From Dokdonella koreensis DS-123 (GTDB lineage: Bacteria; Pseudomonadota; Gammaproteobacteria; Xanthomonadales; Rhodanobacteraceae), in the NCBI RefSeq assembly GCF_001632775.1, contig NZ_CP015249.1:3762686-3826685 (forward strand): a stretch of 64,000 bases of DNA, written 5' to 3'. A program made the position numbers and the translations under genes. Numbering within the stretch: position 1 is the first letter of the stretch; each line of letters starts with the position of its first letter. The notes under the pieces were generated by a model. That model ran no database searches and was not told the origin of the DNA. It was given only the letters and a program-made list of their open reading frames with translations. Shown here one piece after another: positions 1 to 64,000 of the stretch.

Positions 1-708
1 CTGCCGCGGCGCACGGCGGCCGGCGTCGAAGCGCGCCAGGCACAGCACCGTCGTGTTGATCATGTAGCGCAGCACCACCCACCAGGACGCGAACACGCGC
101 GAATGACCGTTGCAGCGCGGCCGCATCGGCGTGGGCACCTCGGCGATCGTGCGGCCTTCGCGCGCCAGCAGCATCAGCACGCCGACGTCCTGGAAGTCGA
201 GCAGGCTCGCCTCGGGCGAGGCCAGGCGCGCCACCGCGCGGCGGTGGTAGAGCCGCAGGCCCGAGGTGAAATCACGCAGCGGCAGGCCGGTCAGCACGCG
301 CAGGTAGTGCCAGGCGACGCGCTTGGGCCGGCTGAGCCGCTCGGTGCAGGTGCCGATCACCACGTCCGCTCCGCTGCGCGCCTGTTCGCCGAACAGCGCC
401 GGCAGCGAGGACGGCAGGTGCTGGCCGTCCGCATCCAGGGTCACCACGCCGCCGTAGCCGCGCCGCAAGGCGTAGCGGATGCCGGCCTGGGTCGCCCCCC
501 AGGCACCCAGCCCGATCGGCAGGACCAGCACCTCGGCGCCCGCCGCGCGGGCCGCCTCGGCGGTACCGTCGTCGCCGGCGTCGTCCACCACCAGCACGTC
601 GCAGCCGAGCACCTGGCGGACGCCGCGCACGACTTCGCCCACCGTGGCCGCCTCGTTACGGGCGGGCATGACGGCCAGGCAATCGCGCGGATTCAAGGGC
701 GGACGCAT
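1..708 (-). CDS. Family 2 glycosyltransferase (3' part outside window)
   Basis: Probably transfers a sugar from an activated donor to a lipid carrier or polysaccharide at the inner face of the cytoplasmic membrane. The 236 visible codons show the GT-A fold: an N-terminal CLAVMPARNEAATVGEVVRG strand-turn, then LVVDDAGDDGT, and the donor/metal-binding TLDADGQH near residue 95. The order matches dolichyl-phosphate-mannose-synthase-like GT2 enzymes. ATG at 708 is the furthest upstream start; an in-frame ATG at 669 (MPARNEA) is an alternative that still keeps the nucleotide-binding strand. The frame is open to base 1, so the C-terminus is missing. The last visible stretch (WWVVLRYMINTTVLCLARFD) is hydrophobic and may begin a membrane segment. 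Substrate cannot be told. Confidence 0.85.
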   Translation of the reverse strand, partial: MRPPLNPRDCLAVMPARNEAATVGEVVRGVRQVLGCDVLVVDDAGDDGTAEAARAAGAEVLVLPIGLGAWGATQAGIRYALRRGYGGVVTLDADGQHLPSSLPALFGEQARSGADVVIGTCTERLSRPKRVAWHYLRVLTGLPLRDFTSGLRLYHRRAVARLASPEASLLDFQDVGVLMLLAREGRTIAEVPTPMRPRCNGHSRVFASWWVVLRYMINTTVLCLARFDAGRRAPRQ

Positions 709-828
709 CGGGATCGGGGCGGGCCCGGCGAGAAAGGACCGCGATTCTCGGCAGTCACGCAAGCCGCTGTCAACCGCGGGCCCGCCGGAAACCGCGTAAC
801 GGCGCGGTTCCGGCCCGCCCGGCGCCGC

Positions 829-1632
829 TCAGCTGACGCTCTCGGCGCTGTAGCGCGCCAGCAGGCCGCTGCGCACCGCGCGGCGATGGATATGGACGAA
901 GAACGCATAGGCCGCCAGCACCTCCAGCACCGCCAGCCCCAGCGCCCAGGCCAGGGTCTGGGCCGGAAACGGCTGGCCGGCGAGGATCGCCCGCATCCCC
1001 TCGAACACGTAGGCCGGCGGCAGCAGGTGGGCGACCCACTGCATCCACGCCGGCAGGATCGACAGCGGATAGAACACCGCCGCGAACGGCGACAGCAGCG
1101 CCGGGATCGGCCAGATCAGCCATTCGGACGCCGGTCCCAGCCGCAGCACGATCGCGCTGGCCAGGATCCCCAGCCCCACGCCGAACAGCAGCAGGACCAG
1201 CAGGAACGGCACGAAGGCCAGCCCGTAGGCGAAGAACGACAGGCCGAACACCCCGGTCGCCAGCGCCAGCATGACCGCCAGGCTGATCGCGCCGGTCGCC
1301 AGGCTGGTCAGCACCAGGCCGGTCACGTATTCGGAGATCGCCAGCGGTGTCGCGAACAGGTTCAGGAGGTTGCGCGCCCAGATGTCCTCGAAGAACGCGG
1401 TCGTCACGCCGTGCATGATGCGGCCGAAGAAATTCCACAGCAGCACCGCGCCGAGCAGACCGAGCGCCAACGCCGGCCCGGCATCCGACAGCGTGGCCAG
1501 GTAGCGCGTGATGAAGCCCCACAGCACGATGTCGATCGCGCTCCAGGCGAAGGCCGGCACCAGCCGGGTCGGGCTGGCGCGCATCAGGTAGAACTGGCGC
1601 AGCACGATCGCGCCGACACGACGCAGTTTCAT
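829..1632 (-). CDS. ABC-2 type transporter permease
   Basis: Integral membrane half of an ABC exporter, 267 aa. The sequence has about six hydrophobic segments, for example around residues 25-50, 60-80, 105-130, 140-170, 180-200 and 225-250, in the usual ABC-2/NodJ arrangement and length. ATG at 1632 (MKLRRVGAIVLRQFYLMRAS) is chosen because it overlaps the stop of the upstream ATPase gene by four bases (ATGA), which implies translational coupling. The pair is therefore one exporter operon. The cargo is unknown; polysaccharide or drug export are the usual roles of this class, and the neighbouring glycosyltransferase does not settle the matter. Confidence 0.88.
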   Translation of the reverse strand: MKLRRVGAIVLRQFYLMRASPTRLVPAFAWSAIDIVLWGFITRYLATLSDAGPALALGLLGAVLLWNFFGRIMHGVTTAFFEDIWARNLLNLFATPLAISEYVTGLVLTSLATGAISLAVMLALATGVFGLSFFAYGLAFVPFLLVLLLFGVGLGILASAIVLRLGPASEWLIWPIPALLSPFAAVFYPLSILPAWMQWVAHLLPPAYVFEGMRAILAGQPFPAQTLAWALGLAVLEVLAAYAFFVHIHRRAVRSGLLARYSAESVS

Positions 1633-2411
1633 CGCTCCCCCTCGGCCGCCAGCGGCTGGCGCGCCAGGCGGATGAACAGCGCGTCCAGCGAATCGGCACC
1701 GTGCTGGTGCGGCAGCGTGCGCGGATCGCCTTCCAGCAGGATGCGCCCCTGCGCCAGGAACAGCACGCGGTCGCAGACTGCCTGCACCTCGTGCATGTTG
1801 TGCGAGGTCCACAGGATGCCGCCACGACCACGGTCGGCGATGCCGCGGATCAGTGCGCGCAGGTCCTGGGCCGTCGCCGGGTCCAGCGAGGCGGTCGGCT
1901 CGTCCAGCAGCAGCAGGACCGGATCGTTGAGTACCGCCTTGGCCAGGCCCACACGCGTCTGCTCGCCCGAGGACAGCAGACCGCAGCGCGTGTCGGCGAA
2001 GCGCACGAGGTCGAACTCGGCCAGCAGGTCCTCGATGCGGCGGCCGAGGTCCGGCACCTCATAGAGCATGCCGAACCAGCGCAGGTTCTGGCGCACGGTC
2101 AGGTTGCCCGGCAGCGCCGCGTAGACCGCTGCGAAATTGCTGCGCGCCAGCGCCTGCGAACGGTGGCGCGCCAGGTCCACGCCGTCGATCCGGATGCTGC
2201 CCGCGCTCGGCGCCAGCAGGCCCAGGATCATGTTGATCGTGGTCGTCTTGCCGGCGCCGTTGGGGCCGAGCAGGCCGACGATCTCGCCGCGGCCGACCGT
2301 GAAGGCGATGCCGTCCACCGCCGTCGTCGCGCCGTAGCGCTTGGCGAGATCGGCGACGGCGAGTACCGGCGCGGCGCCCGGGCCGGCGCGCCCGGCGCCG
2401 ATCGCCGTCAT
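1629..2411 (-). CDS. ABC transporter ATP-binding protein
   Basis: Cytoplasmic ATPase that powers the permease encoded immediately downstream, 260 aa. It carries Walker A (GPNGAGKTT, near residue 50), an ABC signature variant LSSGEQTR, Walker B with catalytic Glu (LLLLDEPTASLD) and the switch His (TSHNMHE), so it should hydrolyse ATP. The signature begins LSSGE rather than LSGGQ, as in several ABC-2 exporter ATPases. Its stop codon overlaps the permease start. A 28-base gap separates its start from the stop of the carboxypeptidase gene on the same strand, so the three genes may be co-transcribed. Confidence 0.92.
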   Translation of the reverse strand: MTAIGAGRAGPGAAPVLAVADLAKRYGATTAVDGIAFTVGRGEIVGLLGPNGAGKTTTINMILGLLAPSAGSIRIDGVDLARHRSQALARSNFAAVYAALPGNLTVRQNLRWFGMLYEVPDLGRRIEDLLAEFDLVRFADTRCGLLSSGEQTRVGLAKAVLNDPVLLLLDEPTASLDPATAQDLRALIRGIADRGRGGILWTSHNMHEVQAVCDRVLFLAQGRILLEGDPRTLPHQHGADSLDALFIRLARQPLAAEGER

Positions 2412-2439
2412 CGGCAGGCTCCGACGTGTCGGAGCCGCA

Positions 2440-4899
2440 TCACGGCTCGAACCCGTCGTCGAACAGCGGATCGACGCCGGCCCGGCACTGCGCGTCCGGC
2501 AGGCCCACCGTCAGGTTGTCCACGCTCCAACCGTCGAACTCACCCGAGGCGTCGCTGCGCGTGCGCAGGCGCAGTTGGACGCTGCCCTGTCCCGCCAGCT
2601 GCGGCAGGTCCAGCGTCACGCGCCGCCACTGCGCACGGCCGCTGCAGCGGTAGACCTCGCTCCAGACCGCATGCGCCGCGTCGGTCGACACCTCGACGAC
2701 ACCGGTATCGTAGGTTTCCTCGGTGTAGCAGCGCTCGTCGAAGGCCAGCGACACCGCCGCGTAGCCGGACAGGTCCAGTGCCGGCGAGACCAGGCGCAGG
2801 TCCGTGCTCGACGGATAGCGCCCGCCCGGGCTGTCGTTCCAGACGTGCTGGCCGGTCACCGTCGGCTCGATGCCCCAGCCGCCGGTCGCCGGCTGCGGCG
2901 TCCAGCCGGCATTGCCGGCCTCGACGTCGTCGGCGAACGCGTTGCACTGCGGACTGAGCGCGATATCGCGCGTGCGCGTCGCGCCGGCCACCAGCGCGAG
3001 GTTCTCGATCCGCTCGGTCAGGTAGCCGAAGCGGCGCGCCTCCAGCACCGCCGATCCCGGATGCGCATGCAGGCGGTAGCTGCCGTCGCTCGCGGCGGGC
3101 AGCGCGCGGACGTCGCCGTCGCTCTCCACCAGGCGCACCCCGGCCGCCAGCGGCAGCCCGGTCGTGCGGTCGGTGACGGTACCGGCGACCGTCGCCACCG
3201 TGCCGGCCGCCGCCACCTCGACGAAGGCCGAGGCCGGCGGACCGTCCGCGCCGGCGGCGTTGCGCGCCTGCACGTGCACGGGGTGGCGGCCGGCCCCGAG
3301 CGCAGCGGCGCTGACCGGCGCCGATACCGCCTCGGCGGCCTGGTCGAAGGCGCCGTCGTCCGCCGTCAGCGGCAGGCTGGACGCCGCGTGCCACGGCAGG
3401 GCGTCGATGCTCGCGCTGGCCGCGGTGATCGCGAACACCGGCTGCGCGGCGCCGTAGACGTTGTAGCCGCCGTCGTCCGCCCGGGCGCGGATCCGCGCCG
3501 TCTCGCCGGCGAGGATCAGGTTCGGCTCCACGCGCACCTCGGCCACGTCCGGCCCGGCCGGCAGCCGGTACGGCGCCGCCAGGTTGCGCGCGATGTAGCG
3601 CAGTCCCGCCAGGTTCTTCGGCCAGGTGTCGTCCTCGAACGCCGCGCAGTCCTGGAAGAAGTCCAGGCCGCCCAGCTCGATCGTGTAGGCCGCCACGCCG
3701 AGCGCGCCGTAGGCCGTATCGGGCGTGGTGCCGCTGGTCGCGCCGATGCCGTTGGAGACGATCGGCAGGTATCCGTTGTGCCAGCCGATGCGGCGCGCGA
3801 ACGTGGTCAGCTGCGGCGCGTTCGGCGCCGGCGTCGCGGTGTCGCCCCACGGCCACAGCACCAGCCGGCCGTTGCTGTGCAGGTCCAGCACCACGCCGGT
3901 GACCGTGTCCGCTGCCGGCGTGGTGCGGTCGTCGAGGCGGCGGTCGGCGAACAGGCCGCCCGCATACGGCGCGCCGGCCGAGGCCTGCACACCGGCGACA
4001 TAGGCCATCACCGCCTGCGTCTCCGGCTCCGACGCCGCCGCCGGCCCGCGGAACGTCTGCGTGCACGGATCGGCGCTGGCGCCGCCCGCGTTCCAGTTGA
4101 ACGGATAGTTGCGGTTGAGATCGACGCCCGCGTGGTAGCTGCCGGTCGGCGGCTGCGCCGTGCAGGCGCCGAAGGCGTCGTCGGCGTTCTTGCGCCAGAG
4201 CACGCCGGTCTCGGCGATCTTGCGACCGTCCGGGTTGGCCTGCACCAGCAGATGGATCTGGTAGTGGTCGAGCAGCGTCGTCGCGTCCGCGTCGCGGCCG
4301 TAGCCGGTCGCCAGCCACTCGCCGAAGCGCAGCGCCGCCTCCGCCGTCACGTACTCGCGCGCATGGATGCCGCCCAGCACGAACAGCGCCGGCTTGTCCG
4401 GGAACGTGCCCGCCGTCGCCGCCTGGGTCAAACGCAGCACCTTGAGCGCGTGACCCGCGCCGGGGTCCTGGGTGCGCCGCCACGACGGCCCGATCTCGAC
4501 CACCGAAGCCAGGGCCGGATACGTCGCCGCCAGTTGCTGCATGCGCGCTTCGGACTCCTCGACCGTGCGGTAGCAGGCGTAGCCGGGGATGCTCTCGGCG
4601 GCGCCGTGGCGCTCCAGGTCCTGCAGGCGCGCACTGGCCACCGCATCGATGCGTACCGCGAATCCGGCCGCGCCCAGGCGCGCCAGCGTCGCGCCGTCGG
4701 CCACCGCCGTGACCCGCCGGCGCAAGGGATCGACCGCGGGATGGCCGAACTCCGTCGCCAGCCGGTCGCGCTCGGCGTCGTCGGCATAGTCGATCTCGGC
4801 GATCCAGCTCGCTGCCGGCACGGCCAGCGGCCATCCGAGCGCAGCGGCCAGGACCGGGGCGAGACAGCGGCGCGAACGCAATCCAGCGGCGGCGGGCAT
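2440..4899 (-). CDS. Secreted M14 zinc carboxypeptidase with C-terminal beta domains
   Basis: Exported metallopeptidase expected to trim C-terminal residues of extracellular peptides, 819 aa. A signal peptide (RRCLAPVLAAALGWPLAVPA) is followed by an inhibitor-like propeptide and the M14 domain. Zinc ligands are seen in GGIHAREY (about residue 178) and in DLHSNGR (about 338); substrate-binding NPDGR and the catalytic Glu in YTIELGG (about 408) are present, so it looks active. A carboxypeptidase-regulatory-like segment (GTVTDRTTGLPL) and a jelly-roll/MAM-like domain follow. The last residues, LFDDGFEP, match the tail seen on other secreted proteins in this window. It is transcribed away from phoH across a 181-base gap. 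Confidence 0.93.
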   Translation of the reverse strand: MPAAAGLRSRRCLAPVLAAALGWPLAVPAASWIAEIDYADDAERDRLATEFGHPAVDPLRRRVTAVADGATLARLGAAGFAVRIDAVASARLQDLERHGAAESIPGYACYRTVEESEARMQQLAATYPALASVVEIGPSWRRTQDPGAGHALKVLRLTQAATAGTFPDKPALFVLGGIHAREYVTAEAALRFGEWLATGYGRDADATTLLDHYQIHLLVQANPDGRKIAETGVLWRKNADDAFGACTAQPPTGSYHAGVDLNRNYPFNWNAGGASADPCTQTFRGPAAASEPETQAVMAYVAGVQASAGAPYAGGLFADRRLDDRTTPAADTVTGVVLDLHSNGRLVLWPWGDTATPAPNAPQLTTFARRIGWHNGYLPIVSNGIGATSGTTPDTAYGALGVAAYTIELGGLDFFQDCAAFEDDTWPKNLAGLRYIARNLAAPYRLPAGPDVAEVRVEPNLILAGETARIRARADDGGYNVYGAAQPVFAITAASASIDALPWHAASSLPLTADDGAFDQAAEAVSAPVSAAALGAGRHPVHVQARNAAGADGPPASAFVEVAAAGTVATVAGTVTDRTTGLPLAAGVRLVESDGDVRALPAASDGSYRLHAHPGSAVLEARRFGYLTERIENLALVAGATRTRDIALSPQCNAFADDVEAGNAGWTPQPATGGWGIEPTVTGQHVWNDSPGGRYPSSTDLRLVSPALDLSGYAAVSLAFDERCYTEETYDTGVVEVSTDAAHAVWSEVYRCSGRAQWRRVTLDLPQLAGQGSVQLRLRTRSDASGEFDGWSVDNLTVGLPDAQCRAGVDPLFDDGFEP

Positions 4900-5080
4900 G
4901 ACGGACCATCCTGATCGGCGACGAGCGCCGGATGGTAGCTGCCGGGCGGTGCGAAGGCCACGCGCTGGAGGTCATGCAGCGGCCGTGGCGCAGCGGACTC
5001 GTCCGCCGGATGAATGCTGGACGCTGCGCGCCGCGTGTTCGGGTGACGCCGGCCGGGCGGCGCGCTACCCTCGCGCGCCT

Positions 5081-6061
5081 ATGACCGAACCCACCCAGCA
5101 CGATTTCACCCTGGAGCCGGACGACAACGAACGGCTGTCGAACCTGGTCGGCCCGTTCGACGAGCACCTGCGCCAGATCGAACTGCGGCTCGGCGTCGAG
5201 ATCGCCAACCGCGGCCACGTGTTCCGCGTGATCGGCGACGCGCGGCCGGTGCAGCTGGCCACGCGCCTGCTGCAGCGCCTCTACGCCGCCACCGCCGACG
5301 AGGTGCTGACCGCGCCCCAGATCAACCTGCACCTGCAGGAGTCGGGCATCGAGGCGATCGCCGCCGAGGCCGCCGAAGGCGTCCAGGACGTCAGCGTCAA
5401 GGTCAAGCGCGGCACGATCCGCGGCCGCGGTCCCAACCAGGCGCGCTACCTGCACGCGATCGCCACCCACGACATCAACTTCGGCATCGGCCCGGCCGGC
5501 ACCGGCAAGACCTACCTCGCCGTCGCGATGGCGGTCGACGCGCTCAACGACAACCGCGCCCAGCGCCTGATCCTGGTGCGTCCCGCGGTGGAGGCCGGCG
5601 AGAAGCTCGGCTTCCTGCCCGGCGACCTCACGCAGAAGGTGGACCCGTACCTGCGTCCCCTCTACGACGCCCTCTACGAGATGCTCGGCATCGAGCGCGT
5701 GACCAAGCTGATCGAGCGCAACGTCATCGAGATCGCCCCGCTCGCCTACATGCGCGGACGCACCCTGAACGACTCGTTCGTGATCCTCGACGAAGCGCAG
5801 AACACCACCGTCGAGCAGATGAAGATGTTCCTGACACGCATCGGCTTCGGTTCCGTCGCCGTCGTCACCGGCGACGTCACCCAGACCGACCTGCCGCGCC
5901 ACATCCGCTCCGGCCTGCGCGACGCCATCGAGGTGCTGCGCGACGTCGAGGGCATCAGCTTCACGTTCTTCAACGCCAAGGACGTCGTCCGCCACCCGCT
6001 GGTCCAACGCATCGTCCGTGCCTACGAGGCGCACGAAGGCCTACCGAAGGAAGCCCCATGA
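5081..6061 (+). CDS. ybeZ: PhoH-like ATPase (YbeZ)
   Basis: Cytoplasmic PhoH-family NTPase, 326 aa, associated with RNA metabolism and ribosome-related functions through its usual partner YbeY. An N-terminal KH-like region (residues 1-110) precedes the P-loop GPAGTGKT (about 137) and Walker B VILDEAQN (about 230); TGDVTQTDLP is the family's sensor motif. ATG at 5081 (MTEPTQHDF) fits the family length; no good Shine-Dalgarno is seen. The gene overlaps the next by ATGA. In most proteobacteria ybeZ is followed directly by ybeY; here an exported protein gene sits between them. Confidence 0.93.
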   Translation: MTEPTQHDFTLEPDDNERLSNLVGPFDEHLRQIELRLGVEIANRGHVFRVIGDARPVQLATRLLQRLYAATADEVLTAPQINLHLQESGIEAIAAEAAEGVQDVSVKVKRGTIRGRGPNQARYLHAIATHDINFGIGPAGTGKTYLAVAMAVDALNDNRAQRLILVRPAVEAGEKLGFLPGDLTQKVDPYLRPLYDALYEMLGIERVTKLIERNVIEIAPLAYMRGRTLNDSFVILDEAQNTTVEQMKMFLTRIGFGSVAVVTGDVTQTDLPRHIRSGLRDAIEVLRDVEGISFTFFNAKDVVRHPLVQRIVRAYEAHEGLPKEAP

Positions 6062-6924
6062 TCACCCCGTACCGCCGCCTGGCGGCGCTCGCCCTGCTCG
6101 CCGCCCTGCCGGCTGCCGCGCAGACCTACAACGGGCCCGAAAGCGTGGAGGCACATCCGCGCCTCAAGCGCCTGCTGGTCAGCAATACCGGCGGCGGCAA
6201 CGTGCTCGCACGCGCCGAGGACGGCACGCTCAGCGTGTTCACGTCCGACCCGTCCTCGCCGTACGGCATCGAGCTGCTGGCCGGCACGCTGTTCGTGCTC
6301 GACTCCGGCCGCGTCAAGGGCTACGACATCGACAGCGCCGCGCCGGTGATGAACCTGCCGCTGACCGGCGCCGCGTTCCTCAACGGCATCACGTCCAACG
6401 GCCTGGACACGCTCTACGTCAGCGACTTCAACGGACGGCGCATCTACCAGGTCGGCGTCGCCGACCTCGGTGCGCCGACGCAGGTCGAGCTGACCTCCAC
6501 CGGCACCGCGACGCCGAACGGCGTGGTCTACGACCGCGACGGCAACCGCCTGCTGATCGCGACCTGGGGCAGCAATGCCAAGGTGCTGAGCCTGGACCTC
6601 GGCACGCCCGGCGCGACGCCGCAGACACTGATCCAGACCACGCTCGGCAACATCGACGGCATCGTGCTCGACTGCCGCGGCACGCTCTTCGTCGCCGCCT
6701 GGAGCGGCTGCGGTACCGCCGGAGGCTGCCTGCGCCGCTTCGACCCGCCGTTCGCGATCGACTCGCCGGCCGTCGTCGTCGCCAATGGCCTGGCCAATCC
6801 CGCCGACATCGACTACGACATGCGCACGGCCGAGATCACCGTGCCCGAATCCGGCGGCGCGCGCGTCAGCCTGCATCCCAGCAGCTGCGGTCGCTCCCTC
6901 TTCATCGACGACTTCGAGCGGTGA
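6058..6924 (+). CDS. Exported beta-propeller (SMP-30/NHL-like) protein
   Basis: A 288 aa protein with a clear signal peptide ([18 protein letters not shown]) and repeated beta-strand units such as [39 protein letters not shown] and [18 protein letters not shown], typical of SMP-30/NHL propellers. No catalytic residues can be assigned. It ends [10 protein letters not shown], the same acidic-Phe tail found on the M14 and S53 peptidases. Its ATG overlaps the ybeZ stop (ATGA), so it is translationally coupled to a cytosolic RNA-metabolism gene, and ybeY follows 7 bases later. The function is unknown and the position is unusual. Confidence 0.85.
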
Positions 6925-6931
6925 TGCCGGC

Positions 6932-7402
6932 TTGACCGCCGAACCGACCGTGCACCTGTCGCTCGCCGTCGGCCTGCTGCGCCGCGGCCTGCCACAGCGC
7001 ACGAGCTTCGCGCGCTGGGTCGCCGCGGCCGTCGCCGCCGCCCGCCGCCGCCGCGCGACCGAGCTGTCGATCCGCCTGGTCGGCGTCGACGAAGGGCGGC
7101 TGCTCAATGTCCAGTACCGCGGTCGCGACTACGCGACCAACGTGCTGTCGTTTCCTGCCGACCTGCCACCAGGTCTCCGGCTGCCGCTGATCGGCGACCT
7201 GGTGATCTGCGCACCGGTCGTCGCGCGCGAGGCCGCCGAACAGGGCAAGACCGCCCGCGACCACTACGCCCACCTCACCGTCCACGGTGTGCTGCACCTG
7301 CTCGGCTACGACCATGAAGCCGACGCCGACGCCGAGCGCATGGAGGCGCTGGAAACGCGCGTGCTGGCCGGGCTGGGCGTGGCCGACCCGTATCGCGATT
7401 GA
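6932..7402 (+). CDS. ybeY: Endoribonuclease YbeY
   Basis: Metal-dependent endoribonuclease involved in 16S rRNA 3' maturation and ribosome quality control, about 156 aa. The zinc site H-x3-H-x5-H is intact in [12 protein letters not shown] near the C-terminus, and NVLSFPAD is the conserved central strand. The start is uncertain: the TTG at 6932 ([14 protein letters not shown]) gives the expected family length, while an in-frame ATG at 6785 would overlap most of the preceding gene's end and is unlikely. A GTG at 6950 is a shorter option. The final codons and about 35 bases beyond them are repeated near 8588. Confidence 0.9.
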
Positions 7403-7426
7403 CATGCACGACGGGTGATCCGGCCT
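7362..7426 (+). repeat. Direct repeat copy 1 (ybeY tail)
   Basis: The last codons of ybeY plus 24 downstream bases. A copy differing at a handful of positions and by one inserted base lies at 8588-8652. Both run from TGCTGGCCGGGCTGGGCGT through TATCGCGATTGACA to GACGGGTGATCCGGCC. The two copies bracket the secreted orphan and the LytTR fragment, consistent with a segmental duplication or insertion. Confidence 0.85.
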
Positions 7427-7585
7427 CGGCCGGCGTTTCGAGCTGAAGCCCATCCCGGCCGCAGCACCCCGATCTGTTTCGGCCACCCCCACTCCGCTGC
7501 AACGGTAGTGCCCCCATCACCGTCCGTATCCGTGCCGGCACCCCGAGTGCGGGGAGATGCCGGCGCTTCGATGAAGGGAGGCCTC

Positions 7586-8302
7586 ATGAAGATGCAACGA
7601 GCATGGCGAGTTCGGTTGCTGGCTTTGGGGTTGGCAGCCGCCCAGACTGCTACGGCCCAGACTGCGGGCGTAGTCGAAACATACGACCAGATACCACCCT
7701 GGCTACTGGGTTCGGGAACTGCGGAGTATCCATCCGAAGGCGGCAATCCCGGCGCGCATGCGCGGATGTACCAGCCCTACATCGACGGCTTGTTCTTTTC
7801 GTACTGGAATGGCTGGTCCGAATTCTTCGTCGGCAATTACGCGTCCAGCGTGGCCGTGACCTTCGGTCTGGACCTGAAGGTCGAGCGGATTCATCACTTT
7901 TCCGGACTGCCTCTTCCCGCCAAACTTTGGGTGAGAATCGGTAACACCGAGCGAACGGCGGTCGTGGTGTATCACCTGGCAGACATGGCGGAGGGGCAGG
8001 ACTGGCGTACGCTGCGTCTCACATGGAATCCACGCAGTACAGTTCTGCCCGACGGCTGGGTTGGCTTTACGAGCAGTCCCTACACATTAGCGCCGGGGCT
8101 GCCCGAGGGCATCAGTTTCGCCGACGTGATGGCCAATGTCGGCTATGTTTCCCTGACTACGGACCAGCTGGGCGCGTTCACCCCCGGCCATAGCCTTGGG
8201 TTCGACCTACGGGTCGACAACCTGATGATCGTTCACTACGGCGACGTTGTTTTCAAGGGTGGATTCGAAGGCGTCGAGCGGTCCGACCCCGGCGGCATCT
8301 AG
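7586..8302 (+). CDS. Secreted protein of unknown function
   Basis: A 238 aa exported protein with no family I recognise. ATG at 7586 is chosen because AGGGAGG lies four bases upstream and because it begins a good signal peptide (VRLLALGLAAAQTATAQT); an ATG at 7571 is in frame but overlaps that ribosome site. The mature part is rich in aromatic and beta-forming residues (FFSYWNGWSEFFVGNYASS). Near the end it carries DVVFKGGFEG, a divergent form of the acidic-Phe tail, followed by ten extra residues; other tails end at that point. The gene lies between the two copies of the ybeY-tail repeat and uses less extreme GC than its neighbours. Confidence 0.75.
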   Translation: MKMQRAWRVRLLALGLAAAQTATAQTAGVVETYDQIPPWLLGSGTAEYPSEGGNPGAHARMYQPYIDGLFFSYWNGWSEFFVGNYASSVAVTFGLDLKVERIHHFSGLPLPAKLWVRIGNTERTAVVVYHLADMAEGQDWRTLRLTWNPRSTVLPDGWVGFTSSPYTLAPGLPEGISFADVMANVGYVSLTTDQLGAFTPGHSLGFDLRVDNLMIVHYGDVVFKGGFEGVERSDPGGI

Positions 8303-8390
8303 GCGTTCGACCACCACGAGCAACACGACGAGGAGGTCCACGTCGCCGCCCCCGTAGACGCGGACGTGCCCTGCCACGCTGGCACATTCG

Positions 8391-8583
8391 GAACAACAGC
8401 GCACGCAGCTTGCGTGCGCCTTCCCGGCTGGTGCGCAGCGTTTCGCCGTTGCGCGGGGCGACCCGGAAGCAGCCGCTGCCGGCCGGCTCGGCCCGGTCGA
8501 AAGGGTCGAGGTCGACGATGCCGGAACGATGGATGCGCACGAAGCGCGTGGGATCGAGGCGGCGCTCGAACTCGCCGAGGCTG
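8391..8583 (-). pseudogene. Truncated copy of LytTR DNA-binding domain
   Basis: About 193 bases that match the 3' end of the intact LytTR regulator gene (12582-12776) at most positions. In the minus frame it reads SLGEFERRLDPTRF, then IHRSGIVDLD and NGETLRTSREGARKL. The N-terminal membrane part and first half of the LytTR domain are missing, and the original stop after LLF is lost, so the frame runs on to 8253 across the end of the neighbouring gene. A chance ATG at 8588 could start a 111-residue product, but no ribosome site is seen. It joins the ybeY-tail repeat at its 5' side. Best read as a remnant of recombination. Confidence 0.8.
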
Positions 8584-8587
8584 CGCA

Positions 8588-8652
8588 TGCTGGCCGGGCT
8601 GGGCGTGGCTGCCCCCCTATCGCGATTGACACCGGCGACGGGTGATCCGGCC
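8588..8652 (+). repeat. Direct repeat copy 2 (ybeY-tail-like)
   Basis: Second copy of the ybeY 3' end and its downstream flank (see 7362-7426), now without the rest of ybeY. It starts about five bases after the LytTR fragment, so the two duplicated pieces are fused here. The rest of 8303-8720 holds a 9-bp hairpin but no gene that I can support. Confidence 0.82.
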
Positions 8653-8678
8653 GCGTCACGCACCGGCGCCGCACGGCA

Positions 8679-8700
8679 GGCGCCCGGATCGCCGGGCGCC
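8679..8700. terminator. GC-rich hairpin upstream of the GlxA-type regulator
   Basis: A perfect 9-bp inverted repeat (GGCGCCCGG, loop ATCG) twenty bases before the regulator start. No U-tract follows on the plus strand. It may be a weak terminator or an operator-like palindrome; the sequence alone does not decide. Confidence 0.35.
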
Positions 8701-8720
8701 GCTTCCGCTACCCTTTCGCG

Positions 8721-9740
8721 ATGCGTCCCCCGCCTTGCCCTGCCACACCGCCGCTCGCCCTGCCTGCACGGACCGTTTGCATGCTGGTCTACGACGACGC
8801 CCAATCGCTGGACGTCAACGGGCCGCTGGAGGTGTTCGCGCTGGCCGACCGGCAGGCCCGCGAGGACGACCCGGGCCATCCGCCGCTGTACCACCTGCGC
8901 CTGGTCGCGCAGCGGCTGGGGCCGGTCACGACGGCCTCCGGACTGCGCCTGATGCCGGACCTGCGGTGCGAGGACCTGCCGGCGGACACCGACACGCTGC
9001 TGGTCTGCGGCGGCATGGGCGATGCACTGGACCGTGCGCGCGCCAATGTGGACCTGGTCGCCTGGCTGCGGGACGCCGCGCCGCGCGTGCGCCGGGTCGC
9101 CTCGGTGTGCAGCGGCGCGTTGCTGCTGGCCGAAGCCGGGATCCTGGACGGGCGCCAGGCCACCACGCATTGGCGCGACGTGAAGGACCTGCAGCGCTAT
9201 CCGCGCGTGCGCGTCCTGCCCGACGCGATCTACACCCGCGATGGGCCGGTCTGGACATGCGCCGGGATTACCGCGGGCATGGACCTGGCCCTGGCGATGG
9301 TGGCCGCCGACCACGGCCTGCCGCTGGCGCTCAAGGTGGCCAAGCGCATGGTGATGACGAGCAAGCGCGCCGGCGGGCAAAGCCAGTTCAGCGACCAGTT
9401 GGAGGCCCTGGACCTGCCCGACCCACTCGCACGGCTCGCCGCCTGGATCCGCGCCAACCTGCGCGCCACGCTCGGCGTCGCCCAGCTCGCGCAACGGCTG
9501 CACATGAGTCCGCGCCAGTTCGGTCGCCGCTTCCAGGCCGCGTTCGGTACCACGCCGCACACCTATGTCGAGCGGTTGCGCGTGGAAGCCGCCAAGCCAC
9601 TGCTGGAGAGCTCCGACAAGGACATCAAGCGCATCGCCGCCGAGTGCGGCTTCCCGTCCGCCGAGGCGATGCGTCGCGCGTTCGCACGCCAGCTCGGCGT
9701 CTCCCCCAGCGACTATCGGACCCGGTTCGGCATGCCCTAG
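8721..9740 (+). CDS. GlxA-family transcriptional regulator (DJ-1/PfpI + AraC HTH)
   Basis: Cytoplasmic DNA-binding regulator, 339 aa. Residues about 15-190 form a DJ-1/PfpI (class I amidotransferase-like) sensor domain with the nucleophile-elbow sequence VCSGALLLAEAG and the following ATTHW. Residues about 235-335 form an AraC-type double helix-turn-helix (LGVAQLAQRLHMSPRQFGRRF and IKRIAAECGFPSAEAMRRAF). This is the GlxA/FtrA architecture, which usually controls a nearby catabolic or detoxification gene. The next gene is an exported DJ-1-family protein and is a plausible target. The ligand is unknown. ATG at 8721 is used; no clear ribosome site is present, and ATG at 8781 (MLVYDD) would delete part of the first strand. 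Confidence 0.92.
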   Translation: MRPPPCPATPPLALPARTVCMLVYDDAQSLDVNGPLEVFALADRQAREDDPGHPPLYHLRLVAQRLGPVTTASGLRLMPDLRCEDLPADTDTLLVCGGMGDALDRARANVDLVAWLRDAAPRVRRVASVCSGALLLAEAGILDGRQATTHWRDVKDLQRYPRVRVLPDAIYTRDGPVWTCAGITAGMDLALAMVAADHGLPLALKVAKRMVMTSKRAGGQSQFSDQLEALDLPDPLARLAAWIRANLRATLGVAQLAQRLHMSPRQFGRRFQAAFGTTPHTYVERLRVEAAKPLLESSDKDIKRIAAECGFPSAEAMRRAFARQLGVSPSDYRTRFGMP

Positions 9741-9921
9741 CGCGTGTTGCGGGCATTGAGCCGGTGCCAAGGGCCCTCGAGATCCACGGCACGCTCCAGC
9801 AACAGTCGATCCGGCAGCCGGCAAAGCATCGATTGTCCGTATCTGCAGGCCGGTTGTCCGCATTTGCGCGTCCGTCCTGCCTAGGCTGCGGTGTTCACGC
9901 CCCCGCATCCACCGGTGCCCC

Positions 9922-10938
9922 ATGCGCTCCGCCTCGGCCCCCACCCTCGTGCTCGCCATGTTCTTCGCGCTCGCGCTTTGCTCGCCCGCCTCCGCCGCCC
10001 ATACCCCGCGCTCCGATCCACCGGTCACGGTCGGCATCGTGTTGTTCGATGACGTGGAGATCATCGATTTCGCCGCGCCGTACGAGGTGTTCGGCACCGC
10101 CGGCTTCGGCGTCGTCACGGTTTCGCGCGACGGCAAACCGATCACCACCGCGATGGGCCTGACGGTGACGCCGGACCACGGCTTTGCCGATGCGCCCGCC
10201 TTCGACGTGCTGCTGGTGCCCGGCGGCGACGTCGGCGAGGCCCAGCGCGACAGGGCGCTGCTGGACTTCATCCGCCAGCGCACCGCATCGGCACGCCACG
10301 TGCTCTCGGTATGCACCGGCGCCTCGATCCTCGGCGCCACGGGCCTGCTCGACGGGCTGAAGGCCACCACCTACTTTCCGCGGCTGGGCGAGCTGGCGCA
10401 ACGCTATCCGAAGGTGCAGGTGGTCGCCGATGTGCGCTGGACCGACAACGGCAAGCTGATCACCTCCGCCGGCCTGTCCTCCGGCATGGACGCCGCGCTG
10501 CACGTGGTCGCCCGGCTGCGCGGCGAGGACGCCGCCCGCACGGCCGCCCTGCAGCTGGAGTACGACTGGCAACGCGAAGGCGGCTTCGTCCGCTCGCGCA
10601 TGGCCGATCGCTACCTGCCCCGGCAGCTGGATACCCGCATCCGCTGGCCCGCCGACCTCGCGATCACGCAGCTGGTCTCCTTCGGCGACGAGCGCCACTG
10701 GCGCAAGCGCTACCGCGTCACCACCACGACCGCGGCCGAAGCCTTGCTGGCACGGATCGCCGACGGCGTCGAGAATGTCGGCGGCTGGACGCGCGACGGC
10801 AAGGACGGCTGGCGCTGGCACGCGACCGCCGACGGCCGCCGCGTGACCATGGCACTGGCGACGACGCCGGCCGCGACCGCCGGCAGCTACGAACTGGAAC
10901 TGACCGTCGCAGTAGCGGCCGCCGCGCCGGGCCGCTGA
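9922..10938 (+). CDS. Exported DJ-1/PfpI family protein
   Basis: A 338 aa protein with a signal peptide (TLVLAMFFALALCSPASA) and a complete DJ-1/PfpI domain (residues about 32-215): VGIVLFDDVEIIDFAAPYEV, VLLVPGGDVG and the Cys elbow SVCTGASILGATGLLDG. About 120 extra C-terminal residues of unknown type include FGDERHWRKRYRV. DJ-1 proteins are usually cytosolic, so the signal peptide is notable. It lies 181 bases behind the GlxA-type regulator, whose sensor belongs to the same fold family. Activity could be amidase, isonitrile-hydratase-like or glyoxalase-like; the sequence does not say which. Confidence 0.85.
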   Translation: MRSASAPTLVLAMFFALALCSPASAAHTPRSDPPVTVGIVLFDDVEIIDFAAPYEVFGTAGFGVVTVSRDGKPITTAMGLTVTPDHGFADAPAFDVLLVPGGDVGEAQRDRALLDFIRQRTASARHVLSVCTGASILGATGLLDGLKATTYFPRLGELAQRYPKVQVVADVRWTDNGKLITSAGLSSGMDAALHVVARLRGEDAARTAALQLEYDWQREGGFVRSRMADRYLPRQLDTRIRWPADLAITQLVSFGDERHWRKRYRVTTTTAAEALLARIADGVENVGGWTRDGKDGWRWHATADGRRVTMALATTPAATAGSYELELTVAVAAAAPGR

Positions 10939-10999
10939 GACGCCGGTGCTCCGGCCGAACCAGCCGTCACGCAGAACGAACGACGAAGGAGTACCCATT

Positions 11000-12205
11000 T
11001 TGAACAGACGCATGGTCTCGACGACCGTATTGGCCTGTCTGCTCGCGAGCACGGCGGCGGCCGCCGGACGTGTCGACACCCCGCCGATACCCGCCGGATG
11101 CGAGAGCGTTGGACGAGGTACCGCCCCGGCCACCGCCCGCGTTCCCGGCGAGCCGCCGTTTCCGCCGGTGCAACTGGAAATCCGCACGCCTTTCGAGCCC
11201 ACGGCCTTCCCCGCTGGCGGCCGCAACTACCTGGTCTACGAGCTGCATCTCCAGAACTTCACCGAGGCACCGATGGCCCTCCGCGGGATCGAGGTGTTCG
11301 ATCCGGACAGCGCGGAAGGCCGATCCATTGCCACGCTCGCGGGCCCTGGTCTCTTCGACAAGCTCGTCCCGATCGGCGCCGAAACGCTCGGCAGCGACCC
11401 GTCTCTGGGCAGCGACCAACGGGCGGTCGCCTTCCTCTGCCTGGCGTTCGACGGTGGCAGCACGCCTCCCAACCGAATCGGTCACCGCGTGCTGCTCGAT
11501 GGTGCCGTGGCGATCGGCCCGACCATCGGGACCCACCACGACCCGCTGAAGGTGCTCGGGCCACCGGTACGGGGAACCGATTGGATCGCGGACAACGGCC
11601 TCAGCATCACCGCCCACCACAGGAAGGGGCTGGTCGTTGCCGGCGGCCTCGCGCAGATTTCCCGTCGCTATGCGATCGACTGGAAGCGGTCCAGGGACGG
11701 CGCCTTCTTCGCCGGTGACGCGCGTGCCGTTCGCTCCTACCACGCCTATGGCGCGGACGTGGTCGCCGTCGCGGACGCAGCGGTGGTCCTGGCCAAGGAC
11801 GGCTTTCCCGACAACATCCCCCGCACCGCTGCCGGGTTCGAAACCGCCGTACCGATGACCATGGAAACGGTGGCCGGCAACGCGGTCGTGCTCGACCTGG
11901 GCGACGGGCAGTTCGCCTACTACGCCCACTTGAAGCCCGGAAGCCTGCGCGTCAGGACCGGCGACCGCGTACGGCGCGGCCAGCCCCTGGCCAAGGTGGG
12001 CAATTCGGGCGATTCGCGCTGGCCGCACCTGCACTTCCAGGTCACGAACGGCCCCGGGATTCTCGCCAGCGAAGGCATCCCGTACCTGATCGACCACTAC
12101 CGCACCAGGACGGCCAGCGGTGACTGGGAGAGCCACGCACATGAATTCCCGCTGGGCGACCGCGTGATCGATTTCCGCGCACCCGATTCCGCCGAGCAGC
12201 CCTAG
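11000..12205 (+). CDS. Secreted M23-family (LytM-like) protein
   Basis: Exported 401 aa protein of the peptidoglycan endopeptidase fold. A signal peptide (VSTTVLACLLASTAAAAG) precedes an Ig-like region and the M23 domain (about residues 190-370). The HLH zinc motif (WPHLHFQVT) and YYAHL are present, but the first-ligand motif H-x3-D reads R-YAI-D, so the first His is replaced by Arg. That change suggests weak or absent hydrolase activity, or an M23 subgroup with altered metal binding. TTG at 11000 follows GAAGGAG by eight bases; ATG at 11012 is the alternative. It may modify or bind cell wall. Confidence 0.83.
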   Translation: MNRRMVSTTVLACLLASTAAAAGRVDTPPIPAGCESVGRGTAPATARVPGEPPFPPVQLEIRTPFEPTAFPAGGRNYLVYELHLQNFTEAPMALRGIEVFDPDSAEGRSIATLAGPGLFDKLVPIGAETLGSDPSLGSDQRAVAFLCLAFDGGSTPPNRIGHRVLLDGAVAIGPTIGTHHDPLKVLGPPVRGTDWIADNGLSITAHHRKGLVVAGGLAQISRRYAIDWKRSRDGAFFAGDARAVRSYHAYGADVVAVADAAVVLAKDGFPDNIPRTAAGFETAVPMTMETVAGNAVVLDLGDGQFAYYAHLKPGSLRVRTGDRVRRGQPLAKVGNSGDSRWPHLHFQVTNGPGILASEGIPYLIDHYRTRTASGDWESHAHEFPLGDRVIDFRAPDSAEQP

Positions 12206-12580
12206 CCCCCCGGCGACCACCGGCCGACACCTCCATGAGGCATCCGTCCAGGCCGGTGCGTCTCGTGGCGCGGCCGATTCGGACGGCCGGCGGCCAGACG
12301 ACTCGCCTCGTAGCCGAGAGGCGGCTGTCGGTGATCGCCTCGCTCATCCGAGCCTCCCGCGCCAGCGCCTCGGTACTGAACGCTGCAAGCGCGGTCGCTT
12401 GCAGCAAGCGGCGACGTCCCGGAGCGGCATCGGCAGGCGCGGCGGCGGGCACCCGGTTGGCCATGCATGGCGATCCTCTCCGGCGAGTTGCCGGCCGGGC
12501 TCCTGGCGCACCAAAGGCGGTTCCGGACCGGAAAGGGGCGCCGGCCGACGCAAGCCCCCCGCGTGCCGGGCCCGTTACCG
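12206..12580. other. Intergenic region without a supported gene
   Basis: This 375-base gap lies between the convergent M23-like and LytTR genes. A minus-strand frame from 12464 begins with a Tat-signal-like stretch (RRRLLQATALAAFSTEALA) but then runs into the M23 gene and loses protein-like character. It may be the leftover 5' end of a lost exported protein. No terminator with a U-tract was found. Confidence 0.4.
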
Positions 12581-13408
12581 TCAGAACAGCAGCGCGCGCA
12601 GCTTGCGTGCGCCTTCCCGGCTGGTGCGCAACGTTTCGCCGTTGCGCAGGGTAACCAGGAAACAGCCGCTGCCGGCCGGCTCGGCCCGGTCGAAATGGTC
12701 GAGGTTGACGATGCCGGAACGATGGATGCGCAGGAAGCGCGTGGGATCGAGGCGGCGCTCGAACTCACCGAGGCTGAAGCGCGCGAGGTGGCGCCCCGAT
12801 GTCGTCGTGACGTCCGAGTAGTCCTGCGCGCCGCTGATGGACACGATGTCGCGAACCTGGATGCAGCGGATCGTGTCGCTCGCCTTGCTGAAGTACCGCT
12901 CGAGGCGATCCATCGGCGGCGGGGCATCCCGCTGCGCCTGCCGCGCGGTGGCGTAGCTCGTCGCCGCGATCGCGGCATACAGCGCCACGCCCTGGAAGGC
13001 GTGCCAGGCCAGCGCCTGGGGCGCGAAGTGACCGGGTACGAACCCGCGTCCCTGCGCCAGCCGCACCAGTGCCTGGAGCACGATGACGGCGCCGTACCAC
13101 GCGGCCGCGAACGAGACCGCCAGCGCGGCATGCGCGAGGGCCTGGTACGACAGGGCGAGCGGCCGGACGGCGCCGCGGATGACCAGGCCGAAGATGCCGG
13201 CGAGCAGCACCAGCGGGACGGCATTGGTCCCGGCGTACAACACCGCATCCCCCGGAGGTACCGCCATCGCGGCCCAGAAGAGCACTGCGTAGAGGCTGCC
13301 GATGAGCACGACCGCGAGCGCCATCCAGCCCAGGTAGCGCCATGGACTGCGGGATGCCGCCCCGGCCTGGGACGTCTGTCGATCGGAATGTCGATTCATC
13401 GGCGTCAC
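12581..13408 (-). CDS. Membrane-bound LytTR transcriptional regulator
   Basis: A 275 aa regulator with an N-terminal membrane domain of four hydrophobic helices (about residues 25-50, 60-80, 90-115, 130-150) and a C-terminal LytTR DNA-binding domain (about 180-275) containing YSDVTTTSGRHLARFSLGEF, RFLRIHRSGIVNLD and NGETLRTSREG. Membrane LytTR proteins of this layout act without a separate kinase and sense an envelope signal or a small partner protein. ATG at 13408 (MTPMNRH) or 13399 (MNRH) are both possible. The 3' 195 bases have a diverged partial copy at 8391-8583. It is divergent from the NTF2-like gene (114-base gap), which is a candidate target. Confidence 0.9.
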   Translation of the reverse strand: MTPMNRHSDRQTSQAGAASRSPWRYLGWMALAVVLIGSLYAVLFWAAMAVPPGDAVLYAGTNAVPLVLLAGIFGLVIRGAVRPLALSYQALAHAALAVSFAAAWYGAVIVLQALVRLAQGRGFVPGHFAPQALAWHAFQGVALYAAIAATSYATARQAQRDAPPPMDRLERYFSKASDTIRCIQVRDIVSISGAQDYSDVTTTSGRHLARFSLGEFERRLDPTRFLRIHRSGIVNLDHFDRAEPAGSGCFLVTLRNGETLRTSREGARKLRALLF

Positions 13409-13522
13409 CGACGCTTCGTGGACTTTTTCCGCCGCCTTTCGCGGGCCTGACTAGGATCCTGGGCCCCAGGATCGTCCAACCATCCAGCGCGTGCCAGCAC
13501 ACGCGTCGCCCCCGGAGGCCGT

Positions 13523-14029
13523 ATGCGGATCGTGTTGCCTTGGCTGCTTGCCGTTCATTCCTGCACCCTCACCACCCCCGGCCGGTCTGCGCCGGCGCCG
13601 GCCTGTCCCGAAGTGGCGACCACCGGAGCCGACGTCGAAGCCGTACGAGCGCGAGAACTGCGCGGCGCGCGCGCCAACCTCGACGGCTGGACCCTGGCCG
13701 ATGCGCGCGGCTTCTTCGCGCCGGAGTATTTCTCGATCCAGATGGACGGCAGCATCCGCCGCCTGAATGCGGTCTTCGCGGGCTTCACCGACGGCCGGAG
13801 CCCCGGATGGGCGCGCCGCTTCGAGCTGGCCGACCTCCAGATCCACGTCTACCGGTGTGACACCGCCGTCGTGACCGGCCTCATCGAAGCCAGTGCCAGC
13901 GCCGCCCCCGCCAACGCCCCGCCCTGGCGCATTCGCTACCTCAACCTCTGGCGGCGGCAAGGCGACCAGTGGCTGAACGCCGCCAACCAGTTCGTCCGCG
14001 TGACGAGCGCGCCTGCCCCTGCACCTTGA
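13523..14029 (+). CDS. Exported NTF2-like (DUF4440/SnoaL-type) protein
   Basis: A 168 aa protein with a short signal sequence (MRIVLPWLLAVHS) and a cone-like NTF2 fold: an alpha-helical start (VEAVRARELRGARANLDGW), FFAPEYFSIQMDGSIRR, and the paired strands VVTGLIEASAS and RIRYLNLWRRQGDQWLNAANQ that end DUF4440 domains. Such proteins bind small ligands or act as minor isomerases; the substrate is unknown. CGGAGG four bases before the ATG supports the start. It is divergent from the LytTR gene and may be controlled by it. Confidence 0.8.
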   Translation: MRIVLPWLLAVHSCTLTTPGRSAPAPACPEVATTGADVEAVRARELRGARANLDGWTLADARGFFAPEYFSIQMDGSIRRLNAVFAGFTDGRSPGWARRFELADLQIHVYRCDTAVVTGLIEASASAAPANAPPWRIRYLNLWRRQGDQWLNAANQFVRVTSAPAPAP

Positions 14030-14359
14030 GGCAGGTGCGATACCGGTGTGCCGGTTCTGCGACGATCCGGCCACCCGGCCGGACCAAGCGCACCGATCCT
14101 GTGCATCGGATTCGAGACAGCTCAGGCCGATATGTCGGCGGGTTCTGCTGAAGCGGCCTGGATCCGGCCCCACACGAACTGTCCGCATCGGATCATCGCA
14201 CGAGCGGGTCGGCCCGAAGAGCGCGTTCCTGCGCATAAAGGCCTCTTGACGACGCCGTGTTCCCATTGATCGCCCGGGCGTTGCTGATGCATCCTGCGTG
14301 GATGCGGCCAGTCCGGCCGAATGACCACTCCGGCCAAGCCATTCGCAAGGAGTCAGGGA
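14030..14359. other. Intergenic region upstream of the BNR-repeat gene
   Basis: 330 bases in which I see no convincing gene. It contains GGATCCGGCC-type words shared with the flanks of the ybeY-tail repeats, and a CCGGCCGAATGACC stretch about 55 bases before the next start that may belong to a promoter. Neither is strong enough to call. Confidence 0.3.
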
Positions 14360-16468
14360 ATGAAGGTGCGAATCATAGTGATCGCAGCGATCGCATCGCT
14401 GATGACATGGAATGCCAATGCTGCGCCGTGGCGCCGCGTTCCGGTGCCCGGAGGCGCAATCGAGGATCTGGCAGTCCTCGCTGACGGACGGCTCTATGCC
14501 GGCACTACCGATGGCCTCTATCGCAGCGACGACGCCGGCGATCACTGGACGCGCGCGGAACTCATGCCCTCCTACAAGAAGTTCCACAAGGTCCACCCGG
14601 TCGACGGCTCAGGTGATCGGCTGGTCGCCTACACTGAAACGCTCGGCAGGTACGATTCGCTCGCGCTGGAGCTCAGTACCGACGGCGGCACCACATGGCG
14701 GGTGACGTTGTCGGATTCATTGTTCTGGGGTAACACAGGCACATCTGCGGGCCGGTTTATCAGCCACCCGGTCAATCGCGATGTCATCCTCTTCGCGGAG
14801 TACGTAAGGCTCCGACGCTCCGAAGACGGCGGCCAGACCTGGCGGACGGTCGATGACCGTTCTAACTGGAGCGAGCTCTTCGCGATTCCCGATGCCGTGG
14901 GCCGTTTCGTGGCGCATTCGCCAGGTGTGAATCTTCAGTTCCTTGAATCGACCGACGGCGGGCTGACCTGGATCTTGCACGACTTGACGCCGCCGCTCCG
15001 GCGCCATGGACGGGCTCATGTCGTGCAGGATGCGCTCCAGCCCGAGCGCCTCTATTTCTCGATTTTTCGGGCCTATATCGACGGCAATGAAGTATCGACC
15101 AGCGGCTGGGTCGACACCCGGGACTGGTCGGTCACGTTGTTTTCGGACCCCTGTGACTGTCATCGCCGCGTGGTCCCCGATCCGCATCGGCCCGGGCGCC
15201 TTCTCGCACCGTCCACGACTCTCGCGCCGGATACGGCGGCGATCACGGGCTACCCGATCCGCGAGAGCCTGGACGGTGGCGCGACGTGGCAGACGCTTTC
15301 CAGCCTGGAGCGGCAGATCGACACGGAGTTTCGCCTCGTCTTCGATCCGTCGACGCCTGGACGCAGCTACATGCCGAGCCTGGGCGCCGGCGTCTATCGT
15401 TCCGACGACGGCGGCATCACGTGGAATCCCCACCACGCCGGCATGACCGGCGGCACGATTCTGAATGTGTCCGTCAATCCGAGCGATCCTGCCGAGTTCG
15501 TGGTGGCTCGCCGGCTCCTGCCCATGCTGCATACCAAGGACGGTGGCACCAGCTTCCAGGCGGTCGAAGCCGACTTCTACAGTGAACTCTACTCCGCCCA
15601 TCCGCAGAGGATCGCGCGATCACGTGCCGACCACAGGCTGATGATCGGCTACGGCACGGAATCGTTCTACAAAAGTCAGGATGGTGGCGTGACATGGACG
15701 CCGCTGGCGTCCGACTATCCTTTCGATGCCAACGTACCCAATTCGATCACCTTCATAGGTGATGATTCCACCCACCTCGTTACCTTCACGTACGCCCCGG
15801 AAAGCAGGATGACCTATTGGTCCAGCGATGGCGGCGCGCACTGGCTGCCGGTCGCCGTGCCGAATGATACGAATATGGCATTTCAAGACCTGCAGACACA
15901 CAGGGAAACGAACCGGGTCTATCTGGCCTACGAATATGGGGCGGTCACCCCGTATGGACTGCCCGGCTCGGGCGCGCTCTATCTGGCCAGCCAAGGCGCC
16001 GCCCTGCCGTTTCATCCCATAGCGGTTCCCACCGATTTCCCCGACGGTTCCTCCTGGGCGCCGTCTCGCCCCGATCCCAACAATTGGCGGCGTCGGCTGC
16101 TCAAGGAGTCCAACGTCTTACTCGGCGCAAACCCCGTTCGCACCTGGGAAACCACGGATGACGGCGCGAACTGGAAAATACTGGGTCCGGGGCCTATCAA
16201 CAGCTATAGCGGCGCGTGGTCAATCGATGCGTGCGACGGCCGCACCGTATGGGAGCCGAACAGCGGCTCCATTTCACGCGACAATGGCCTGACGTTCCGC
16301 AGCGATGTCGATGCGACGCCGACAAAGCTTGGCCGATTCGAGAATTTGTGCCTGGACGGAAAGACTCATGCGGTCGCGGTGATGGGCGAAGGCGGCCTCG
16401 GAGCCGGACTCCTGATACGCGAACCCGAGGCGGGGGATACGCTCTTGCGGGAGGCGTTCGATCCCTGA
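14360..16468 (+). CDS. Secreted BNR/sialidase-like repeat protein
   Basis: A 702 aa exported beta-propeller. The signal peptide is KVRIIVIAAIASLMTWNANA; AAGGAG lies nine bases before ATG 14360, which supports this start. At least seven Asp-box/BNR-type units recur: SDDAGDHWTRA, STDGGTTWRVT, SEDGGQTWRTV, STDGGLTWILH, SLDGGATWQTL, SDDGGITWNPH, SQDGGVTWTPL, SSDGGAHWLPV and TTDDGANWKIL. This pattern occurs in sialidases, Vps10-like and xyloglucanase-type propellers; no catalytic Arg triad or acidic pair can be fixed, so a binding role is equally possible. It ends DTLLREAFDP, a diverged version of the acidic-Phe tail. Local GC is lower than in neighbours. Confidence 0.85.
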   Translation: MKVRIIVIAAIASLMTWNANAAPWRRVPVPGGAIEDLAVLADGRLYAGTTDGLYRSDDAGDHWTRAELMPSYKKFHKVHPVDGSGDRLVAYTETLGRYDSLALELSTDGGTTWRVTLSDSLFWGNTGTSAGRFISHPVNRDVILFAEYVRLRRSEDGGQTWRTVDDRSNWSELFAIPDAVGRFVAHSPGVNLQFLESTDGGLTWILHDLTPPLRRHGRAHVVQDALQPERLYFSIFRAYIDGNEVSTSGWVDTRDWSVTLFSDPCDCHRRVVPDPHRPGRLLAPSTTLAPDTAAITGYPIRESLDGGATWQTLSSLERQIDTEFRLVFDPSTPGRSYMPSLGAGVYRSDDGGITWNPHHAGMTGGTILNVSVNPSDPAEFVVARRLLPMLHTKDGGTSFQAVEADFYSELYSAHPQRIARSRADHRLMIGYGTESFYKSQDGGVTWTPLASDYPFDANVPNSITFIGDDSTHLVTFTYAPESRMTYWSSDGGAHWLPVAVPNDTNMAFQDLQTHRETNRVYLAYEYGAVTPYGLPGSGALYLASQGAALPFHPIAVPTDFPDGSSWAPSRPDPNNWRRRLLKESNVLLGANPVRTWETTDDGANWKILGPGPINSYSGAWSIDACDGRTVWEPNSGSISRDNGLTFRSDVDATPTKLGRFENLCLDGKTHAVAVMGEGGLGAGLLIREPEAGDTLLREAFDP

Positions 16469-16550
16469 GAGCGGAACCGGGAACGCCGCGGCGGGCAGCA
16501 CTGCGCATCAGCAGGAACGAATCGGACCGTCTGTCCGATGTCGCTGCGAT

Positions 16551-16880
16551 TTACTCGCTCGCCAGGGTCAACAAGTCCCATTCGCGGCGAGCCCGGTGCG
16601 CGATGAGTCTGATCCAGGGATCCAGCCTCCCCAGGTCCTCATCGCGCCCTGAATCGATGCCTGATTCGATCTTGTGGACGATAGCGCGAGCGAGGGCGTC
16701 CCCATAGCATGTCCAGGGTCCCGTCGGCACGAATGCCACGCCCTGCCCCTTGGGTTCGAGCGTGAGGATGCCGATCGTCTCCAATGCAAGGGTGTCGGAA
16801 AACTCCCTGGTCTCGCAGGAAAGAACGAGACGACCGGGGCTGCTCTCCCGTTCGTGGAATACGATCTTGCTCACGCTCAT
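16551..16880 (-). CDS. Small hypothetical protein
   Basis: A 109 aa protein that I do not recognise. It reads as a compact soluble domain: strands VSKIVFHERE and GRLVLSCETREF, a second strand pair ending GPWTCYGDALARAIVHKIESG, and a C-terminal helix DPWIRLIAHRARREWDLLTLA. No signal peptide or membrane segment is seen. Only a weak GAGGG precedes the ATG. It is the best coding candidate in the 646 bases between the BNR gene and the S41 peptidase gene and has the same lower GC as the BNR gene. It could be a lineage-specific or acquired gene. Confidence 0.5.
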   Translation of the reverse strand: MSVSKIVFHERESSPGRLVLSCETREFSDTLALETIGILTLEPKGQGVAFVPTGPWTCYGDALARAIVHKIESGIDSGRDEDLGRLDPWIRLIAHRARREWDLLTLASE

Positions 16881-17114
16881 GACGGGAAAACCCTCGAACC
16901 GGATCTGGTTTCCCTATCATCACCCCTCTTCAGCGGTCGCGACGAAGGCCCGGCGGCAAGGCTTGCCTATCGCTGAGCAACTGGTCGGTTCAGGCACGGC
17001 GTAGTCGTAACAGAATTCGCTGCCGCCATCTGGCGAAGGCGGGATTGCTTGGCGCACCATCCTCAGGACCCGCTCACCCTGGAAATCCAAGCGCCAGCGA
17101 TGGGCGCTGGATGA

Positions 17115-18248
17115 TCAGCCCTTGACCAACGCCAACGCCCGTTCGAGCGCCGCGTCGGCGGGCACTTCGATGTCGGGGACGATGCCGGTCCCCTCCCAGT
17201 CCTTGCCGGTATCCGGATCGTACGTGCGCCCCACCGGAACGAACGCGACCAGCCCCGCGCCGATCGGTTCGATGCCACCGAAATGGTTGGCGCCCGCGGT
17301 GCGCTCGCCGATCAGCGTGGCGCGATGCGTGCGTTGCAGCGCCAGTGCGAAGTGCTCGCCCGCCGAGCGCGTGCGCCTGGACGTCAGGTAGAACACCTTG
17401 GCCTTGGCGAGCCGGTGCTCGGTGGCATCGGGAACGGCCACGTGCTGGCGCACCCGCAGACCGGCGGGACCGGGCACCTCGCGCAGGGTGGCGCCGCCCA
17501 TTGGCACCGGACCACCGGTCTTGGCCACGGCCATCTCGACCAGCACGGTTTCGCGCTCGAAAAGATACGGGAACAGCACGTCCATCTCGGCCAGCCCGCC
17601 GCCGCGCGACAAGGTCCGCGTATCGATGATGATCGCCTTGGCGGTCACGTAGTCCTTGACGAACGCCCGCATCGCCGCGACAGAGGCCGGTTCGCCCGCG
17701 AACTGGTTGAAGCGGATGTAGGCCACGCCATCCGCGATCCACTTCGTCTCGGCGACGCTCGGCAGGTCGGTCGGCGCGCGCGCTGACACCAGCGGCGGCG
17801 CCCCGCCGGGCGCTGCCAGGCGCGGCAGTGCTTCATTGAAATGCCGGCCCGGTGGCGGTGCGCCTTCGATGCGGCGCGGACCACCGGGTCCCGGGCCGCT
17901 CGGCACGCCGGATTCGGGCGCAGGATCGACACGCAGATGGCCGTCGGGCGCGACGGCCTGCAGGTCCTGCGTCAGGCGCTGTGCCATGGCCTTGGCGTCA
18001 CCGATGTCCTCGTACTTCCCCGCGGCGAGATTGGCACGCAGCATCTGGGCGTACCGCTGGCCTGCAGCCGGATCGACGAAGCGAGTCGCCAGCGTATCGG
18101 CCAGCCTATTGATCGCCTCCGCGTAGGTATCGGCTGCATCGGCTCCGAATGCCGGCGAGGCCGCCACGCCGAGTGCGGCCAGGCCGATGCCCAGCAGCCG
18201 GTGACGCAAGGCGTGGGGTGAACCGGACGTCGTCTCGTGCGTGTGCAT
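17115..18248 (-). CDS. Exported S41 family (C-terminal-processing-like) peptidase
   Basis: A 377 aa exported serine peptidase of the tail-specific/interphotoreceptor-retinoid-binding family. A signal peptide (HRLLGIGLAALGVAASPAFG) is followed by a helical N-terminal region and the S41 domain. AIIIDTRTLSRGGGLAEMDVL is the core strand, and VFYLTSRRTRSAGEHFALAL contains the nucleophile Ser (SAGEHFA). VGRTYDPDTGKDWEGTGIVPDIEV is the usual final motif. No PDZ domain is visible, as in the non-PDZ S41 branch. ATG 18248 was chosen for the signal peptide and an upstream GAAGG. The gene is divergent from the CHAT gene across 212 bases. Confidence 0.9.
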   Translation of the reverse strand: MHTHETTSGSPHALRHRLLGIGLAALGVAASPAFGADAADTYAEAINRLADTLATRFVDPAAGQRYAQMLRANLAAGKYEDIGDAKAMAQRLTQDLQAVAPDGHLRVDPAPESGVPSGPGPGGPRRIEGAPPPGRHFNEALPRLAAPGGAPPLVSARAPTDLPSVAETKWIADGVAYIRFNQFAGEPASVAAMRAFVKDYVTAKAIIIDTRTLSRGGGLAEMDVLFPYLFERETVLVEMAVAKTGGPVPMGGATLREVPGPAGLRVRQHVAVPDATEHRLAKAKVFYLTSRRTRSAGEHFALALQRTHRATLIGERTAGANHFGGIEPIGAGLVAFVPVGRTYDPDTGKDWEGTGIVPDIEVPADAALERALALVKG

Positions 18249-18460
18249 GGCTGGCCTTCGCGAGGGGATCGGGTTCTCGCTACAGATGCCGAGCGTGGCG
18301 GAAAGGTCGCAAGAGCTCCGGACCAGCAGGCGGGGCGGAGGCGAAAGCGCGCACCTTACGCCCGGATCGGGACAGGTCAATCGCGGTTCCTCGGGCGGCC
18401 GCATCCGGGCTGTGTCGACAGGTCATAACGCCGCCGCTCGAACAGGTGGACAATGCCCCC

Positions 18461-21400
18461 ATGCGCCCGGCCCGCCTACCCGTGCACTGCCTCGTGTCCG
18501 CCGTACTGGCCGCCTCGGCGGGGCCATCGGTAGCGGCGGCGGCTTCGCTGCAGCCCGGTCAGTCCACCTCGGTCACGCTCCCTGCCGGCGGCAGTTCCTA
18601 CGCCCTCGATGTCCCTGCACTGCAGGCCGCGGAACTCCATTTCACCCAGACCGGTGGCGCCATCGAAGTCCAGCTGCAGTCGCCGGCCGGCGAGACGGTC
18701 ACCCTGCGCAACGACGCCGGCCAGGCCAGCCGGATCGACCATGTGCTCTCCGCCGGCACCGAACCGGCGCGCTGGACGCTGACGCTGACCTCGACCCGTA
18801 CGGACCGGCCAGCCACGGTGGAGGTGGCGTTTTCTCCGGGGCAGCCGGTCACACCCGCGCTCGCCGCGCGCGCGAAGTCGCAACGCCTGCTGGCGGAGGC
18901 CGAAGCACTGCGCCGCGCGGCAGGCAGCCTGGAGGCCGGCACTGCCGCGGACAGTGCCGCGGTCGATGCACGCTACGCGCAGGCGCTGGCGGAGGCCGCC
19001 GCGGATGACTGCCTGGCCTTGCGGATCGGCACGGGCCGTGCGCGACACCACTTTGCGCAGGGACGCTACCGCGAGGCCCGGCAGGCGGCCGAGGCCGCAC
19101 TGGCGACGGCCTGCGACGACGGCCTGGCCGGTGATGCGGAGCGCGCCGCCGCGTTGCGCACGCGCGGGGCGGCGCTGGGCTATCTCGGGGACTTCACCGG
19201 GGCGGTGGCGGACCAGGGAGCGGCGCTGGCGCTGTACCGCCGCACCGGGGACCTGGCCTACCAGGCCCTGCTGCTGGTCAACCTCAGCGCCAACTACCGT
19301 TCGCTGGGCGATACCGAACAGGCGCTCGCCACGGCGCATCAGGCCCTCGCCGCGGCGGAGCGCGCGGGCGATGCCAGGCGGGCGGTGTTCGCGCAGGAAA
19401 GCATCGCGGCGATCCGCCTGCAGCGCGGCGAGCTGGGACCGGCGCTTTCGGCGTACCGGCTGACGCTGGATGCGCTCGAGGCGACGCCGTATCCGCGCGT
19501 GGAAGGCATGACCTGGAACGATCTGGGCGTGCTCTACCGGCAAACCGGCGACCGCGCCGCAGCGCGCGATGCGCTCGGCCGGGCCGCGGCGGTGTGGCGC
19601 GCGAGCGGCGACACCTCGGGTCTGGCCGAGGTGCAGCTGAATCTCGCCGACCTGGACCTCGACGAAGGAAAACTCGACGCGGCCTGGCAGGGTTATCGCG
19701 CGGCGCTCGACTTCGATCGTGCGCAGGGCTTTCGCCGCGAGGAGGCGCACGCGCGGATCGGCCTGGGCAGTGTGGCCGCACTGCGCGGCGAGGACGCCGA
19801 GGCGCGCACGCACCTGGAGGCCGCCGCCGCACTGGCCGAGTCGATCGGCGCGAGCGCGAACGCCGTGGCCGCACGGCTCGCGCTGGCGGACCTCGCCCTG
19901 CGCGGCGGCGATCGCGAGGACGCGGCACGCGCGATCGCCAGGGCGCTCGACCAGGCACGGCGCGGACGCGACGTGTCCGGCGAGGCGCAGGCGCTGATCC
20001 TGCGCGGACGCGCCTCGCAGGCCGCGGGCGATCTCGCCGCCGCGCAGGCGGCCGTGCTGCCGGCACTGGACCTGATCGAGGGCGCCCGCGGCGCGATCGA
20101 TCCACCGATGCTGCGCAGCCGCTACTTCGCGACGCGGCGCGATGCCTATGACCTGGCCGTCGACATCCTGATGCAGCGTCACGCCGCGCAGCCGGACGGC
20201 GACTACGCGACGCAGGCGCTGGTGGTCAGCGAACGCGCACGGGCACGCGCGCTGCAGGACCGCCTGGCCGAGCGGCGGCTGGCGCTGCCGCACACGGTGG
20301 ACCTGGCACTGCTGGATGCCGAGCGCACGGCCGAACTGGCGGTGCGGCAGGCCGCGGCGGCCGGCGGCGCGGTGCTGGCCGAGGCACAGCAGGCACTGGA
20401 CGCGGTGCGTGGCCGGATCCGTGCACAGAGCCCGCGCTACGCCGAGCTGGCGCATCCGCCGCAGCCGACGGCCGACACGCTCCGGCTGGCCGTGCGCGAC
20501 AGCGGCGTGGTGGCCGACAGCTGGTGGCTGGCCGAGCCGCGCAGCTATCGCTGGCGCGTGACGGCAGCCGGCCTGACGGCGGCGACGCTGCCGGGTCGCG
20601 ACGCGATCGAGCAGGCGGCACGCACGCTGCGCGAGCGCCTGGCGGCGCCCCCGGCGGTGGCGGCAACGCTGCCGATCGAGCGGCTCGCCGCGCAGGATGC
20701 GGCGCAGGCGGCCGACGTCGACACCACGGCGCGCGCGCTGGCGAGGCTGCTGGACCTGCCCGACGCGGCGGCGGATGCCCTGCGCGTCACCGTGCCGGAC
20801 GGTGCGCTGGCGTGGATTCCGTTCGCGCTGCTGGAACCGGACAGCACGCGTGGCCGCGTCTACCTGCCGGCGCTGTCGGCGCTGCACGGCATCCGCGCGA
20901 TCGCGCGCAGCGGTGCACCGGAGGCCGTGGTGGTCATCGCCGACCCGGTGCTGCGCGCGGACGATCCGCGCCTGCCTAAGCCGGGCCGGGCGGCGGCGGA
21001 CGCGCCGGTGCCGCTGCCGGCCGCACGGGACGAGGCGCGCGCACTCCTGGCGCTGGCGGACCGCGGCACCTCCCGCTGGATCGACGGCTTCGCCGCCAGC
21101 CGTACTACGCTCGCGGCGCTGCCGTGGAGCCGCTACGGCACGGTGCATTTCGCGACCCACGCGCACCTGGACGCCACGCGGCCGGCGCTGTCGGCGATCG
21201 CGCTGTCCGCCTACGATGCCGCCGGCCGGCCCCAGCAGGGCGACCTGCGTGCCGACGACCTCTACACGCTGGACATGCCGGTGGACCTGGTGGTCCTCGG
21301 CGCCTGCGACGGCGCGCTCGGCGAGGCGCCGGGTGCGGAAGGGCCATTCAGCCTGGCACGGGCGTTCTTCCACGCCGGCGCAGGCCGCGTGATGGCCAGC

Positions 21401-21583
21401 CTGTGGGCGGTGGACGACCGCGCCGGCGCGACGCTGATGGGCCACTTCTACGAGGGCCTGCTGCGCCACGGCCTGTTGCCGCCGCAGGCGCTCAAACGTG
21501 CGCAGGACAGACTGCGCGCCGAGCCGCGCTGGGCGGCGCCGTACTATTGGGCCGGCTACGTGCTGCAGGGGGACTGGCGATGA
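18461..21583 (+). CDS. Exported TPR-CHAT caspase-like protease
   Basis: A 1040 aa protein. A signal peptide (VHCLVSAVLAASAGPSVAAA) and a beta-rich region (residues about 30-130) are followed by many tetratricopeptide repeats (about 190-620; for example RTRGAALGYLGDFTGAVADQ and WNDLGVLYRQTGDRAAARDA). A C-terminal CHAT domain (about 740-1040) has both catalytic residues: His 900 in VHFATHAH and Cys 949 in LVVLGACDGA. It should therefore cleave proteins after recognition through the TPRs. The next gene, a sigma factor, overlaps it by ATGA, and an anti-sigma-like membrane protein follows. A signal peptide puts the protease outside the cytoplasm. ATG 18461 is chosen for the signal peptide; no clear ribosome site is seen. 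Confidence 0.9.
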   Translation: MRPARLPVHCLVSAVLAASAGPSVAAAASLQPGQSTSVTLPAGGSSYALDVPALQAAELHFTQTGGAIEVQLQSPAGETVTLRNDAGQASRIDHVLSAGTEPARWTLTLTSTRTDRPATVEVAFSPGQPVTPALAARAKSQRLLAEAEALRRAAGSLEAGTAADSAAVDARYAQALAEAAADDCLALRIGTGRARHHFAQGRYREARQAAEAALATACDDGLAGDAERAAALRTRGAALGYLGDFTGAVADQGAALALYRRTGDLAYQALLLVNLSANYRSLGDTEQALATAHQALAAAERAGDARRAVFAQESIAAIRLQRGELGPALSAYRLTLDALEATPYPRVEGMTWNDLGVLYRQTGDRAAARDALGRAAAVWRASGDTSGLAEVQLNLADLDLDEGKLDAAWQGYRAALDFDRAQGFRREEAHARIGLGSVAALRGEDAEARTHLEAAAALAESIGASANAVAARLALADLALRGGDREDAARAIARALDQARRGRDVSGEAQALILRGRASQAAGDLAAAQAAVLPALDLIEGARGAIDPPMLRSRYFATRRDAYDLAVDILMQRHAAQPDGDYATQALVVSERARARALQDRLAERRLALPHTVDLALLDAERTAELAVRQAAAAGGAVLAEAQQALDAVRGRIRAQSPRYAELAHPPQPTADTLRLAVRDSGVVADSWWLAEPRSYRWRVTAAGLTAATLPGRDAIEQAARTLRERLAAPPAVAATLPIERLAAQDAAQAADVDTTARALARLLDLPDAAADALRVTVPDGALAWIPFALLEPDSTRGRVYLPALSALHGIRAIARSGAPEAVVVIADPVLRADDPRLPKPGRAAADAPVPLPAARDEARALLALADRGTSRWIDGFAASRTTLAALPWSRYGTVHFATHAHLDATRPALSAIALSAYDAAGRPQQGDLRADDLYTLDMPVDLVVLGACDGALGEAPGAEGPFSLARAFFHAGAGRVMASLWAVDDRAGATLMGHFYEGLLRHGLLPPQALKRAQDRLRAEPRWAAPYYWAGYVLQGDWR

Positions 21584-22146
21584 ACGAGGCGAACGATCCG
21601 CTGCGCGCGCTGCTGGCGCACCTGGACGGTGGCCGCGGCGCGGCGGCGGCCTACGAGGCGTTGCGCCGACGGCTGATCGCGTTCTTCCGCCTGCACCTGC
21701 CGGCCCAGGCAGACGACCTGGCCGATGTCGCGCTCGACCGCCTCGGCCGGCGCCTGGCCGAGGGCGTGGCGGTAGAGGACACCGGCGGCTACGCGCTCGG
21801 CATCGCCCGCTTCCTGGTCCGCGAGGCACACGGGCAGGCAGCGCGGGCCGCGCGCGCGCAGGACGATCCGTCCCTGCAGCCGCCGGACCCGGATGCGGAC
21901 GCCGCTGCCGACGCGCTCCAGTTCGAAGCCGTACTGGCCGCACTGGATACCTGCCTGGACGCCGCCGGCCCGGCGCAGGGCCGGCTGATCCTGGACTACT
22001 ACGGCGCCGACGGCGGCGAACGCATCGCCCTGCGCCAGCGGCTGGCGGCCGCACTCGGCATCAGCCTCAACGCATTGCGCAACCGTGCGCTGCGCCTGCG
22101 CGAGGCGCTGGAAGCCTGCGTACGCGGCCGGCTGCTGCCCGGCTGA
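21580..22146 (+). CDS. ECF-like RNA polymerase sigma factor
   Basis: A 188 aa protein with the length and layout of an extracytoplasmic-function sigma factor. Region 2 is helical (AAYEALRRRLIAFFRLHLPAQ, ADDLADVALDRLGRRLAEG), a linker rich in Asp/Pro follows, and region 4 (RIALRQRLAAALGISLNALR then NRALRLREALEACVR) looks like a helix-turn-helix. Sequence conservation to classical ECF groups is low, so this is an inference from size, layout and context. It overlaps the CHAT gene stop by ATGA. The anti-sigma-like gene follows after 227 bases. It probably directs transcription of a small set of nearby genes. Confidence 0.72.
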   Translation: MNEANDPLRALLAHLDGGRGAAAAYEALRRRLIAFFRLHLPAQADDLADVALDRLGRRLAEGVAVEDTGGYALGIARFLVREAHGQAARAARAQDDPSLQPPDPDADAAADALQFEAVLAALDTCLDAAGPAQGRLILDYYGADGGERIALRQRLAAALGISLNALRNRALRLREALEACVRGRLLPG

Positions 22147-22318
22147 GCGACCGCCGGCCATCGGGCGCGCCATCGCCGAGCGCACTCATTCCGGAATCCG
22201 CGCCTCGCCGGCCCACGGACAGGCGGAGGAAGAAACCCGTTGCCGACCGGCGGAGGAAGCCTCGGATGCCGGCCATCGGGACGAACTCCATCGGACGAAT
22301 CGGCATGCGTCGCCCACC

Positions 22319-22355
22319 AGCGTGATGTTTCGGCCGTTCGTCTCACTCCAGACAA
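22319..22355 (+). promoter_or_regulatory. Shared upstream element, copy 1 (before the anti-sigma-like gene)
   Basis: The block GCGTGATGTTTCGGCCGTTCG followed by TCTCACTCCAGAC lies about 20-55 bases before the ATG at 22374. A closely matching block is found at 23184-23220 before the S53 peptidase gene. Both begin GCGTGATG and share TTCGGCCG, TTCG and CTCAC at nearly the same spacing. It may be a promoter read by the neighbouring ECF-like sigma factor; this is inference from two copies. Confidence 0.4.
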
Positions 22356-22373
22356 ACCCCGCTCCTGCCAGAG

Positions 22374-23117
22374 ATGACCCCGCCCACCCCCGCCACCCTG
22401 CGTGACTGGCTGCTGCACCGCCTGCCCGATGCCGCGCGCGCGGCGCTGGAGGAGCGGCTGCTGCGCGAGGATGCGCTGGTGGCGCAGCTGCGCGAGGCGG
22501 AAACCGACCTGATCGACGATCACGCTGCCGGGCGGCTGGATGCCGCCACGCAGGCGGACGTGGCGCGCCACCTGATCGCCGACCGGGACGGGCACTGGCG
22601 CTGGCAGGTGGCACGCGCGCTGGCCGTCAAGCGCGCCGCGCGCCGGGTGGCGGAGGCAGGCGAACCGCGACGCCGCTGGGTTGCGGCGCGCCCGCGCCTG
22701 GCCGCGATCGGTGCGCTGGCCGCGGTGCTCGTGCTGGCAGTGCTGCTGGTGCGGCCGCCACTGCCGTCGCGACCGCCGGCCGATGCGGCGACGCTGCCCA
22801 CCGTCAGCCTGCGCGTAGCAGCGACGCGCGGGACGGCATCGGCGCTGACGCTGCCGCCGAACACGGGCTGGCTGCGGCTGCAGGTCGAGGCGATCGATCC
22901 ACAGCCGCGCCGCTACGCGGTGTCGATCAGCGACGGCGCGACGGTGCGGTTCCACGCCGGTGGCCTGACGCTGCGGCGGGCGGGACCGTACGCGTTCGTC
23001 GAGGTGGTGATCCCGGCGGCGGCGGCCGGCCCCGGCCACCGCACGGTGCGCCTGCTGCCGGAAGGGGCACCGACGGCCGCGGCGACCGCCTGGGAGCTGG
23101 ACACCACCGTGCCGTGA
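22374..23117 (+). CDS. Membrane-anchored anti-sigma-like protein
   Basis: A 247 aa single-pass membrane protein. Residues 1-100 are cytoplasmic and helical (TPATLRDWLLHRLPDAARAA, LREAETDLIDDHAAGRLDAA, RHLIADRDGHWRWQVARALA), like the sigma-binding ends of anti-sigma factors, but without the HxxxCxxC zinc motif. One membrane helix lies at about 107-126 (LAAIGALAAVLVLAVLLV). The remaining 120 residues are a beta-rich exported domain (TLPTVSLRVAATRGTASALT). The ATG follows CAGAG closely. Its place behind the sigma gene suggests it holds that sigma at the membrane. The exported domain would then be a possible target for the exported CHAT protease or for a signal. Confidence 0.65.
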   Translation: MTPPTPATLRDWLLHRLPDAARAALEERLLREDALVAQLREAETDLIDDHAAGRLDAATQADVARHLIADRDGHWRWQVARALAVKRAARRVAEAGEPRRRWVAARPRLAAIGALAAVLVLAVLLVRPPLPSRPPADAATLPTVSLRVAATRGTASALTLPPNTGWLRLQVEAIDPQPRRYAVSISDGATVRFHAGGLTLRRAGPYAFVEVVIPAAAAGPGHRTVRLLPEGAPTAAATAWELDTTVP

Positions 23118-23183
23118 GCGCGGGCTCATAGCCGGGACGGCACCCCGGCCGATGCACCCGAACACGGGCGGTCCGCGCCGGCC

Positions 23184-23220
23184 CGCGTGATGCTTCGGCC
23201 GATTCGCTCACCTGGAATAC
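23184..23220 (+). promoter_or_regulatory. Shared upstream element, copy 2 (before the S53 peptidase gene)
   Basis: GCGTGATGCTTCGGCCGATTCG followed by CTCACCTGG begins about 73 bases before the S53 start and matches the element at 22319-22355. Conservation outside coding sequence between two unrelated neighbouring genes argues for a common regulator. Confidence 0.4.
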
Positions 23221-23256
23221 GGCGCGGCGCATCCGCTGCGCGTCCCGGAGGCGATC

Positions 23257-26200
23257 ATGGTGCGCACATCGGTTCATTCCACAGCCCGAGCGGCTGCGGC
23301 CTGCCTGGGCTGGCTGCTCGGCCTGGCAGCGCTGCTGCCGGCATCGGCGCTGGCGGCAAGCGAGAAGACGCCGCTGGCCGGCCACGTGCTGCCGGCACTG
23401 GCCCAGGCCGAGCGCCTGCCGGCAGCGCAGGCGGCGGCGCTCGACGAGGCGATGACCGTGACCGTGGTGATGCGGCGCACGGACCCGGCCGGCTTCGACC
23501 GCTATCTCGCCGCCGCCTACGATCCGGCCTCGCCGCAGTACCGCCGCTTCCTGACGCCGGCGGACCTGGCCGAGCGCTTCGGGCCGAGCGCGCAGGCCTA
23601 TGCGCAGGTGCGCGACTACTTCACCGCGCAGGGCCTGCAGGTGACGGCCGAATCGGCCAACCGGATGACACTGACGCTGAGCGGCGCACGCACCGCCGTG
23701 GCCCAGGCGCTGGACGTGGCGATCGAGGCCTACGCGCTGCCGGGTACGGCCGAGCGCTTCCTCGCCAACACCGGCGAGCCGGCATTGCCGGCGGCGATCG
23801 CGCCGCACGTACAGTCGATCGCGGGCCTGTCCACGCTGGCACAGGTGCGGCGCCTGCCGGCACCGCTGTTCGTCGGCAACTGGGGGTACAACTGCGCCGG
23901 CAACAGCGGCCTGGACCCGTACACCAAGACGTTCTGCTACGGCGTCTACAAGGATGCGCTGGGCCTGCACAACGGCATCTGCAGCAATCCGCTCGGCATC
24001 CTGCTGACGCTGTTCCTGTGCAAGGTGGTACCGATCCTGGCCGCGCCGATGGACTTGCCGGCAACGCCGCCGCTGGCGGCGGCCGGCGGCGCGCCGCTGC
24101 CGGGCAGCGGCCAGACCGTGGGCCTGGTGCAGTTCGACAACTTCCACGTGTCGGACATCCGCGACTTCCTGGACCTGATCGGCGCGCCGGCCGGCCAGCT
24201 CGGCCAGTTGTCCAGCGTGGCCGTCAACGGCGGCGCGGCGATCGGCGCGAACGAGGACGAGGTGCTGCTCGACATCAGCGTGGTGATGGCCATCGCACCG
24301 GGGGCGAACGTCACCGTCTACAGCGCGCCGTTCACCGGTGCCGGCAGCTTCCAGGCGCTGTTCAACCGCATGATCGGCGATGGCGTGACGGTCATCTCCA
24401 ACAGCTGGGCCTATTGCGAGGACCAGACCACACTGGCCGACGTGCAGGGCATCGACGCGATCCTGGCCGGCGCGGCGGCGGCCGGCGTCAGCGTGTTCAA
24501 CGCATCGGGCGATACCGGCAGCACCTGCCTCGACGGCTCGCCGAACACGATCACCGTGCCGGCCGGCTCGCCGCACGGCACGGCGGTCGGCGGCACCTCG
24601 GCGCTGGCCGGCCCGGGCGGCACCTATGCCAGCGCCACCTGGTGGGGTGCCGGCGGCAGCGCCGGCCACAGCCAGGGCGGCTATGGCGTCAGCCGCTTCT
24701 TCGCGCGGCCGGCCTACCAGAACGGCCTGAGCGCGTCGGCGATGCGTTCGGTGCCGGACCTGGCCGTCAATGCCGATCCGGTCACCAGCGGCGTACCGAT
24801 CTGCCAGGCCAGCCGCGGCGGCTGCCCGAGCGGCCTGCTGTACGGCGGCACCAGCATGTCGGCACCGCTGATGGCCGCGTTCGCGGCCACGCTGAACCAG
24901 GCGCAGGGCCAGAATCTCGGGTTGTTCAACGCGCATGCCTATCCGCTGGCGAATACCGCCGCGTTCCACGGGGCGGCCGAGCTGGCCAGCGACTTCGCGC
25001 ACGTGGGCCTGGGCGCGCCGAACCTGAGCGTGCTGAACCTGGCCCTGGCCGGGCAGGCGCCGGGACCGGCCAGCGCGGCGGCGTCGCGCCTGATCGCCGA
25101 TCCGCCGACCGGCATCGCCGATGGGGCGACGCCGACCGCCGTCGTGGTGCAGCTGCGTGACGCGGCCGGCAGCACGGTCAGCGGGCGACGCGTCAGCCTG
25201 TCCGCACCGCCGGGCGCCGGCGTGGTCATCACACCGGCTGCGGCGGTCACCACCGGGATCGCCAACGGCACGGCGACGTTCGCGGTGACGCGAGCGACGG
25301 TCGGTACCGTGATGCTGACCGCACGCGCGGTCGACGACGGCTTCGACATCGGCACCGGACTGGCCGTGGACTTCGTCGCACCACCGGCGACGGCGGCGAG
25401 CATCCTGGCATTCCCGACCGCCGTCACCGCCGATGGCGTCGCCACGACCACGATCACCGTGACACTGCGCGACGCGGCCAGCCGCCCCACGCCCGGCAAG
25501 CGCATCGTGCTGTCGCAGGGCCAGGGCCGCTCGGCGGTGGCCGGCCCGAACCCGCCGCTCACCGACGCCAACGGCGAGATCCGCTTCACCGCGACCAACC
25601 GGGTCGAGGAAACCGTCACCTATACCGCGGTGGACGAGACCGACGGCGACCTGCCGGTACCGGGCATGGCGGCCGTGCAGTTCAGCAATGCGATCGGTTC
25701 CTGCGTGACGGCACCGGAGGCGCGGCCCGGCCATGCGCTGGCCGCGTTCGCCAACGGCTTCGCCGCGTACCCGTTCTTCTACGGCAACGTCAACTGGGGC
25801 TGCGCCGGCGCGTCGAATCCCGCGTTCAGCGCAACCGGCGACGCGTACGTCGCGCATTTCCAGAGCGGCGACCTGTACCGCCTGCGCGATACCGGCGGCG
25901 CCGCGGTCGGGCCGTTGTCGAATCTCGGTGTCACGCTCGGCAAGCCGGTGTTCGGCAAGGACGGCAAGCTCTACGCGACGCGCGGCGTCACCGGCGCCTC
26001 GTTCGGCAGCGGCGACATCATCGAGATCGACCCGGCCAGCGGCGCGCTGCTGCGGATCGTCGCCGGCAGCCTCACCTGCCCGCATGGCCTGGCGACCGAC
26101 CCGCTCAGCGGCGACCTCTTCTTCGACAACAGCTGCACCGGCGCCGGCTCGGACAACCCCTCGCTGTACCGGCTGACCGATCCGGGCGACACCGACCCGG

Positions 26201-27264
26201 CACGGCCGACCGCGGTCACCGTCTACGCGACGCTGCCGAGCACGCCGAACGGCCTGATCGCGATCGCGCCGAACGGCACGCTGTACGTGGCGACCGCCTA
26301 CACCACCTTCCCGCACTCGCCGCTGGTCGAGGTCAGCGGCACCGACCGGCCGCAGCCGGCGACCGTGACCACGGTGCCGGGCTTCGACTCGTACTACTGG
26401 ATCAACATCGGCGAGGCCGGACCGGACGGCGCGGCGCGCTCGCTGCTGGTCTGGAACGAGCCGGACACGCTGTACCTCGTCGACCTGACCACCTCGCCGG
26501 TCACGCGCACCCCGCTCGCCGACCACCTCGGCACCGGCACGATCGGCGCGGACGGCTGCCTCTACTCGAGCACCGCAGACGCGGTACACAAGCTGACGCC
26601 GGTCTCCGGCAGCTGCGACTTCGCCAGCAGCAACCCGACGCCGTCGCTGGCGCTCGATCCGCGCCTGACCGCACCGGATCCGGCGCAGGGCACGACGCTG
26701 ACGCTGCGCGCGACGGTGGGCCACGCAACGGTGCCGGCCGGCACGGCGGTGCGCTTCCTGATCGAGGGCGCCAATCCACAGCTGCGCCTGGCGCGCACCG
26801 ATGCAGACGGCACGGCGACGCTGGTCCATACCGGCACCTTCGCCGGCAGCGACGTCGTCACTGCCCTGCTGCGGACCGACACGCTGGACCTGACGTCCAA
26901 CCCGGCACGCGTGACCTGGGCACCGGGCCGCCACGCGAGCTTTCTCGCCCTGACCGGCACGCAAGGCGCGATCGCCGCCCGGCCGACGACGCTGACGGCA
27001 CGCTTGGTCGATACCGCGGTCGCGCCGCAGGCGCCGATCGTCGGCGCGACGGTGGCCTTCACGGTCGGCGCCGCCGGCTGCAGCGGCACTACCGACGCCC
27101 AGGGCATCGCACGCTGCACGGTCACGCTGCCACTGCCCGGCACCTACACGCTGAGCGCCGGCTACGCTGGCAATGCCACCGTGCTGCCGGCACAGGCGAC
27201 GCGGCCGTTCACGGTGACCGCGGCGATCGACCGGATCTTCGCCGACGACTTCGAGGCCGACTAG
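23257..27264 (+). CDS. Secreted S53 (sedolisin/kumamolisin-like) peptidase, multidomain
   Basis: A 1335 aa exported serine-carboxyl peptidase. The signal peptide is ACLGWLLGLAALLPASALAA. A pro-kumamolisin activation domain (residues about 55-195: FDRYLAAAYDPASPQYRRFL, LTPADLAERFGP) is followed by the S53 catalytic domain (about 280-580) with Glu335 and Asp339 in E-VLL-D and Ser533 in GGTSMSAP. Two Ig/invasin-like domains (about 610-815), a six-bladed NHL/SMP-30-like propeller (about 820-1130) and another Ig-like pair come next. The tail IFADDFEAD fits the shared C-terminal motif. CGGAGG precedes ATG 23257. The family works at acidic pH, so it likely digests extracellular protein. Confidence 0.92.
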   Translation: MVRTSVHSTARAAAACLGWLLGLAALLPASALAASEKTPLAGHVLPALAQAERLPAAQAAALDEAMTVTVVMRRTDPAGFDRYLAAAYDPASPQYRRFLTPADLAERFGPSAQAYAQVRDYFTAQGLQVTAESANRMTLTLSGARTAVAQALDVAIEAYALPGTAERFLANTGEPALPAAIAPHVQSIAGLSTLAQVRRLPAPLFVGNWGYNCAGNSGLDPYTKTFCYGVYKDALGLHNGICSNPLGILLTLFLCKVVPILAAPMDLPATPPLAAAGGAPLPGSGQTVGLVQFDNFHVSDIRDFLDLIGAPAGQLGQLSSVAVNGGAAIGANEDEVLLDISVVMAIAPGANVTVYSAPFTGAGSFQALFNRMIGDGVTVISNSWAYCEDQTTLADVQGIDAILAGAAAAGVSVFNASGDTGSTCLDGSPNTITVPAGSPHGTAVGGTSALAGPGGTYASATWWGAGGSAGHSQGGYGVSRFFARPAYQNGLSASAMRSVPDLAVNADPVTSGVPICQASRGGCPSGLLYGGTSMSAPLMAAFAATLNQAQGQNLGLFNAHAYPLANTAAFHGAAELASDFAHVGLGAPNLSVLNLALAGQAPGPASAAASRLIADPPTGIADGATPTAVVVQLRDAAGSTVSGRRVSLSAPPGAGVVITPAAAVTTGIANGTATFAVTRATVGTVMLTARAVDDGFDIGTGLAVDFVAPPATAASILAFPTAVTADGVATTTITVTLRDAASRPTPGKRIVLSQGQGRSAVAGPNPPLTDANGEIRFTATNRVEETVTYTAVDETDGDLPVPGMAAVQFSNAIGSCVTAPEARPGHALAAFANGFAAYPFFYGNVNWGCAGASNPAFSATGDAYVAHFQSGDLYRLRDTGGAAVGPLSNLGVTLGKPVFGKDGKLYATRGVTGASFGSGDIIEIDPASGALLRIVAGSLTCPHGLATDPLSGDLFFDNSCTGAGSDNPSLYRLTDPGDTDPARPTAVTVYATLPSTPNGLIAIAPNGTLYVATAYTTFPHSPLVEVSGTDRPQPATVTTVPGFDSYYWINIGEAGPDGAARSLLVWNEPDTLYLVDLTTSPVTRTPLADHLGTGTIGADGCLYSSTADAVHKLTPVSGSCDFASSNPTPSLALDPRLTAPDPAQGTTLTLRATVGHATVPAGTAVRFLIEGANPQLRLARTDADGTATLVHTGTFAGSDVVTALLRTDTLDLTSNPARVTWAPGRHASFLALTGTQGAIAARPTTLTARLVDTAVAPQAPIVGATVAFTVGAAGCSGTTDAQGIARCTVTLPLPGTYTLSAGYAGNATVLPAQATRPFTVTAAIDRIFADDFEAD

Positions 27265-27286
27265 CCGGCGGCCGAGGCCTGCGGAC

Positions 27287-27314
27287 GCGCGCGATCCCTC
27301 GCCGGATCGCGCGC
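27287..27314. terminator. Bidirectional hairpin between convergent genes
   Basis: A perfect 11-bp stem (GCGCGCGATCC, loop CTCGCC) in the 79-base gap between the S53 and SNF2 genes, which face each other. No U-tract is present, so termination may be weak or factor-assisted. Confidence 0.55.
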
Positions 27315-27343
27315 ATTGCGCCGCCGGCCGGGGAGCTGCCGCG

Positions 27344-30300
27344 TCATTCGGGCGCGAGCGGCGCGAACAGCTCGGCCAGGTCGGTCTCGTCCAGGTGCAG
27401 CGCGCCGGTGCCGGTGCCTTCCAGCACGGCATCGGCCAGCCCGGCCTTGCGTGCCTGCAGGGCCTGGATCTTCTCCTCGACGGTGCCGGCACAGATCAGC
27501 TTGTAGACGAAGACCGGCTTGTCCTGGCCGATGCGGTGCGCACGGTCGGTGGCCTGCGCCTCGACGGCCGGGTTCCACCACGGGTCGTAGTGGATCACCG
27601 CGTCGGCAGCCGTGAGGTTGAGGCCGGTGCCGCCGGCCTTGAGGCTGATCAGGAACACCGGCGCCTCGCCGTCCTGGAAGCGGCGCACGAGATCCGCGCG
27701 CGCGCCGCCGGGGGTCTGGCCGGTCAGCATCAGGTGGTCGACGCCGCGCTGGTCGAGCGCTTCGGCGATCAGGGTCAGCATCTGCGCGAACTGCGAGAAC
27801 ACCAGGATGCGGCGACCTTCGCCGATCAGCGTGTCGAGCCGCTCCAGCAGTGCCTCGAGCTTGGCCGAATCCGGCGCCTGGCGCGCGCTGTCGAGCTTGA
27901 CCAGGCGCGGGTCGCAGCACACCTGCCGCAGCTTGAGCAGGGCGTCGATGACGACGATGCCCGACTGCGCCAGGCCACGCTCGCGCATCGCCTCGCGCAC
28001 GCGCTCGTGCTGGGCCAGGCGCAGCGTCTCGTAGAGTTCGCGCTGGGCGCCCTCCAGCTCCAGGCGCTGCACGATCTCGGTCTTCTCGGGAAGCTCGGTC
28101 AGCACGTCTTCCTTGCGCCGGCGCAGCAGCAGCGGCGCGATGCGGCGCGACAGGCGCTGGCCGCGCTCGGCGTCGGCATGCTTCTCGATCGGCACGCGGT
28201 AGAAGCGCGCGAACTGGCGCTCGCTGCCGAGGAGGCCCGGCTCGACCGCATCGAACAGCGCCCACAGCTCGCCGAGGTGGTTTTCCAGCGGCGTGCCGGT
28301 CATCGCCAGGCGCCGCCGTGCGGGAATCTCGCGCACCACCTGGGCGGCCTGGCTGCGCGCATTCTTGACCGACTGCGCCTCGTCCAGGATCAGCAGGGCG
28401 AACGCGGTGGCCGCCAGGCGCTCGCGGTCGCGCGGCAGCAACGGGTAGGTGGTGATGACCAGGTCGTGCCCGGCGATCGCCTCGTAGGCGCGCGCGCGGT
28501 CGGCACCGTGCAGGGTCAGCACCGACAGCGACGGCGCGAACCGGCGGGCCTCGTCCTGCCAGTTGCCGATCAGGCTGGTCGGCGCGACGACGAGCGCCGG
28601 TGCATCGAGCCGGCCGCGCGCCTTCTCGTCCAGCAGATGCGCCAGCACCTGGACGGTCTTGCCCAGGCCCATGTCGTCGGCCAGCACGCCGCCGAGGCCC
28701 GCGTCGGCCAGGAAGCCGAGCCAGGCCAGGCCCTCGCGCTGGTACTCGCGCAGCACGGCCTGCAGTCCGGCCGGCGGTTCGCCGACGCGGCGCGCCCCCT
28801 TCAACGCGTCCAGGTTCGCACGCAGGCGGGCGGCACCGGCCCAGACCAGGCCGGCTTCGTCGCCGGCCGCGAGCAGGCTGGTGGCGGCGCTGCGGTGCAC
28901 GCTGAGGCGCTCGCCGCGGTCGGCGTCGATCCATTCGAGCAGCGGGCCGACCAGCGCACGCACGCGCGCCAGCGGCAGTTCCACGCTGCGCCGCTCGTCG
29001 ATCGGCACGCGCAACGCCGCATCGCGGCGCTCGCCGCGGCGCGGGACCAGCGAAAAGCGCGGGTCGGTCAGCAGGCGCCGCAGGATCGGCAGCAGGTCCA
29101 CGCGTTCGCCGCCGACGTCGATGCCGAGCGCGACGTCGAACCACGGCGTATTGGTTTCGGCCAGGTCGGCATGCCAGTCGTCGATGTCGATCAGCTCGTC
29201 GCGCGGGAAGCCGTCGGCATAGACGATGCGCACGCCCTGCTCGACCAACTGCTTGACGACCGGCTTCCAGGCATCGGGCGCCAGCGGCGGGCGCTGCTCG
29301 GCCGGCTGCAGCAGGAAGTCGGCCTGCGCGCCGTCGTCGGCGTGCCCACCGGCCGCGGCGAGGTCCGCCTCGACCAGACCGATCTGCTCGAGCAGGTCCA
29401 GCACCTGCCGCTCGTGCGCGCGATCGCGCTGGATCTCGACCAGGTCGCCCTCGTGCAGCAGGCGCGTCGTCGCGGCTGCCGCCGGCGGCACGCGCACGCC
29501 GGCGTAATCGAACGCCAGCCGCGCACAGCCGGCGGTGATGGTGCGCAGGCGCAGTGCCTGGCGCCACGGCACCTCGACCGGCCGCAAGGTCAGCTCGGGG
29601 ACCGGCACCGCCTCGATGTGGCGTACCGTGCGGACCACCGGTGCCGGCAGCGCGGCGGCGGCCGGCCGCCCGCCGAGGGTGCGCCGCACCGCCTCGGCAC
29701 TCTCCGGCGCGACGCGCGGCGCGCCCTGCACGAGGTCGATCCAGGCCGGCGAGGCCTGCACCGGACCGAACCGACGCACCTCCGGCAGGAAATACCACAG
29801 CCCGGCGCCGCGCAGCAGCGCGGCCGGCTCGGTGCCGTCGATGCCGATGTCGAGCACCTGGCTGCCGTCGGCCTGGTCCTTCCAGGCCAGCGCGGGCTTG
29901 ACCGGATCGGCCAGGGTCCAGGCACCTCCCGCCGGCTTCTCCACGTAGACGCGGTGGCGCCGGGCCAGATCGGCCACGGCCTGCTCCAGCGCGCGCGTGT
30001 CGATCGGGACGAACGAGCCGTGGCGGCCCTCGCTGCGCCCGAGCAGCAGACCGAGCGCGACCGCATCGGCCACCGGCCAGCCGCCGGCCGGCGCCGGCAC
30101 CGGTCCACCGATGTCCAGCACCAGCGGCTGCGGATCGACCAGGCCGCTGCTGCGGCTCTTCGCCGGCCGCAGCCAGACCGGCGCGGCTTCCAGGCGCGGC
30201 TGGCGCGGCGCGGAGATGCCCCGCAGCAGCAGGGCGAAGACGCGGTCCGGCTCGGCGACGGCCGCGGCGTGCTCGTCGTCGATGGTCTCCAGGCGATGCA

Positions 30301-30712
30301 GCCAGGCGCCCCAGTCGATCTCCTCGGCCGGCGGCGGCGCGGCCGGCGGCGGCGGTTCGGCGGCCACCGGCGCCGGCGACAACGCGGGCCAGGCACCGGG
30401 CGGCCGCCGTTCGGCGAACAGCAGCGTCGCCACGGCATGCTTGCAGTCGTAGGTGACCGGACATTCGCACTGGCACAGCCAGTCGCCGGCATCGGGCCGG
30501 CTCGAGACGGTCACGACGGTGCGGTAGAGCGCGCCGTGCCGGCCGCGCACCTCCGCCTCCAGGCGGCCGCCGTCGCCGCGCGGGCGGTACGCCAGCGCGC
30601 GCAGGCGCCCGCTGCGAAAGTAGTCGCCGCCGCGCTGCAGCGCGCCCGGATCGAAGCGCTCGCGCCAGCCGCCCTGGGCCAGTATCTGCTGCAGTGCCGC
30701 CGTATCCACCAA
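27344..30712 (-). CDS. SNF2-family helicase with SWIM zinc finger
   Basis: Large nucleic-acid-dependent ATPase of the SNF2/HepA class, about 1122 aa, expected to remodel protein-nucleic acid complexes. A SWIM zinc motif lies at about residues 80-100 (CQCECPVTYDCKHAVATLLF). The SNF2 core follows: motif I DDMGLGKT (about 680), motif II LDEAQ (DEAQ box), TGTPLENHLGELWALFD, and the C-terminal helicase half with LVFSQFAQMLT and a late LTGQTPGGARADLV. The start is uncertain. No ATG near the SWIM region has a ribosome site; TTG 30712 or GTG 30709 fits homologous ends, and an upstream ATG at 30799 would add a low-complexity leader reaching toward icd. Confidence 0.9.
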   Translation of the reverse strand: MVDTAALQQILAQGGWRERFDPGALQRGGDYFRSGRLRALAYRPRGDGGRLEAEVRGRHGALYRTVVTVSSRPDAGDWLCQCECPVTYDCKHAVATLLFAERRPPGAWPALSPAPVAAEPPPPAAPPPAEEIDWGAWLHRLETIDDEHAAAVAEPDRVFALLLRGISAPRQPRLEAAPVWLRPAKSRSSGLVDPQPLVLDIGGPVPAPAGGWPVADAVALGLLLGRSEGRHGSFVPIDTRALEQAVADLARRHRVYVEKPAGGAWTLADPVKPALAWKDQADGSQVLDIGIDGTEPAALLRGAGLWYFLPEVRRFGPVQASPAWIDLVQGAPRVAPESAEAVRRTLGGRPAAAALPAPVVRTVRHIEAVPVPELTLRPVEVPWRQALRLRTITAGCARLAFDYAGVRVPPAAAATTRLLHEGDLVEIQRDRAHERQVLDLLEQIGLVEADLAAAGGHADDGAQADFLLQPAEQRPPLAPDAWKPVVKQLVEQGVRIVYADGFPRDELIDIDDWHADLAETNTPWFDVALGIDVGGERVDLLPILRRLLTDPRFSLVPRRGERRDAALRVPIDERRSVELPLARVRALVGPLLEWIDADRGERLSVHRSAATSLLAAGDEAGLVWAGAARLRANLDALKGARRVGEPPAGLQAVLREYQREGLAWLGFLADAGLGGVLADDMGLGKTVQVLAHLLDEKARGRLDAPALVVAPTSLIGNWQDEARRFAPSLSVLTLHGADRARAYEAIAGHDLVITTYPLLPRDRERLAATAFALLILDEAQSVKNARSQAAQVVREIPARRRLAMTGTPLENHLGELWALFDAVEPGLLGSERQFARFYRVPIEKHADAERGQRLSRRIAPLLLRRRKEDVLTELPEKTEIVQRLELEGAQRELYETLRLAQHERVREAMRERGLAQSGIVVIDALLKLRQVCCDPRLVKLDSARQAPDSAKLEALLERLDTLIGEGRRILVFSQFAQMLTLIAEALDQRGVDHLMLTGQTPGGARADLVRRFQDGEAPVFLISLKAGGTGLNLTAADAVIHYDPWWNPAVEAQATDRAHRIGQDKPVFVYKLICAGTVEEKIQALQARKAGLADAVLEGTGTGALHLDETDLAELFAPLAPE

Positions 30713-30902
30713 TGGTGTCGTTGCCCGGGGAAACCGCTGATTGTCGCACGAGCCGGCGCAACGTCCGGCATCGGTGTCCGAAGCGGCCGGCGCGCCCATG
30801 GCACGGGCGTGCCGTTCCGGCGACAATAGGCGGCTTCCTGCGTCCCCCTTCCCCTGCGCGCTTCGAGCTGCCGCCGGCGCCGTCATCCCTCTGGAGGAAT
30901 CC

Positions 30903-32162
<1,260 letters not shown>

Positions 32163-32181
32163 TCGTCCGCGTCCGCGCCAC

Positions 32182-32211
32182 CGACGAGGCCGCCTGCGGG
32201 CGGCCTCGTCG
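32182..32211 (+). terminator. Hairpin between icd and aceK
   Basis: A perfect 13-bp stem (CGACGAGGCCGCC, loop TGCG) followed by TTT, 19 bases after the icd stop. It probably terminates most icd transcripts or stabilises their 3' end. That would keep aceK expression well below icd. Confidence 0.7.
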
Positions 32212-32329
32212 TTTCCGCAGCATGCAGCCGGGGCTCGGGCGCGCGCCCCGGCGTCCTTTAGACTGGGACCACCCGGCGGCTGGACCGGCCGGGCACCGAA
32301 GCGGCGACCGGAACACGACGAGGCGGACG

Positions 32330-34069
32330 ATGCAGGCCAGACCCGACCCGACCAGCGTGCCCGCGCGAGCCGCGGCACTGATCCTCGATGCGTTCCTCGA
32401 CTACAACGCGCGCTTCTCGGACATCACGCGGCGCGCCAAGCGCTGGTTCGAGCGGCGCAGCTGGCGCCAGGCGCAGATCGACCTGGTCTGGCGCCTGGAC
32501 CTGTACGAGGAATGCCTGGCCGAGACGCTGGGCCGGCTGGAGCTGCTGCTCGACGACCGCGTCCGCTCGCGCCCGCTCTGGCGCCAAATTCGCGACGCCT
32601 TCGATCATCAGGTGGCGCCGCTGCTCGACCGCGAGCTCAGCAAGACGTTCTTCAACTCGCTGTCGCGACGCTTCTTCCACACCACCGGTGTCGCCGCCGA
32701 CATCGAGTTCGTCGCGCTCGACAGCGACCCGACCGCCCATGTGGTGCGGGCGGTGGAGCGCACGCCCTACCCGCTCGGCACGGAACCGGCCCACGCCGTC
32801 GAGCGGGTATTCGCCGATTTCCCGTTCGCCTGCGGCTATGCCGATGCGGCCGCCGATGCGGCGGCAGTCCTCGACGCGCTCGCTGCGCAGCTGGACGCGC
32901 TCGATTGCGGCGCAGCGACGGCGATCGAACTGCTGCCGACGCCGTTCTTCCGCGAGCGGCGCGCCTACCTGGTCGGCCGCGCCTTCGGTGAGCGGGCCGG
33001 CACGCCGCTGGTGATCGCCCTGGTCAGCACCGCCGAGGGGATCCGCGCCGATGCCGTACTGACCGACGCCGCGCGGATCTCGATGCTGTTCGGCTTCACG
33101 CGCAGCTACTTCCTGGCCGACCTGCCGACGATCGCCGACACCATCGTCTATCTGCACGGCCTGATGCCGCACAAGCCCATCGAGGAGCTCTACACCGTCC
33201 TCGGTCGCGCCAAGCAGGGCAAGACCGAGCGCTACCGCCACCTGTTCCGGCACTTGGCTGCGCATCCGGCGGAGCGGCTGGTGCGCGCCGACGGCGAGCG
33301 CGGCATGGTGATGGCAGTGTTCACGCCGAGGGACTACCCGCTGGTCTTCAAGGTGATCCGCGACCGCTTCGCCTATCCGAAGGACATCGGCCGCCGCCAG
33401 GTGGAGGAGAAGTACCGGCTGGTGTTCCGCTACGACCGCATCGGCCGGCTGGTCGACGCGCAGGAGTTCCGCCACCTGCGCTTCCCGCTGGACCAGTTCG
33501 ACCCGCCGATGCTCGACGAGCTGCTGCGCGAGTGCGCCGAGACGGTGACCACCGATGGCGATGATCTGGTGGTCGCCCATTGCTACGTGGAACGGCGGCT
33601 GCGGCCGTTGAACCTCTACGCGCGCGAGGCCGAGCCGGCGGCGGCGCTGCAGGCGGTGCTCGACTACGGCCAGGCGATCAAGGACCTGGCGCGCAGCAAC
33701 ATCTTCCCCGGCGATCTGCTGCTGAAGAACTTCGGCATCACGCGCGGCGGCCGCGCGATCTTCTACGACTACGACGAGCTGTGCCTGGTCGAGTCGTGCC
33801 GGTTCCGCGCGCTGCCCGACGCGCGCGACGAGGACGAGACGCGGCCGCTGGAGGATTGGCTGACCGTGCGCGAGAACGACGTCTTCCCGGAGCAGTTCCC
33901 GCGCTTCCTGGGCATCCCGGCCGAGCTGCGCGCCGCGCTGATCGCCACGCACGGCGAGATCTTCGATCCTCGCTGGTGGCAGGCGGTGCAGGCCGGCCTG
34001 GCCGCCGGCGACTATGCCGACGTGCCGCCCTACCCTCCGTCGGCCCGGCTGGCCGCGCTGCCGGCATAA
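32330..34069 (+). CDS. aceK: Isocitrate dehydrogenase kinase/phosphatase
   Basis: Bifunctional enzyme, 579 aa, that phosphorylates Icd to shut it off when carbon must flow through the glyoxylate bypass, and dephosphorylates it again. The regulatory N-terminal half (YNARFSDITRRAKRWFERRS) and the kinase half (VFTPRDYPLVFKVIRDRF with its ATP-binding Lys, KFGITR-like LLLKNFGITRGGRAIFYDYD catalytic region) are complete. In enterobacteria aceK follows aceBA; here it follows its own substrate gene, icd, after a 167-base spacer containing a hairpin. ATG 32330 is chosen for family length; only GAGGCGG precedes it. Confidence 0.96.
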   Translation: MQARPDPTSVPARAAALILDAFLDYNARFSDITRRAKRWFERRSWRQAQIDLVWRLDLYEECLAETLGRLELLLDDRVRSRPLWRQIRDAFDHQVAPLLDRELSKTFFNSLSRRFFHTTGVAADIEFVALDSDPTAHVVRAVERTPYPLGTEPAHAVERVFADFPFACGYADAAADAAAVLDALAAQLDALDCGAATAIELLPTPFFRERRAYLVGRAFGERAGTPLVIALVSTAEGIRADAVLTDAARISMLFGFTRSYFLADLPTIADTIVYLHGLMPHKPIEELYTVLGRAKQGKTERYRHLFRHLAAHPAERLVRADGERGMVMAVFTPRDYPLVFKVIRDRFAYPKDIGRRQVEEKYRLVFRYDRIGRLVDAQEFRHLRFPLDQFDPPMLDELLRECAETVTTDGDDLVVAHCYVERRLRPLNLYAREAEPAAALQAVLDYGQAIKDLARSNIFPGDLLLKNFGITRGGRAIFYDYDELCLVESCRFRALPDARDEDETRPLEDWLTVRENDVFPEQFPRFLGIPAELRAALIATHGEIFDPRWWQAVQAGLAAGDYADVPPYPPSARLAALPA

Positions 34070-34148
34070 GTAGTGATTCTTCGTCCCTCCGCGAGATCAT
34101 TCGGCTCCGGCTCCGGCTCCGCTGTGGCCGTGGCTCTGCTTTTTTCGC

Positions 34149-34746
34149 CCTAAAGCAAGCCGAGCATCGCAGGGCGAGGAGGCCGCAGAGGCGCCCCGTG
34201 TCTGAGCGAAGCGAGTTGGGGCGCCGTGCCTCGTCGTCCGAGAAGCGCAGGGGACGCCGGGCGAGAGGGCTTTTGGTTCCTTTTGGCCCGTCAAAAAATG
34301 TCCGGAAGACATTTTTGACATCGCGTCAGCGATGGCCCGGAGGGCGGCGGCCAGGGATGGCTGCCGCAAAAGGGACTCGGCCGCGCAGCGGACGAAAGCT
34401 CTTGATCGTGCTCCTGCTTTGCTCCGTGCCGGCAATCCCTCAAAAGCCACGGCGGAAGATCAAAGCAACAGCTTCCGCACGCTCCGCGCGCGGGTCACTT
34501 TTGCGGCCCGCCATCCCTGGCGGCCGCCCTTCGGGCCGTCGCTGCGCGACGTCAAGAATTTCTCCAGGAAATTCTTTGTCTTGGCAAAAGTAACCAAAAC
34601 CGTGGTCGCCGGCGCGAGCCGGCACGGCTGCGCCGCGCCGGTCCCCTGCGCTTCTCGGTCGGCCAGGCACGCTGCCCCAACTCGCTTCGCTCAGACACGG
34701 GGCAGCTCTCCGGCCTGGCCGGCCTGCGATGCTCGGCTCGCTTTAG
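34149..34746. repeat. Imperfect inverted repeat with conserved hairpins
   Basis: Two arms, about 34149-34383 and 34492-34746 (inverted), share CCTAAAG, GCCGAGCATCGCAG, CCCGTGTCTGAGCGAAGCGAG, GAGAAGCGCAGGGGA, TTTTGGTT and CAGGGATGG in the same order. Each arm has a 30-base hairpin (34290-34319; 34551-34580) and a 13-14-base hairpin (34320-34333; 34538-34550). The stems differ in sequence but stay paired: ATCGC/GCGAT in one, GTCGC/GCGAC in the other. No open frame here looks protein-like. It resembles a dispersed extragenic repeat family; whether it is transcribed is unknown. Nothing else is seen in 34070-34863 apart from the short CAACGG array. Confidence 0.75.
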
Positions 34747-34770
34747 GCGCCAACAGCAAGGGCGAGAGCA

Positions 34771-34815
34771 CGGCAACAGCAACAGCAAAGGCAACGGCAA
34801 CGGCAACGGCAACAA
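34771..34815. repeat. Short GGCAAC-type tandem repeat
   Basis: About seven units of GGCAAC and its variants AGCAAC and AGCAAA between the inverted repeat and the DUF1328 terminator. It is a simple repeat prone to slippage, with no sign of coding or of CRISPR spacing. Confidence 0.7.
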
Positions 34816-34863
34816 CGAGCGCTGGGGTGACAGCCGATCGATTCCCACGCAGAGGCGAAAGAC

Positions 34864-34889
34864 AAAAAAAGAGCCCGCGCTGCGGGCTC
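34864..34889 (-). terminator. Rho-independent terminator of the DUF1328 gene
   Basis: On the minus strand an 8-bp GC stem (GAGCCCGC, loop AGC, GCGGGCTC) is followed by seven U residues, 24 bases after the stop of the small membrane protein. Confidence 0.85.
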
Positions 34890-34912
34890 CTTCTTCAGTT
34901 CGGGCGATGGGG

Positions 34913-35080
34913 TCAGACCGGCGGGCGGCGACGGCCGAAGAACAGCGACACCACGAACAGGACCAGGAAGACCACGAACAGGATCTTGGCGATGCCCGCG
35001 GCGGCACCGGCGATCCCGCCGAAACCGAGCACGGCGGCGATCAGCGCGATCACCAGAAAGACTACGGCGTAGTGGAGCAT
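34913..35080 (-). CDS. DUF1328 small membrane protein (YtjA family)
   Basis: A 55 aa protein with two membrane helices ([20 protein letters not shown] and [17 protein letters not shown]) and a short basic tail (RRRPPV), which is the standard size and pattern of DUF1328. GAGGAG lies six bases before the ATG. Family members are often induced by envelope or osmotic stress; their molecular role is unknown. It is a single-gene unit with its own terminator, divergent from the methyltransferase gene. Confidence 0.9.
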
Positions 35081-35334
35081 GGTGTTCTCCTCGTTTTTCT
35101 CGGAATGCCCGCTGCAGCAACGGAGCGGCGACCAGTGGACACCGAACGCAATGAATCGGCCGTGAGCTTTCTCTGTCCATGTCCTGAATCGCCGGCGCGG
35201 TCGTTTCCGGAAGCCATTGCATCGTCGTCGCTCCGCGGGCTTCCGGTACACTCGGCCCACCTGATCGGCGGCTGTCTGCCCTGCGTGGCAGGCGGGTCGT
35301 CCCTGGATTTTCGTTTCCGTCCTGGAGATTTCCG

Positions 35335-36222
35335 ATGTCCCGCCTTCTTCTCGTTTCACTGACGCTGCTCGCCCTCGGCGCCTGTTCGCAGGATGCCGCC
35401 CCGCCGGTGGCACCGACCGCCCCGTCGCCACCGGCCGCCACCGACCAGCCCGCCGAAACGACGCCGCCGGCGACGGCGGCGGACCTGTCCACCGCGAAGC
35501 TCGACGGCGTCCTGGCCGGTGCCTGGCGCTCGGAGACCAACAAGGCACGCGATGCCTGGCGTCATCCGAAGGAGACGCTGGCGTTCTTCGGCGTCAGTGC
35601 CGGGCAGACCGTCGTGGAGATCTCGCCGGGCGGTGGCTGGTACACCGAGATCCTCGCGCCGTGGCTCAAGGGCTCGGGCACCTATGTCGCCGCGATCACC
35701 GCGCCGTCCGCATCGGACTACGCCAAGCGCGGCGCCGAGGCCTTCCGCGCCAAGCTGGCCGGCGACAGCGAGCGCTTCGGCGAGGCGCAGGTGATCGAAT
35801 ACGATCCGGCCGCGCCGGTGCTGGGCCCGGCCGGATCGGCCGATACGGTGCTGACCTTCCGCAACGTGCACAACTGGAAGGACCAGGCGCCGGGCATGTT
35901 CCAGGCGTTCTTCGCGGTGCTCAAGCCGGGCGGCACGCTCGGCGTCGTCGATCATCGCGCCGCGGTCGGCACCGACCTGGATGCGGACCGCCAGTCCGGC
36001 TATGTCCCGCAGGACTACGTGATCCGCCTGGCGACCGACGCCGGCTTCCAGCTGGCCGCGCAGAGCGAGATCAATGCCAATCCGAAGGACACGAAGGACT
36101 ACGAGAAGGGCGTCTGGACGCTGCCGCCGACGCTCACGCTCGGTGATGTCGATCGCGAAAAATACCTGGCGATCGGCGAGTCGGACCGGATGACGCTGAA
36201 GTTCGTCAAGCCCGCGCAGTAA
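35335..36222 (+). CDS. Predicted exported methyltransferase (lipoprotein signal)
   Basis: A 295 aa protein with a lipobox (LLALGACS, Cys at about 18), a long Pro/Ala linker (residues 19-50) and a class I SAM-methyltransferase-like fold. Motif I is [17 protein letters not shown], motif II/III surrounds VIEYDPAA and [12 protein letters not shown], and the final strand is [13 protein letters not shown]. This matches the 'predicted methyltransferase' group that carries signal peptides in many proteobacteria. Because SAM is cytosolic, it may have lost catalysis or act as a binding protein. ATG 35335 is preceded by TGGAGA. A strong hairpin follows the gene. Confidence 0.82.
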
Positions 36223-36235
36223 GCGCCTGGAAGAC

Positions 36236-36260
36236 GCGCCGGCCCGCCCCGGGCCGGCGC
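36236..36260. terminator. GC hairpin after the methyltransferase gene
   Basis: A perfect 11-bp stem (GCGCCGGCCCG, loop CCC) 13 bases after the stop and 13 bases before rluE. It has no U-tract, so it may pause transcription and separate the two genes only partly. Confidence 0.5.
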
Positions 36261-36273
36261 CGCTGCACCGCCG

Positions 36274-36813
36274 ATGCTGATCGCGCTCAACAAACCCTAC
36301 GGCGTGCTGTGCCAGTTCACCGACCGCGACGGTCGTCCGACGCTGGCCGATTTCGTGACGACACCCGGCGTCTACGCGGCCGGGAGGCTGGACCGGGACA
36401 GCGAGGGCCTGCTGCTGCTGACCGATGACGGTGCGCTGGCGCACCGCCTGACCGATCCGCGCCACAAGCAGCCCAAGACCTACCTCGCACAGGTGGAAGG
36501 CCAGCCGGCCGACGCGGACCTGGCGCCGCTGCGGCGCGGCATCGTGCTGAACGACGGACCGACCCTGCCGGTGCAGGCGCGCGTGCTTCCGGCCGAGCCG
36601 GCCGGGTTGTGGCCGCGCGACCCGCCGATCCGGTTCCGCAAGGACACGCCAACCGCCTGGATCGAGCTGGTCCTGCGCGAGGGCCGCAACCGCCAGGTGC
36701 GGCGCATGACCGCGGCGATAGGCCTGCCGACGCTGCGCCTGGTGCGCATCCGCGTCGGCGACCACGCGCTGGACGGCCTGGCGCCGGGCGCGACCCGGTG
36801 CCTGGCGCGCTGA
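36274..36813 (+). CDS. rluE: 23S rRNA pseudouridine synthase (RluE-type)
   Basis: A 179 aa enzyme of the RsuA/RluB/E/F group without an S4 domain, which is the RluE architecture (E. coli RluE makes pseudouridine at 23S U2457). The catalytic Asp lies in [19 protein letters not shown] (about residue 42), with the conserved KTYLAQVEG and the C-terminal [20 protein letters not shown]. Length and motif order agree with a complete enzyme. It is convergent with the OmpA-domain gene, 14 bases away. Confidence 0.92.
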
Positions 36814-36827
36814 CGCGGCCGGCGCGA

Positions 36828-37889
36828 TCAGCGGTTGGTCAGCTGCAGCTCGATGCGCCGGTTGCGCGCGTAGGCGTCCGCCGAGGAACCCGGATCGAGC
36901 GGCTGGAACTCGCCGAAGCCGTTGGCCGACAGCCTGTGCGCGGGAATGCCCTGCACGACGAGGTACTTCACGATCGCGACGGCACGCGCGGTCGACAGCT
37001 CCCAGTTCGACGGGAAGCGGTCGGTGGCGATCGGCCGCCGGTCGGTGTGGCCGTCGATGCGCAGCACCCAGTCGATGCTCGACGGGATCTCGGCGGCGAC
37101 CTCGGCGACGGTCGCCGCCAGCCCCGCCAGTTGCGCCTGCGCCTCGGGCCCGAGATCGGCCGAGCCGGACTCGAACAGGATGTCGGTCGGCACCACGAAC
37201 CGATCGCCGACGACGCGCACGTCGCCGCGGTGGCCGAGCACCTGGCGCAGGCGGCCGAAGAATTCCGACCGGTAGCGCTCCAGCTCGCCGACCCGGTTGG
37301 CCAGCGCCAGGTTGAGCTCCTTGCCGAGGTCGGCGATGCGCAGGTCCTTGGCGACGTTGTCTTGCCTGGCGACATCCAACGCGGCCTGCAGGCTGCCGAG
37401 CTGCTCGCGGATCGCGGCCAGCTGGCGGTTCAGCAGCTCGGTCTGGGCCACTGCGGCCGCGGTCAGGTCGGTCTGCCGGACGAGATCCTCCTTGGACGTG
37501 TCCAGCTGCATGCCGAGCTGGGCGACTTCGGCTTCCAGTTCCTTCTTCAGCGCGTCGAGCGCGGCGATGTCGGCCCCGAGCGCGGCGGCCTGCGCCTGCG
37601 CCTGGTCACGCTCGGCACCGGTCGTGCCGAGGCTGGCAGCCAGCTCGGCGACCCGGGCGTCGAGCGCCCGGTTGGCATCCTGGCTCAGCGACAGCGTGCG
37701 GGCCAGTTCCGCCACCTGCGCGTTCAACGCATCCAGCGCGCGGTTCTTGCCGACCAGCGAATCGGACAGCACGAACTGGCCGATCGCGAAGATCAGCAGC
37801 ACGAAGATCATCACCATGATCAGCGAGGTCAGCGCATCGACGAATCCGGGCCAGATGTCGAAGGCACGACGGCGGCGCAGCAGGCTCAA
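36828..37889 (-). CDS. OmpA/MotB-domain peptidoglycan-binding protein
   Basis: A 353 aa inner-membrane protein with one N-terminal helix (ALTSLIMVMIFVLLIFAIGQ), a long coiled coil (about residues 50-210) and a C-terminal OmpA-like domain (about 225-350) with FESGSADLGPEAQAQL, LRIDGHTDRRPI, NWELSTARAVAIVKYLV and NRRIELQL that should bind peptidoglycan. With the MotA/TolQ-like gene upstream it forms an ion-driven stator-like pair. Its start codon is TTG 37889, overlapping the partner's stop as TTGA. No flagellar genes are nearby. The pair's output is unknown; envelope or cell-wall work is likely. Confidence 0.88.
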   Translation of the reverse strand: MSLLRRRRAFDIWPGFVDALTSLIMVMIFVLLIFAIGQFVLSDSLVGKNRALDALNAQVAELARTLSLSQDANRALDARVAELAASLGTTGAERDQAQAQAAALGADIAALDALKKELEAEVAQLGMQLDTSKEDLVRQTDLTAAAVAQTELLNRQLAAIREQLGSLQAALDVARQDNVAKDLRIADLGKELNLALANRVGELERYRSEFFGRLRQVLGHRGDVRVVGDRFVVPTDILFESGSADLGPEAQAQLAGLAATVAEVAAEIPSSIDWVLRIDGHTDRRPIATDRFPSNWELSTARAVAIVKYLVVQGIPAHRLSANGFGEFQPLDPGSSADAYARNRRIELQLTNR

Positions 37890-38968
37890 GGGCGCGACTC
37901 CGGATCGGCGCCGTCGCGCGAGGACCGCCCGGACACGGCGGCCGCCACGGTCCGCGACAGCAGGCGCAGCTCGCTGCGCAGGTCATCGGACAGGCCGGCA
38001 CCCGCGCCGGACTGCTGCGCCAGGTGGCGCAGGACGACCTTCAGCTCGTCCTGGGCGGCCACCGCCGCCTGCCGCTCGCGCGCGTCGCGGCCGAGCGTCT
38101 CGTTGAGCCGCGCCAGCTGGGCGCCGAGCTCGGCCAGCTGCTCGTTGGTACCGCGCCGCTCGCGCTCGTTCTCGACGATGGCACGCTGCATGCGCTCCAG
38201 GCCGTCGGCGGTCTGCTCGAGCAGCGCCTGGACATAGGCCGGCACCGAGGCGTCGCCTTCCAGGGCCGAACCGGACGAAAGCCGGGTCATGCCCGAAAGC
38301 CATTCCTCCAGCTCGTTGTAGAAGCGGTTCTGCGCATGGCCGGCCTGCAGGTCGAGGAAGCCGATCGCCAGCGAGCTGGCCAGGCCGAACAGCGAGGTCG
38401 AGAAGCTGGTGGACATGCCGGCCAGCGGCTCCTTCAGCTGCTCTTTCAACGCACCGAACATCGCCGCAGCGTCCGAGCCGATGCCGAGCGCGCCGATGAT
38501 CTCCGACACCGACCGGATGGTGACCAGCAGGCCCCAGAACGTGCCGAGCAGGCCGAGGAAGATCGCCAGGCCGATCAGGTAGCGCGACAGGTCGCGCGAC
38601 TCCTCCAGGCGGATCTGGACGCTGTCGAGGATCGTGCGCATCGACGGCGCCGACAGGGCGGACCGCCCGCGCTCGCGGCCGGCCAGCAGGCGCGCCATCG
38701 GCGCCAGCAGGTGCGGCCGTCCCGGCGGCGGCGCATCCGGGTTCGAGCGCCGGAACGAGGCGATCCAGCGTGTATCGGCCGCCAGGACCAGCACCTGGCG
38801 CAGATTGACCGCCACGCCGGCCAGCAGCACCGTCAGGATGATGCCGTTGAAGAACGGATTGGCCATGAAGATGTCGGCCAGCCGCGGCGCCAGCGCGGCG
38901 ACGAGGACGCCCAGCGCGAGGAGAAAGACGAACATGCCGGTCAAGACGCGACTGGGGTAGGAATTCAT
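37886..38968 (-). CDS. MotA/TolQ/ExbB-type proton channel subunit
   Basis: A 360 aa membrane protein. N-terminal helices (TGMFVFLLALGVLVAALAPR and FNGIILTVLLAGVAVNLRQV) are followed by the conserved channel pair (YLIGLAIFLGLLGTFWGLLV, about 165-185, and PLAGMSTSFSTSLFGLASSL, about 220-240). A cytoplasmic coiled-coil tail follows (residues about 270-360, RMQRAIVENERERRGTNEQL). TFWGLL and GMSTSFSTSLFG are the family hallmarks. ATG 38968 is preferred because upstream sequence is not protein-like. It is coupled to the OmpA-domain gene by TTGA. Confidence 0.9.
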   Translation of the reverse strand: MNSYPSRVLTGMFVFLLALGVLVAALAPRLADIFMANPFFNGIILTVLLAGVAVNLRQVLVLAADTRWIASFRRSNPDAPPPGRPHLLAPMARLLAGRERGRSALSAPSMRTILDSVQIRLEESRDLSRYLIGLAIFLGLLGTFWGLLVTIRSVSEIIGALGIGSDAAAMFGALKEQLKEPLAGMSTSFSTSLFGLASSLAIGFLDLQAGHAQNRFYNELEEWLSGMTRLSSGSALEGDASVPAYVQALLEQTADGLERMQRAIVENERERRGTNEQLAELGAQLARLNETLGRDARERQAAVAAQDELKVVLRHLAQQSGAGAGLSDDLRSELRLLSRTVAAAVSGRSSRDGADPESRP

Positions 38969-39263
38969 GGGCGTTCTGGATCCGACGTTGGGCGTTGCAG
39001 CGGAGGCTTGAGTGGAGGCGCGTCGAAGCGCCGAGTTCCCGAAGTCCGAGGTGCGCCGCCGCCGGCGGCATGGCCGGATTGCCGGCGAAACGGACACCAA
39101 GACATAAAATTACCGGCGTATCAGCTTGTTAGACGCACTTTCATCAAATAGGGCCGTGATATAGGATAGCCCGGTCTGCTCGATAAGCAGGCTTTGGCTA
39201 GTCTGCTTGCGGAGCGGGCCACGACTAGAAATGAATGTCCAAACTATTTCGGGGTAAGTCGAC

Positions 39264-39851
39264 ATGAATCTCAAACGCGCAATGGTTACCGCGGCCATCG
39301 TAATGGCCGTCTATGGTGGTACCGCCTCTGCTCAGATCGCAGCCAAGATGGATCGCGCCTCGTGGACGCCGGGCACCGTGGTTCCGACGGGCGGCTCCTG
39401 CGCCGCACCGACGGGTACGCTCTCGCCGCCGACACCGGTTTCCTATTCGGGCAACAACAGTGGCGGCACCAACAGCATCGACGCGCAGACGGTCGATGCG
39501 TGTATCGATCCCACCTTCTTCGGCGGTTCGTCGGGTCCGGAAGACATCTACCAGTTCACGCCGGGCACCGCGGCCAGCCTGACGTTCGCGATCAACGGCA
39601 CCGGCGGCTTCGACCCGTACATCTACCTGCTGCAGACCTGCGGCGACGTGGAGAGCTGCGTGGCCGGTGCCGACGACGAGGGCGGCGTCAACACCCCGCA
39701 GTTCACGTATGCCGGGTTCACGGCCGGCGTTCCGTACTACTTCTACGTCGACTCGTTCTACGGGGTGGGCACCTCCGGCTGCTGCGGCCCCTACACCGGC
39801 CAGATCAGCGGCACGTGGCCGGTCGAGCTGAGCCAGTTCTCGATCGACTGA
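39264..39851 (+). CDS. Module copy 1, gene A: secreted Cys-containing beta-rich protein
   Basis: A 195 aa exported protein. The signal peptide is KRAMVTAAIVMAVYGGTASA. The mature part looks like a bacterial pre-peptidase C-terminal (PPC) type beta sandwich: EDIYQFTPGTAASLTFAING, FDPYIYLLQTCG and VPYYFYVDSFYG. Cys residues (GGSCAAP, DACID, LQTCGDVESC, SGCCGP) could form disulfides. It is about 45 percent identical by eye to gene A of copy 2 and has the same end (F-S/A-ID). The upstream 160 bases are unusually AT-rich. A hairpin follows the stop. Function unknown. Confidence 0.82.
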   Translation: MNLKRAMVTAAIVMAVYGGTASAQIAAKMDRASWTPGTVVPTGGSCAAPTGTLSPPTPVSYSGNNSGGTNSIDAQTVDACIDPTFFGGSSGPEDIYQFTPGTAASLTFAINGTGGFDPYIYLLQTCGDVESCVAGADDEGGVNTPQFTYAGFTAGVPYYFYVDSFYGVGTSGCCGPYTGQISGTWPVELSQFSID

Positions 39852-39865
39852 TCCACCTGCATGTC

Positions 39866-39893
39866 CGTGGACGGGCCTTCGGGCCCGTCCACG
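39866..39893 (+). terminator. Hairpin with UUCG loop between module genes A and B (copy 1)
   Basis: A perfect 12-bp stem (CGTGGACGGGCC) capped by TTCG, 14 bases after the gene A stop. It has a short TTT only. It probably stabilises the gene A message or ends part of its transcription before gene B. Confidence 0.6.
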
Positions 39894-40017
39894 TTTCCAG
39901 CGTCGTTTCCTGCGCGGCGCTTCGTCGATTTTCTCGCGCAAGCCCGGTCGTACCGGGACCTCCCGCCACGTCGCGGGGCGTCGGAGACCCGGCTGCCGAT
40001 CAGCGGTATTGGTTCCG

Positions 40018-41097
40018 ATGAAATCCCTCATTCGATACTGGCCGGGCGTGGCGCTGGCCTTGGCCTGCGGCTTCGCCTTCGCGGCCTCCCCCTCATCTCC
40101 TCCCGCCGGCAACCTGGTCTTCGAGGCCGTGTCGGAAACCCCTGTGGAGATCTTCCAGGGTGCGGACGCCCGATTCACCTACCGTGTCCGCAATACCGGA
40201 ACATCCCCGATCCGCATCCAGCGAATCGACCCGGCGCCACCGCCAGGCAGTGCGCGGTTCGAGCCGGCTGAATTGGCGCCCGGCGCAACCGGGCGCATCG
40301 AGCTGGAGAAACCGGCGATCGACGCCCTCGGCAAGCAATCGTTCGCGTTTCACGTCTACAGCACCGACGCAGCGGCACGCTCGGTCCCCGTCTCACTTCC
40401 CGTATTCGTCGGCTCGGCCTACGTTCCGGAGCTGCCGGCGATTGATTTCGGGGTGATCCGCAAAGGCCATGCCGAACCAAAGCTGTTGGAGGTGACGAGC
40501 TTCGAGGCACCGTCACTGAAGATGGAGGGCATCATCGAAAAACCGGACTGGGTCCTCGTCGAACCGGTGCCCGGCGAGACCGGCAAGGACCCGCAGCGAC
40601 TGATGCTCCGCGTCAGTCTCACCAAGAACCTGCCGCTCGGCGAGTCCCGGCGCACGGTCAAGATCAGGACCAACATCCAAACCCAGCCGGTACTCGTGCT
40701 GCAGGTCGCCACGAACGCCTACGACAAGATCCAGGTGTCGCCGGCCCAGATGGACATCGGCGCAATTCATCGCAACGCGAAGATCGTACAGACGGTGGAC
40801 CTGCGTGCGATCGACGGCAAGCCGATCCAGATCACCAAGGCGGAGGAAACCGGCGAAAATCTCGATCTTTCGATCGAACCGTGCGGCGAAGGCTGCGCGC
40901 GCCTGAGCGCCAAGGTCAAGACGGCCAATCTGAAGCCTCTGCGCGGCTATGTGACGGTCCAGGTCGGCAGCCACGGCGAGACCATCAAGATCCCGTATTA
41001 CGGGCTGATCGTGAAAGAAGGGACCATGATCAAGAATCTCGGCGTGCTCGATGCCAATGCCGATGTCCGTGTCCAGGGCGAGGTCAAGGAGCAATGA
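40018..41097 (+). CDS. Module copy 1, gene B: exported DUF1573/HYDIN-like protein
   Basis: A 359 aa exported protein with a signal peptide (IRYWPGVALALACGFAFA). It has repeated Ig-like/ASH-type segments: VEIFQGADARFTYRVRNTGT followed by IRIQRIDPAPPPGSARFEPA (as in DUF1573), a second unit around ELPAIDFGVIRKGHAEPKLL, and a third around KIQVSPAQMDIGAIHRNAKI. A C-x3-C pair (PCGEGC) lies near residue 290. ATG 40018 is chosen over TTG 40009. It overlaps gene C by ATGA. Copy 2 has the same architecture. It may form a surface or periplasmic scaffold; that is inference. Confidence 0.8.
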   Translation: MKSLIRYWPGVALALACGFAFAASPSSPPAGNLVFEAVSETPVEIFQGADARFTYRVRNTGTSPIRIQRIDPAPPPGSARFEPAELAPGATGRIELEKPAIDALGKQSFAFHVYSTDAAARSVPVSLPVFVGSAYVPELPAIDFGVIRKGHAEPKLLEVTSFEAPSLKMEGIIEKPDWVLVEPVPGETGKDPQRLMLRVSLTKNLPLGESRRTVKIRTNIQTQPVLVLQVATNAYDKIQVSPAQMDIGAIHRNAKIVQTVDLRAIDGKPIQITKAEETGENLDLSIEPCGEGCARLSAKVKTANLKPLRGYVTVQVGSHGETIKIPYYGLIVKEGTMIKNLGVLDANADVRVQGEVKEQ

Positions 41098-41480
41098 TGC
41101 ACATTTTCCGTCGCTCGATTCTGCTGTTCCTGGTCACCGCCGCCATCGTCGCGAGCGCGTCGGCAGCGGATCCGGAGACCGCCAATACGCTGCGCTGGAA
41201 AGCCCGCAGCGAAACCGGCACGTACGGCTACCTCGTCTATCGTGGCGATCACGCCACCGGCCCGTTCAAGCGGCTCAATGCACGCGTCGTGCAGAAGCAC
41301 GCCGCTGCCGACGAACAGTACGCCTTCGCCGATACCGACGTCGTCGCCGGCCGGACGTACTACTACCGGATCTACGCAGTCAACGACAATGGGGTCAAGA
41401 AGCCGCTGAGCCCGGTCCTGCCGAAAATCGCCGGTGGCGAGCAGGCCGTATCCGATCTCAAAACCAAGGGCACACGCTAA
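41094..41480 (+). CDS. Module copy 1, gene C: exported fibronectin-III-like protein
   Basis: A 128 aa exported single-domain protein. The signal peptide is RSILLFLVTAAIVASASA. The rest fits one fibronectin type III unit: NTLRWKARSETGTYGYLVYR, then GPFKRLNARVV, and the typical late strand GRTYYYRIYAVNDNGVKK. ATG 41094 overlaps the gene B stop. It probably acts with gene B. Gene C of copy 2 is closely similar through LSPVL and GGE. Confidence 0.8.
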   Translation: MMHIFRRSILLFLVTAAIVASASAADPETANTLRWKARSETGTYGYLVYRGDHATGPFKRLNARVVQKHAAADEQYAFADTDVVAGRTYYYRIYAVNDNGVKKPLSPVLPKIAGGEQAVSDLKTKGTR

Positions 41481-41680
41481 AGGTAACTGCATCGGCGCTT
41501 GCGAGTGGGCCAATAACCCTGGGGCGCCCGCTGGGACCTTTCCGGCACGGCGCCGTGGTGTCCTGGCGCAAGCACGCCGGAAACACCTTTACCCCGTCAT
41601 GAAGGCGAAGGTAGACTCGGTAGTCCGCATTTTGGATGAATGCGGGCAAAAGTCTTGTCAACTCTTACGGGGAATACGAC

Positions 41681-42253
41681 ATGAATCTCAAGTTTTCTGC
41701 GCTGGCGGCACTGACCGTTCTGTCTTTTGGTAATACCGCGCTGGCACAAAAGGTGCCCTATGTTCCGGGTGACCCGGTGGTTGCCGTGCCGGCCGGCGGA
41801 AGCTGCGCGGCACCGTCCGGCACCATCTCCGCGACCGGCGCGATCTCCGGCAACAATGCCGGCGGCACCAACAGCATCAACGCGGTGCCGTCGGGAACCT
41901 GCTCGGAATACACCGGCGACAACGCCAAGGGTCCGGAGGACATCTATGTCATCACGCCGGGCGCCGCCAACTCGCTGACGTTCACGCTGACCGCCAGCGG
42001 CGGCTGGGATCCGATGATGTACATCCTGTCGACCTGCGGTAGCGCCGCCAGCTGCATGGTCGGCAGCGACGATATCAGCGGTTCGAACCTCAACCCGTCG
42101 CCGCTCCTGCCGACGATGACGCCGGGCACGACCTACTACGTCTACGTCGATTCCTGGTATGCCAATGGCGGAGCCACGGCCAACAACGGTCCGTACAACC
42201 TCAACGTCACCGGCACGTTCCCGGTCACGCTGACCGAGTTCGCGATCGACTGA
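41681..42253 (+). CDS. Module copy 2, gene A: secreted Cys-containing beta-rich protein
   Basis: A 190 aa paralogue of the protein at 39264-39851. The signal peptide is KFSALAALTVLSFGNTALA. Matching blocks are VPAGGSCAAPSGTIS, GNNAGGTNSINA, GPEDIYVITPG, DPMMYILSTCG, YYVYVDSWY and the end TEFAID. The leader before it repeats the CGGGGAATACGACATGAATCTCAA pattern of copy 1 and has a small CCGCATT/AATGCGG hairpin. A strong terminator follows. Function unknown. Confidence 0.82.
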   Translation: MNLKFSALAALTVLSFGNTALAQKVPYVPGDPVVAVPAGGSCAAPSGTISATGAISGNNAGGTNSINAVPSGTCSEYTGDNAKGPEDIYVITPGAANSLTFTLTASGGWDPMMYILSTCGSAASCMVGSDDISGSNLNPSPLLPTMTPGTTYYVYVDSWYANGGATANNGPYNLNVTGTFPVTLTEFAID

Positions 42254-42269
42254 TCCATCCGTGGCCCGA

Positions 42270-42303
42270 AGACGGCTGCCTCCGGGCAGCCGTCTTTCTT
42301 TTT
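42270..42303 (+). terminator. Rho-independent terminator between module genes A and B (copy 2)
   Basis: An 11-bp stem (AGACGGCTGCC, loop TCCG) followed by TTTCTTTTT, starting 16 bases after the gene A stop. Gene B begins 15 bases later, so B and C must be read by leakage through it or from another promoter. Confidence 0.85.
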
Positions 42304-42317
42304 GCGTGGCGTTTTTC

Positions 42318-43406
42318 ATGAAACCCATTTTTCTTGGCATCGCCGTTTCGCTGGCAGCGGCCACGGGTGTTGTGCACGCGGCCGAGGAAAAAGCCTCGCC
42401 TTCCGCGCCTCCGGTCGCATCGTCCCTGGTTTTCGAGCCGGAAGGCGCATCGCCGATCGAGGTATTCGAGAACCAGACCGCCCGCCAGGTCATGCGCGTG
42501 CGCAATACCGGCACCCGCCCCATCACGATTCGCCGCGTCGATCCGGCACCGCCGCCGGGAACGGCCCATTTCGAGCCGCGCGTAGTGGAACCGGGCCAGA
42601 GCGGACAGCTGGTTCTCGAAAAGCCGATGGCCGAAGAACGTGGCCTGCAGACGGTGCGCTTCCATTTGCTGAGCGACGATCCATCACGGCCTTCGCAGCC
42701 GGTGAGTTTTCCGGTGTTCGTCCAATCCGCCTATTACCCGGAGTTGCCGGACATCGATTTCGGCTACGCGGACCGGCGCGCCGAACCGAGCAGGACGCTG
42801 ACGATCGACAGCCTCGAAACCGATGCGCTGCGGGTGGTGTCGATCGTCGAAAAGCCCGACTGGCTGATCCTCGAGCCCGCGGCCGGCCGCTCGCCCCAGC
42901 AGGTCCAGCTCCGCGCGAAACTGGCAGGCTCGGTGCCGCTGGGCGAACTGTCGCGGCGCATCGTGCTGCGGACCAACGTCACGGCACAGCCGGAGCTGGT
43001 GGTCCGGGTCCGGGCGCATGTCCATGGCGACGTCACCGCCACACCGCCGAGCCTGAGCTTCGGCGCCGTCGAGCAAGGCAAGCCGGCGGCACTGGACGTC
43101 GAACTGCGGACGAGCGACGGCAAGGGGCTGGAGCTGGCCAAGCTGGAGGCCGATCCCACCGAGCTGGACGTGTCGAGCACCGCCTGCGGCACCGGCTGCC
43201 TGCGCGTGCATGCCGCGCTGCGCACCGATGCGATGAAGGCGATCGGCAACAGGGAAATCGTCGTCCTGCTGAAGGACCGCGACGAACGCGTCCGCATCCC
43301 GTACTCGGGGCTGATCGTCAAGGCCGGCACCAACATCAAGGTGCTCGGCGTGATCGACGAGAAGACCGATCTGAAGATCGATGGGAAGACCGGAGGCAAG
43401 CCATGA
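42318..43406 (+). CDS. Module copy 2, gene B: exported DUF1573/HYDIN-like protein
   Basis: A 362 aa paralogue of the protein at 40018-41097. A signal peptide (IFLGIAVSLAAATGVVHA) is followed by SLVFEPEGASPIEVFE, the shared RVRNTGTRPITIRRVDPAPP, YPELPDIDFGYADRR, TPPSLSFGAVEQGKPAALDV and the C-x3-C pair in STACGTGCLRV. Both copies end with a GLIVK-GT-IK-LGV-D strand. ATG 42318 is chosen for its signal peptide. Its stop overlaps gene C by ATGA. Confidence 0.8.
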   Translation: MKPIFLGIAVSLAAATGVVHAAEEKASPSAPPVASSLVFEPEGASPIEVFENQTARQVMRVRNTGTRPITIRRVDPAPPPGTAHFEPRVVEPGQSGQLVLEKPMAEERGLQTVRFHLLSDDPSRPSQPVSFPVFVQSAYYPELPDIDFGYADRRAEPSRTLTIDSLETDALRVVSIVEKPDWLILEPAAGRSPQQVQLRAKLAGSVPLGELSRRIVLRTNVTAQPELVVRVRAHVHGDVTATPPSLSFGAVEQGKPAALDVELRTSDGKGLELAKLEADPTELDVSSTACGTGCLRVHAALRTDAMKAIGNREIVVLLKDRDERVRIPYSGLIVKAGTNIKVLGVIDEKTDLKIDGKTGGKP

Positions 43407-43786
43407 AGCCGCGGATCGCACTGCTCGTGGCCGGCCTGCTGGCCACCGGCGTCTGCGCGGCCGAGCCGGCCGGCAATACGCTGCGCTGGAAAGCGCGCGA
43501 AACGGCCGCCGCCTACGGCTACCTGATCTATCGCAGCGACGCGCCGGACGGTCCGTTTCGCAGGATCAACGCGCGGATCATCCCGACACACCCCGACGCG
43601 GATACCAACCCCGACTACGCCTATGTCGATCACGACGTTCGCGAGGGAGGAACCTACTACTACCGCATCGACGGCATCAGCCGCGCGGGCGTCAAGAAGC
43701 AGCTGAGCCCGGTATTGCACAAGACCGTCGGCGGCGAGCCCACCAGGATCGATCCGGCTACCGCCGGCAAGCACGGCGGCGGTTGA
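43403..43786 (+). CDS. Module copy 2, gene C: exported fibronectin-III-like protein
   Basis: A 127 aa paralogue of the protein at 41094-41480. A signal peptide (RIALLVAGLLATGVCA) precedes NTLRWKARETAAAYGYLIYR, GPFRRINARII, GGTYYYRIDGISRAGVKKQL and SPVLHKTVGGE. GGAGGCAAGCC lies just before the ATG, which overlaps the gene B stop. It closes the second copy of the module; the next gene faces it across 48 bases. Confidence 0.8.
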   Translation: MKPRIALLVAGLLATGVCAAEPAGNTLRWKARETAAAYGYLIYRSDAPDGPFRRINARIIPTHPDADTNPDYAYVDHDVREGGTYYYRIDGISRAGVKKQLSPVLHKTVGGEPTRIDPATAGKHGGG

Positions 43787-43834
43787 CGGCAGGCGGCATC
43801 GGCTGCCCTTTGCGGCAGGCCGGAGCGCGCCGGG

Positions 43835-46800
43835 TCAGCGCAGCGCGGCCCGGCGCAGGTCCAGCGTGAACGGATGTTCCGCGCTCGGCGCCTCGTCCGG
43901 CGGCTCGATCGGCCCGGGCGTATGGCCAAGCCGGAAGAAGCGCGCCAGCCGCCGGCTCTCGGCCTCGAACGCGTTGACGGGAAAGCTGGCGTAGTTGCGA
44001 CCGCCTGGATGGGCGACGTGGTACTGGCAGCCGCCAGCCGAACGCTGCGACCAGGCATCGACCAGGTCGAACACCAGGGGCGCCTGCACCGGGATCGTCG
44101 GATGCAGGCCGGCAGCCGGCTGCCAGGCCTTGAAGCGCACGCCCGCCACGTACTCGCCGGCCCGTCCGGTCGGCCGCAGCGGCAGGCGGCGGCCGTTGCA
44201 GGTCGCCAGGTAGCGGTCGGGCGCCAGGCCGGTCAACCGCACCTGCAGGCGCTCGACCGAGGAGTCGACGTACCGCACGGTACCGCCGATCGCCCCTTCC
44301 TCGCCCATGACATGCCAAGGCTCCAGTGCATGGCGCAGCTCCAGCACGGCGCCGCCGGCCGCGTAGTCGCCGATCTGCGGGAAACGAAATGCCAGGTGCG
44401 GGCGGAACCAGTCCAGCTCGACCGGGTAGCCGGCGGCGCGCGTCTCGGCGATGACGTCGGCGAAGTCCTGCTCGACGAAGTACGGCAGCATGAAGCGGTC
44501 GTGCAGCTCGGTGCCCCAGCGGGCCAGGCGCGCCGGCCGGTACGGCGCCTTCCAGAAGCGCGCGACCAGGGTGCGCAGCAGGAGCTGCTGCGCCAGGCTC
44601 ATCTGGGCATGGGGCGGCATCTCGAACGCGCGCAGCTCGACCAGCCCGAGGCGGCCGGCCGGTCCATCCGGCGAATAGAGCTTGTCGATGCAGAATTCGG
44701 CGCGATGCGTATTGCCGGTGACGTCGACCAGCACGTTGCGCAGCAGGCGATCGAGCAGCCACGGCGGCAGCTCGCCGGTGCCGTCCGGGAACTGGTCGAA
44801 CGCCACCTCCAGCTCGTAGAGCGCGTCGTTGCGCGCCTCGTCCACGCGCGGCGCCTGCGAGGTGGGCCCGACGAAGAGGCCGGAGAACAGGTACGACAGC
44901 GACGGGTGGTTGTGCCAGTAGGCGATCAGGCTGCGCAACAGGTCCGGCCGCCGCAGGAACGGTGACTCGAACGGCGTGGCGCCGCCGAGCACCAGGTGGT
45001 TGCCGCCGCCGGTGCCGGCGTGGCGCCCGTCGAGCATGAACTTCTCCGCGGCCAGCCGCGTGGTGCGTGCCGCTTCGTACAGGTGCGTCGTCTGGTCGAC
45101 CAGGGCACGCCAGGATGCAGCGGGCTGGATGTTGACCTCGATGACGCCGGGGTCGGGCGTGATGCGCAGCACCTCCAGGCGTGGATCGCGCGGCGGCTCG
45201 TAGCCTTCGAGGATCACCGGCGTTCCCAGTGACTCGGCCGTGGCCTCGATCGCGGCGACCAGCGCGAGATAGTGCTCCAGCCGCGCCAGCGGCGGCAGGA
45301 AGACGTACAACGTGCCGTCGCGCGGCTCGGCGCACAGCGCCGTACGGGCGATCCAGGCGGCGGACTCGCCCGGCGAGGGCCGGCGCACCGCGACGGCGGG
45401 CGGCGGGCGCAGCGACCCAGCCTCCGGGTGCAGGCCGTGGACCTCGCGCCGCAGCTGCGAATGCCGCGGCAGCGGCCCCGGCACGCGCGCCGGATCGAGC
45501 GGGTGCACGTAGGGGTAGTCGGCGTCGGCCACCCACGGCTGCGAATCGAGCGGCAGGCGGTATCCCATCGGCGAATCGCCGGGCACGAGGAAGCACTGCT
45601 CGCTGCGCAGGAACCACGGGCCGGTCTGCCAGGTATCCAAGGGCCGGGCGAGCGGAAGCGCGTGGCCGACGACCCGGCCCAGTCCCTGGCCGAACACGCG
45701 GACCAGGCGCGCACGCTCGAGCGCGTCGCCCAGGCGCGGGTCGGACGGGTCGACGTTGCCGGGCAGGCGCCGCTCGCGCCACAGGTAGTACAGCAGGTCC
45801 TCGTAGGCCGGAAACGCGAAGCCCGGATCGAGGCCGAGGCGGACGGCGACCTCCTCGACGAAGGCACCCGCCAGCGTCGTGTCGGCGCCGTGGCCGGTGG
45901 TCTCGTCGGCGATCAAGGCGGCGTTGCGCCAGAGCGGCTCGCCGTCCCGGCGCCAGAAGCAGTTGAGCGACCAGCGCGGCAGCTGCTCGCCCGGATACCA
46001 CTTGCCCTGGCCGAAATGCGCCAGGCCGTCAGGCGCATAGCGTGCCTTGAGGTGCGCGAACAAGGCCACCGCGCGACGCCGCTTGGTCGGTCCCAGCGCG
46101 GCGATGTTCCACTCGGCACCGTCGGGATCGTCGGCGGCGACGAAGGTCGGCTCGCCGCCCATCGTCAGGCGCACGTCCGCGCGCGCCAGCTCGGCGTCCA
46201 CGCGCTCGCCGAGCGCGTCGATCGCCTGCCACTGCGCCCGTGCATACGGCCGTGTCACGCGCGGCGATTCGCGCAGGCGCGTGATCGCCATCGTGTGGCC
46301 GAAGACCACCTCGCACGGGTCGACCGCGCCGCTGATCGGCGCCGCCGCACCCGGCTCGGGCGAGCAGGCCAGCGGAATGTGGCCCTCGCCCGCGAGCAGG
46401 CCCGACGTCGGATCCAGCCCGATCCAGCCGGCGCCCGGGAGGTAGACCTCGGCCCAGGCGTGCAGGTCGGTGAAATCGGCCGCGGGGCCGGCCGGCCCGT
46501 CGAGCGGCCGCACGTCGGCCACGAGCTGGATCAGGTAGCCGGAGACGAAGCGCGCGGCCAGGCCCAGATGGCGCAGCAGCTGCACCAGCAGCCAGGCCGA
46601 ATCGCGGCACGAGCCCGAGCCGTTCTCGAGCGTCTGCTCCGGACTCTGCACGCCGGGCTCCATGCGGATCAGGTAGGCGATGTCGCGTGCCAGGCGGCGG
46701 TTGAGCGCGACCAGGAAGTCGACGGTCGGCGCCGGACTGCGCGGCACCGCCGCGAGGTAGTCGGCGAACCGCGGCGTCAGCGGGGCGCGTACGAGGTAGG

Positions 46801-47146
46801 AGGTCAGTTCGCGGCGCAGTGCGCGCTCGTAGCCGAACGGGAACCGCTCCGCCCCGGGATCGAGGAAGAAGTCGAACGGGTTCAGCACCGCCATCTCGGC
46901 GACGAGATCGACCTCCACGCTGAACTCGCGTGCCGGTTCGGGAAACACCAGCCGCGCCTGGTAGTTCGACTGCGGGTCCTGCTGCCAGTTGATGAAGTGT
47001 CCGGCCGGGCGGACCACCAGCGCGTAGGACAGGATGCGCGTGCGGCAATGCGGCGCGGGACGCAGGCGCACCAGCTGCGGCCCCAGGTGCACCGGCCGGT
47101 CGTAGCGGTAGCGGGTGACGTGGTTCAGCGCAACATGAATCGACAT
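43835..47146 (-). CDS. Transglutaminase-like protein with DUF2126 domain
   Basis: A 1103 aa cytoplasmic protein without a signal peptide. The N-terminal part (residues 1-280) has a bacterial transglutaminase N region (ALNHVTRYRYDRPVHLGPQL) and the papain-like core with Cys in NGSGSCRDSAWLLVQLLRHL, His in FTDLHAWAEVYLPG and Asp in WIGLDPTSG. The remainder is DUF2126, typified by LTMGGEPTFVA, GQGKWYPGEQLPRWSLNCFW and GTGGGNHLVLGG. These proteins often occur with an alpha-E (DUF403) and a circularly permuted ATP-grasp gene; none is adjacent here. Substrate unknown. ATG 47146 starts the conserved N-terminus. Confidence 0.9.
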   Translation of the reverse strand: MSIHVALNHVTRYRYDRPVHLGPQLVRLRPAPHCRTRILSYALVVRPAGHFINWQQDPQSNYQARLVFPEPAREFSVEVDLVAEMAVLNPFDFFLDPGAERFPFGYERALRRELTSYLVRAPLTPRFADYLAAVPRSPAPTVDFLVALNRRLARDIAYLIRMEPGVQSPEQTLENGSGSCRDSAWLLVQLLRHLGLAARFVSGYLIQLVADVRPLDGPAGPAADFTDLHAWAEVYLPGAGWIGLDPTSGLLAGEGHIPLACSPEPGAAAPISGAVDPCEVVFGHTMAITRLRESPRVTRPYARAQWQAIDALGERVDAELARADVRLTMGGEPTFVAADDPDGAEWNIAALGPTKRRRAVALFAHLKARYAPDGLAHFGQGKWYPGEQLPRWSLNCFWRRDGEPLWRNAALIADETTGHGADTTLAGAFVEEVAVRLGLDPGFAFPAYEDLLYYLWRERRLPGNVDPSDPRLGDALERARLVRVFGQGLGRVVGHALPLARPLDTWQTGPWFLRSEQCFLVPGDSPMGYRLPLDSQPWVADADYPYVHPLDPARVPGPLPRHSQLRREVHGLHPEAGSLRPPPAVAVRRPSPGESAAWIARTALCAEPRDGTLYVFLPPLARLEHYLALVAAIEATAESLGTPVILEGYEPPRDPRLEVLRITPDPGVIEVNIQPAASWRALVDQTTHLYEAARTTRLAAEKFMLDGRHAGTGGGNHLVLGGATPFESPFLRRPDLLRSLIAYWHNHPSLSYLFSGLFVGPTSQAPRVDEARNDALYELEVAFDQFPDGTGELPPWLLDRLLRNVLVDVTGNTHRAEFCIDKLYSPDGPAGRLGLVELRAFEMPPHAQMSLAQQLLLRTLVARFWKAPYRPARLARWGTELHDRFMLPYFVEQDFADVIAETRAAGYPVELDWFRPHLAFRFPQIGDYAAGGAVLELRHALEPWHVMGEEGAIGGTVRYVDSSVERLQVRLTGLAPDRYLATCNGRRLPLRPTGRAGEYVAGVRFKAWQPAAGLHPTIPVQAPLVFDLVDAWSQRSAGGCQYHVAHPGGRNYASFPVNAFEAESRRLARFFRLGHTPGPIEPPDEAPSAEHPFTLDLRRAALR

Positions 47147-47468
47147 CCTGACCTCGGCGAAGGCGGCATCGGCGGTTTCACGGTCGCGGTCCGGCCACCC
47201 TGCTGCGCCTTGCCTCCGGGATTCCTGGACGACATCGGCGCGTGCACGGGCGGACCCCCCGCACCATAGCAAAATTGTGCATTGCAGCGAATGCCGTCCG
47301 CCGGCACCGGGACCTCGCGCAGCCGGCCCGCCGCGGGCCCGCGAAGCGACCGGAAAAGGAACCGCACAGATGCCTTTTTTTCTTGAGTTACGGGTGTTTG
47401 CGGCTGGATTCGCGTCATCGCGGCTGGGTAGAATCGTGTGTTCACCCCAACCGGACAGTGCGATCATC
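47147..47468. other. Divergent promoter region of the transglutaminase and GDH genes
   Basis: A 322-base spacer. TAGAAT at 47429 could be a -10 for the GDH gene, but no clear -35 is spaced from it. An AT-rich run (TTTTTTTCTTGAG) lies near 47380. I see no further gene here. Confidence 0.4.
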
Positions 47469-50400
47469 ATGAGTGCCTCAGGCGCGGTTGTACCCGCCGT
47501 CACCGTCGAATCGATCAACCAGCAGCTCAAGAAGCTCGTCGCCCCGGCGCGCCAGCGCGACATCCTGGCGTTCGCCGAGCACTTCTTCCGCCGGGTCATC
47601 CCGGAGGACATGCGCGAGCGCGACGAGGTGATGTGGGCCTACATCGCGATCGGCATGTACGAGTTCGTGCGCGAGCGCAAGCCGGGGGTCGCGAAGGTGC
47701 GCGTGCTCAACCCGTCGATCGAGGCCGACGGCTTCGAGAGCAGCCATACCGTGATCGCGATCGACACCGACGACATGCCGTTCCTGGTCGACTCGGTCAG
47801 CATGGCGATCGCCCACGCCGACCAGCAGACCCATACGCTGATCCATCCGATCTACCACATCGACCGCGACCCGGGCGGCCATGTGCTGGCGATCGACACC
47901 GAGCAGTCCGAGCGCGGCAAGGCCGAATCGGTCATGTACGTCGAGGTCGACCGTATCACCGAGCCGGGCGAGATCGATGCGCTGCGCGACGCGATCGTCG
48001 GCGCGATCGAGGACGTGCGCATCGCGGTCGCCGACTGGCCGGCGATGCGCCGGCGCATGATCGACATCGCCGACGAGCTGCCCAAGCGTGCCTCCTCGAC
48101 CGACGCCGACGCGATCGGCGAGGCGCAGGCCTTCCTGCGCTGGGCCGCCGAGGACAACTTCACGTTCCTGGGCTATCGCGAGTACGCCATCGCCGCCAAG
48201 GGCGGCGACCGCGTGCTGCAGGCCCGCGAAGGCACCGGGCTCGGGATCCTGCGCGGTGCCGGCGGCGCCGGCACGCCGCGCTCGCTGTCGGGCCGCGACC
48301 AGCCGGTGCCCGTCAACACGCCGCTGGTGCTGACCAAGACCAATGCGCGCGCACGCGTGCACCGGCCCGGCTACATGGACTACATCGGCATCCTCGCCTT
48401 CGACGAGAACGGCCAGCCGGTGTCCGAGCAGCGCTTCCTGGGCCTGTACACCTCGGCCGCCTACATGCGCCGGCCGCAGGACGTGCCGCTGATCCGCCGC
48501 AAGTTCGAGGCGATCACGCACCGCTCGGGCCTGCGCCGCGACTCGCACTCGGGCAAGGCGCTGCGCCACATCCTCGAGACGCTGCCGCGCGACGAGCTGT
48601 TCCAGGGCAACGAGGAAGAGCTGTACGACACGGCGATCGGCGTGCTGGCGCTGCAGGAGCGCGGGCGCACGCGCCTGTTCGTGCGCGGCGATCGCTTCGG
48701 CCGCTTCTTCTCGTGCCTGGTGTACCTGCCGCGTGACCGCTTCAACACCGGCGTGCGCGAACGGGTGGAGGCACTGCTCAAGAACGCGTTCCACGGCGAG
48801 CGTGTCGATACCACGGTGCTGCTCAGCGAATCCCCGCTGGCGCGCCTGCACCTGCTGATCCGTCCCAAGCCCGGCGACAACCCCACCTATTCCACGATCG
48901 AGCTGGAGAACCAGATCGCCCAGATCGTGCGCAACTGGCACGACGAGCTGCGCGACATCCTGGTCGAGCGCCACGGCGACGATACCGGCCGCAAGCTCGC
49001 CAGCCGCTACGGCAAGGCACTGCCGGTCGGCTACATCGAGGAGATCACGCCGCACGTGGCGGCCAACGACGTCGAGCTGGCGGCCAGCCTCGGCAGCGTC
49101 GAGGACATCCGGCTGAACTTCTACCGGTCGCGGCGCCGTCCGGAAATCCTGCACTTCAAGGCATTCCGCTTCGGCGGCGACATCGCGCTGTCGGAGGTCA
49201 TCCCGCTGCTCGAGAACATGGGCGTGCGGGTGCTGACCGAGCACCTCTACGAGCTCGACGTCGGCGGCCGCGCGCTGACGATCCAGGACATCGAGGTGCA
49301 GCCGAGCACGCGCTGCGAGTTCGACGTGGACCAGGTGCGCGACGCGTTCCAGACCGCCTTCGAGAAGGTCTGGCGCGGCGACGCGGAGAACGACGCGTTC
49401 AACAAGCTGGTGCTCGGCGCCCAGCTCGACTGGCGCCAGGTCAGCATGCTGCGCGCCTATGCCAAGTACCTGCTGCAGACCGGCGTGCCGTTCTCGCAGA
49501 CCTACATGGAGCAGACCCTGGTCAGCTACCCGGCAATCGCGGGGCTGCTGGTCGAGCTGTTCGAGGCGAAGTTCGATCCCAAGCGCGAGACCGCCGGCGA
49601 GGCGGTGGTCGAGCACGCGCGCCAGCGCCTCAAGCGCGAGCTGGAGACGCTGCTGCCGGCCGAGGTGCGCGAAGCCGACCCGGAACTGGTCGACGGCCTG
49701 GTCGCGGTGCGCGACCAGCCACGCGGGGCGCAGATCGACGCGGTGATGGTGGCGATCCGCACGCTGCTCGAGCGCGTCGCCAGCATCGACGAGGACCGCA
49801 TCCTGCGCAGCTTCATGGCGGTGATCCGCGCCACCCTGCGCACCAACCACTACCAGACGCGCGAAGGCCGCCTGCACGACTACGTCAGCTTCAAGTTCGA
49901 CTGCGCCCAGCTCACCGAGCTGCCCAAGCCGCGGCCGTACCGCGAGATCTTCGTCTACGGGCCGCGCGTGGAAGGCGTGCACCTGCGCTTCGGCCCGGTG
50001 GCCCGCGGCGGCCTGCGCTGGTCGGACCGGCGCGAGGACTTCCGCACCGAGGTGCTGGGCCTGGTCAAGGCGCAGATGGTCAAGAACACCGTCATCGTGC
50101 CGGTCGGCTCCAAGGGCGGCTTCTTCGTCAAGCGCCCGCCGGCCAGCGGCGAACGCGATGCCGTGCTGGCCGAGGGCGTGGCCTGCTACCGCATGTTCAT
50201 CAACGGCCTGCTCGACATCACCGACAACCTGGTCGACGGTGCGGTGGTGCCGCCGGCCGACGTGGTCCGCCACGACGACGACGATCCGTACCTGGTCGTG
50301 GCCGCCGACAAGGGCACCGCGACGTTCTCGGACATCGCCAACGCGGTGGCCGCCGAGCACGGCTACTGGCTCGGCGACGCGTTCGCCTCGGGCGGCTCGG

Positions 50401-52409
50401 TCGGCTACGACCACAAGGGCATGGGCATCACCGCCAAGGGCGCCTGGGAGTCGGTCAAGCGCCACTTCCGCGCGCTCGGCATCGACTGCCAGAGCACCGA
50501 CTTCACCTGCGCCGGCATCGGCGACATGTCCGGCGACGTGTTCGGCAACGGCATGCTGCTGTCGCGGCACATCCGGCTGGTGGCGGCGTTCGACCACCGC
50601 CACATCTTCATCGACCCGGACCCCGACGCGACGGCCTCCTACGCCGAGCGCGAACGGCTGTTCAAGCTGCCGCGCTCCTCGTGGGCCGACTACGACGCGA
50701 AGCTGATCTCCCAGGGCGGCGGCGTGTTCCCGCGCACGCTCAAGACGATCGCGATCACGCCCCCGATGCGCGCCGCGCTGGGCCTCGCCGACGGTGTGAC
50801 CCAGCTGACGCCGAACGAGCTGCTCAACGCGATCCTCAAGGCGCCGGTGGACCTGCTCTGGAACGGCGGCATCGGCACCTACGTCAAGGCCTCGTCCGAG
50901 ACCAACGCCGACGCCGGCGATCGCGCCAACAACGCGATCCGCGCCGACGGCGGCGAGCTGCGCTGCCGGATCGTCGGCGAGGGCGGCAACCTCGGCATGA
51001 CCCAGCGCGGGCGCATCGAGGCGGCGTTGAACGGCGTGCTGCTCAACACCGACTTCATCGACAACTCCGCGGGCGTGGACACCTCCGATCACGAGGTCAA
51101 CATCAAGATCCTGCTCAACGATGCGGTCCAGCGCGGCGAGCTCAGCTACGACCAGCGCAACGCGCTGCTGCGGGCGATGACCGACGAGGTCGAGCGCCTG
51201 GTGCTGTTCGACAACTACCGCCAGAACGAAGCCATCAGCATCATGGAGCGGATGTCCGTGGCGCGGCTGGGCTCCAAGCAGCACTTCATCCGCACGCTCG
51301 AGTCGCAGGGCCTGCTCGACCGGCAGATCGAGTTCCTGCCGAGCGACGCCGAGTTCGCCGAACGCAAGGCGCGCGGCCTCGGCCTCACGCGGCCGGAGCT
51401 GGCGATCCTGCTGTCCTACTCCAAGATCGTCACGTTCCAGCAATTGCTCGATTCGGACGTGCCCGAGGACAGCTACCTGTCCAAGGAACTGCGCCGCTAC
51501 TTCCCGGAGCCGCTGCGCGAGACCTACGCCGAGCACATGGAGCGCCACCGCCTGAAGCGCGAGATCATCGCCACGGCGGTCACCAACTCGATGATCAACC
51601 GGATGGGCGCGACGTTCTCGCTGCGCATGCAGGAGGACACCGGCCAGGGGCCGGCGGCCGTGGCCAAGGCCTTCAGCATCGCCCGCGAAGTGCTCGACGC
51701 GCGCGGGCTGTGGGCGCAGATCGAGGCGCTCGACGGCACCGTCAACGGCAACGCCCAGATCGACGCGATGCTGGTGATCTGGAACCTGCTGCGCAACATG
51801 ACGCGCTGGCTGCTGAACCGGCCGGGCGAAATCCAGGACATCGCCGCCGCGGTCGAGCGCTACCAGCCGGGCATGGAGACGCTGCGCGCCGACCTGGACC
51901 GGACGATGGCCGAGGGCGACCGCGCCGCCTGCGCCGAGGCGCGGGCGCGGTGGCTCGGCCACGACTTCCCGGTCGCGCTGGCCGATCAGCTGGCCGCCCT
52001 GCCGATCCTCGGCCCGGCGCTGGACATCGTGCTGGTGGCCGGCCAGAACGCGCTGCCGGTCGCGCTGGTCGCGGAAGTGGATTTCGCGCTCGGCGATGCG
52101 CTGCAGCTCAAGTGGCTGATGCAGAAGATCGAGGAACTGCCGGTCGAGACCCGCTGGCACGCCCATGCCCGTGGCGCGCTGCGCGACGAGCTCAACAGCC
52201 AGCAGCGCGCGCTGGCCGGCCAGGTGCTGGCGGCCGGTGCCGCAGGCTCGGGCGCCGAGCAGGTGGCGGCGTGGCTCGAGCGTGACGATCCGGCGCTCAA
52301 GTTCACGCTGGCGATGCTCGCCGACATGCGCAGCCAGGTCACGATCGACTACCCGATCGTCTCGGTGGCGGTACGCCGGCTGGCCCAGCTGGTACAGTCG
52401 GCCGGATGA
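47469..52409 (+). CDS. gdhB: NAD-specific glutamate dehydrogenase, large (GDH-180) type
   Basis: A 1646 aa enzyme that oxidatively deaminates glutamate to 2-oxoglutarate and ammonia with NAD. The long N-terminal regulatory part includes ACT-like regions ([40 protein letters not shown]). The catalytic core is at about 820-1190: [33 protein letters not shown] with substrate Lys near 880, [14 protein letters not shown] and [13 protein letters not shown]. The size matches Pseudomonas and Streptomyces GDH-180. The stop overlaps nadK by ATGA, which links NAD use to NADP synthesis. The symbol gdhB follows the P. aeruginosa usage. Confidence 0.95.
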
Positions 52410-53167
52410 GCAAGATCGCCGTCGTCGCCGCGCAGACCCCCGAGGCCCAGGCTGCCTTGGCGGATCTGCAGCGGCGCTACGGCACCTGCTCACCGGATGC
52501 CGCCGAGGTGATCGTCGCCCTCGGCGGCGACGGCTTCATGCTGCGGACGCTGCACCGCTACCTGCGCCACGAGCTGCCGGTCTACGGCATGAAGCTCGGC
52601 ACCATCGGCTTCCTGATGAACCAGTACCGCCCCGAGGACCTGCCCGAGCGGATCGCCCGCGCGCAGCCGGCGCCGCTGCGCCCGCTGCAGATGGAGGCGC
52701 AGAACGAGGCCGGCGGCACCATCTCGGCGCTGGCGTTCAACGAGGTCTCGCTGCTGCGCCAGACCAAGCAGGCGGCCCATGTGCGCGTGGATCTGAACGG
52801 CGCGACCAAGGTCCCCGAGCTGATCTGCGACGGCGTCATCGTCGCCACCGCGGCCGGCTCGACCGCCTACAACCTCTCGGCCCACGGCCCGATCCTGCCG
52901 TTCGGCTCCAACATGCTGGCCCTGACGCCGATCAGCCCGTTCCGGCCGCGCCGCTGGCGCGGGGCGATCCTGCCGGCGACGGTCGACGTCCGATTCGAGA
53001 TCCTCGATCCCTACAAGCGCCCGGTCAGCGCGACCGCCGACTCCAACGAGGTGCGCGACGTCATCGACGTACGCATCCGCGAATCGAGCGAGCAGACGAT
53101 GACCCTGCTGTTCGACCCGGAACACAACCTGGAGGAGCGCATCCTTGATGAGCAGTTCACGTTCTAG
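52406..53167 (+). CDS. nadK: NAD kinase
   Basis: Phosphorylates NAD to NADP, cytoplasmic, 253 aa. It shows the diagnostic [11 protein letters not shown] (GGDG motif, about residue 38), the [11 protein letters not shown] strand, [11 protein letters not shown], and [21 protein letters not shown]. Its length is short, like the alphaproteobacterial and Xanthomonas-type enzymes. It overlaps the GDH stop by ATGA, and its own last 20 bases overlap the start of the downstream subtilase. An operon GDH-nadK-subtilase is therefore likely. Confidence 0.95.
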
Positions 53168-55418
53168 CGCCTGCACCCTGGGCCTGTCGGCCATCCTGGC
53201 CTGGGCTGCGCTTCCGGCCGCTGCCGACACCGGCTATGCCCGCCTGCCGGCCCAGGCACGCGCCGCCGCGGCCGCGAACGTCGAGGTCCTGGCCGACTAC
53301 GGCAGCTTCCTGTGGGCGCGCGGCGAACGCCAGGCGCTGTCCGCTCTCGGCGCACCGGCGACCCAGGACACGCTGGCGACCTACGGACTGACGCTCGGCG
53401 GCCGCCACTTCGACCCGCTGGAAGCCTACCCGGATTCCGTCGCCACGGCCGGCCGCGATGCGCAACCGGCGCTGCGGCTGCTGCAGTTCCACGGGCCGCT
53501 CAAGCGCGAATGGCTCGATACGCTGCGCGCGCAGGGCATCGAGCCGGTGCAGTACCTGCCGCCGTTCGCCTATGTCGTCTGGGCGCGCGGCAGCGCGCTC
53601 GCGGCGGCGGCGGCACGCCCGGAAATCCGCTGGGCCGGCGACTTCCTGCCCGCCTGGCGTCTCGGCGCTTCGCTGGCCGCGCCGCGCCAGGGTGCGCGCG
53701 ACCTGCTCGCCCTGGTCTACCGGCCGGCCGCGGTCGGGAACGAGTCGTTCCTGCTCAGCGGCGCGGTGCCCGGTGAGCGTGCGCCGATCGATGCGCGCTT
53801 CGAGGAGATCGCCCTGCGTGCCGACGACGCCGCGCTGCAGCGCAGCCTGACGATCGCCGGTGTCTACGCCGTGCACGAGGTGCCCACCGACGGCGGCCTG
53901 CGCGGCGAGGTCGGCGATGCGATCGTGGCGGGCCTCTTCAACGAGAGCGGCGTGCCGCAGGCGGGCCAGTACCGCACCTGGCTGGCCCAGGTCGGCTACG
54001 ACGGCACCGGTGTCATCATGGCCAACGTCGACGGCGGCATCGCCGAGACCAATCCCAACCTCGTCAACCGCATGCTGCCGTGCGTGGGCGGCGGCAGCTG
54101 CGGCAACAGTTCCACTACCGACAGCCACGGCACCCATACCGCGGCGACGATGGCCGGCGACGGCTCCAGCGGCACGGTCGCCAACGGCTACCTGCGCGGC
54201 CTCGGCGTCGCGCCCGGTGCCAACCTGGTCGAGCAGATCTCGCGCTCGTCGATCTACAACGCGCCCGGCGGCATGCTGCGGCTGATGCGCGAGTCCTACG
54301 CCAACGGCGCCGTGCTGTCCGGCAACAGCTGGGGACCGTCGGCCTCGCCGCTCGGCTACGACAACCAGACCATGCAGGTCGACGTCGGCAGCCGCGACAC
54401 CGATCCGGATACCACCGGCGACCAGCCGCTGATCTTCGTGCTGTCGATCATGAACGGCAACGGCGGGACCGGCAGCCAGGGCACGCCCGACGACGCCAAG
54501 AACATCGTCACGGTCGGCTCGACCTGGGCCGAGAACGCCGCCGGCGCGCCGCGCAACAACCTCGGCAGCATCTCCAGCAACAGCGCGCACGGGCCGGCGC
54601 GCGACGGGCGGCGCATTCCGCACCTGGTCGCGCCCGGCTGCAACATCGATTCGGCGGTCAGCGCATCCGGCTACGGCACGATGTGCGGCACCAGCATGGC
54701 CTCGCCGCACGTCAGCGGCGCGATCGGCCTGTTCACGCAGTTCTATCGCGCGCGCTTCGACGGCGCCAACCCCAGCGTGGCGATCGCCAAGGCCGCGCTG
54801 CTGGCGAGCAGCCAGGATCTCCAGGGCGGCACCGACGCCGACAACGGCGCCCTCGGCCACCGGCCCGACACCAAGCAGGGCTGGGGCCGCATGCGCATCG
54901 ACTGGCTGCTGGAGGACGATCCGCCGGTCTGGTACTACGACCAGCAGCACGTCTTCCACGACACCGGGGAAACCTGGCAGCAGGTGGTCGAGGTGGTCGA
55001 CCCGACCCGGCCGGCCAAGGTCATGCTGACCTTCACCGACGCACCCGGCCACGGCCTCGGCGGCGCCACGCCCGCCTGGAACAACGACCTGGATCTGCTC
55101 GTCACCAGCAACGGCCAGGACTACCGCGGCAACGTCTTCGGCAGCGACGGCTGGTCGGCCACCGGCGGCAGCGCCGATCCGCGCAACAACGCCGAGGGCA
55201 TCATGCTGGCGCCGACGCAGCTGGGCGCGACGCTGACGATCACCGTGTCGGCGGCAGCGGTCGCATCCAGGGCACTGCCCAATGCGCCGGAGACGACCAG
55301 CCAGGACTTCGCGCTGGTCTGCGTGAACTGCCGCGTCGGCAGCGTGCCGATGCCGAACGACCTGTTCGACGACGGCTTCGACTGGGACCTGGGTCCCGCT
55401 CCGACATCCGCCGACTGA
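53148..55418 (+). CDS. Secreted S8 subtilisin-like protease
   Basis: A 756 aa exported serine protease. A signal peptide ([18 protein letters not shown]) is followed by a long N-terminal region and the S8 domain with Asp295 (MANVDGGI), His327 ([13 protein letters not shown]) and Ser516 ([11 protein letters not shown]). A beta-sandwich P-like domain comes next ([37 protein letters not shown]). Near the end, [12 protein letters not shown] matches the shared acidic-Phe tail, extended by nine residues. ATG 53148 is chosen because GGAGGAG lies ten bases upstream. It overlaps nadK by 20 bases. A hairpin separates it from the convergent M16 gene. Confidence 0.93.
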
Positions 55419-55437
55419 ATCACGCGGCTCGTGCGGA

Positions 55438-55463
55438 CCGCCGGGCGCCTGGGCGCCCGGCGG
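55438..55463. terminator. Hairpin between convergent subtilase and M16 genes
   Basis: An 11-bp GC stem (CCGCCGGGCGC) in the 63-base convergent gap. It lacks a U-tract. Confidence 0.5.
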
Positions 55464-55481
55464 AACGATTCCACCGGAACC

Positions 55482-56918
55482 TCAGCGGCCGGCAGCGGCC
55501 GCCGGAGCGAAGGTCCCGTACGGCTTGAGCTGGTCGGCGACCGCCTTGTCGCCGACGACGACGACGCTCAAGGTCTTCGGATCGAAGTACTTGCGCGCGA
55601 CCGCCTGGATCTGCGCGGACGTCACCTCGCGCGTACGCGGCACGAACTGCCCGAGGTACTCCGGCGGCCGCCCGGCCAGCCAGTTGCCGGCCAGGCTGCG
55701 CGCCACGGCCGCCTGCAGCTGATTGCGGAACAGGTACGAGCCGGCGGCCGCCCGCTTCGCACGCTCCAGTTCGGCCGCGCCGACGGGCTCGTCGACCAGC
55801 CGCTGGAGTTCCTTGACGAACTCGCCGACGGCGGCACCGGTCACTGCGTTGCGCACGTCAGCGCCGCTCGTGAACGCACCGCCGCGCTGCGCGATCGAGA
55901 AGCTCGAGTAAGCACCGTAGGTGTAGCCCTTCTCCTCGCGCAGGTTGCGGTTGAGGCGCGTGTCGAGGCCGCCACCGCCCAGCACCGTATTGGCGAGCGC
56001 CGCCGGGATCTCGTCGGCATCATTGGCGGCGAACACCGGACGGCCAAGCCGGACGGCGGACTGGACCGAACCGGAACGCTCGACCAGGACATGCTGCGGC
56101 TTGGCCTCGCGCGGTGCCGCCGCGACGGCGGCCGGCGCGGTGCCCTGCCCCTTCCAGCTTCCGAAGGCGGCGGTCGCCAGCTTCAGCGCCGTGTCGACAT
56201 CGATGCGGCCGCTGATGACCAGCAGTGCCTGGTCGGGCCGGAAGCGCGCGGCATGGGCGGCGGCGAGCGTAGCCCGGTCGGTCTTCTCGATCGAGCTCTC
56301 GGTCGCCAGCGTGCGCCCGTACGGATGGTCGCCGTAGACCGCGCGGGCGATCGCCCGATTGGCCTGGTAGTCCGGCTCCGCCTCGGCCGCCTTCAATTCC
56401 TGCAATGCGTTGACCTTGGCGAGCTTGACCTCGGTCTCCGGGAAGCTGGCGTTGAGGCTGACGTCGGCGAGCAGGTCGACCAGGCGTTCGGCACCGGAAG
56501 CCAGGCCCGAGGCGGCGACCGTGATGCCGTCGTTGCCGGCCGACGCGCCCAGCGACGCGCCGATCGCCTGCAGCTGCTCGGCGATCTGCACGGAGCTGCG
56601 CGTCTTCGTGCCTTCGGTCAGCAAGGCCGCCAGCAGGTCCGACATCGCCGGCAGCTCGGTCGCGTCGGCCGCCTTGCCGCCGCGCACCGCCAGCACCAGG
56701 TCGACCTTCGGCGGGCCGTCGGTGCGCGGCAGCACCCAGACGGCCAGGCCGTTGGGCAGCGCCTTCTGGGTGATCGCCGGCACCGGCAGCGGCTTGTCGT
56801 TGCCGTACGGCGGCAGGTCCTTGGGCAGGGCCACTTCGGCGGCACCGGCGCTGCCGGCGGCCAGCACCACGCCGGCGCTCAGGAACTGGAATGCGAGGGT
56901 CTTGAAGGTCGTTCTCAC
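55482..56918 (-). CDS. M16 family protein without the zinc motif (partner subunit)
   Basis: A 478 aa exported protein of the pitrilysin/insulinase fold. The signal peptide is LAFQFLSAGVVLAAGSAGAA. The usual HxxEH region reads AMSDLLAALLTEGT, so the catalytic His and Glu are absent, while the C-terminal R-Y pair site (NRNLREEKGYTYGAYSSFS) is kept. This is the non-catalytic beta-type partner of the M16 peptidase encoded immediately upstream. GTG 56918 is chosen: GGAG is nearby and it overlaps the upstream stop (GTGA). The two proteins probably form a heterodimer. Confidence 0.9.
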   Translation of the reverse strand: MRTTFKTLAFQFLSAGVVLAAGSAGAAEVALPKDLPPYGNDKPLPVPAITQKALPNGLAVWVLPRTDGPPKVDLVLAVRGGKAADATELPAMSDLLAALLTEGTKTRSSVQIAEQLQAIGASLGASAGNDGITVAASGLASGAERLVDLLADVSLNASFPETEVKLAKVNALQELKAAEAEPDYQANRAIARAVYGDHPYGRTLATESSIEKTDRATLAAAHAARFRPDQALLVISGRIDVDTALKLATAAFGSWKGQGTAPAAVAAAPREAKPQHVLVERSGSVQSAVRLGRPVFAANDADEIPAALANTVLGGGGLDTRLNRNLREEKGYTYGAYSSFSIAQRGGAFTSGADVRNAVTGAAVGEFVKELQRLVDEPVGAAELERAKRAAAGSYLFRNQLQAAVARSLAGNWLAGRPPEYLGQFVPRTREVTSAQIQAVARKYFDPKTLSVVVVGDKAVADQLKPYGTFAPAAAAGR

Positions 56919-58288
56919 GGCGTTTCTCCGGCGGCAGTCCCGGCAGGCGCCGGCGTGCGGTCGATCACCACGCGATTGACCGTGGTCAGGTAGTGCGCGG
57001 CGACGCGCTGGATGTCCTTGGCCTGCACCGCGTCGATCCATTCGGGGATGCGGTTGATCGTCTGCGCATCACCCCACAGCAGTTGCGCCTTGGCCAGTGT
57101 GTCGGCGCGCGAGATGAACGCCTCCAGCCCCTGGTTGTAGTCCGAGAGCATCTTGGTCTTGACGCGCTTCAACGTCGCCGCGTCGACACCGTCCTTGACG
57201 ATGCGCGCAATCTCCTCGTCGATCGCGGCGAGCACCGCGTCCACCGCCATGCCGGGCTTGTACAGGCCGAACAGCACCAGCGGCGCCGGGCCGGCGTAGT
57301 CCCAGGCATCGCCCAGCGGCCAGTTGACGCCGCCGTCGATGTTGAGCAGCTGCTCACGGCCCTTGACCAGGCCCTGGTAGAGGCGCGAGGCGCTGTCGCC
57401 GACCAGCAGCTGGGACAGCACCGCCATCGGCGCCTGGTCCTTGCTGCCGCGCTCGGGCATCTTCCAGCCGATCGCCACCGCCGGCACCTGCGCCAGCGGG
57501 TCCACCTGCGACTCGCGCTTCTCGCGCGTGTTGAGCGGCTCGTCGACATCCGGGCGCGGCGGCACCGGCCGGGCCGGGATCGCGCCGAAGTACTTCTCGA
57601 CCAGCGCGAAGGCCTGCTCGGCCTTGACGTCGCCGACGATGCCGATGACGGCGTTGTTGGGACCGTAGAAATCGCGGTGGAACGCGCGCACGTCCTCGAG
57701 CTTGGCGCCTTCCAGGTCGGCGAAGCTGCCGTAGCCGTCGTGGGCGTTCTCCCACTTGGAGAATGCCAGGCGGTTGAGGTCGGTCCAGAAGAACAGGCCG
57801 TACGGCTTGTTCTGCACGTTGACGCGGATCTCCTCCTTCACCACGTCCTGCTGGTTCTTGAGGTTGGCCGGCGAGAAGTCCAGTGTCTTCATGCGATCGG
57901 CCTCGAGCCAGAGGATCGGCTCGAGCGCCGAGACCGGCGCGGTCTCGATGTAGTTGGTGTAGTCAGTGCGGGTCGAGCCGTTGTTCATGCCGCCACCGCC
58001 TTCGATGACGCGATCGAACGTGCCCTTGGGCGCCGTCGGCGTGCCCTGGAACATCAGGTGCTCGAACAGGTGCGCGAAGCCGGTGCGGCCCTTCGGCTCC
58101 AGGCGCATGCCCACGTGATAGACGACGCTGATGCCGACTGTCGGCGAGGAGGCGTCTTCGGATACGACCACGGTCAGGCCGTTGTCGAGCTTCTTGACGG
58201 CGACCGGCAGCTGCCATCGATCGGCAGCGGCGGCGCCCAGGGGAATCGCCAGGGCGGCGAGGCCCAGGACCAGACGACGGAAAGCCAT
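56915..58288 (-). CDS. M16 family zinc metallopeptidase (catalytic subunit)
   Basis: A 457 aa exported peptidase. A signal peptide (RRLVLGLAALAIPLGAAAA) is followed by the M16 domain with the inverted zinc motif H73-LF-E76-H77 (TGFAHLFEHLMFQGT) and a downstream acidic ligand region. It should degrade peptides in the periplasm or outside. It is the first gene of a two-gene operon with the zinc-less partner, overlapping by four bases. The usual bacterial arrangement is the same active/inactive pair. Confidence 0.93.
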   Translation of the reverse strand: MAFRRLVLGLAALAIPLGAAAADRWQLPVAVKKLDNGLTVVVSEDASSPTVGISVVYHVGMRLEPKGRTGFAHLFEHLMFQGTPTAPKGTFDRVIEGGGGMNNGSTRTDYTNYIETAPVSALEPILWLEADRMKTLDFSPANLKNQQDVVKEEIRVNVQNKPYGLFFWTDLNRLAFSKWENAHDGYGSFADLEGAKLEDVRAFHRDFYGPNNAVIGIVGDVKAEQAFALVEKYFGAIPARPVPPRPDVDEPLNTREKRESQVDPLAQVPAVAIGWKMPERGSKDQAPMAVLSQLLVGDSASRLYQGLVKGREQLLNIDGGVNWPLGDAWDYAGPAPLVLFGLYKPGMAVDAVLAAIDEEIARIVKDGVDAATLKRVKTKMLSDYNQGLEAFISRADTLAKAQLLWGDAQTINRIPEWIDAVQAKDIQRVAAHYLTTVNRVVIDRTPAPAGTAAGETP

Positions 58289-58460
58289 TCCTTGTCTCCA
58301 TGGATGAATGTGATGGGAGTCTAGCGGCGGCGGCAGCGCGGGAGCGCCTGCCGGTCGTCACGCGGACGGGAAGCATCCCGCCGGCGGACGAGGTACCCGC
58401 CAGGACAGGAACGCGCGCGGCCCTCGCTCCCCTACCGCCCGCCCCGCGCGGCGGCAGCCG

Positions 58461-59174
58461 CTACGGCTGTGCCGGGGCACCGAGGCGTACGCTGCGCTCC
58501 AGCGGCTCGCCGTTGCGGATCAGGCGCAGCGCGACGCGGCGCCCGGCGTGGTTGCGCAGCAAGGCCTGGAAGCCGGCGCGATCGGTCACCGGCGCCCCGT
58601 CGACCGCCACGACCACGTCCCCCGCGATCAGGTTGGCCTCTTCGGCCGGCGTGCCGGCCAGCACCGTACCGATGCGCACGCCGGCGCTGCCGACGGCCGC
58701 ACGCTCCTCCTCGCGCAGGTCGCGGAACGTCGCGCCGAACGGCAGGCGGAAGCGGACGTAGTAGGCGACCAGGGTGGTGTCATCCGCGGCCGCCGCGGTG
58801 CCCGTATAGACGATCGCGCGATCGGCGCCGACGGCGCGCGCCCGCGCGACGGCCTGTTCGCGCGCGGCGGCATCCCACGGCGTGAACCGGCTGCTGCCCA
58901 CATGCGCCATGCCCGCCGCGCCGAGTCGGTTACGGTCGGCCAGGAAATCCTCGCCCTCGCTCCATTCCGGCGCGGCCGGCGGCGGCGCGGCACGGAACGC
59001 CGCGACGGTGGCCGGCGTGCGGCCGGGCTCCTCGCTGTAGCGTTCGGCGGTGGCCGGCGCTGCATCCGGCGCCCCCGGCTCGACGCGGATCGACCGGGTC
59101 GAGCAGCCGGCGGCGACCAGGACGGCCAGCGACGCCACCGCGGCGAGAAGCGGGTACCGGACGCTCGCGGCCAT
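58461..59174 (-). CDS. PDZ-domain lipoprotein
   Basis: A 237 aa lipoprotein. The lipobox LVAAGCS places the modified Cys near residue 23. A middle region (about 60-130) reads DFLADRNRLGAAGMAHVGSS and ADRAIVYTGTAA. A C-terminal PDZ domain (about 150-235) has VRIGTVLAGTPAEEANLIAG and DVVVAVDGAPVTDRAGFQAL. No protease domain is present, so it probably binds protein tails or acts as an adaptor in the envelope. Its ATG lies two bases after the ampE stop, so the genes are co-transcribed. Confidence 0.85.
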   Translation of the reverse strand: MAASVRYPLLAAVASLAVLVAAGCSTRSIRVEPGAPDAAPATAERYSEEPGRTPATVAAFRAAPPPAAPEWSEGEDFLADRNRLGAAGMAHVGSSRFTPWDAAAREQAVARARAVGADRAIVYTGTAAAADDTTLVAYYVRFRLPFGATFRDLREEERAAVGSAGVRIGTVLAGTPAEEANLIAGDVVVAVDGAPVTDRAGFQALLRNHAGRRVALRLIRNGEPLERSVRLGAPAQP

Positions 59175-59176
59175 GC

Positions 59177-60058
59177 TCAGTGCACCCATCCGGCCAGCAC
59201 GATGACGGCCAGGATGGCCAGCCAGGCGATCAGGATGCGCCACAGCACGACCCGCGCATCGGTCAGTTCGACGACCGGGTCCGTCACGTCGGTCGCGTAG
59301 CCGTCGCCGGCGATGACGTCGGCATCGACGCTGGCGCGCGCCAGGGCACCCAGGAAGCCCAGGTCGAGCGTGAAGTAGCCGCGGCCGTGCGTGGCGTGGT
59401 ACTCGCGCCAGGTGCGCACGACCGGGTCGAAGTCCGACACCAGGGCGAGCGTCAGCGCGACCAGGTGCGCCGGCGCCCAGTCCAGGGCCAGCGCGATGCG
59501 CTCGAACAGGTTGCGGTCGCTCGCCGAGAGCTCGTCGCGGAACACCGGCGTACGCGCCATCAGCTGCACGATGCGATAGCCCAGCGCACCCGCCGGGCCC
59601 AGGATCGCGAACCAGAACAGCACGCCGAACCAGCGCGACAGGGCCGACTGGAACGTGGCCTCGACCAGGCAGGCCGCATCGGTGGGAAGCGCGCGATCGG
59701 CAGGCTCGGGCCGCAGCGCCTGCGCTGCCTCGCGACGGCGATCGGCATCGGCCGCCTGCAGGACCTGGCCGATGTCCTCCTCCAGGTCGCGCGGACCCCA
59801 GGCGTAGTAGAGCACCGCCACCGCGAACGCGAAGGCCGGCAGGCCGAACAGCCAGCCGGAAAGCGCCACCTGGACCAGCCCGCAGACCGCGACGACGATG
59901 ATCGGCACCACCAGGGCCGGTGCCGCCCGCTCGCGGCCATTGCCGCTCCAGCTCGCCAGCCAGGCCTTCAACCAGGCGAAGTCCCGCAGGCGTGCGAGGT
60001 CCGGCAGTGTTCGGGCGGCCACCAGGACGAGGACGACGGCGAGCAGGGTCGTGGCCAT
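59177..60058 (-). CDS. ampE: AmpE-like inner-membrane protein
   Basis: A 293 aa membrane protein of the AmpE/CobD-like family, related to the sensor partner of AmpD in beta-lactamase regulation. Membrane segments include LLAVVLVLVAARTL, PIIVVAVCGLVQVALSGWLF, ALSRWFGVLFWFAILGPAGA and ILIAWLAILAVIVLAGW. The conserved family regions DLEEDIGQVLQAADADRRRE and RNLFERIALALDWAPAHLVA are present. ampD is not adjacent, so a role in beta-lactam sensing cannot be claimed. ATG 60058 is chosen by family length. Confidence 0.85.
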   Translation of the reverse strand: MATTLLAVVLVLVAARTLPDLARLRDFAWLKAWLASWSGNGRERAAPALVVPIIVVAVCGLVQVALSGWLFGLPAFAFAVAVLYYAWGPRDLEEDIGQVLQAADADRRREAAQALRPEPADRALPTDAACLVEATFQSALSRWFGVLFWFAILGPAGALGYRIVQLMARTPVFRDELSASDRNLFERIALALDWAPAHLVALTLALVSDFDPVVRTWREYHATHGRGYFTLDLGFLGALARASVDADVIAGDGYATDVTDPVVELTDARVVLWRILIAWLAILAVIVLAGWVH

Positions 60059-60138
60059 GAAGAGAAGGCTTCCGCAGGACGTTGCGGGGATTGTAGCGGG
60101 ATCGCCGCGGCGCGGATCGGCCGTCCGCCGGGCCGGCG

Positions 60139-61098
60139 CTACCAGCGTTCGTCGTTGACGAGCGCTGCGAGGTCGACGCCGGCCGTTTCGTGCAGCCAGT
60201 GCTCGATCAGGCGATAGGACACCGATACCGGCGGCGGCAGGATGATCGTGCGCTCGGCCAGCGCCTGGCGCAGATCCTCCACGCCGAACCAGCGCGCATC
60301 GGCCAGCTCCGGGCCGCAACGGATCGTCGGGTCGTCTGCGCGCGCGGTGAAGCCGACCATCAGCGAAGCCGGAAACGGCCACGGTTGCGAGGAGTGGTAG
60401 TCGCAATCGACGACCTCGACACCGGCCTCTTCCATCACTTCGCGGCGTACCGCGTCCTCGAGCGTCTCGCCGGGCTCCACGAAGCCGGCCAGCGTCGAGT
60501 AGCGTGCCTCGGCCCATTTGGCGTGGCGTCCGAGCAGGCAGCGATCGCCGTGGCTGACGATGACGATGATCGCCGCGTCGGTGCGCGGGAACTGTTCCGC
60601 CTCGCAGTAGCCGTTCGTGCAGCGCGCGCGGTGGCCGCCGGCGACGATCGCCAACGGCGCGCCGCAGACCGGGCAATGGCGCGTGCGCGACTGCCAGTGC
60701 GACAGCGCACGCGCATACGCGAACAGGCCCGACTGGAACGGATGCAGCCGCAGGCCGGCGCTGCGCAGGTCCAGCCAGCCGGCGTCGAGCTCGGTCGCCA
60801 GACGGTCGGCGCGGTCCTCGTCCAGCCGCAGCACGAAGCGCGGACCGTGCTCGTCCGCACCGAGATAGCTGGGCGCCACCAGCGGCAGCAGGGCGCGGCG
60901 CTCGCCGGCATCGAGCAGGCGCAGCGCATCGCAGTCGTCGCGCACCAGTGCGCGGCCGTCCGTGCGCAGGATCAGGAATTGCGCGAGCTCGTCGTCCTTC
61001 TGCGCGTCGAGCCAGCCGGTGTCGTCACGCTGCTCGGCGTGGCGATCGAGCGCCAGACCGGCAAACACGTTGTTGCGACTGCGGCGATCGGCGCTCAC
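60139..61098 (-). CDS. nudC: NAD(H) pyrophosphatase / RNA decapping Nudix hydrolase
   Basis: Cleaves NADH to NMNH and AMP and removes NAD caps from RNA, 319 aa. The zinc ribbon (CPVCGAPL... [13 protein letters not shown], about 142-170), the Nudix box [20 protein letters not shown] followed by AGVEV (about 205-230) and the NudC signature [11 protein letters not shown] are all present. The start overlaps the erpA stop by ATGA, so the two are translated together. Confidence 0.95.
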
Positions 61099-61463
61099 AT
61101 CGAGAACGAGGATCCGCAGCCGCAGGTGGTCTTGGCGTTGGGATTGCGGATCACGAACTGCGCGCCGGTCAACGACTCGGTGTAGTCGATCTCGGCGCCC
61201 ATCAGGTATTGCAGGCTCAGCGGATCGACCAGCAGCGTCACGCCTTCGCGGTCGACCGCGAAATCGTCCTCGGCCCGCTCCTCGTCGAAGGTGAAGCCGT
61301 ACTGGAAGCCCGAGCAGCCGCCGCCGCTGATGTAGACGCGCAGCTTGAGCTCCGGGTTGCCCTCCTCGGCGATCAGCTCCTGCACCTTGTGCGCGGCCGC
61401 CTCGCTGAACAGCAGCGGCGAGCCGGCGGCATCGAGGTAGGTGGGAACGGCGGTTTCGGACAT
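61095..61463 (-). CDS. erpA: Iron-sulfur cluster insertion protein ErpA
   Basis: A-type carrier that delivers Fe-S clusters to apo-enzymes, including those of isoprenoid synthesis and respiration, 122 aa. The three cluster Cys are in [11 protein letters not shown] and in the end [29 protein letters not shown] matches E. coli ErpA. ATG 61463 ([14 protein letters not shown]) fits family length though no Shine-Dalgarno is seen; a TTG at 61523 overlapping the bactofilin stop would add 20 residues. It is coupled to nudC downstream. Confidence 0.95.
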
Positions 61464-61519
61464 GGCTGCGGCGGGAGGACGGCGATGGTGAGAAGCAGAT
61501 CGTAGCGCAGCGGCGGTTT

Positions 61520-61933
61520 TCAAGCCTCGGCGGGGATCGGCTCGGGTCCAGCGAGCTGCCGCACCGGCTCGCCCTGGTAGATCATCTTGCCGTTGACCTG
61601 GGCGCCGGCGGCCATCGCCAGCACGCGGTAGTAGACGTTGCCCTCGACACGCGCCTCGCCGGCCAGCTCCAGCCGCTCGACCGCGACGATGTCGCCTAGC
61701 ACCTGGCCGTTGATGACCGCATTGGACGCGCTGACCTTGCCCTGCACGCGGCCCTTGTTGCTGAGTGTCAGCACGGCCTCGCTGCCTTCGGCCGTGATCG
61801 AACCCTCGATCGTCCCGTCCAGGTGCAGCCCGCCGCTGAACTTCACGTCGCCCCGGATCATCGTCCCCTCGGCGATCAGCGTGGTGATCGCCGCTACCGG
61901 CTTGCCGTTGCCGTTCTTGCCGTTACCCCACAT
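61520..61933 (-). CDS. Bactofilin
   Basis: A 137 aa cytoskeletal polymer-forming protein of the bactofilin (BacM/CcmA) family. Its core is a right-handed beta helix of repeated short strands: [53 protein letters not shown] and [20 protein letters not shown]. Bactofilins set cell shape or position envelope enzymes. It overlaps the upstream coiled-coil membrane gene by 11 bases. The product ends with a Pro/Glu/Ala tail. Confidence 0.93.
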
Positions 61934-62645
61934 CGGTCGTCTCCTGGCTCTTCACCGCGTCTGCCCACTGGAAATCCTGCTCGGCCCGATTTCCACTGCC
62001 ATCCGCCTGCAGGTGCAGGCGATTGGGCGCGAACCCCTCGGGGAGCATGATCGTACCTTTGACCTGTTCGAAATACTTGAAGCCATACTCGATTCCGGAA
62101 GCCGAGCCGCTGTCCACCAGCGATTTCCAGTCGAGCGTGACCAGCTTGCCGTCCCGGACGCCTTCGACGCTGAGCGTCAGGCGCCCGCGGATGTCCTGTC
62201 CGCGCTTGATGTTCTGGGTCAGTGTCGCGACGAAGTTCCAGGCGCGCGAGCCGTCCACCGGCGTCAGCCGCAGGTCGTGCACGGCCAGGCCCTCGCGCCG
62301 CGTCCCGCCGACCAGGCGCCCGTAGAACGCCAGGTCCGCGCGCAGGCTCGCGATTTCCTCGTCGCGCTCGCCGAGCGAGCGCCGCAGGTCTTCCATCGCC
62401 ACCTTCGCGACCTGCTCGGAGCGCTGCAGCACGGCCGCACGCGCCTTGAGATCCTCGTTCTCGCCACGGACCTGTTCGAGCGAAAGCGCGCTGCGCGCAC
62501 CGTCGCGCCCGCTCGCCAGCTGCGCACCGAGGTAGCCGGCCAGGAGCAGGCTGGCGAGCCAGGCGGCGCCGAGCAGCACCCAGCGTCGCCGCTCGCGGTT
62601 GCGGTCCAGCGCACGGATGACGAGCGAAGGCGGTTGGCGGATCAT
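61923..62645 (-). CDS. Single-pass membrane coiled-coil protein (DUF6776-like)
   Basis: A 240 aa protein with a short basic cytoplasmic start, one membrane helix (WVLLGAAWLASLLLAGYLGA), a coiled coil (about residues 50-110: SLEQVRGENEDLKARAAVLQ) and a periplasmic beta domain (WNFVATLTQNIKRGQDIRGR). In related genomes such a protein lies next to a bactofilin gene, which suggests it links the bactofilin filament to the cell wall; that is inference. ATG 62645 is used. It overlaps the bactofilin gene by 11 bases and is divergent from hemJ. Confidence 0.8.
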   Translation of the reverse strand: MIRQPPSLVIRALDRNRERRRWVLLGAAWLASLLLAGYLGAQLASGRDGARSALSLEQVRGENEDLKARAAVLQRSEQVAKVAMEDLRRSLGERDEEIASLRADLAFYGRLVGGTRREGLAVHDLRLTPVDGSRAWNFVATLTQNIKRGQDIRGRLTLSVEGVRDGKLVTLDWKSLVDSGSASGIEYGFKYFEQVKGTIMLPEGFAPNRLHLQADGSGNRAEQDFQWADAVKSQETTDVG

Positions 62646-62802
62646 CGGCGTCACCACGAACGACGGATCGGCAAGGATAACCCCAGGGCCGGCGATCCCC
62701 ACATCCTCGCCGACGGGCATTGCCGGCCGGCGACGCATTCGCCGTCCGGGGCGGGCGGCGATAGACGATAATCGTGCGTTTCCCGAGGAGCCTGCCGCCG
62801 CG

Positions 62803-63219
62803 ATGCTCTGGCTGAAAGCTTTCCATGTCGTCTTCGTCGTCACCTGGTTCGCGGGCCTGTTCTATCTGCCGCGCCTGTTCGTCCATCACGCCGAGGCGAC
62901 GCAGCCGGACGTGCACGCACGGCTGGCCACGATGGAGCGGCGCCTGCTGGTGATGACGCACATCGGCGGCACGCTGGCGCTGCTGTTCGGCCTGCTGACG
63001 CTGTGGCAGATGCCCGCCTGGCTCGCCGCCGGCTGGATGCACGCCAAGCTGGCGCTGGTGCTGGCGCTGGTCGCCTACCACGTGCAGCTGGCGCGGATGG
63101 TCCGGCAGTTCGCCGCCGGCACCAACCACTGGTCGGGCCGCGCGTTGCGGATCTTCAACGAGCTGCCGGCCCCGGCCCTGGTCGCCATCGTCGTGCTGGT
63201 CGTGGTCAAGCCGTTCTAG
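62803..63219 (+). CDS. hemJ: Protoporphyrinogen oxidase HemJ
   Basis: Inner-membrane enzyme of heme synthesis that oxidises protoporphyrinogen IX, 138 aa. Four membrane helices are seen (LKAFHVVFVVTWFAGLFYLP, THIGGTLALLFGLLTLW, AKLALVLALVAYHVQLARMV, ALVAIVVLVVV). The conserved His in LKAFHVVFVVTWFAG and the late Lys in HAKLAL/VVVKPF are present, with RLFVHHAE and FNELPAP as family blocks. CGAGGAG precedes the ATG by about a dozen bases. Confidence 0.92.
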   Translation: MLWLKAFHVVFVVTWFAGLFYLPRLFVHHAEATQPDVHARLATMERRLLVMTHIGGTLALLFGLLTLWQMPAWLAAGWMHAKLALVLALVAYHVQLARMVRQFAAGTNHWSGRALRIFNELPAPALVAIVVLVVVKPF

Positions 63220-63451
63220 GGCAGGGGTCGATTCCCGCGCCGGTCGCGGGCGCCGTCCGGCGGCGGCGGCTTGCTATAGTCTTGCCGGCCTGGCGACGTA
63301 TCCGGGCCTCGCGCAGGGCAGTTCCGACACAGCTGAGTGCCCTGCGACAGAGGTGCCGCCATGCGTGGCCGGGCCAGCGGCGTGACCGGGTGCGGGCGGC
63401 GGCGGACCGTTCCATGGGAGCGCTTCTCGGAGTTCCCAGACAGGGGGAGCG

Positions 63452-64000
63452 ATGCAGGCCTACGACATCGACATCGACGACGGGGAAACCCGGCGCCGGA
63501 TGAGGACGGCGCTGTCGGCGCGGGCCGAGCGGCTCGCCGCGCGCGGCGAACGCCTGCTGGACGAAGGCTGGGACATCAATACGCTGATCCTGCTGGCCGA
63601 CGACGCCGGCTGGCTGGCCGGCGTCGGGCAGCACCTGGCCACGGCCGAGCTGGCCGCCCCGCTGGCGGCGATCGACGCCCTGCTGCAGCCGTTCCTCGAT
63701 CCGCCGCGGCTGCCCGATGCGGCGGCCCGTGCCGGCCTGGCCGCGCTGGTCGCCACGGTCGAAGCGGCCTGCGCCGGTGCCCGCGCCGACGATCCGGTCA
63801 CGCTGGCCTCGCAGGCGCTGGTCGAGCGGACACGGGCCGAGGAAAACGGCTTCCCGCTGCTGGCCAGCCCGCCGCCGGACTACTGGCGCCGGCATGCGAT
63901 CGAGCCGCAGGAGGCGCCGCTCCCGGTGGCGGCGGCCGCGCCGATGCCGGACCTGCCCGACGCGCGCACCGCCGCGGCCCGGACCGGGACCGATCCGGCC
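63452..64000 (+). CDS. Unidentified protein, N-terminal part (runs off window)
   Basis: 183 codons open to the window edge. AGGGGGAG lies two bases before the ATG. The visible part is soluble and helical: YDIDIDDGETRRRMRTALSA, LAARGERLLDEGWDINTLIL, LATAELAAPLAAIDALLQPF, then a Pro/Ala-rich linker from about residue 150. No signal peptide is present. It looks like an N-terminal sensory or protein-binding region ahead of a domain outside the window; a signalling protein is a guess. TATAGT at 63275 may be part of its promoter. Confidence 0.75.
   Translation, partial: MQAYDIDIDDGETRRRMRTALSARAERLAARGERLLDEGWDINTLILLADDAGWLAGVGQHLATAELAAPLAAIDALLQPFLDPPRLPDAAARAGLAALVATVEAACAGARADDPVTLASQALVERTRAEENGFPLLASPPPDYWRRHAIEPQEAPLPVAAAAPMPDLPDARTAAARTGTDPA

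What the first reader, a model, noticed from the sequence alone, without database searches (positions are those of the whole stretch)
18461..27264. Candidate protease-gated sigma switch: TPR-CHAT, ECF-like sigma, membrane anti-sigma-like protein, S53 protease
The sequence shows an exported TPR-CHAT protease with both catalytic residues (His900, Cys949), overlapping by ATGA a sigma-like gene. A single-pass protein follows with a helical cytoplasmic part and a beta-rich exported part, then a secreted S53 protease. Established: TPR-CHAT cleaves Csx30 and releases a sigma factor in the type III-E CRISPR (Craspase) system. Inference: here a CRISPR-free version may act across the membrane, with the CHAT protease cutting the exported part of the anti-sigma-like protein to free the sigma. 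The S53 protease would be a target gene.
Basis: partly seen in the sequence, partly recalled or inferred. Interest (0 to 1): 0.78.

Follow-up and report, generated by a model that had tools for sequence, protein, structure and literature searches.

The report
Exported caspase-like protease with sigma switch
A bacterium carries a compact gene set in which an apparently exported caspase-like protease, a transcription (sigma) factor and its probable membrane-bound inhibitor are inherited together, and a shared DNA start signal suggests that the set switches on the inhibitor and a secreted enzyme; it resembles a CRISPR-free cousin of a protease-controlled immune switch.

Summary
In detail: TPR-CHAT (18461-21583), ECF-type sigma (21580-22146), single-pass anti-sigma-like protein (22374-23117) and S53 peptidase (23257-27264). 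Order and strand of CHAT, sigma and anti are kept in 10 of 10 loci with this sigma, with a 4-nt CHAT/sigma overlap in 9 of 10. Sigma (9 of 233 family genomes) and anti (9 of 230) occur in the same nine; close CHAT orthologues in those nine plus one cut by its contig end. New: a promoter-like element, CGTGAT(G/A)-N16-CA(C/T), faces the anti gene in 9 of 10 loci and a neighbouring secreted-protein gene in 10 of 10, and occurs nowhere else in those stretches. The regulon therefore looks small and local: inhibitor plus secreted effector (S53, or a giant transglutaminase-like protein). That CHAT cuts the inhibitor's exported domain is plausible but untested. A CHAT-ECF link is in print (ECF54), described without an anti-sigma; CHAT with a membrane anti-sigma and a promoter-defined effector is a new variant.

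The parts
18461..21583 (+). TPR-CHAT caspase-like protease: signal-peptide-like N-terminus, N-terminal part, TPRs, CHAT domain with His900/Cys949
   Evidence: Pfam CHAT 6.3e-48; His900 and Cys949 invariant in 9 of 9 aligned; hydrophobic N-terminus
21580..22146 (+). ECF-type sigma factor, 188 aa, overlaps the CHAT gene by 4 nt
   Evidence: TIGR02989 1.9e-9, 10 of 10 members match; fold search finds sigma factors, mostly ECF, at weak E-values
22321..22346 (+). promoter-like element CGTGATG-N16-CAC before the anti-sigma-like gene, 27 nt from its ATG
22374..23117 (+). single-pass anti-sigma-like protein, 247 aa: helical N-terminal domain, TM-like stretch from 103, exported Ig-like domain
   Evidence: model; hydropathy; family profile retrieves anti-sigmas downstream of sigma genes; NF052375 antisigma in 6 of 10 rows
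23186..23211 (+). promoter-like element CGTGATG-N16-CAC before the S53 gene, 45 nt from its ATG
23257..27264 (+). secreted-type S53 (kumamolisin-like) peptidase with Ig-like domains; probable target gene
   Evidence: Pfam Pro-kuma_activ 3.7e-24, Big_1 1.2e-27; motifs

Best explanation
An envelope-signalling switch. The CHAT-sigma operon is made from another promoter (no copy of the element faces it). The sigma is held at the inner membrane by the 247-aa protein. When the exported TPR-CHAT protein, whose N-terminal and TPR parts would sense a periplasmic cue or partner, becomes active, it cuts the Ig-like exported domain of the anti-sigma (site 1); an M50 (RseP-type) protease, present in the genome, would finish the release. 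Freed sigma then reads CGTGATR-N16-CAY and switches on mainly two local genes: its own inhibitor (negative feedback) and a large secreted enzyme. Shown here by sequence: the module, its co-inheritance, sigma and anti-sigma family evidence, the promoter-like elements. Inferred: that this sigma reads the element, the binding, the cut, its place, the cue, and the location of CHAT.
For: Order kept 10 of 10; 4-nt overlap 9 of 10; sigma in 9 of 233 and anti in 9 of 230 family genomes, the same nine; CHAT orthologues with E<1e-100 in those nine plus G132, whose contig stops there. His900/Cys949 invariant 9 of 9. Element 19 times in 233,648 bp of 11 loci, all 19 facing the anti gene or the neighbouring secreted-protein gene; over the ten loci with this sigma (213,648 bp) 20 Markov resamples gave 1.75 on average, 4 at most; spacers 10-15 and 17-23 give 0-4 hits each against 19 for 16 (window cut to 17000-29000 for that count). 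Longer form CGTGATG-N10-TTCGCYCAC: 7 exact matches in 230 genomes, 6 at this module in six genomes. G132, not used to derive it, has the element before an S53 gene divergent from CHAT. The core stays when the effector changes. CHAT also lies beside sigma/anti in L040 and, with another sigma type, in L108. M50 protease in the genome.
Against: No cleavage, binding or expression data. Export of CHAT rests on hydropathy (5 of 9 over threshold). The anti model matched only Ig-like and other beta folds in the PDB rows shown, no anti-sigma; single-protein family matches are weak (window protein: antisigma E 0.58). With one mismatch the longer form has 64 places in 55 of 230 genomes against 38 for the reversed control (my count of the rows), so only the exact matches and their place speak for it; how many control matches were exact is not given. 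G132 is of the same genus group (g8) as L029-L031, so its copy may be mere kinship; L030/L031, L027/L028 and window/L024 are near kin too: the ten loci stand for six genera. The element is absent from L040, and L013 has it only before S53. In the own genome 11 further exact CGTGATG-N16-CAC places exist; one (L084) lies 19 nt before a forward ORF by a crude gene call, so a third target is not excluded. The invariant Arg of the exported domain is also present in 2 CHAT-less anti-sigmas. The genome has two more CHAT genes, one with a sigma and a kinase, one without sigma neighbour.
Confidence: 0.5

Rival explanations
1. The sigma/anti-sigma pair works by itself: the Ig-like domain senses a ligand and an ordinary site-1 protease (DegS-like) makes the first cut. 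CHAT is co-transcribed but acts elsewhere in the periplasm.
For: In 3 of the 4 non-orthologous loci that the anti profile found (L109, L110, L111) a zf-HC2 anti-sigma follows a sigma gene and no CHAT match was seen in the 11-17 kb read.
Against: CHAT is coupled to the sigma gene by a 4-nt overlap in 9 of 10 loci and co-inherited; CHAT recurs beside sigma/anti in L040 and L108.
Confidence: 0.25
2. CHAT is a maturation protease for the secreted effector (for example the S53 pro-enzyme), and the sigma only raises its supply.
For: S53 carries a pro-domain and both proteins look exported.
Against: No copy of the element faces CHAT while the effector has one; CHAT stays when the effector is a transglutaminase-like protein.
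Confidence: 0.12
3. As proposed in print for group ECF54: no anti-sigma; the peptidases keep the sigma off by degrading it.
For: PMC8999054 section 3.3 (read) names CHAT, subtilase and carboxypeptidase genes around ECF54.
Against: Here an anti-sigma-like gene is present in 10 of 10 loci (frame-split in L024), CHAT and S53 look exported, and S53 has the same element as the anti gene, so it looks like an output.
Confidence: 0.06
4. A CRISPR-free anti-phage system of the Craspase sort.
For: TPR-CHAT plus sigma plus inhibitor is the Craspase output set (PMC10028731, passages and section 7 read); 7 of 10 sigma rows match the type III-E sigma model weakly, best E 0.0016.
Against: Parts look exported; secreted degradative effector; no PADLOC match at E<=0.01 among the four proteins except a TPR model for CHAT; no CRISPR-type direct repeats in 27 kb.
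Confidence: 0.05

Closest known systems
Type III-E CRISPR Craspase (Cas7-11/gRAMP, Csx29 TPR-CHAT, Csx30, CASP-sigma)
   Same: TPR-CHAT protease, ECF-type sigma and a sigma inhibitor encoded together; CASP-sigma motifs lie in its own locus (PMC10028731, passages). 7 of 10 sigma rows match NF041236 (III-E sigma), best E 0.0016
   Different: No CRISPR-type repeats in 27 kb (Cas7-11 not searched for); CHAT has a signal-peptide-like start; inhibitor looks like a membrane protein with an Ig-like exported domain; window proteins match NF041237 (Csx29) at E 0.2 and NF041236 at E 0.32 only
ECF54 sigma group (CHAT, subtilase and carboxypeptidase neighbours)
   Same: ECF sigma with CHAT and a subtilase-like peptidase nearby (PMC8999054, section 3.3)
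   Different: ECF54 is described there as acting without an anti-sigma; here one is present, without Zn motif or Pfam match, so easily missed; here S53 looks like an output
RseA-DegS-RseP / RpoE regulated intramembrane proteolysis
   Same: Proposed layout: membrane anti-sigma cut outside, then by an M50 protease (recalled; also summarised in PMC10028731)
   Different: The candidate site-1 protease is a caspase-fold cysteine protease encoded with the sigma instead of DegS; the regulon looks very small
Class I anti-sigma factors (ASDI; zf-HC2, RskA, RseA)
   Same: Helical N-terminal domain, TM, exported domain, gene next to an ECF sigma; the family profile retrieves zf-HC2 anti-sigmas
   Different: No HxxxCxxC in 10 of 10 rows; no anti-sigma among the PDB fold matches shown

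Membership tests
ECF sigma factor | sigma2-sigma4 sequence/fold | tested here: met
   TIGR02989 and TIGR02937 (sigma70-ECF) each matched by 10 of 10 rows at E<=0.1; top PDB fold matches are sigma factors, mostly ECF, with E 0.01-0.1 and none <=0.001. Against: no Pfam sigma domain, no NCBIfam cut-off reached by the window protein
ECF sigma factor | recognises a two-block promoter with fixed spacing before its targets | tested here: inconclusive
   fixed-spacing element found before likely targets; recognition by this sigma not tested
Class I anti-sigma factor (ASDI) | N-terminal three-helix bundle plus a further helix (PMC7406223, passages) | tested here: met
   helices 6-13, 19-31, 33-51, 57-66, 71-94; block pLDDT 83-96 up to residue 90, 66 for 91-100. 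Helix count only; no structural match to a known ASDI was obtained
Class I anti-sigma factor (ASDI) | sequence relationship to known anti-sigmas | tested here: met
   profile A3 hit 6 of 370 class genomes at E<=1e-5; own and G558 aside, 4 of 4 hits follow a gene with a Pfam sigma domain, 3 of 4 have zf-HC2 over its cut-off. The matches are partial (profile about 44-172) and weak (26-33 bits). Single-protein family matches are weak
Class I anti-sigma factor (ASDI) | binds and inhibits the cognate sigma | not testable with these tools
Type III-E Craspase | Cas7-11 (gRAMP) effector and CRISPR array | tested here: inconclusive
   no direct repeats of 23 nt or more within 120 nt in 9000-36000; the four module proteins gave no CRISPR-family match at E<=0.01; Cas7-11 was not searched for in the genome
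Type III-E Craspase | CHAT protease cuts the sigma inhibitor | not testable with these tools
   needs a protease assay
ECF54 | membership of the ECF54 sigma clade | not tested
   no ECF54 model or sequence at hand; the classification paper is not held
ECF54 | CHAT and subtilase-like genes next to the sigma, no anti-sigma | tested here: inconclusive
   CHAT and S53 present, but an anti-sigma-like gene is present too
S53 peptidase (kumamolisin) | pro-domain and S53 catalytic motifs | tested here: met
   PF09286 3.7e-24; GTSMSAP at 531, E335/D339 (motif meaning recalled)

The most novel reading that the evidence does not exclude
An exported bacterial caspase relative serves as the dedicated site-1 protease of an ECF sigma/anti-sigma pair: a chromosomal, CRISPR-free protease-sigma switch of the kind from which the type III-E Craspase output could have been assembled; the same family of zinc-less anti-sigmas may be the 'missing' anti-sigma of CHAT-linked groups such as ECF54, whose peptidase neighbours would then be outputs and not regulators.
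Probability: 0.35. Interest if true: 0.82.

Novelty: new variant of a known kind. Interest (0 to 1): 0.62.

Why it matters
What chromosomal TPR-CHAT proteases do is largely open outside Craspase and a few other cases (recalled). This locus gives a small system with named parts: protease, sigma, inhibitor, a distinctive promoter-like element to use as a reporter, and a secreted output. It makes the question 'do bacterial caspase relatives act as site-1 proteases in sigma signalling?' directly testable, and offers a candidate evolutionary source for the Craspase output module.

Tried and rejected
Element as a chance repeat: rejected. The first form of the pattern (TGATGYTTCGGCCGNTTCG, 3 mismatches) was too loose: 14 places against 26 for the reversed control. 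A wide regulon: not supported but not excluded. Exact CGTGATG-N16-CAC occurs 13 times in the own genome (reversed control 5); only the two at this locus end in CTCAC, two others end in GCCCAC, a form seen in relatives. By a crude gene call of the 11 others, one (L084, ending TTTCCAC) lies 19 nt before a forward ORF and one of the GCCCAC places (L080) is intergenic but next to a reverse ORF. The CGTGATA and CAT forms were not sought genome-wide. An invariant Arg in the exported domain as CHAT cut site: dropped as evidence, since CHAT-less L109 and L110 have an Arg there too. PDB sequence search with the sigma gave no hit at E<=1, with the anti only 6 chance-level hits, with CHAT only TPR proteins in the 60 rows shown of 65. 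Foldseek of the anti: the rows shown are Ig-like and other beta folds. Plasmid search for the sigma: no match. Genome searches score only part of the first-look candidates (for example 13, 11 and 3 per genome at most), so absences are not proof; weaker CHAT relatives (1e-24 to 1e-32) occur in further genomes (15 of 230 in all).

Literature, judged by listed titles and starts of abstracts unless said otherwise: one search found 1 paper with 'CHAT domain', 'anti-sigma factor' and 'extracytoplasmic function' (Craspase); others (9 papers; 2; 27, 20 listed; 1; 0; 1; 1) showed none on an exported CHAT with an ECF/anti-sigma pair, apart from the ECF54 remark in PMC8999054. Passages of PMC8103513 were seen and gave nothing on CHAT. 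The library lacks most subscription papers, among them the main ECF classification paper, so earlier mention cannot be excluded.
Full report
Observation. The CHAT gene's stop overlaps the sigma's start as ATGA; His900 and Cys949 are right when counted from 18461 and are invariant in 9 of 9 aligned orthologues. CHAT is certain. The sigma is weak for single-family models (TIGR02989 E 1.9e-9, below its cut-off; no Pfam sigma domain), but 10 of 10 family members match TIGR02989 and the general ECF model at E<=0.1. Its AlphaFold model (pLDDT 87.5, pTM 0.48) finds sigma factors first in the PDB, mostly ECF (1or7, 6dv9, 8z6g, 6dxo, 6in7) and one sigma32, with probabilities 0.95-1.0 in the first nine rows; E-values are 0.01-0.1, none is 0.001 or less, and full-length TM-scores are about 0.3.

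The module. Of 370 genomes of the class, one besides the window's own has one, G558. In all 10 loci with this sigma type that I read (window, L013, L024-L031) the order is CHAT, sigma, anti on one strand; CHAT and sigma overlap by 4 nt in 9 of 10 and are 158 nt apart in L029. The ten loci come from six genera. The anti profile hits 9 of 230 family genomes, the same nine as the sigma. CHAT orthologues with E<1e-100 are in those nine plus G132, whose contig ends just after the matched part; five more genomes have only weaker CHAT relatives. In more distant G558 the order is sigma, anti (348 aa), TPR-CHAT, secreted-type protein. In G345 a different sigma and an anti of this family stand divergently beside a TPR-CHAT gene.

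Is the 247-aa protein an anti-sigma? Its model has helices to residue 94, a membrane stretch, and an Ig-like sandwich. Its own database matches are poor (NF052375 'anti-sigma factor' in 6 of 10 rows, best 1.1e-4, window protein 0.58), and the fold search shows no anti-sigma. The stronger test is the reverse search: the family profile, run over 370 class genomes, gave 6 genomes at E<=1e-5. Apart from the window's own and G558, all 4 hits follow a gene for a protein with a Pfam sigma domain, and 3 of the 4 carry zf-HC2 above the cut-off; these matches are partial and of 26-33 bits. The family itself has no HxxxCxxC motif in 10 of 10 rows. Binding is untested.

The promoter-like element. Reading the gaps I saw the same block before the anti gene and the S53 gene. 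Comparison with the relatives gave CGTGAT(G/A), 16 free bases, CA(C/T). In 233,648 bp of 11 loci it occurs 19 times, always facing a gene of the module: the anti gene in 9 of the 10 loci with this sigma (not L013), and the neighbouring secreted-protein gene in 10 of 10, the loosest case being L026 (ATG 290 nt away). It does not occur in L040. In the 17 cases measured by script the element ends 7-74 nt before the start codon. Twenty Markov resamples of the ten loci give 1.75 hits on average, 4 at most; observed 19. Spacer 16 stands out against 0-4 hits for spacers 10-15 and 17-23. The element was derived from these loci, so tests outside them count more. Over 230 family genomes the longer form CGTGATG-N10-TTCGCYCAC has 7 exact matches, 6 at this module in six genomes and 1 elsewhere; with one mismatch there are 64 places in 55 genomes against 38 in the reversed control, by my count of the rows, so single-mismatch matches alone mean little. 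G132, not used to derive the element, has a copy before an S53 gene divergent from CHAT, but it is a genus-mate of L029-L031. In the own genome exact CGTGATG-N16-CAC occurs 13 times (control 5); of the 11 outside this locus one (L084) lies 19 nt before a forward ORF by a crude gene call, so a further target is possible. None of the 19 copies faces the CHAT gene. The layout (two blocks, fixed gap, close to the start, always facing the gene) is what an ECF promoter should look like (recalled), but that this sigma reads it is inference.

Outputs. The neighbouring target is an S53 peptidase in the window, L013, L024, L025, L029, L030, L031 and G132 (Pfam for the window, L013, L029 and G132; by tblastn for the others) and a giant secreted-type transglutaminase-like protein in L027 and L028 (both cut by the end of the stretch). 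In L026 it is unclear. The core of protease, sigma and inhibitor therefore stays while the output is exchanged, which argues against CHAT being merely a maturation factor for S53.

Mechanism. Best reading: exported CHAT senses a cue and makes the first cut in the anti-sigma's outer domain; an M50 protease (present) completes release; the sigma induces its inhibitor and the secreted enzyme. Everything after 'protease, sigma and inhibitor belong together' is inference. The export of CHAT rests on hydrophobic N-termini, 5 of 9 over the threshold used.

Known work. Craspase couples a TPR-CHAT protease, Csx30 and CASP-sigma (PMC10028731: passages and section 7 read). [quoted passage not shown] So the CHAT-ECF association is not new. 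New, as far as the searches named under Tried and rejected show, are the membrane anti-sigma in such a locus, the signal-peptide-bearing CHAT beside it, the element, and the view of the peptidase as an output. Class I anti-sigma features are from PMC7406223 (passages seen).

Host.

On re-reading the calls I added the reversed-control count, the kinship of G132, the further own-genome places, the limits of the fold and hydropathy results, the III-E sigma matches, and changed the CRISPR membership row to inconclusive.

Noticed in passing
L106:3489-9193 (same genome, about G000:C1:2553500-2559200): Second TPR-CHAT gene of the genome lies behind an ECF sigma (TIGR02984-like) and a Ser/Thr kinase gene; a large beta-helix protein gene precedes them. 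A third CHAT gene (L107:6508-9393) has no sigma neighbour in the ORFs listed.
   Followed up: partly
L108:3928-8649: In a distant gammaproteobacterial genome a TPR-CHAT gene stands divergent to a different sigma gene and an anti-sigma of the same family.
   Followed up: partly
L024 (G086), about 10209-11755 in the sigma-forward orientation: A 1.5-kb stretch without a called gene, with repeated phrases, lies between sigma and anti, and the anti gene is split between two frames.
   Followed up: no
18446-18463: GTGGACAATGCC(C/G)CCATG just before the CHAT gene is shared with L024 and may hold a -10 box or an earlier start codon of the CHAT-sigma operon.
   Followed up: no
L084:1501-1526 (own genome): A further exact CGTGATG-N16-CAC place lies 19 nt before a forward ORF by a crude gene call; possible extra target.
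   Followed up: no
14321-18404: Neighbours: a BNR/sortilin-like repeat protein (+) and an S41 peptidase (-); no copy of the element lies there.
   Followed up: partly
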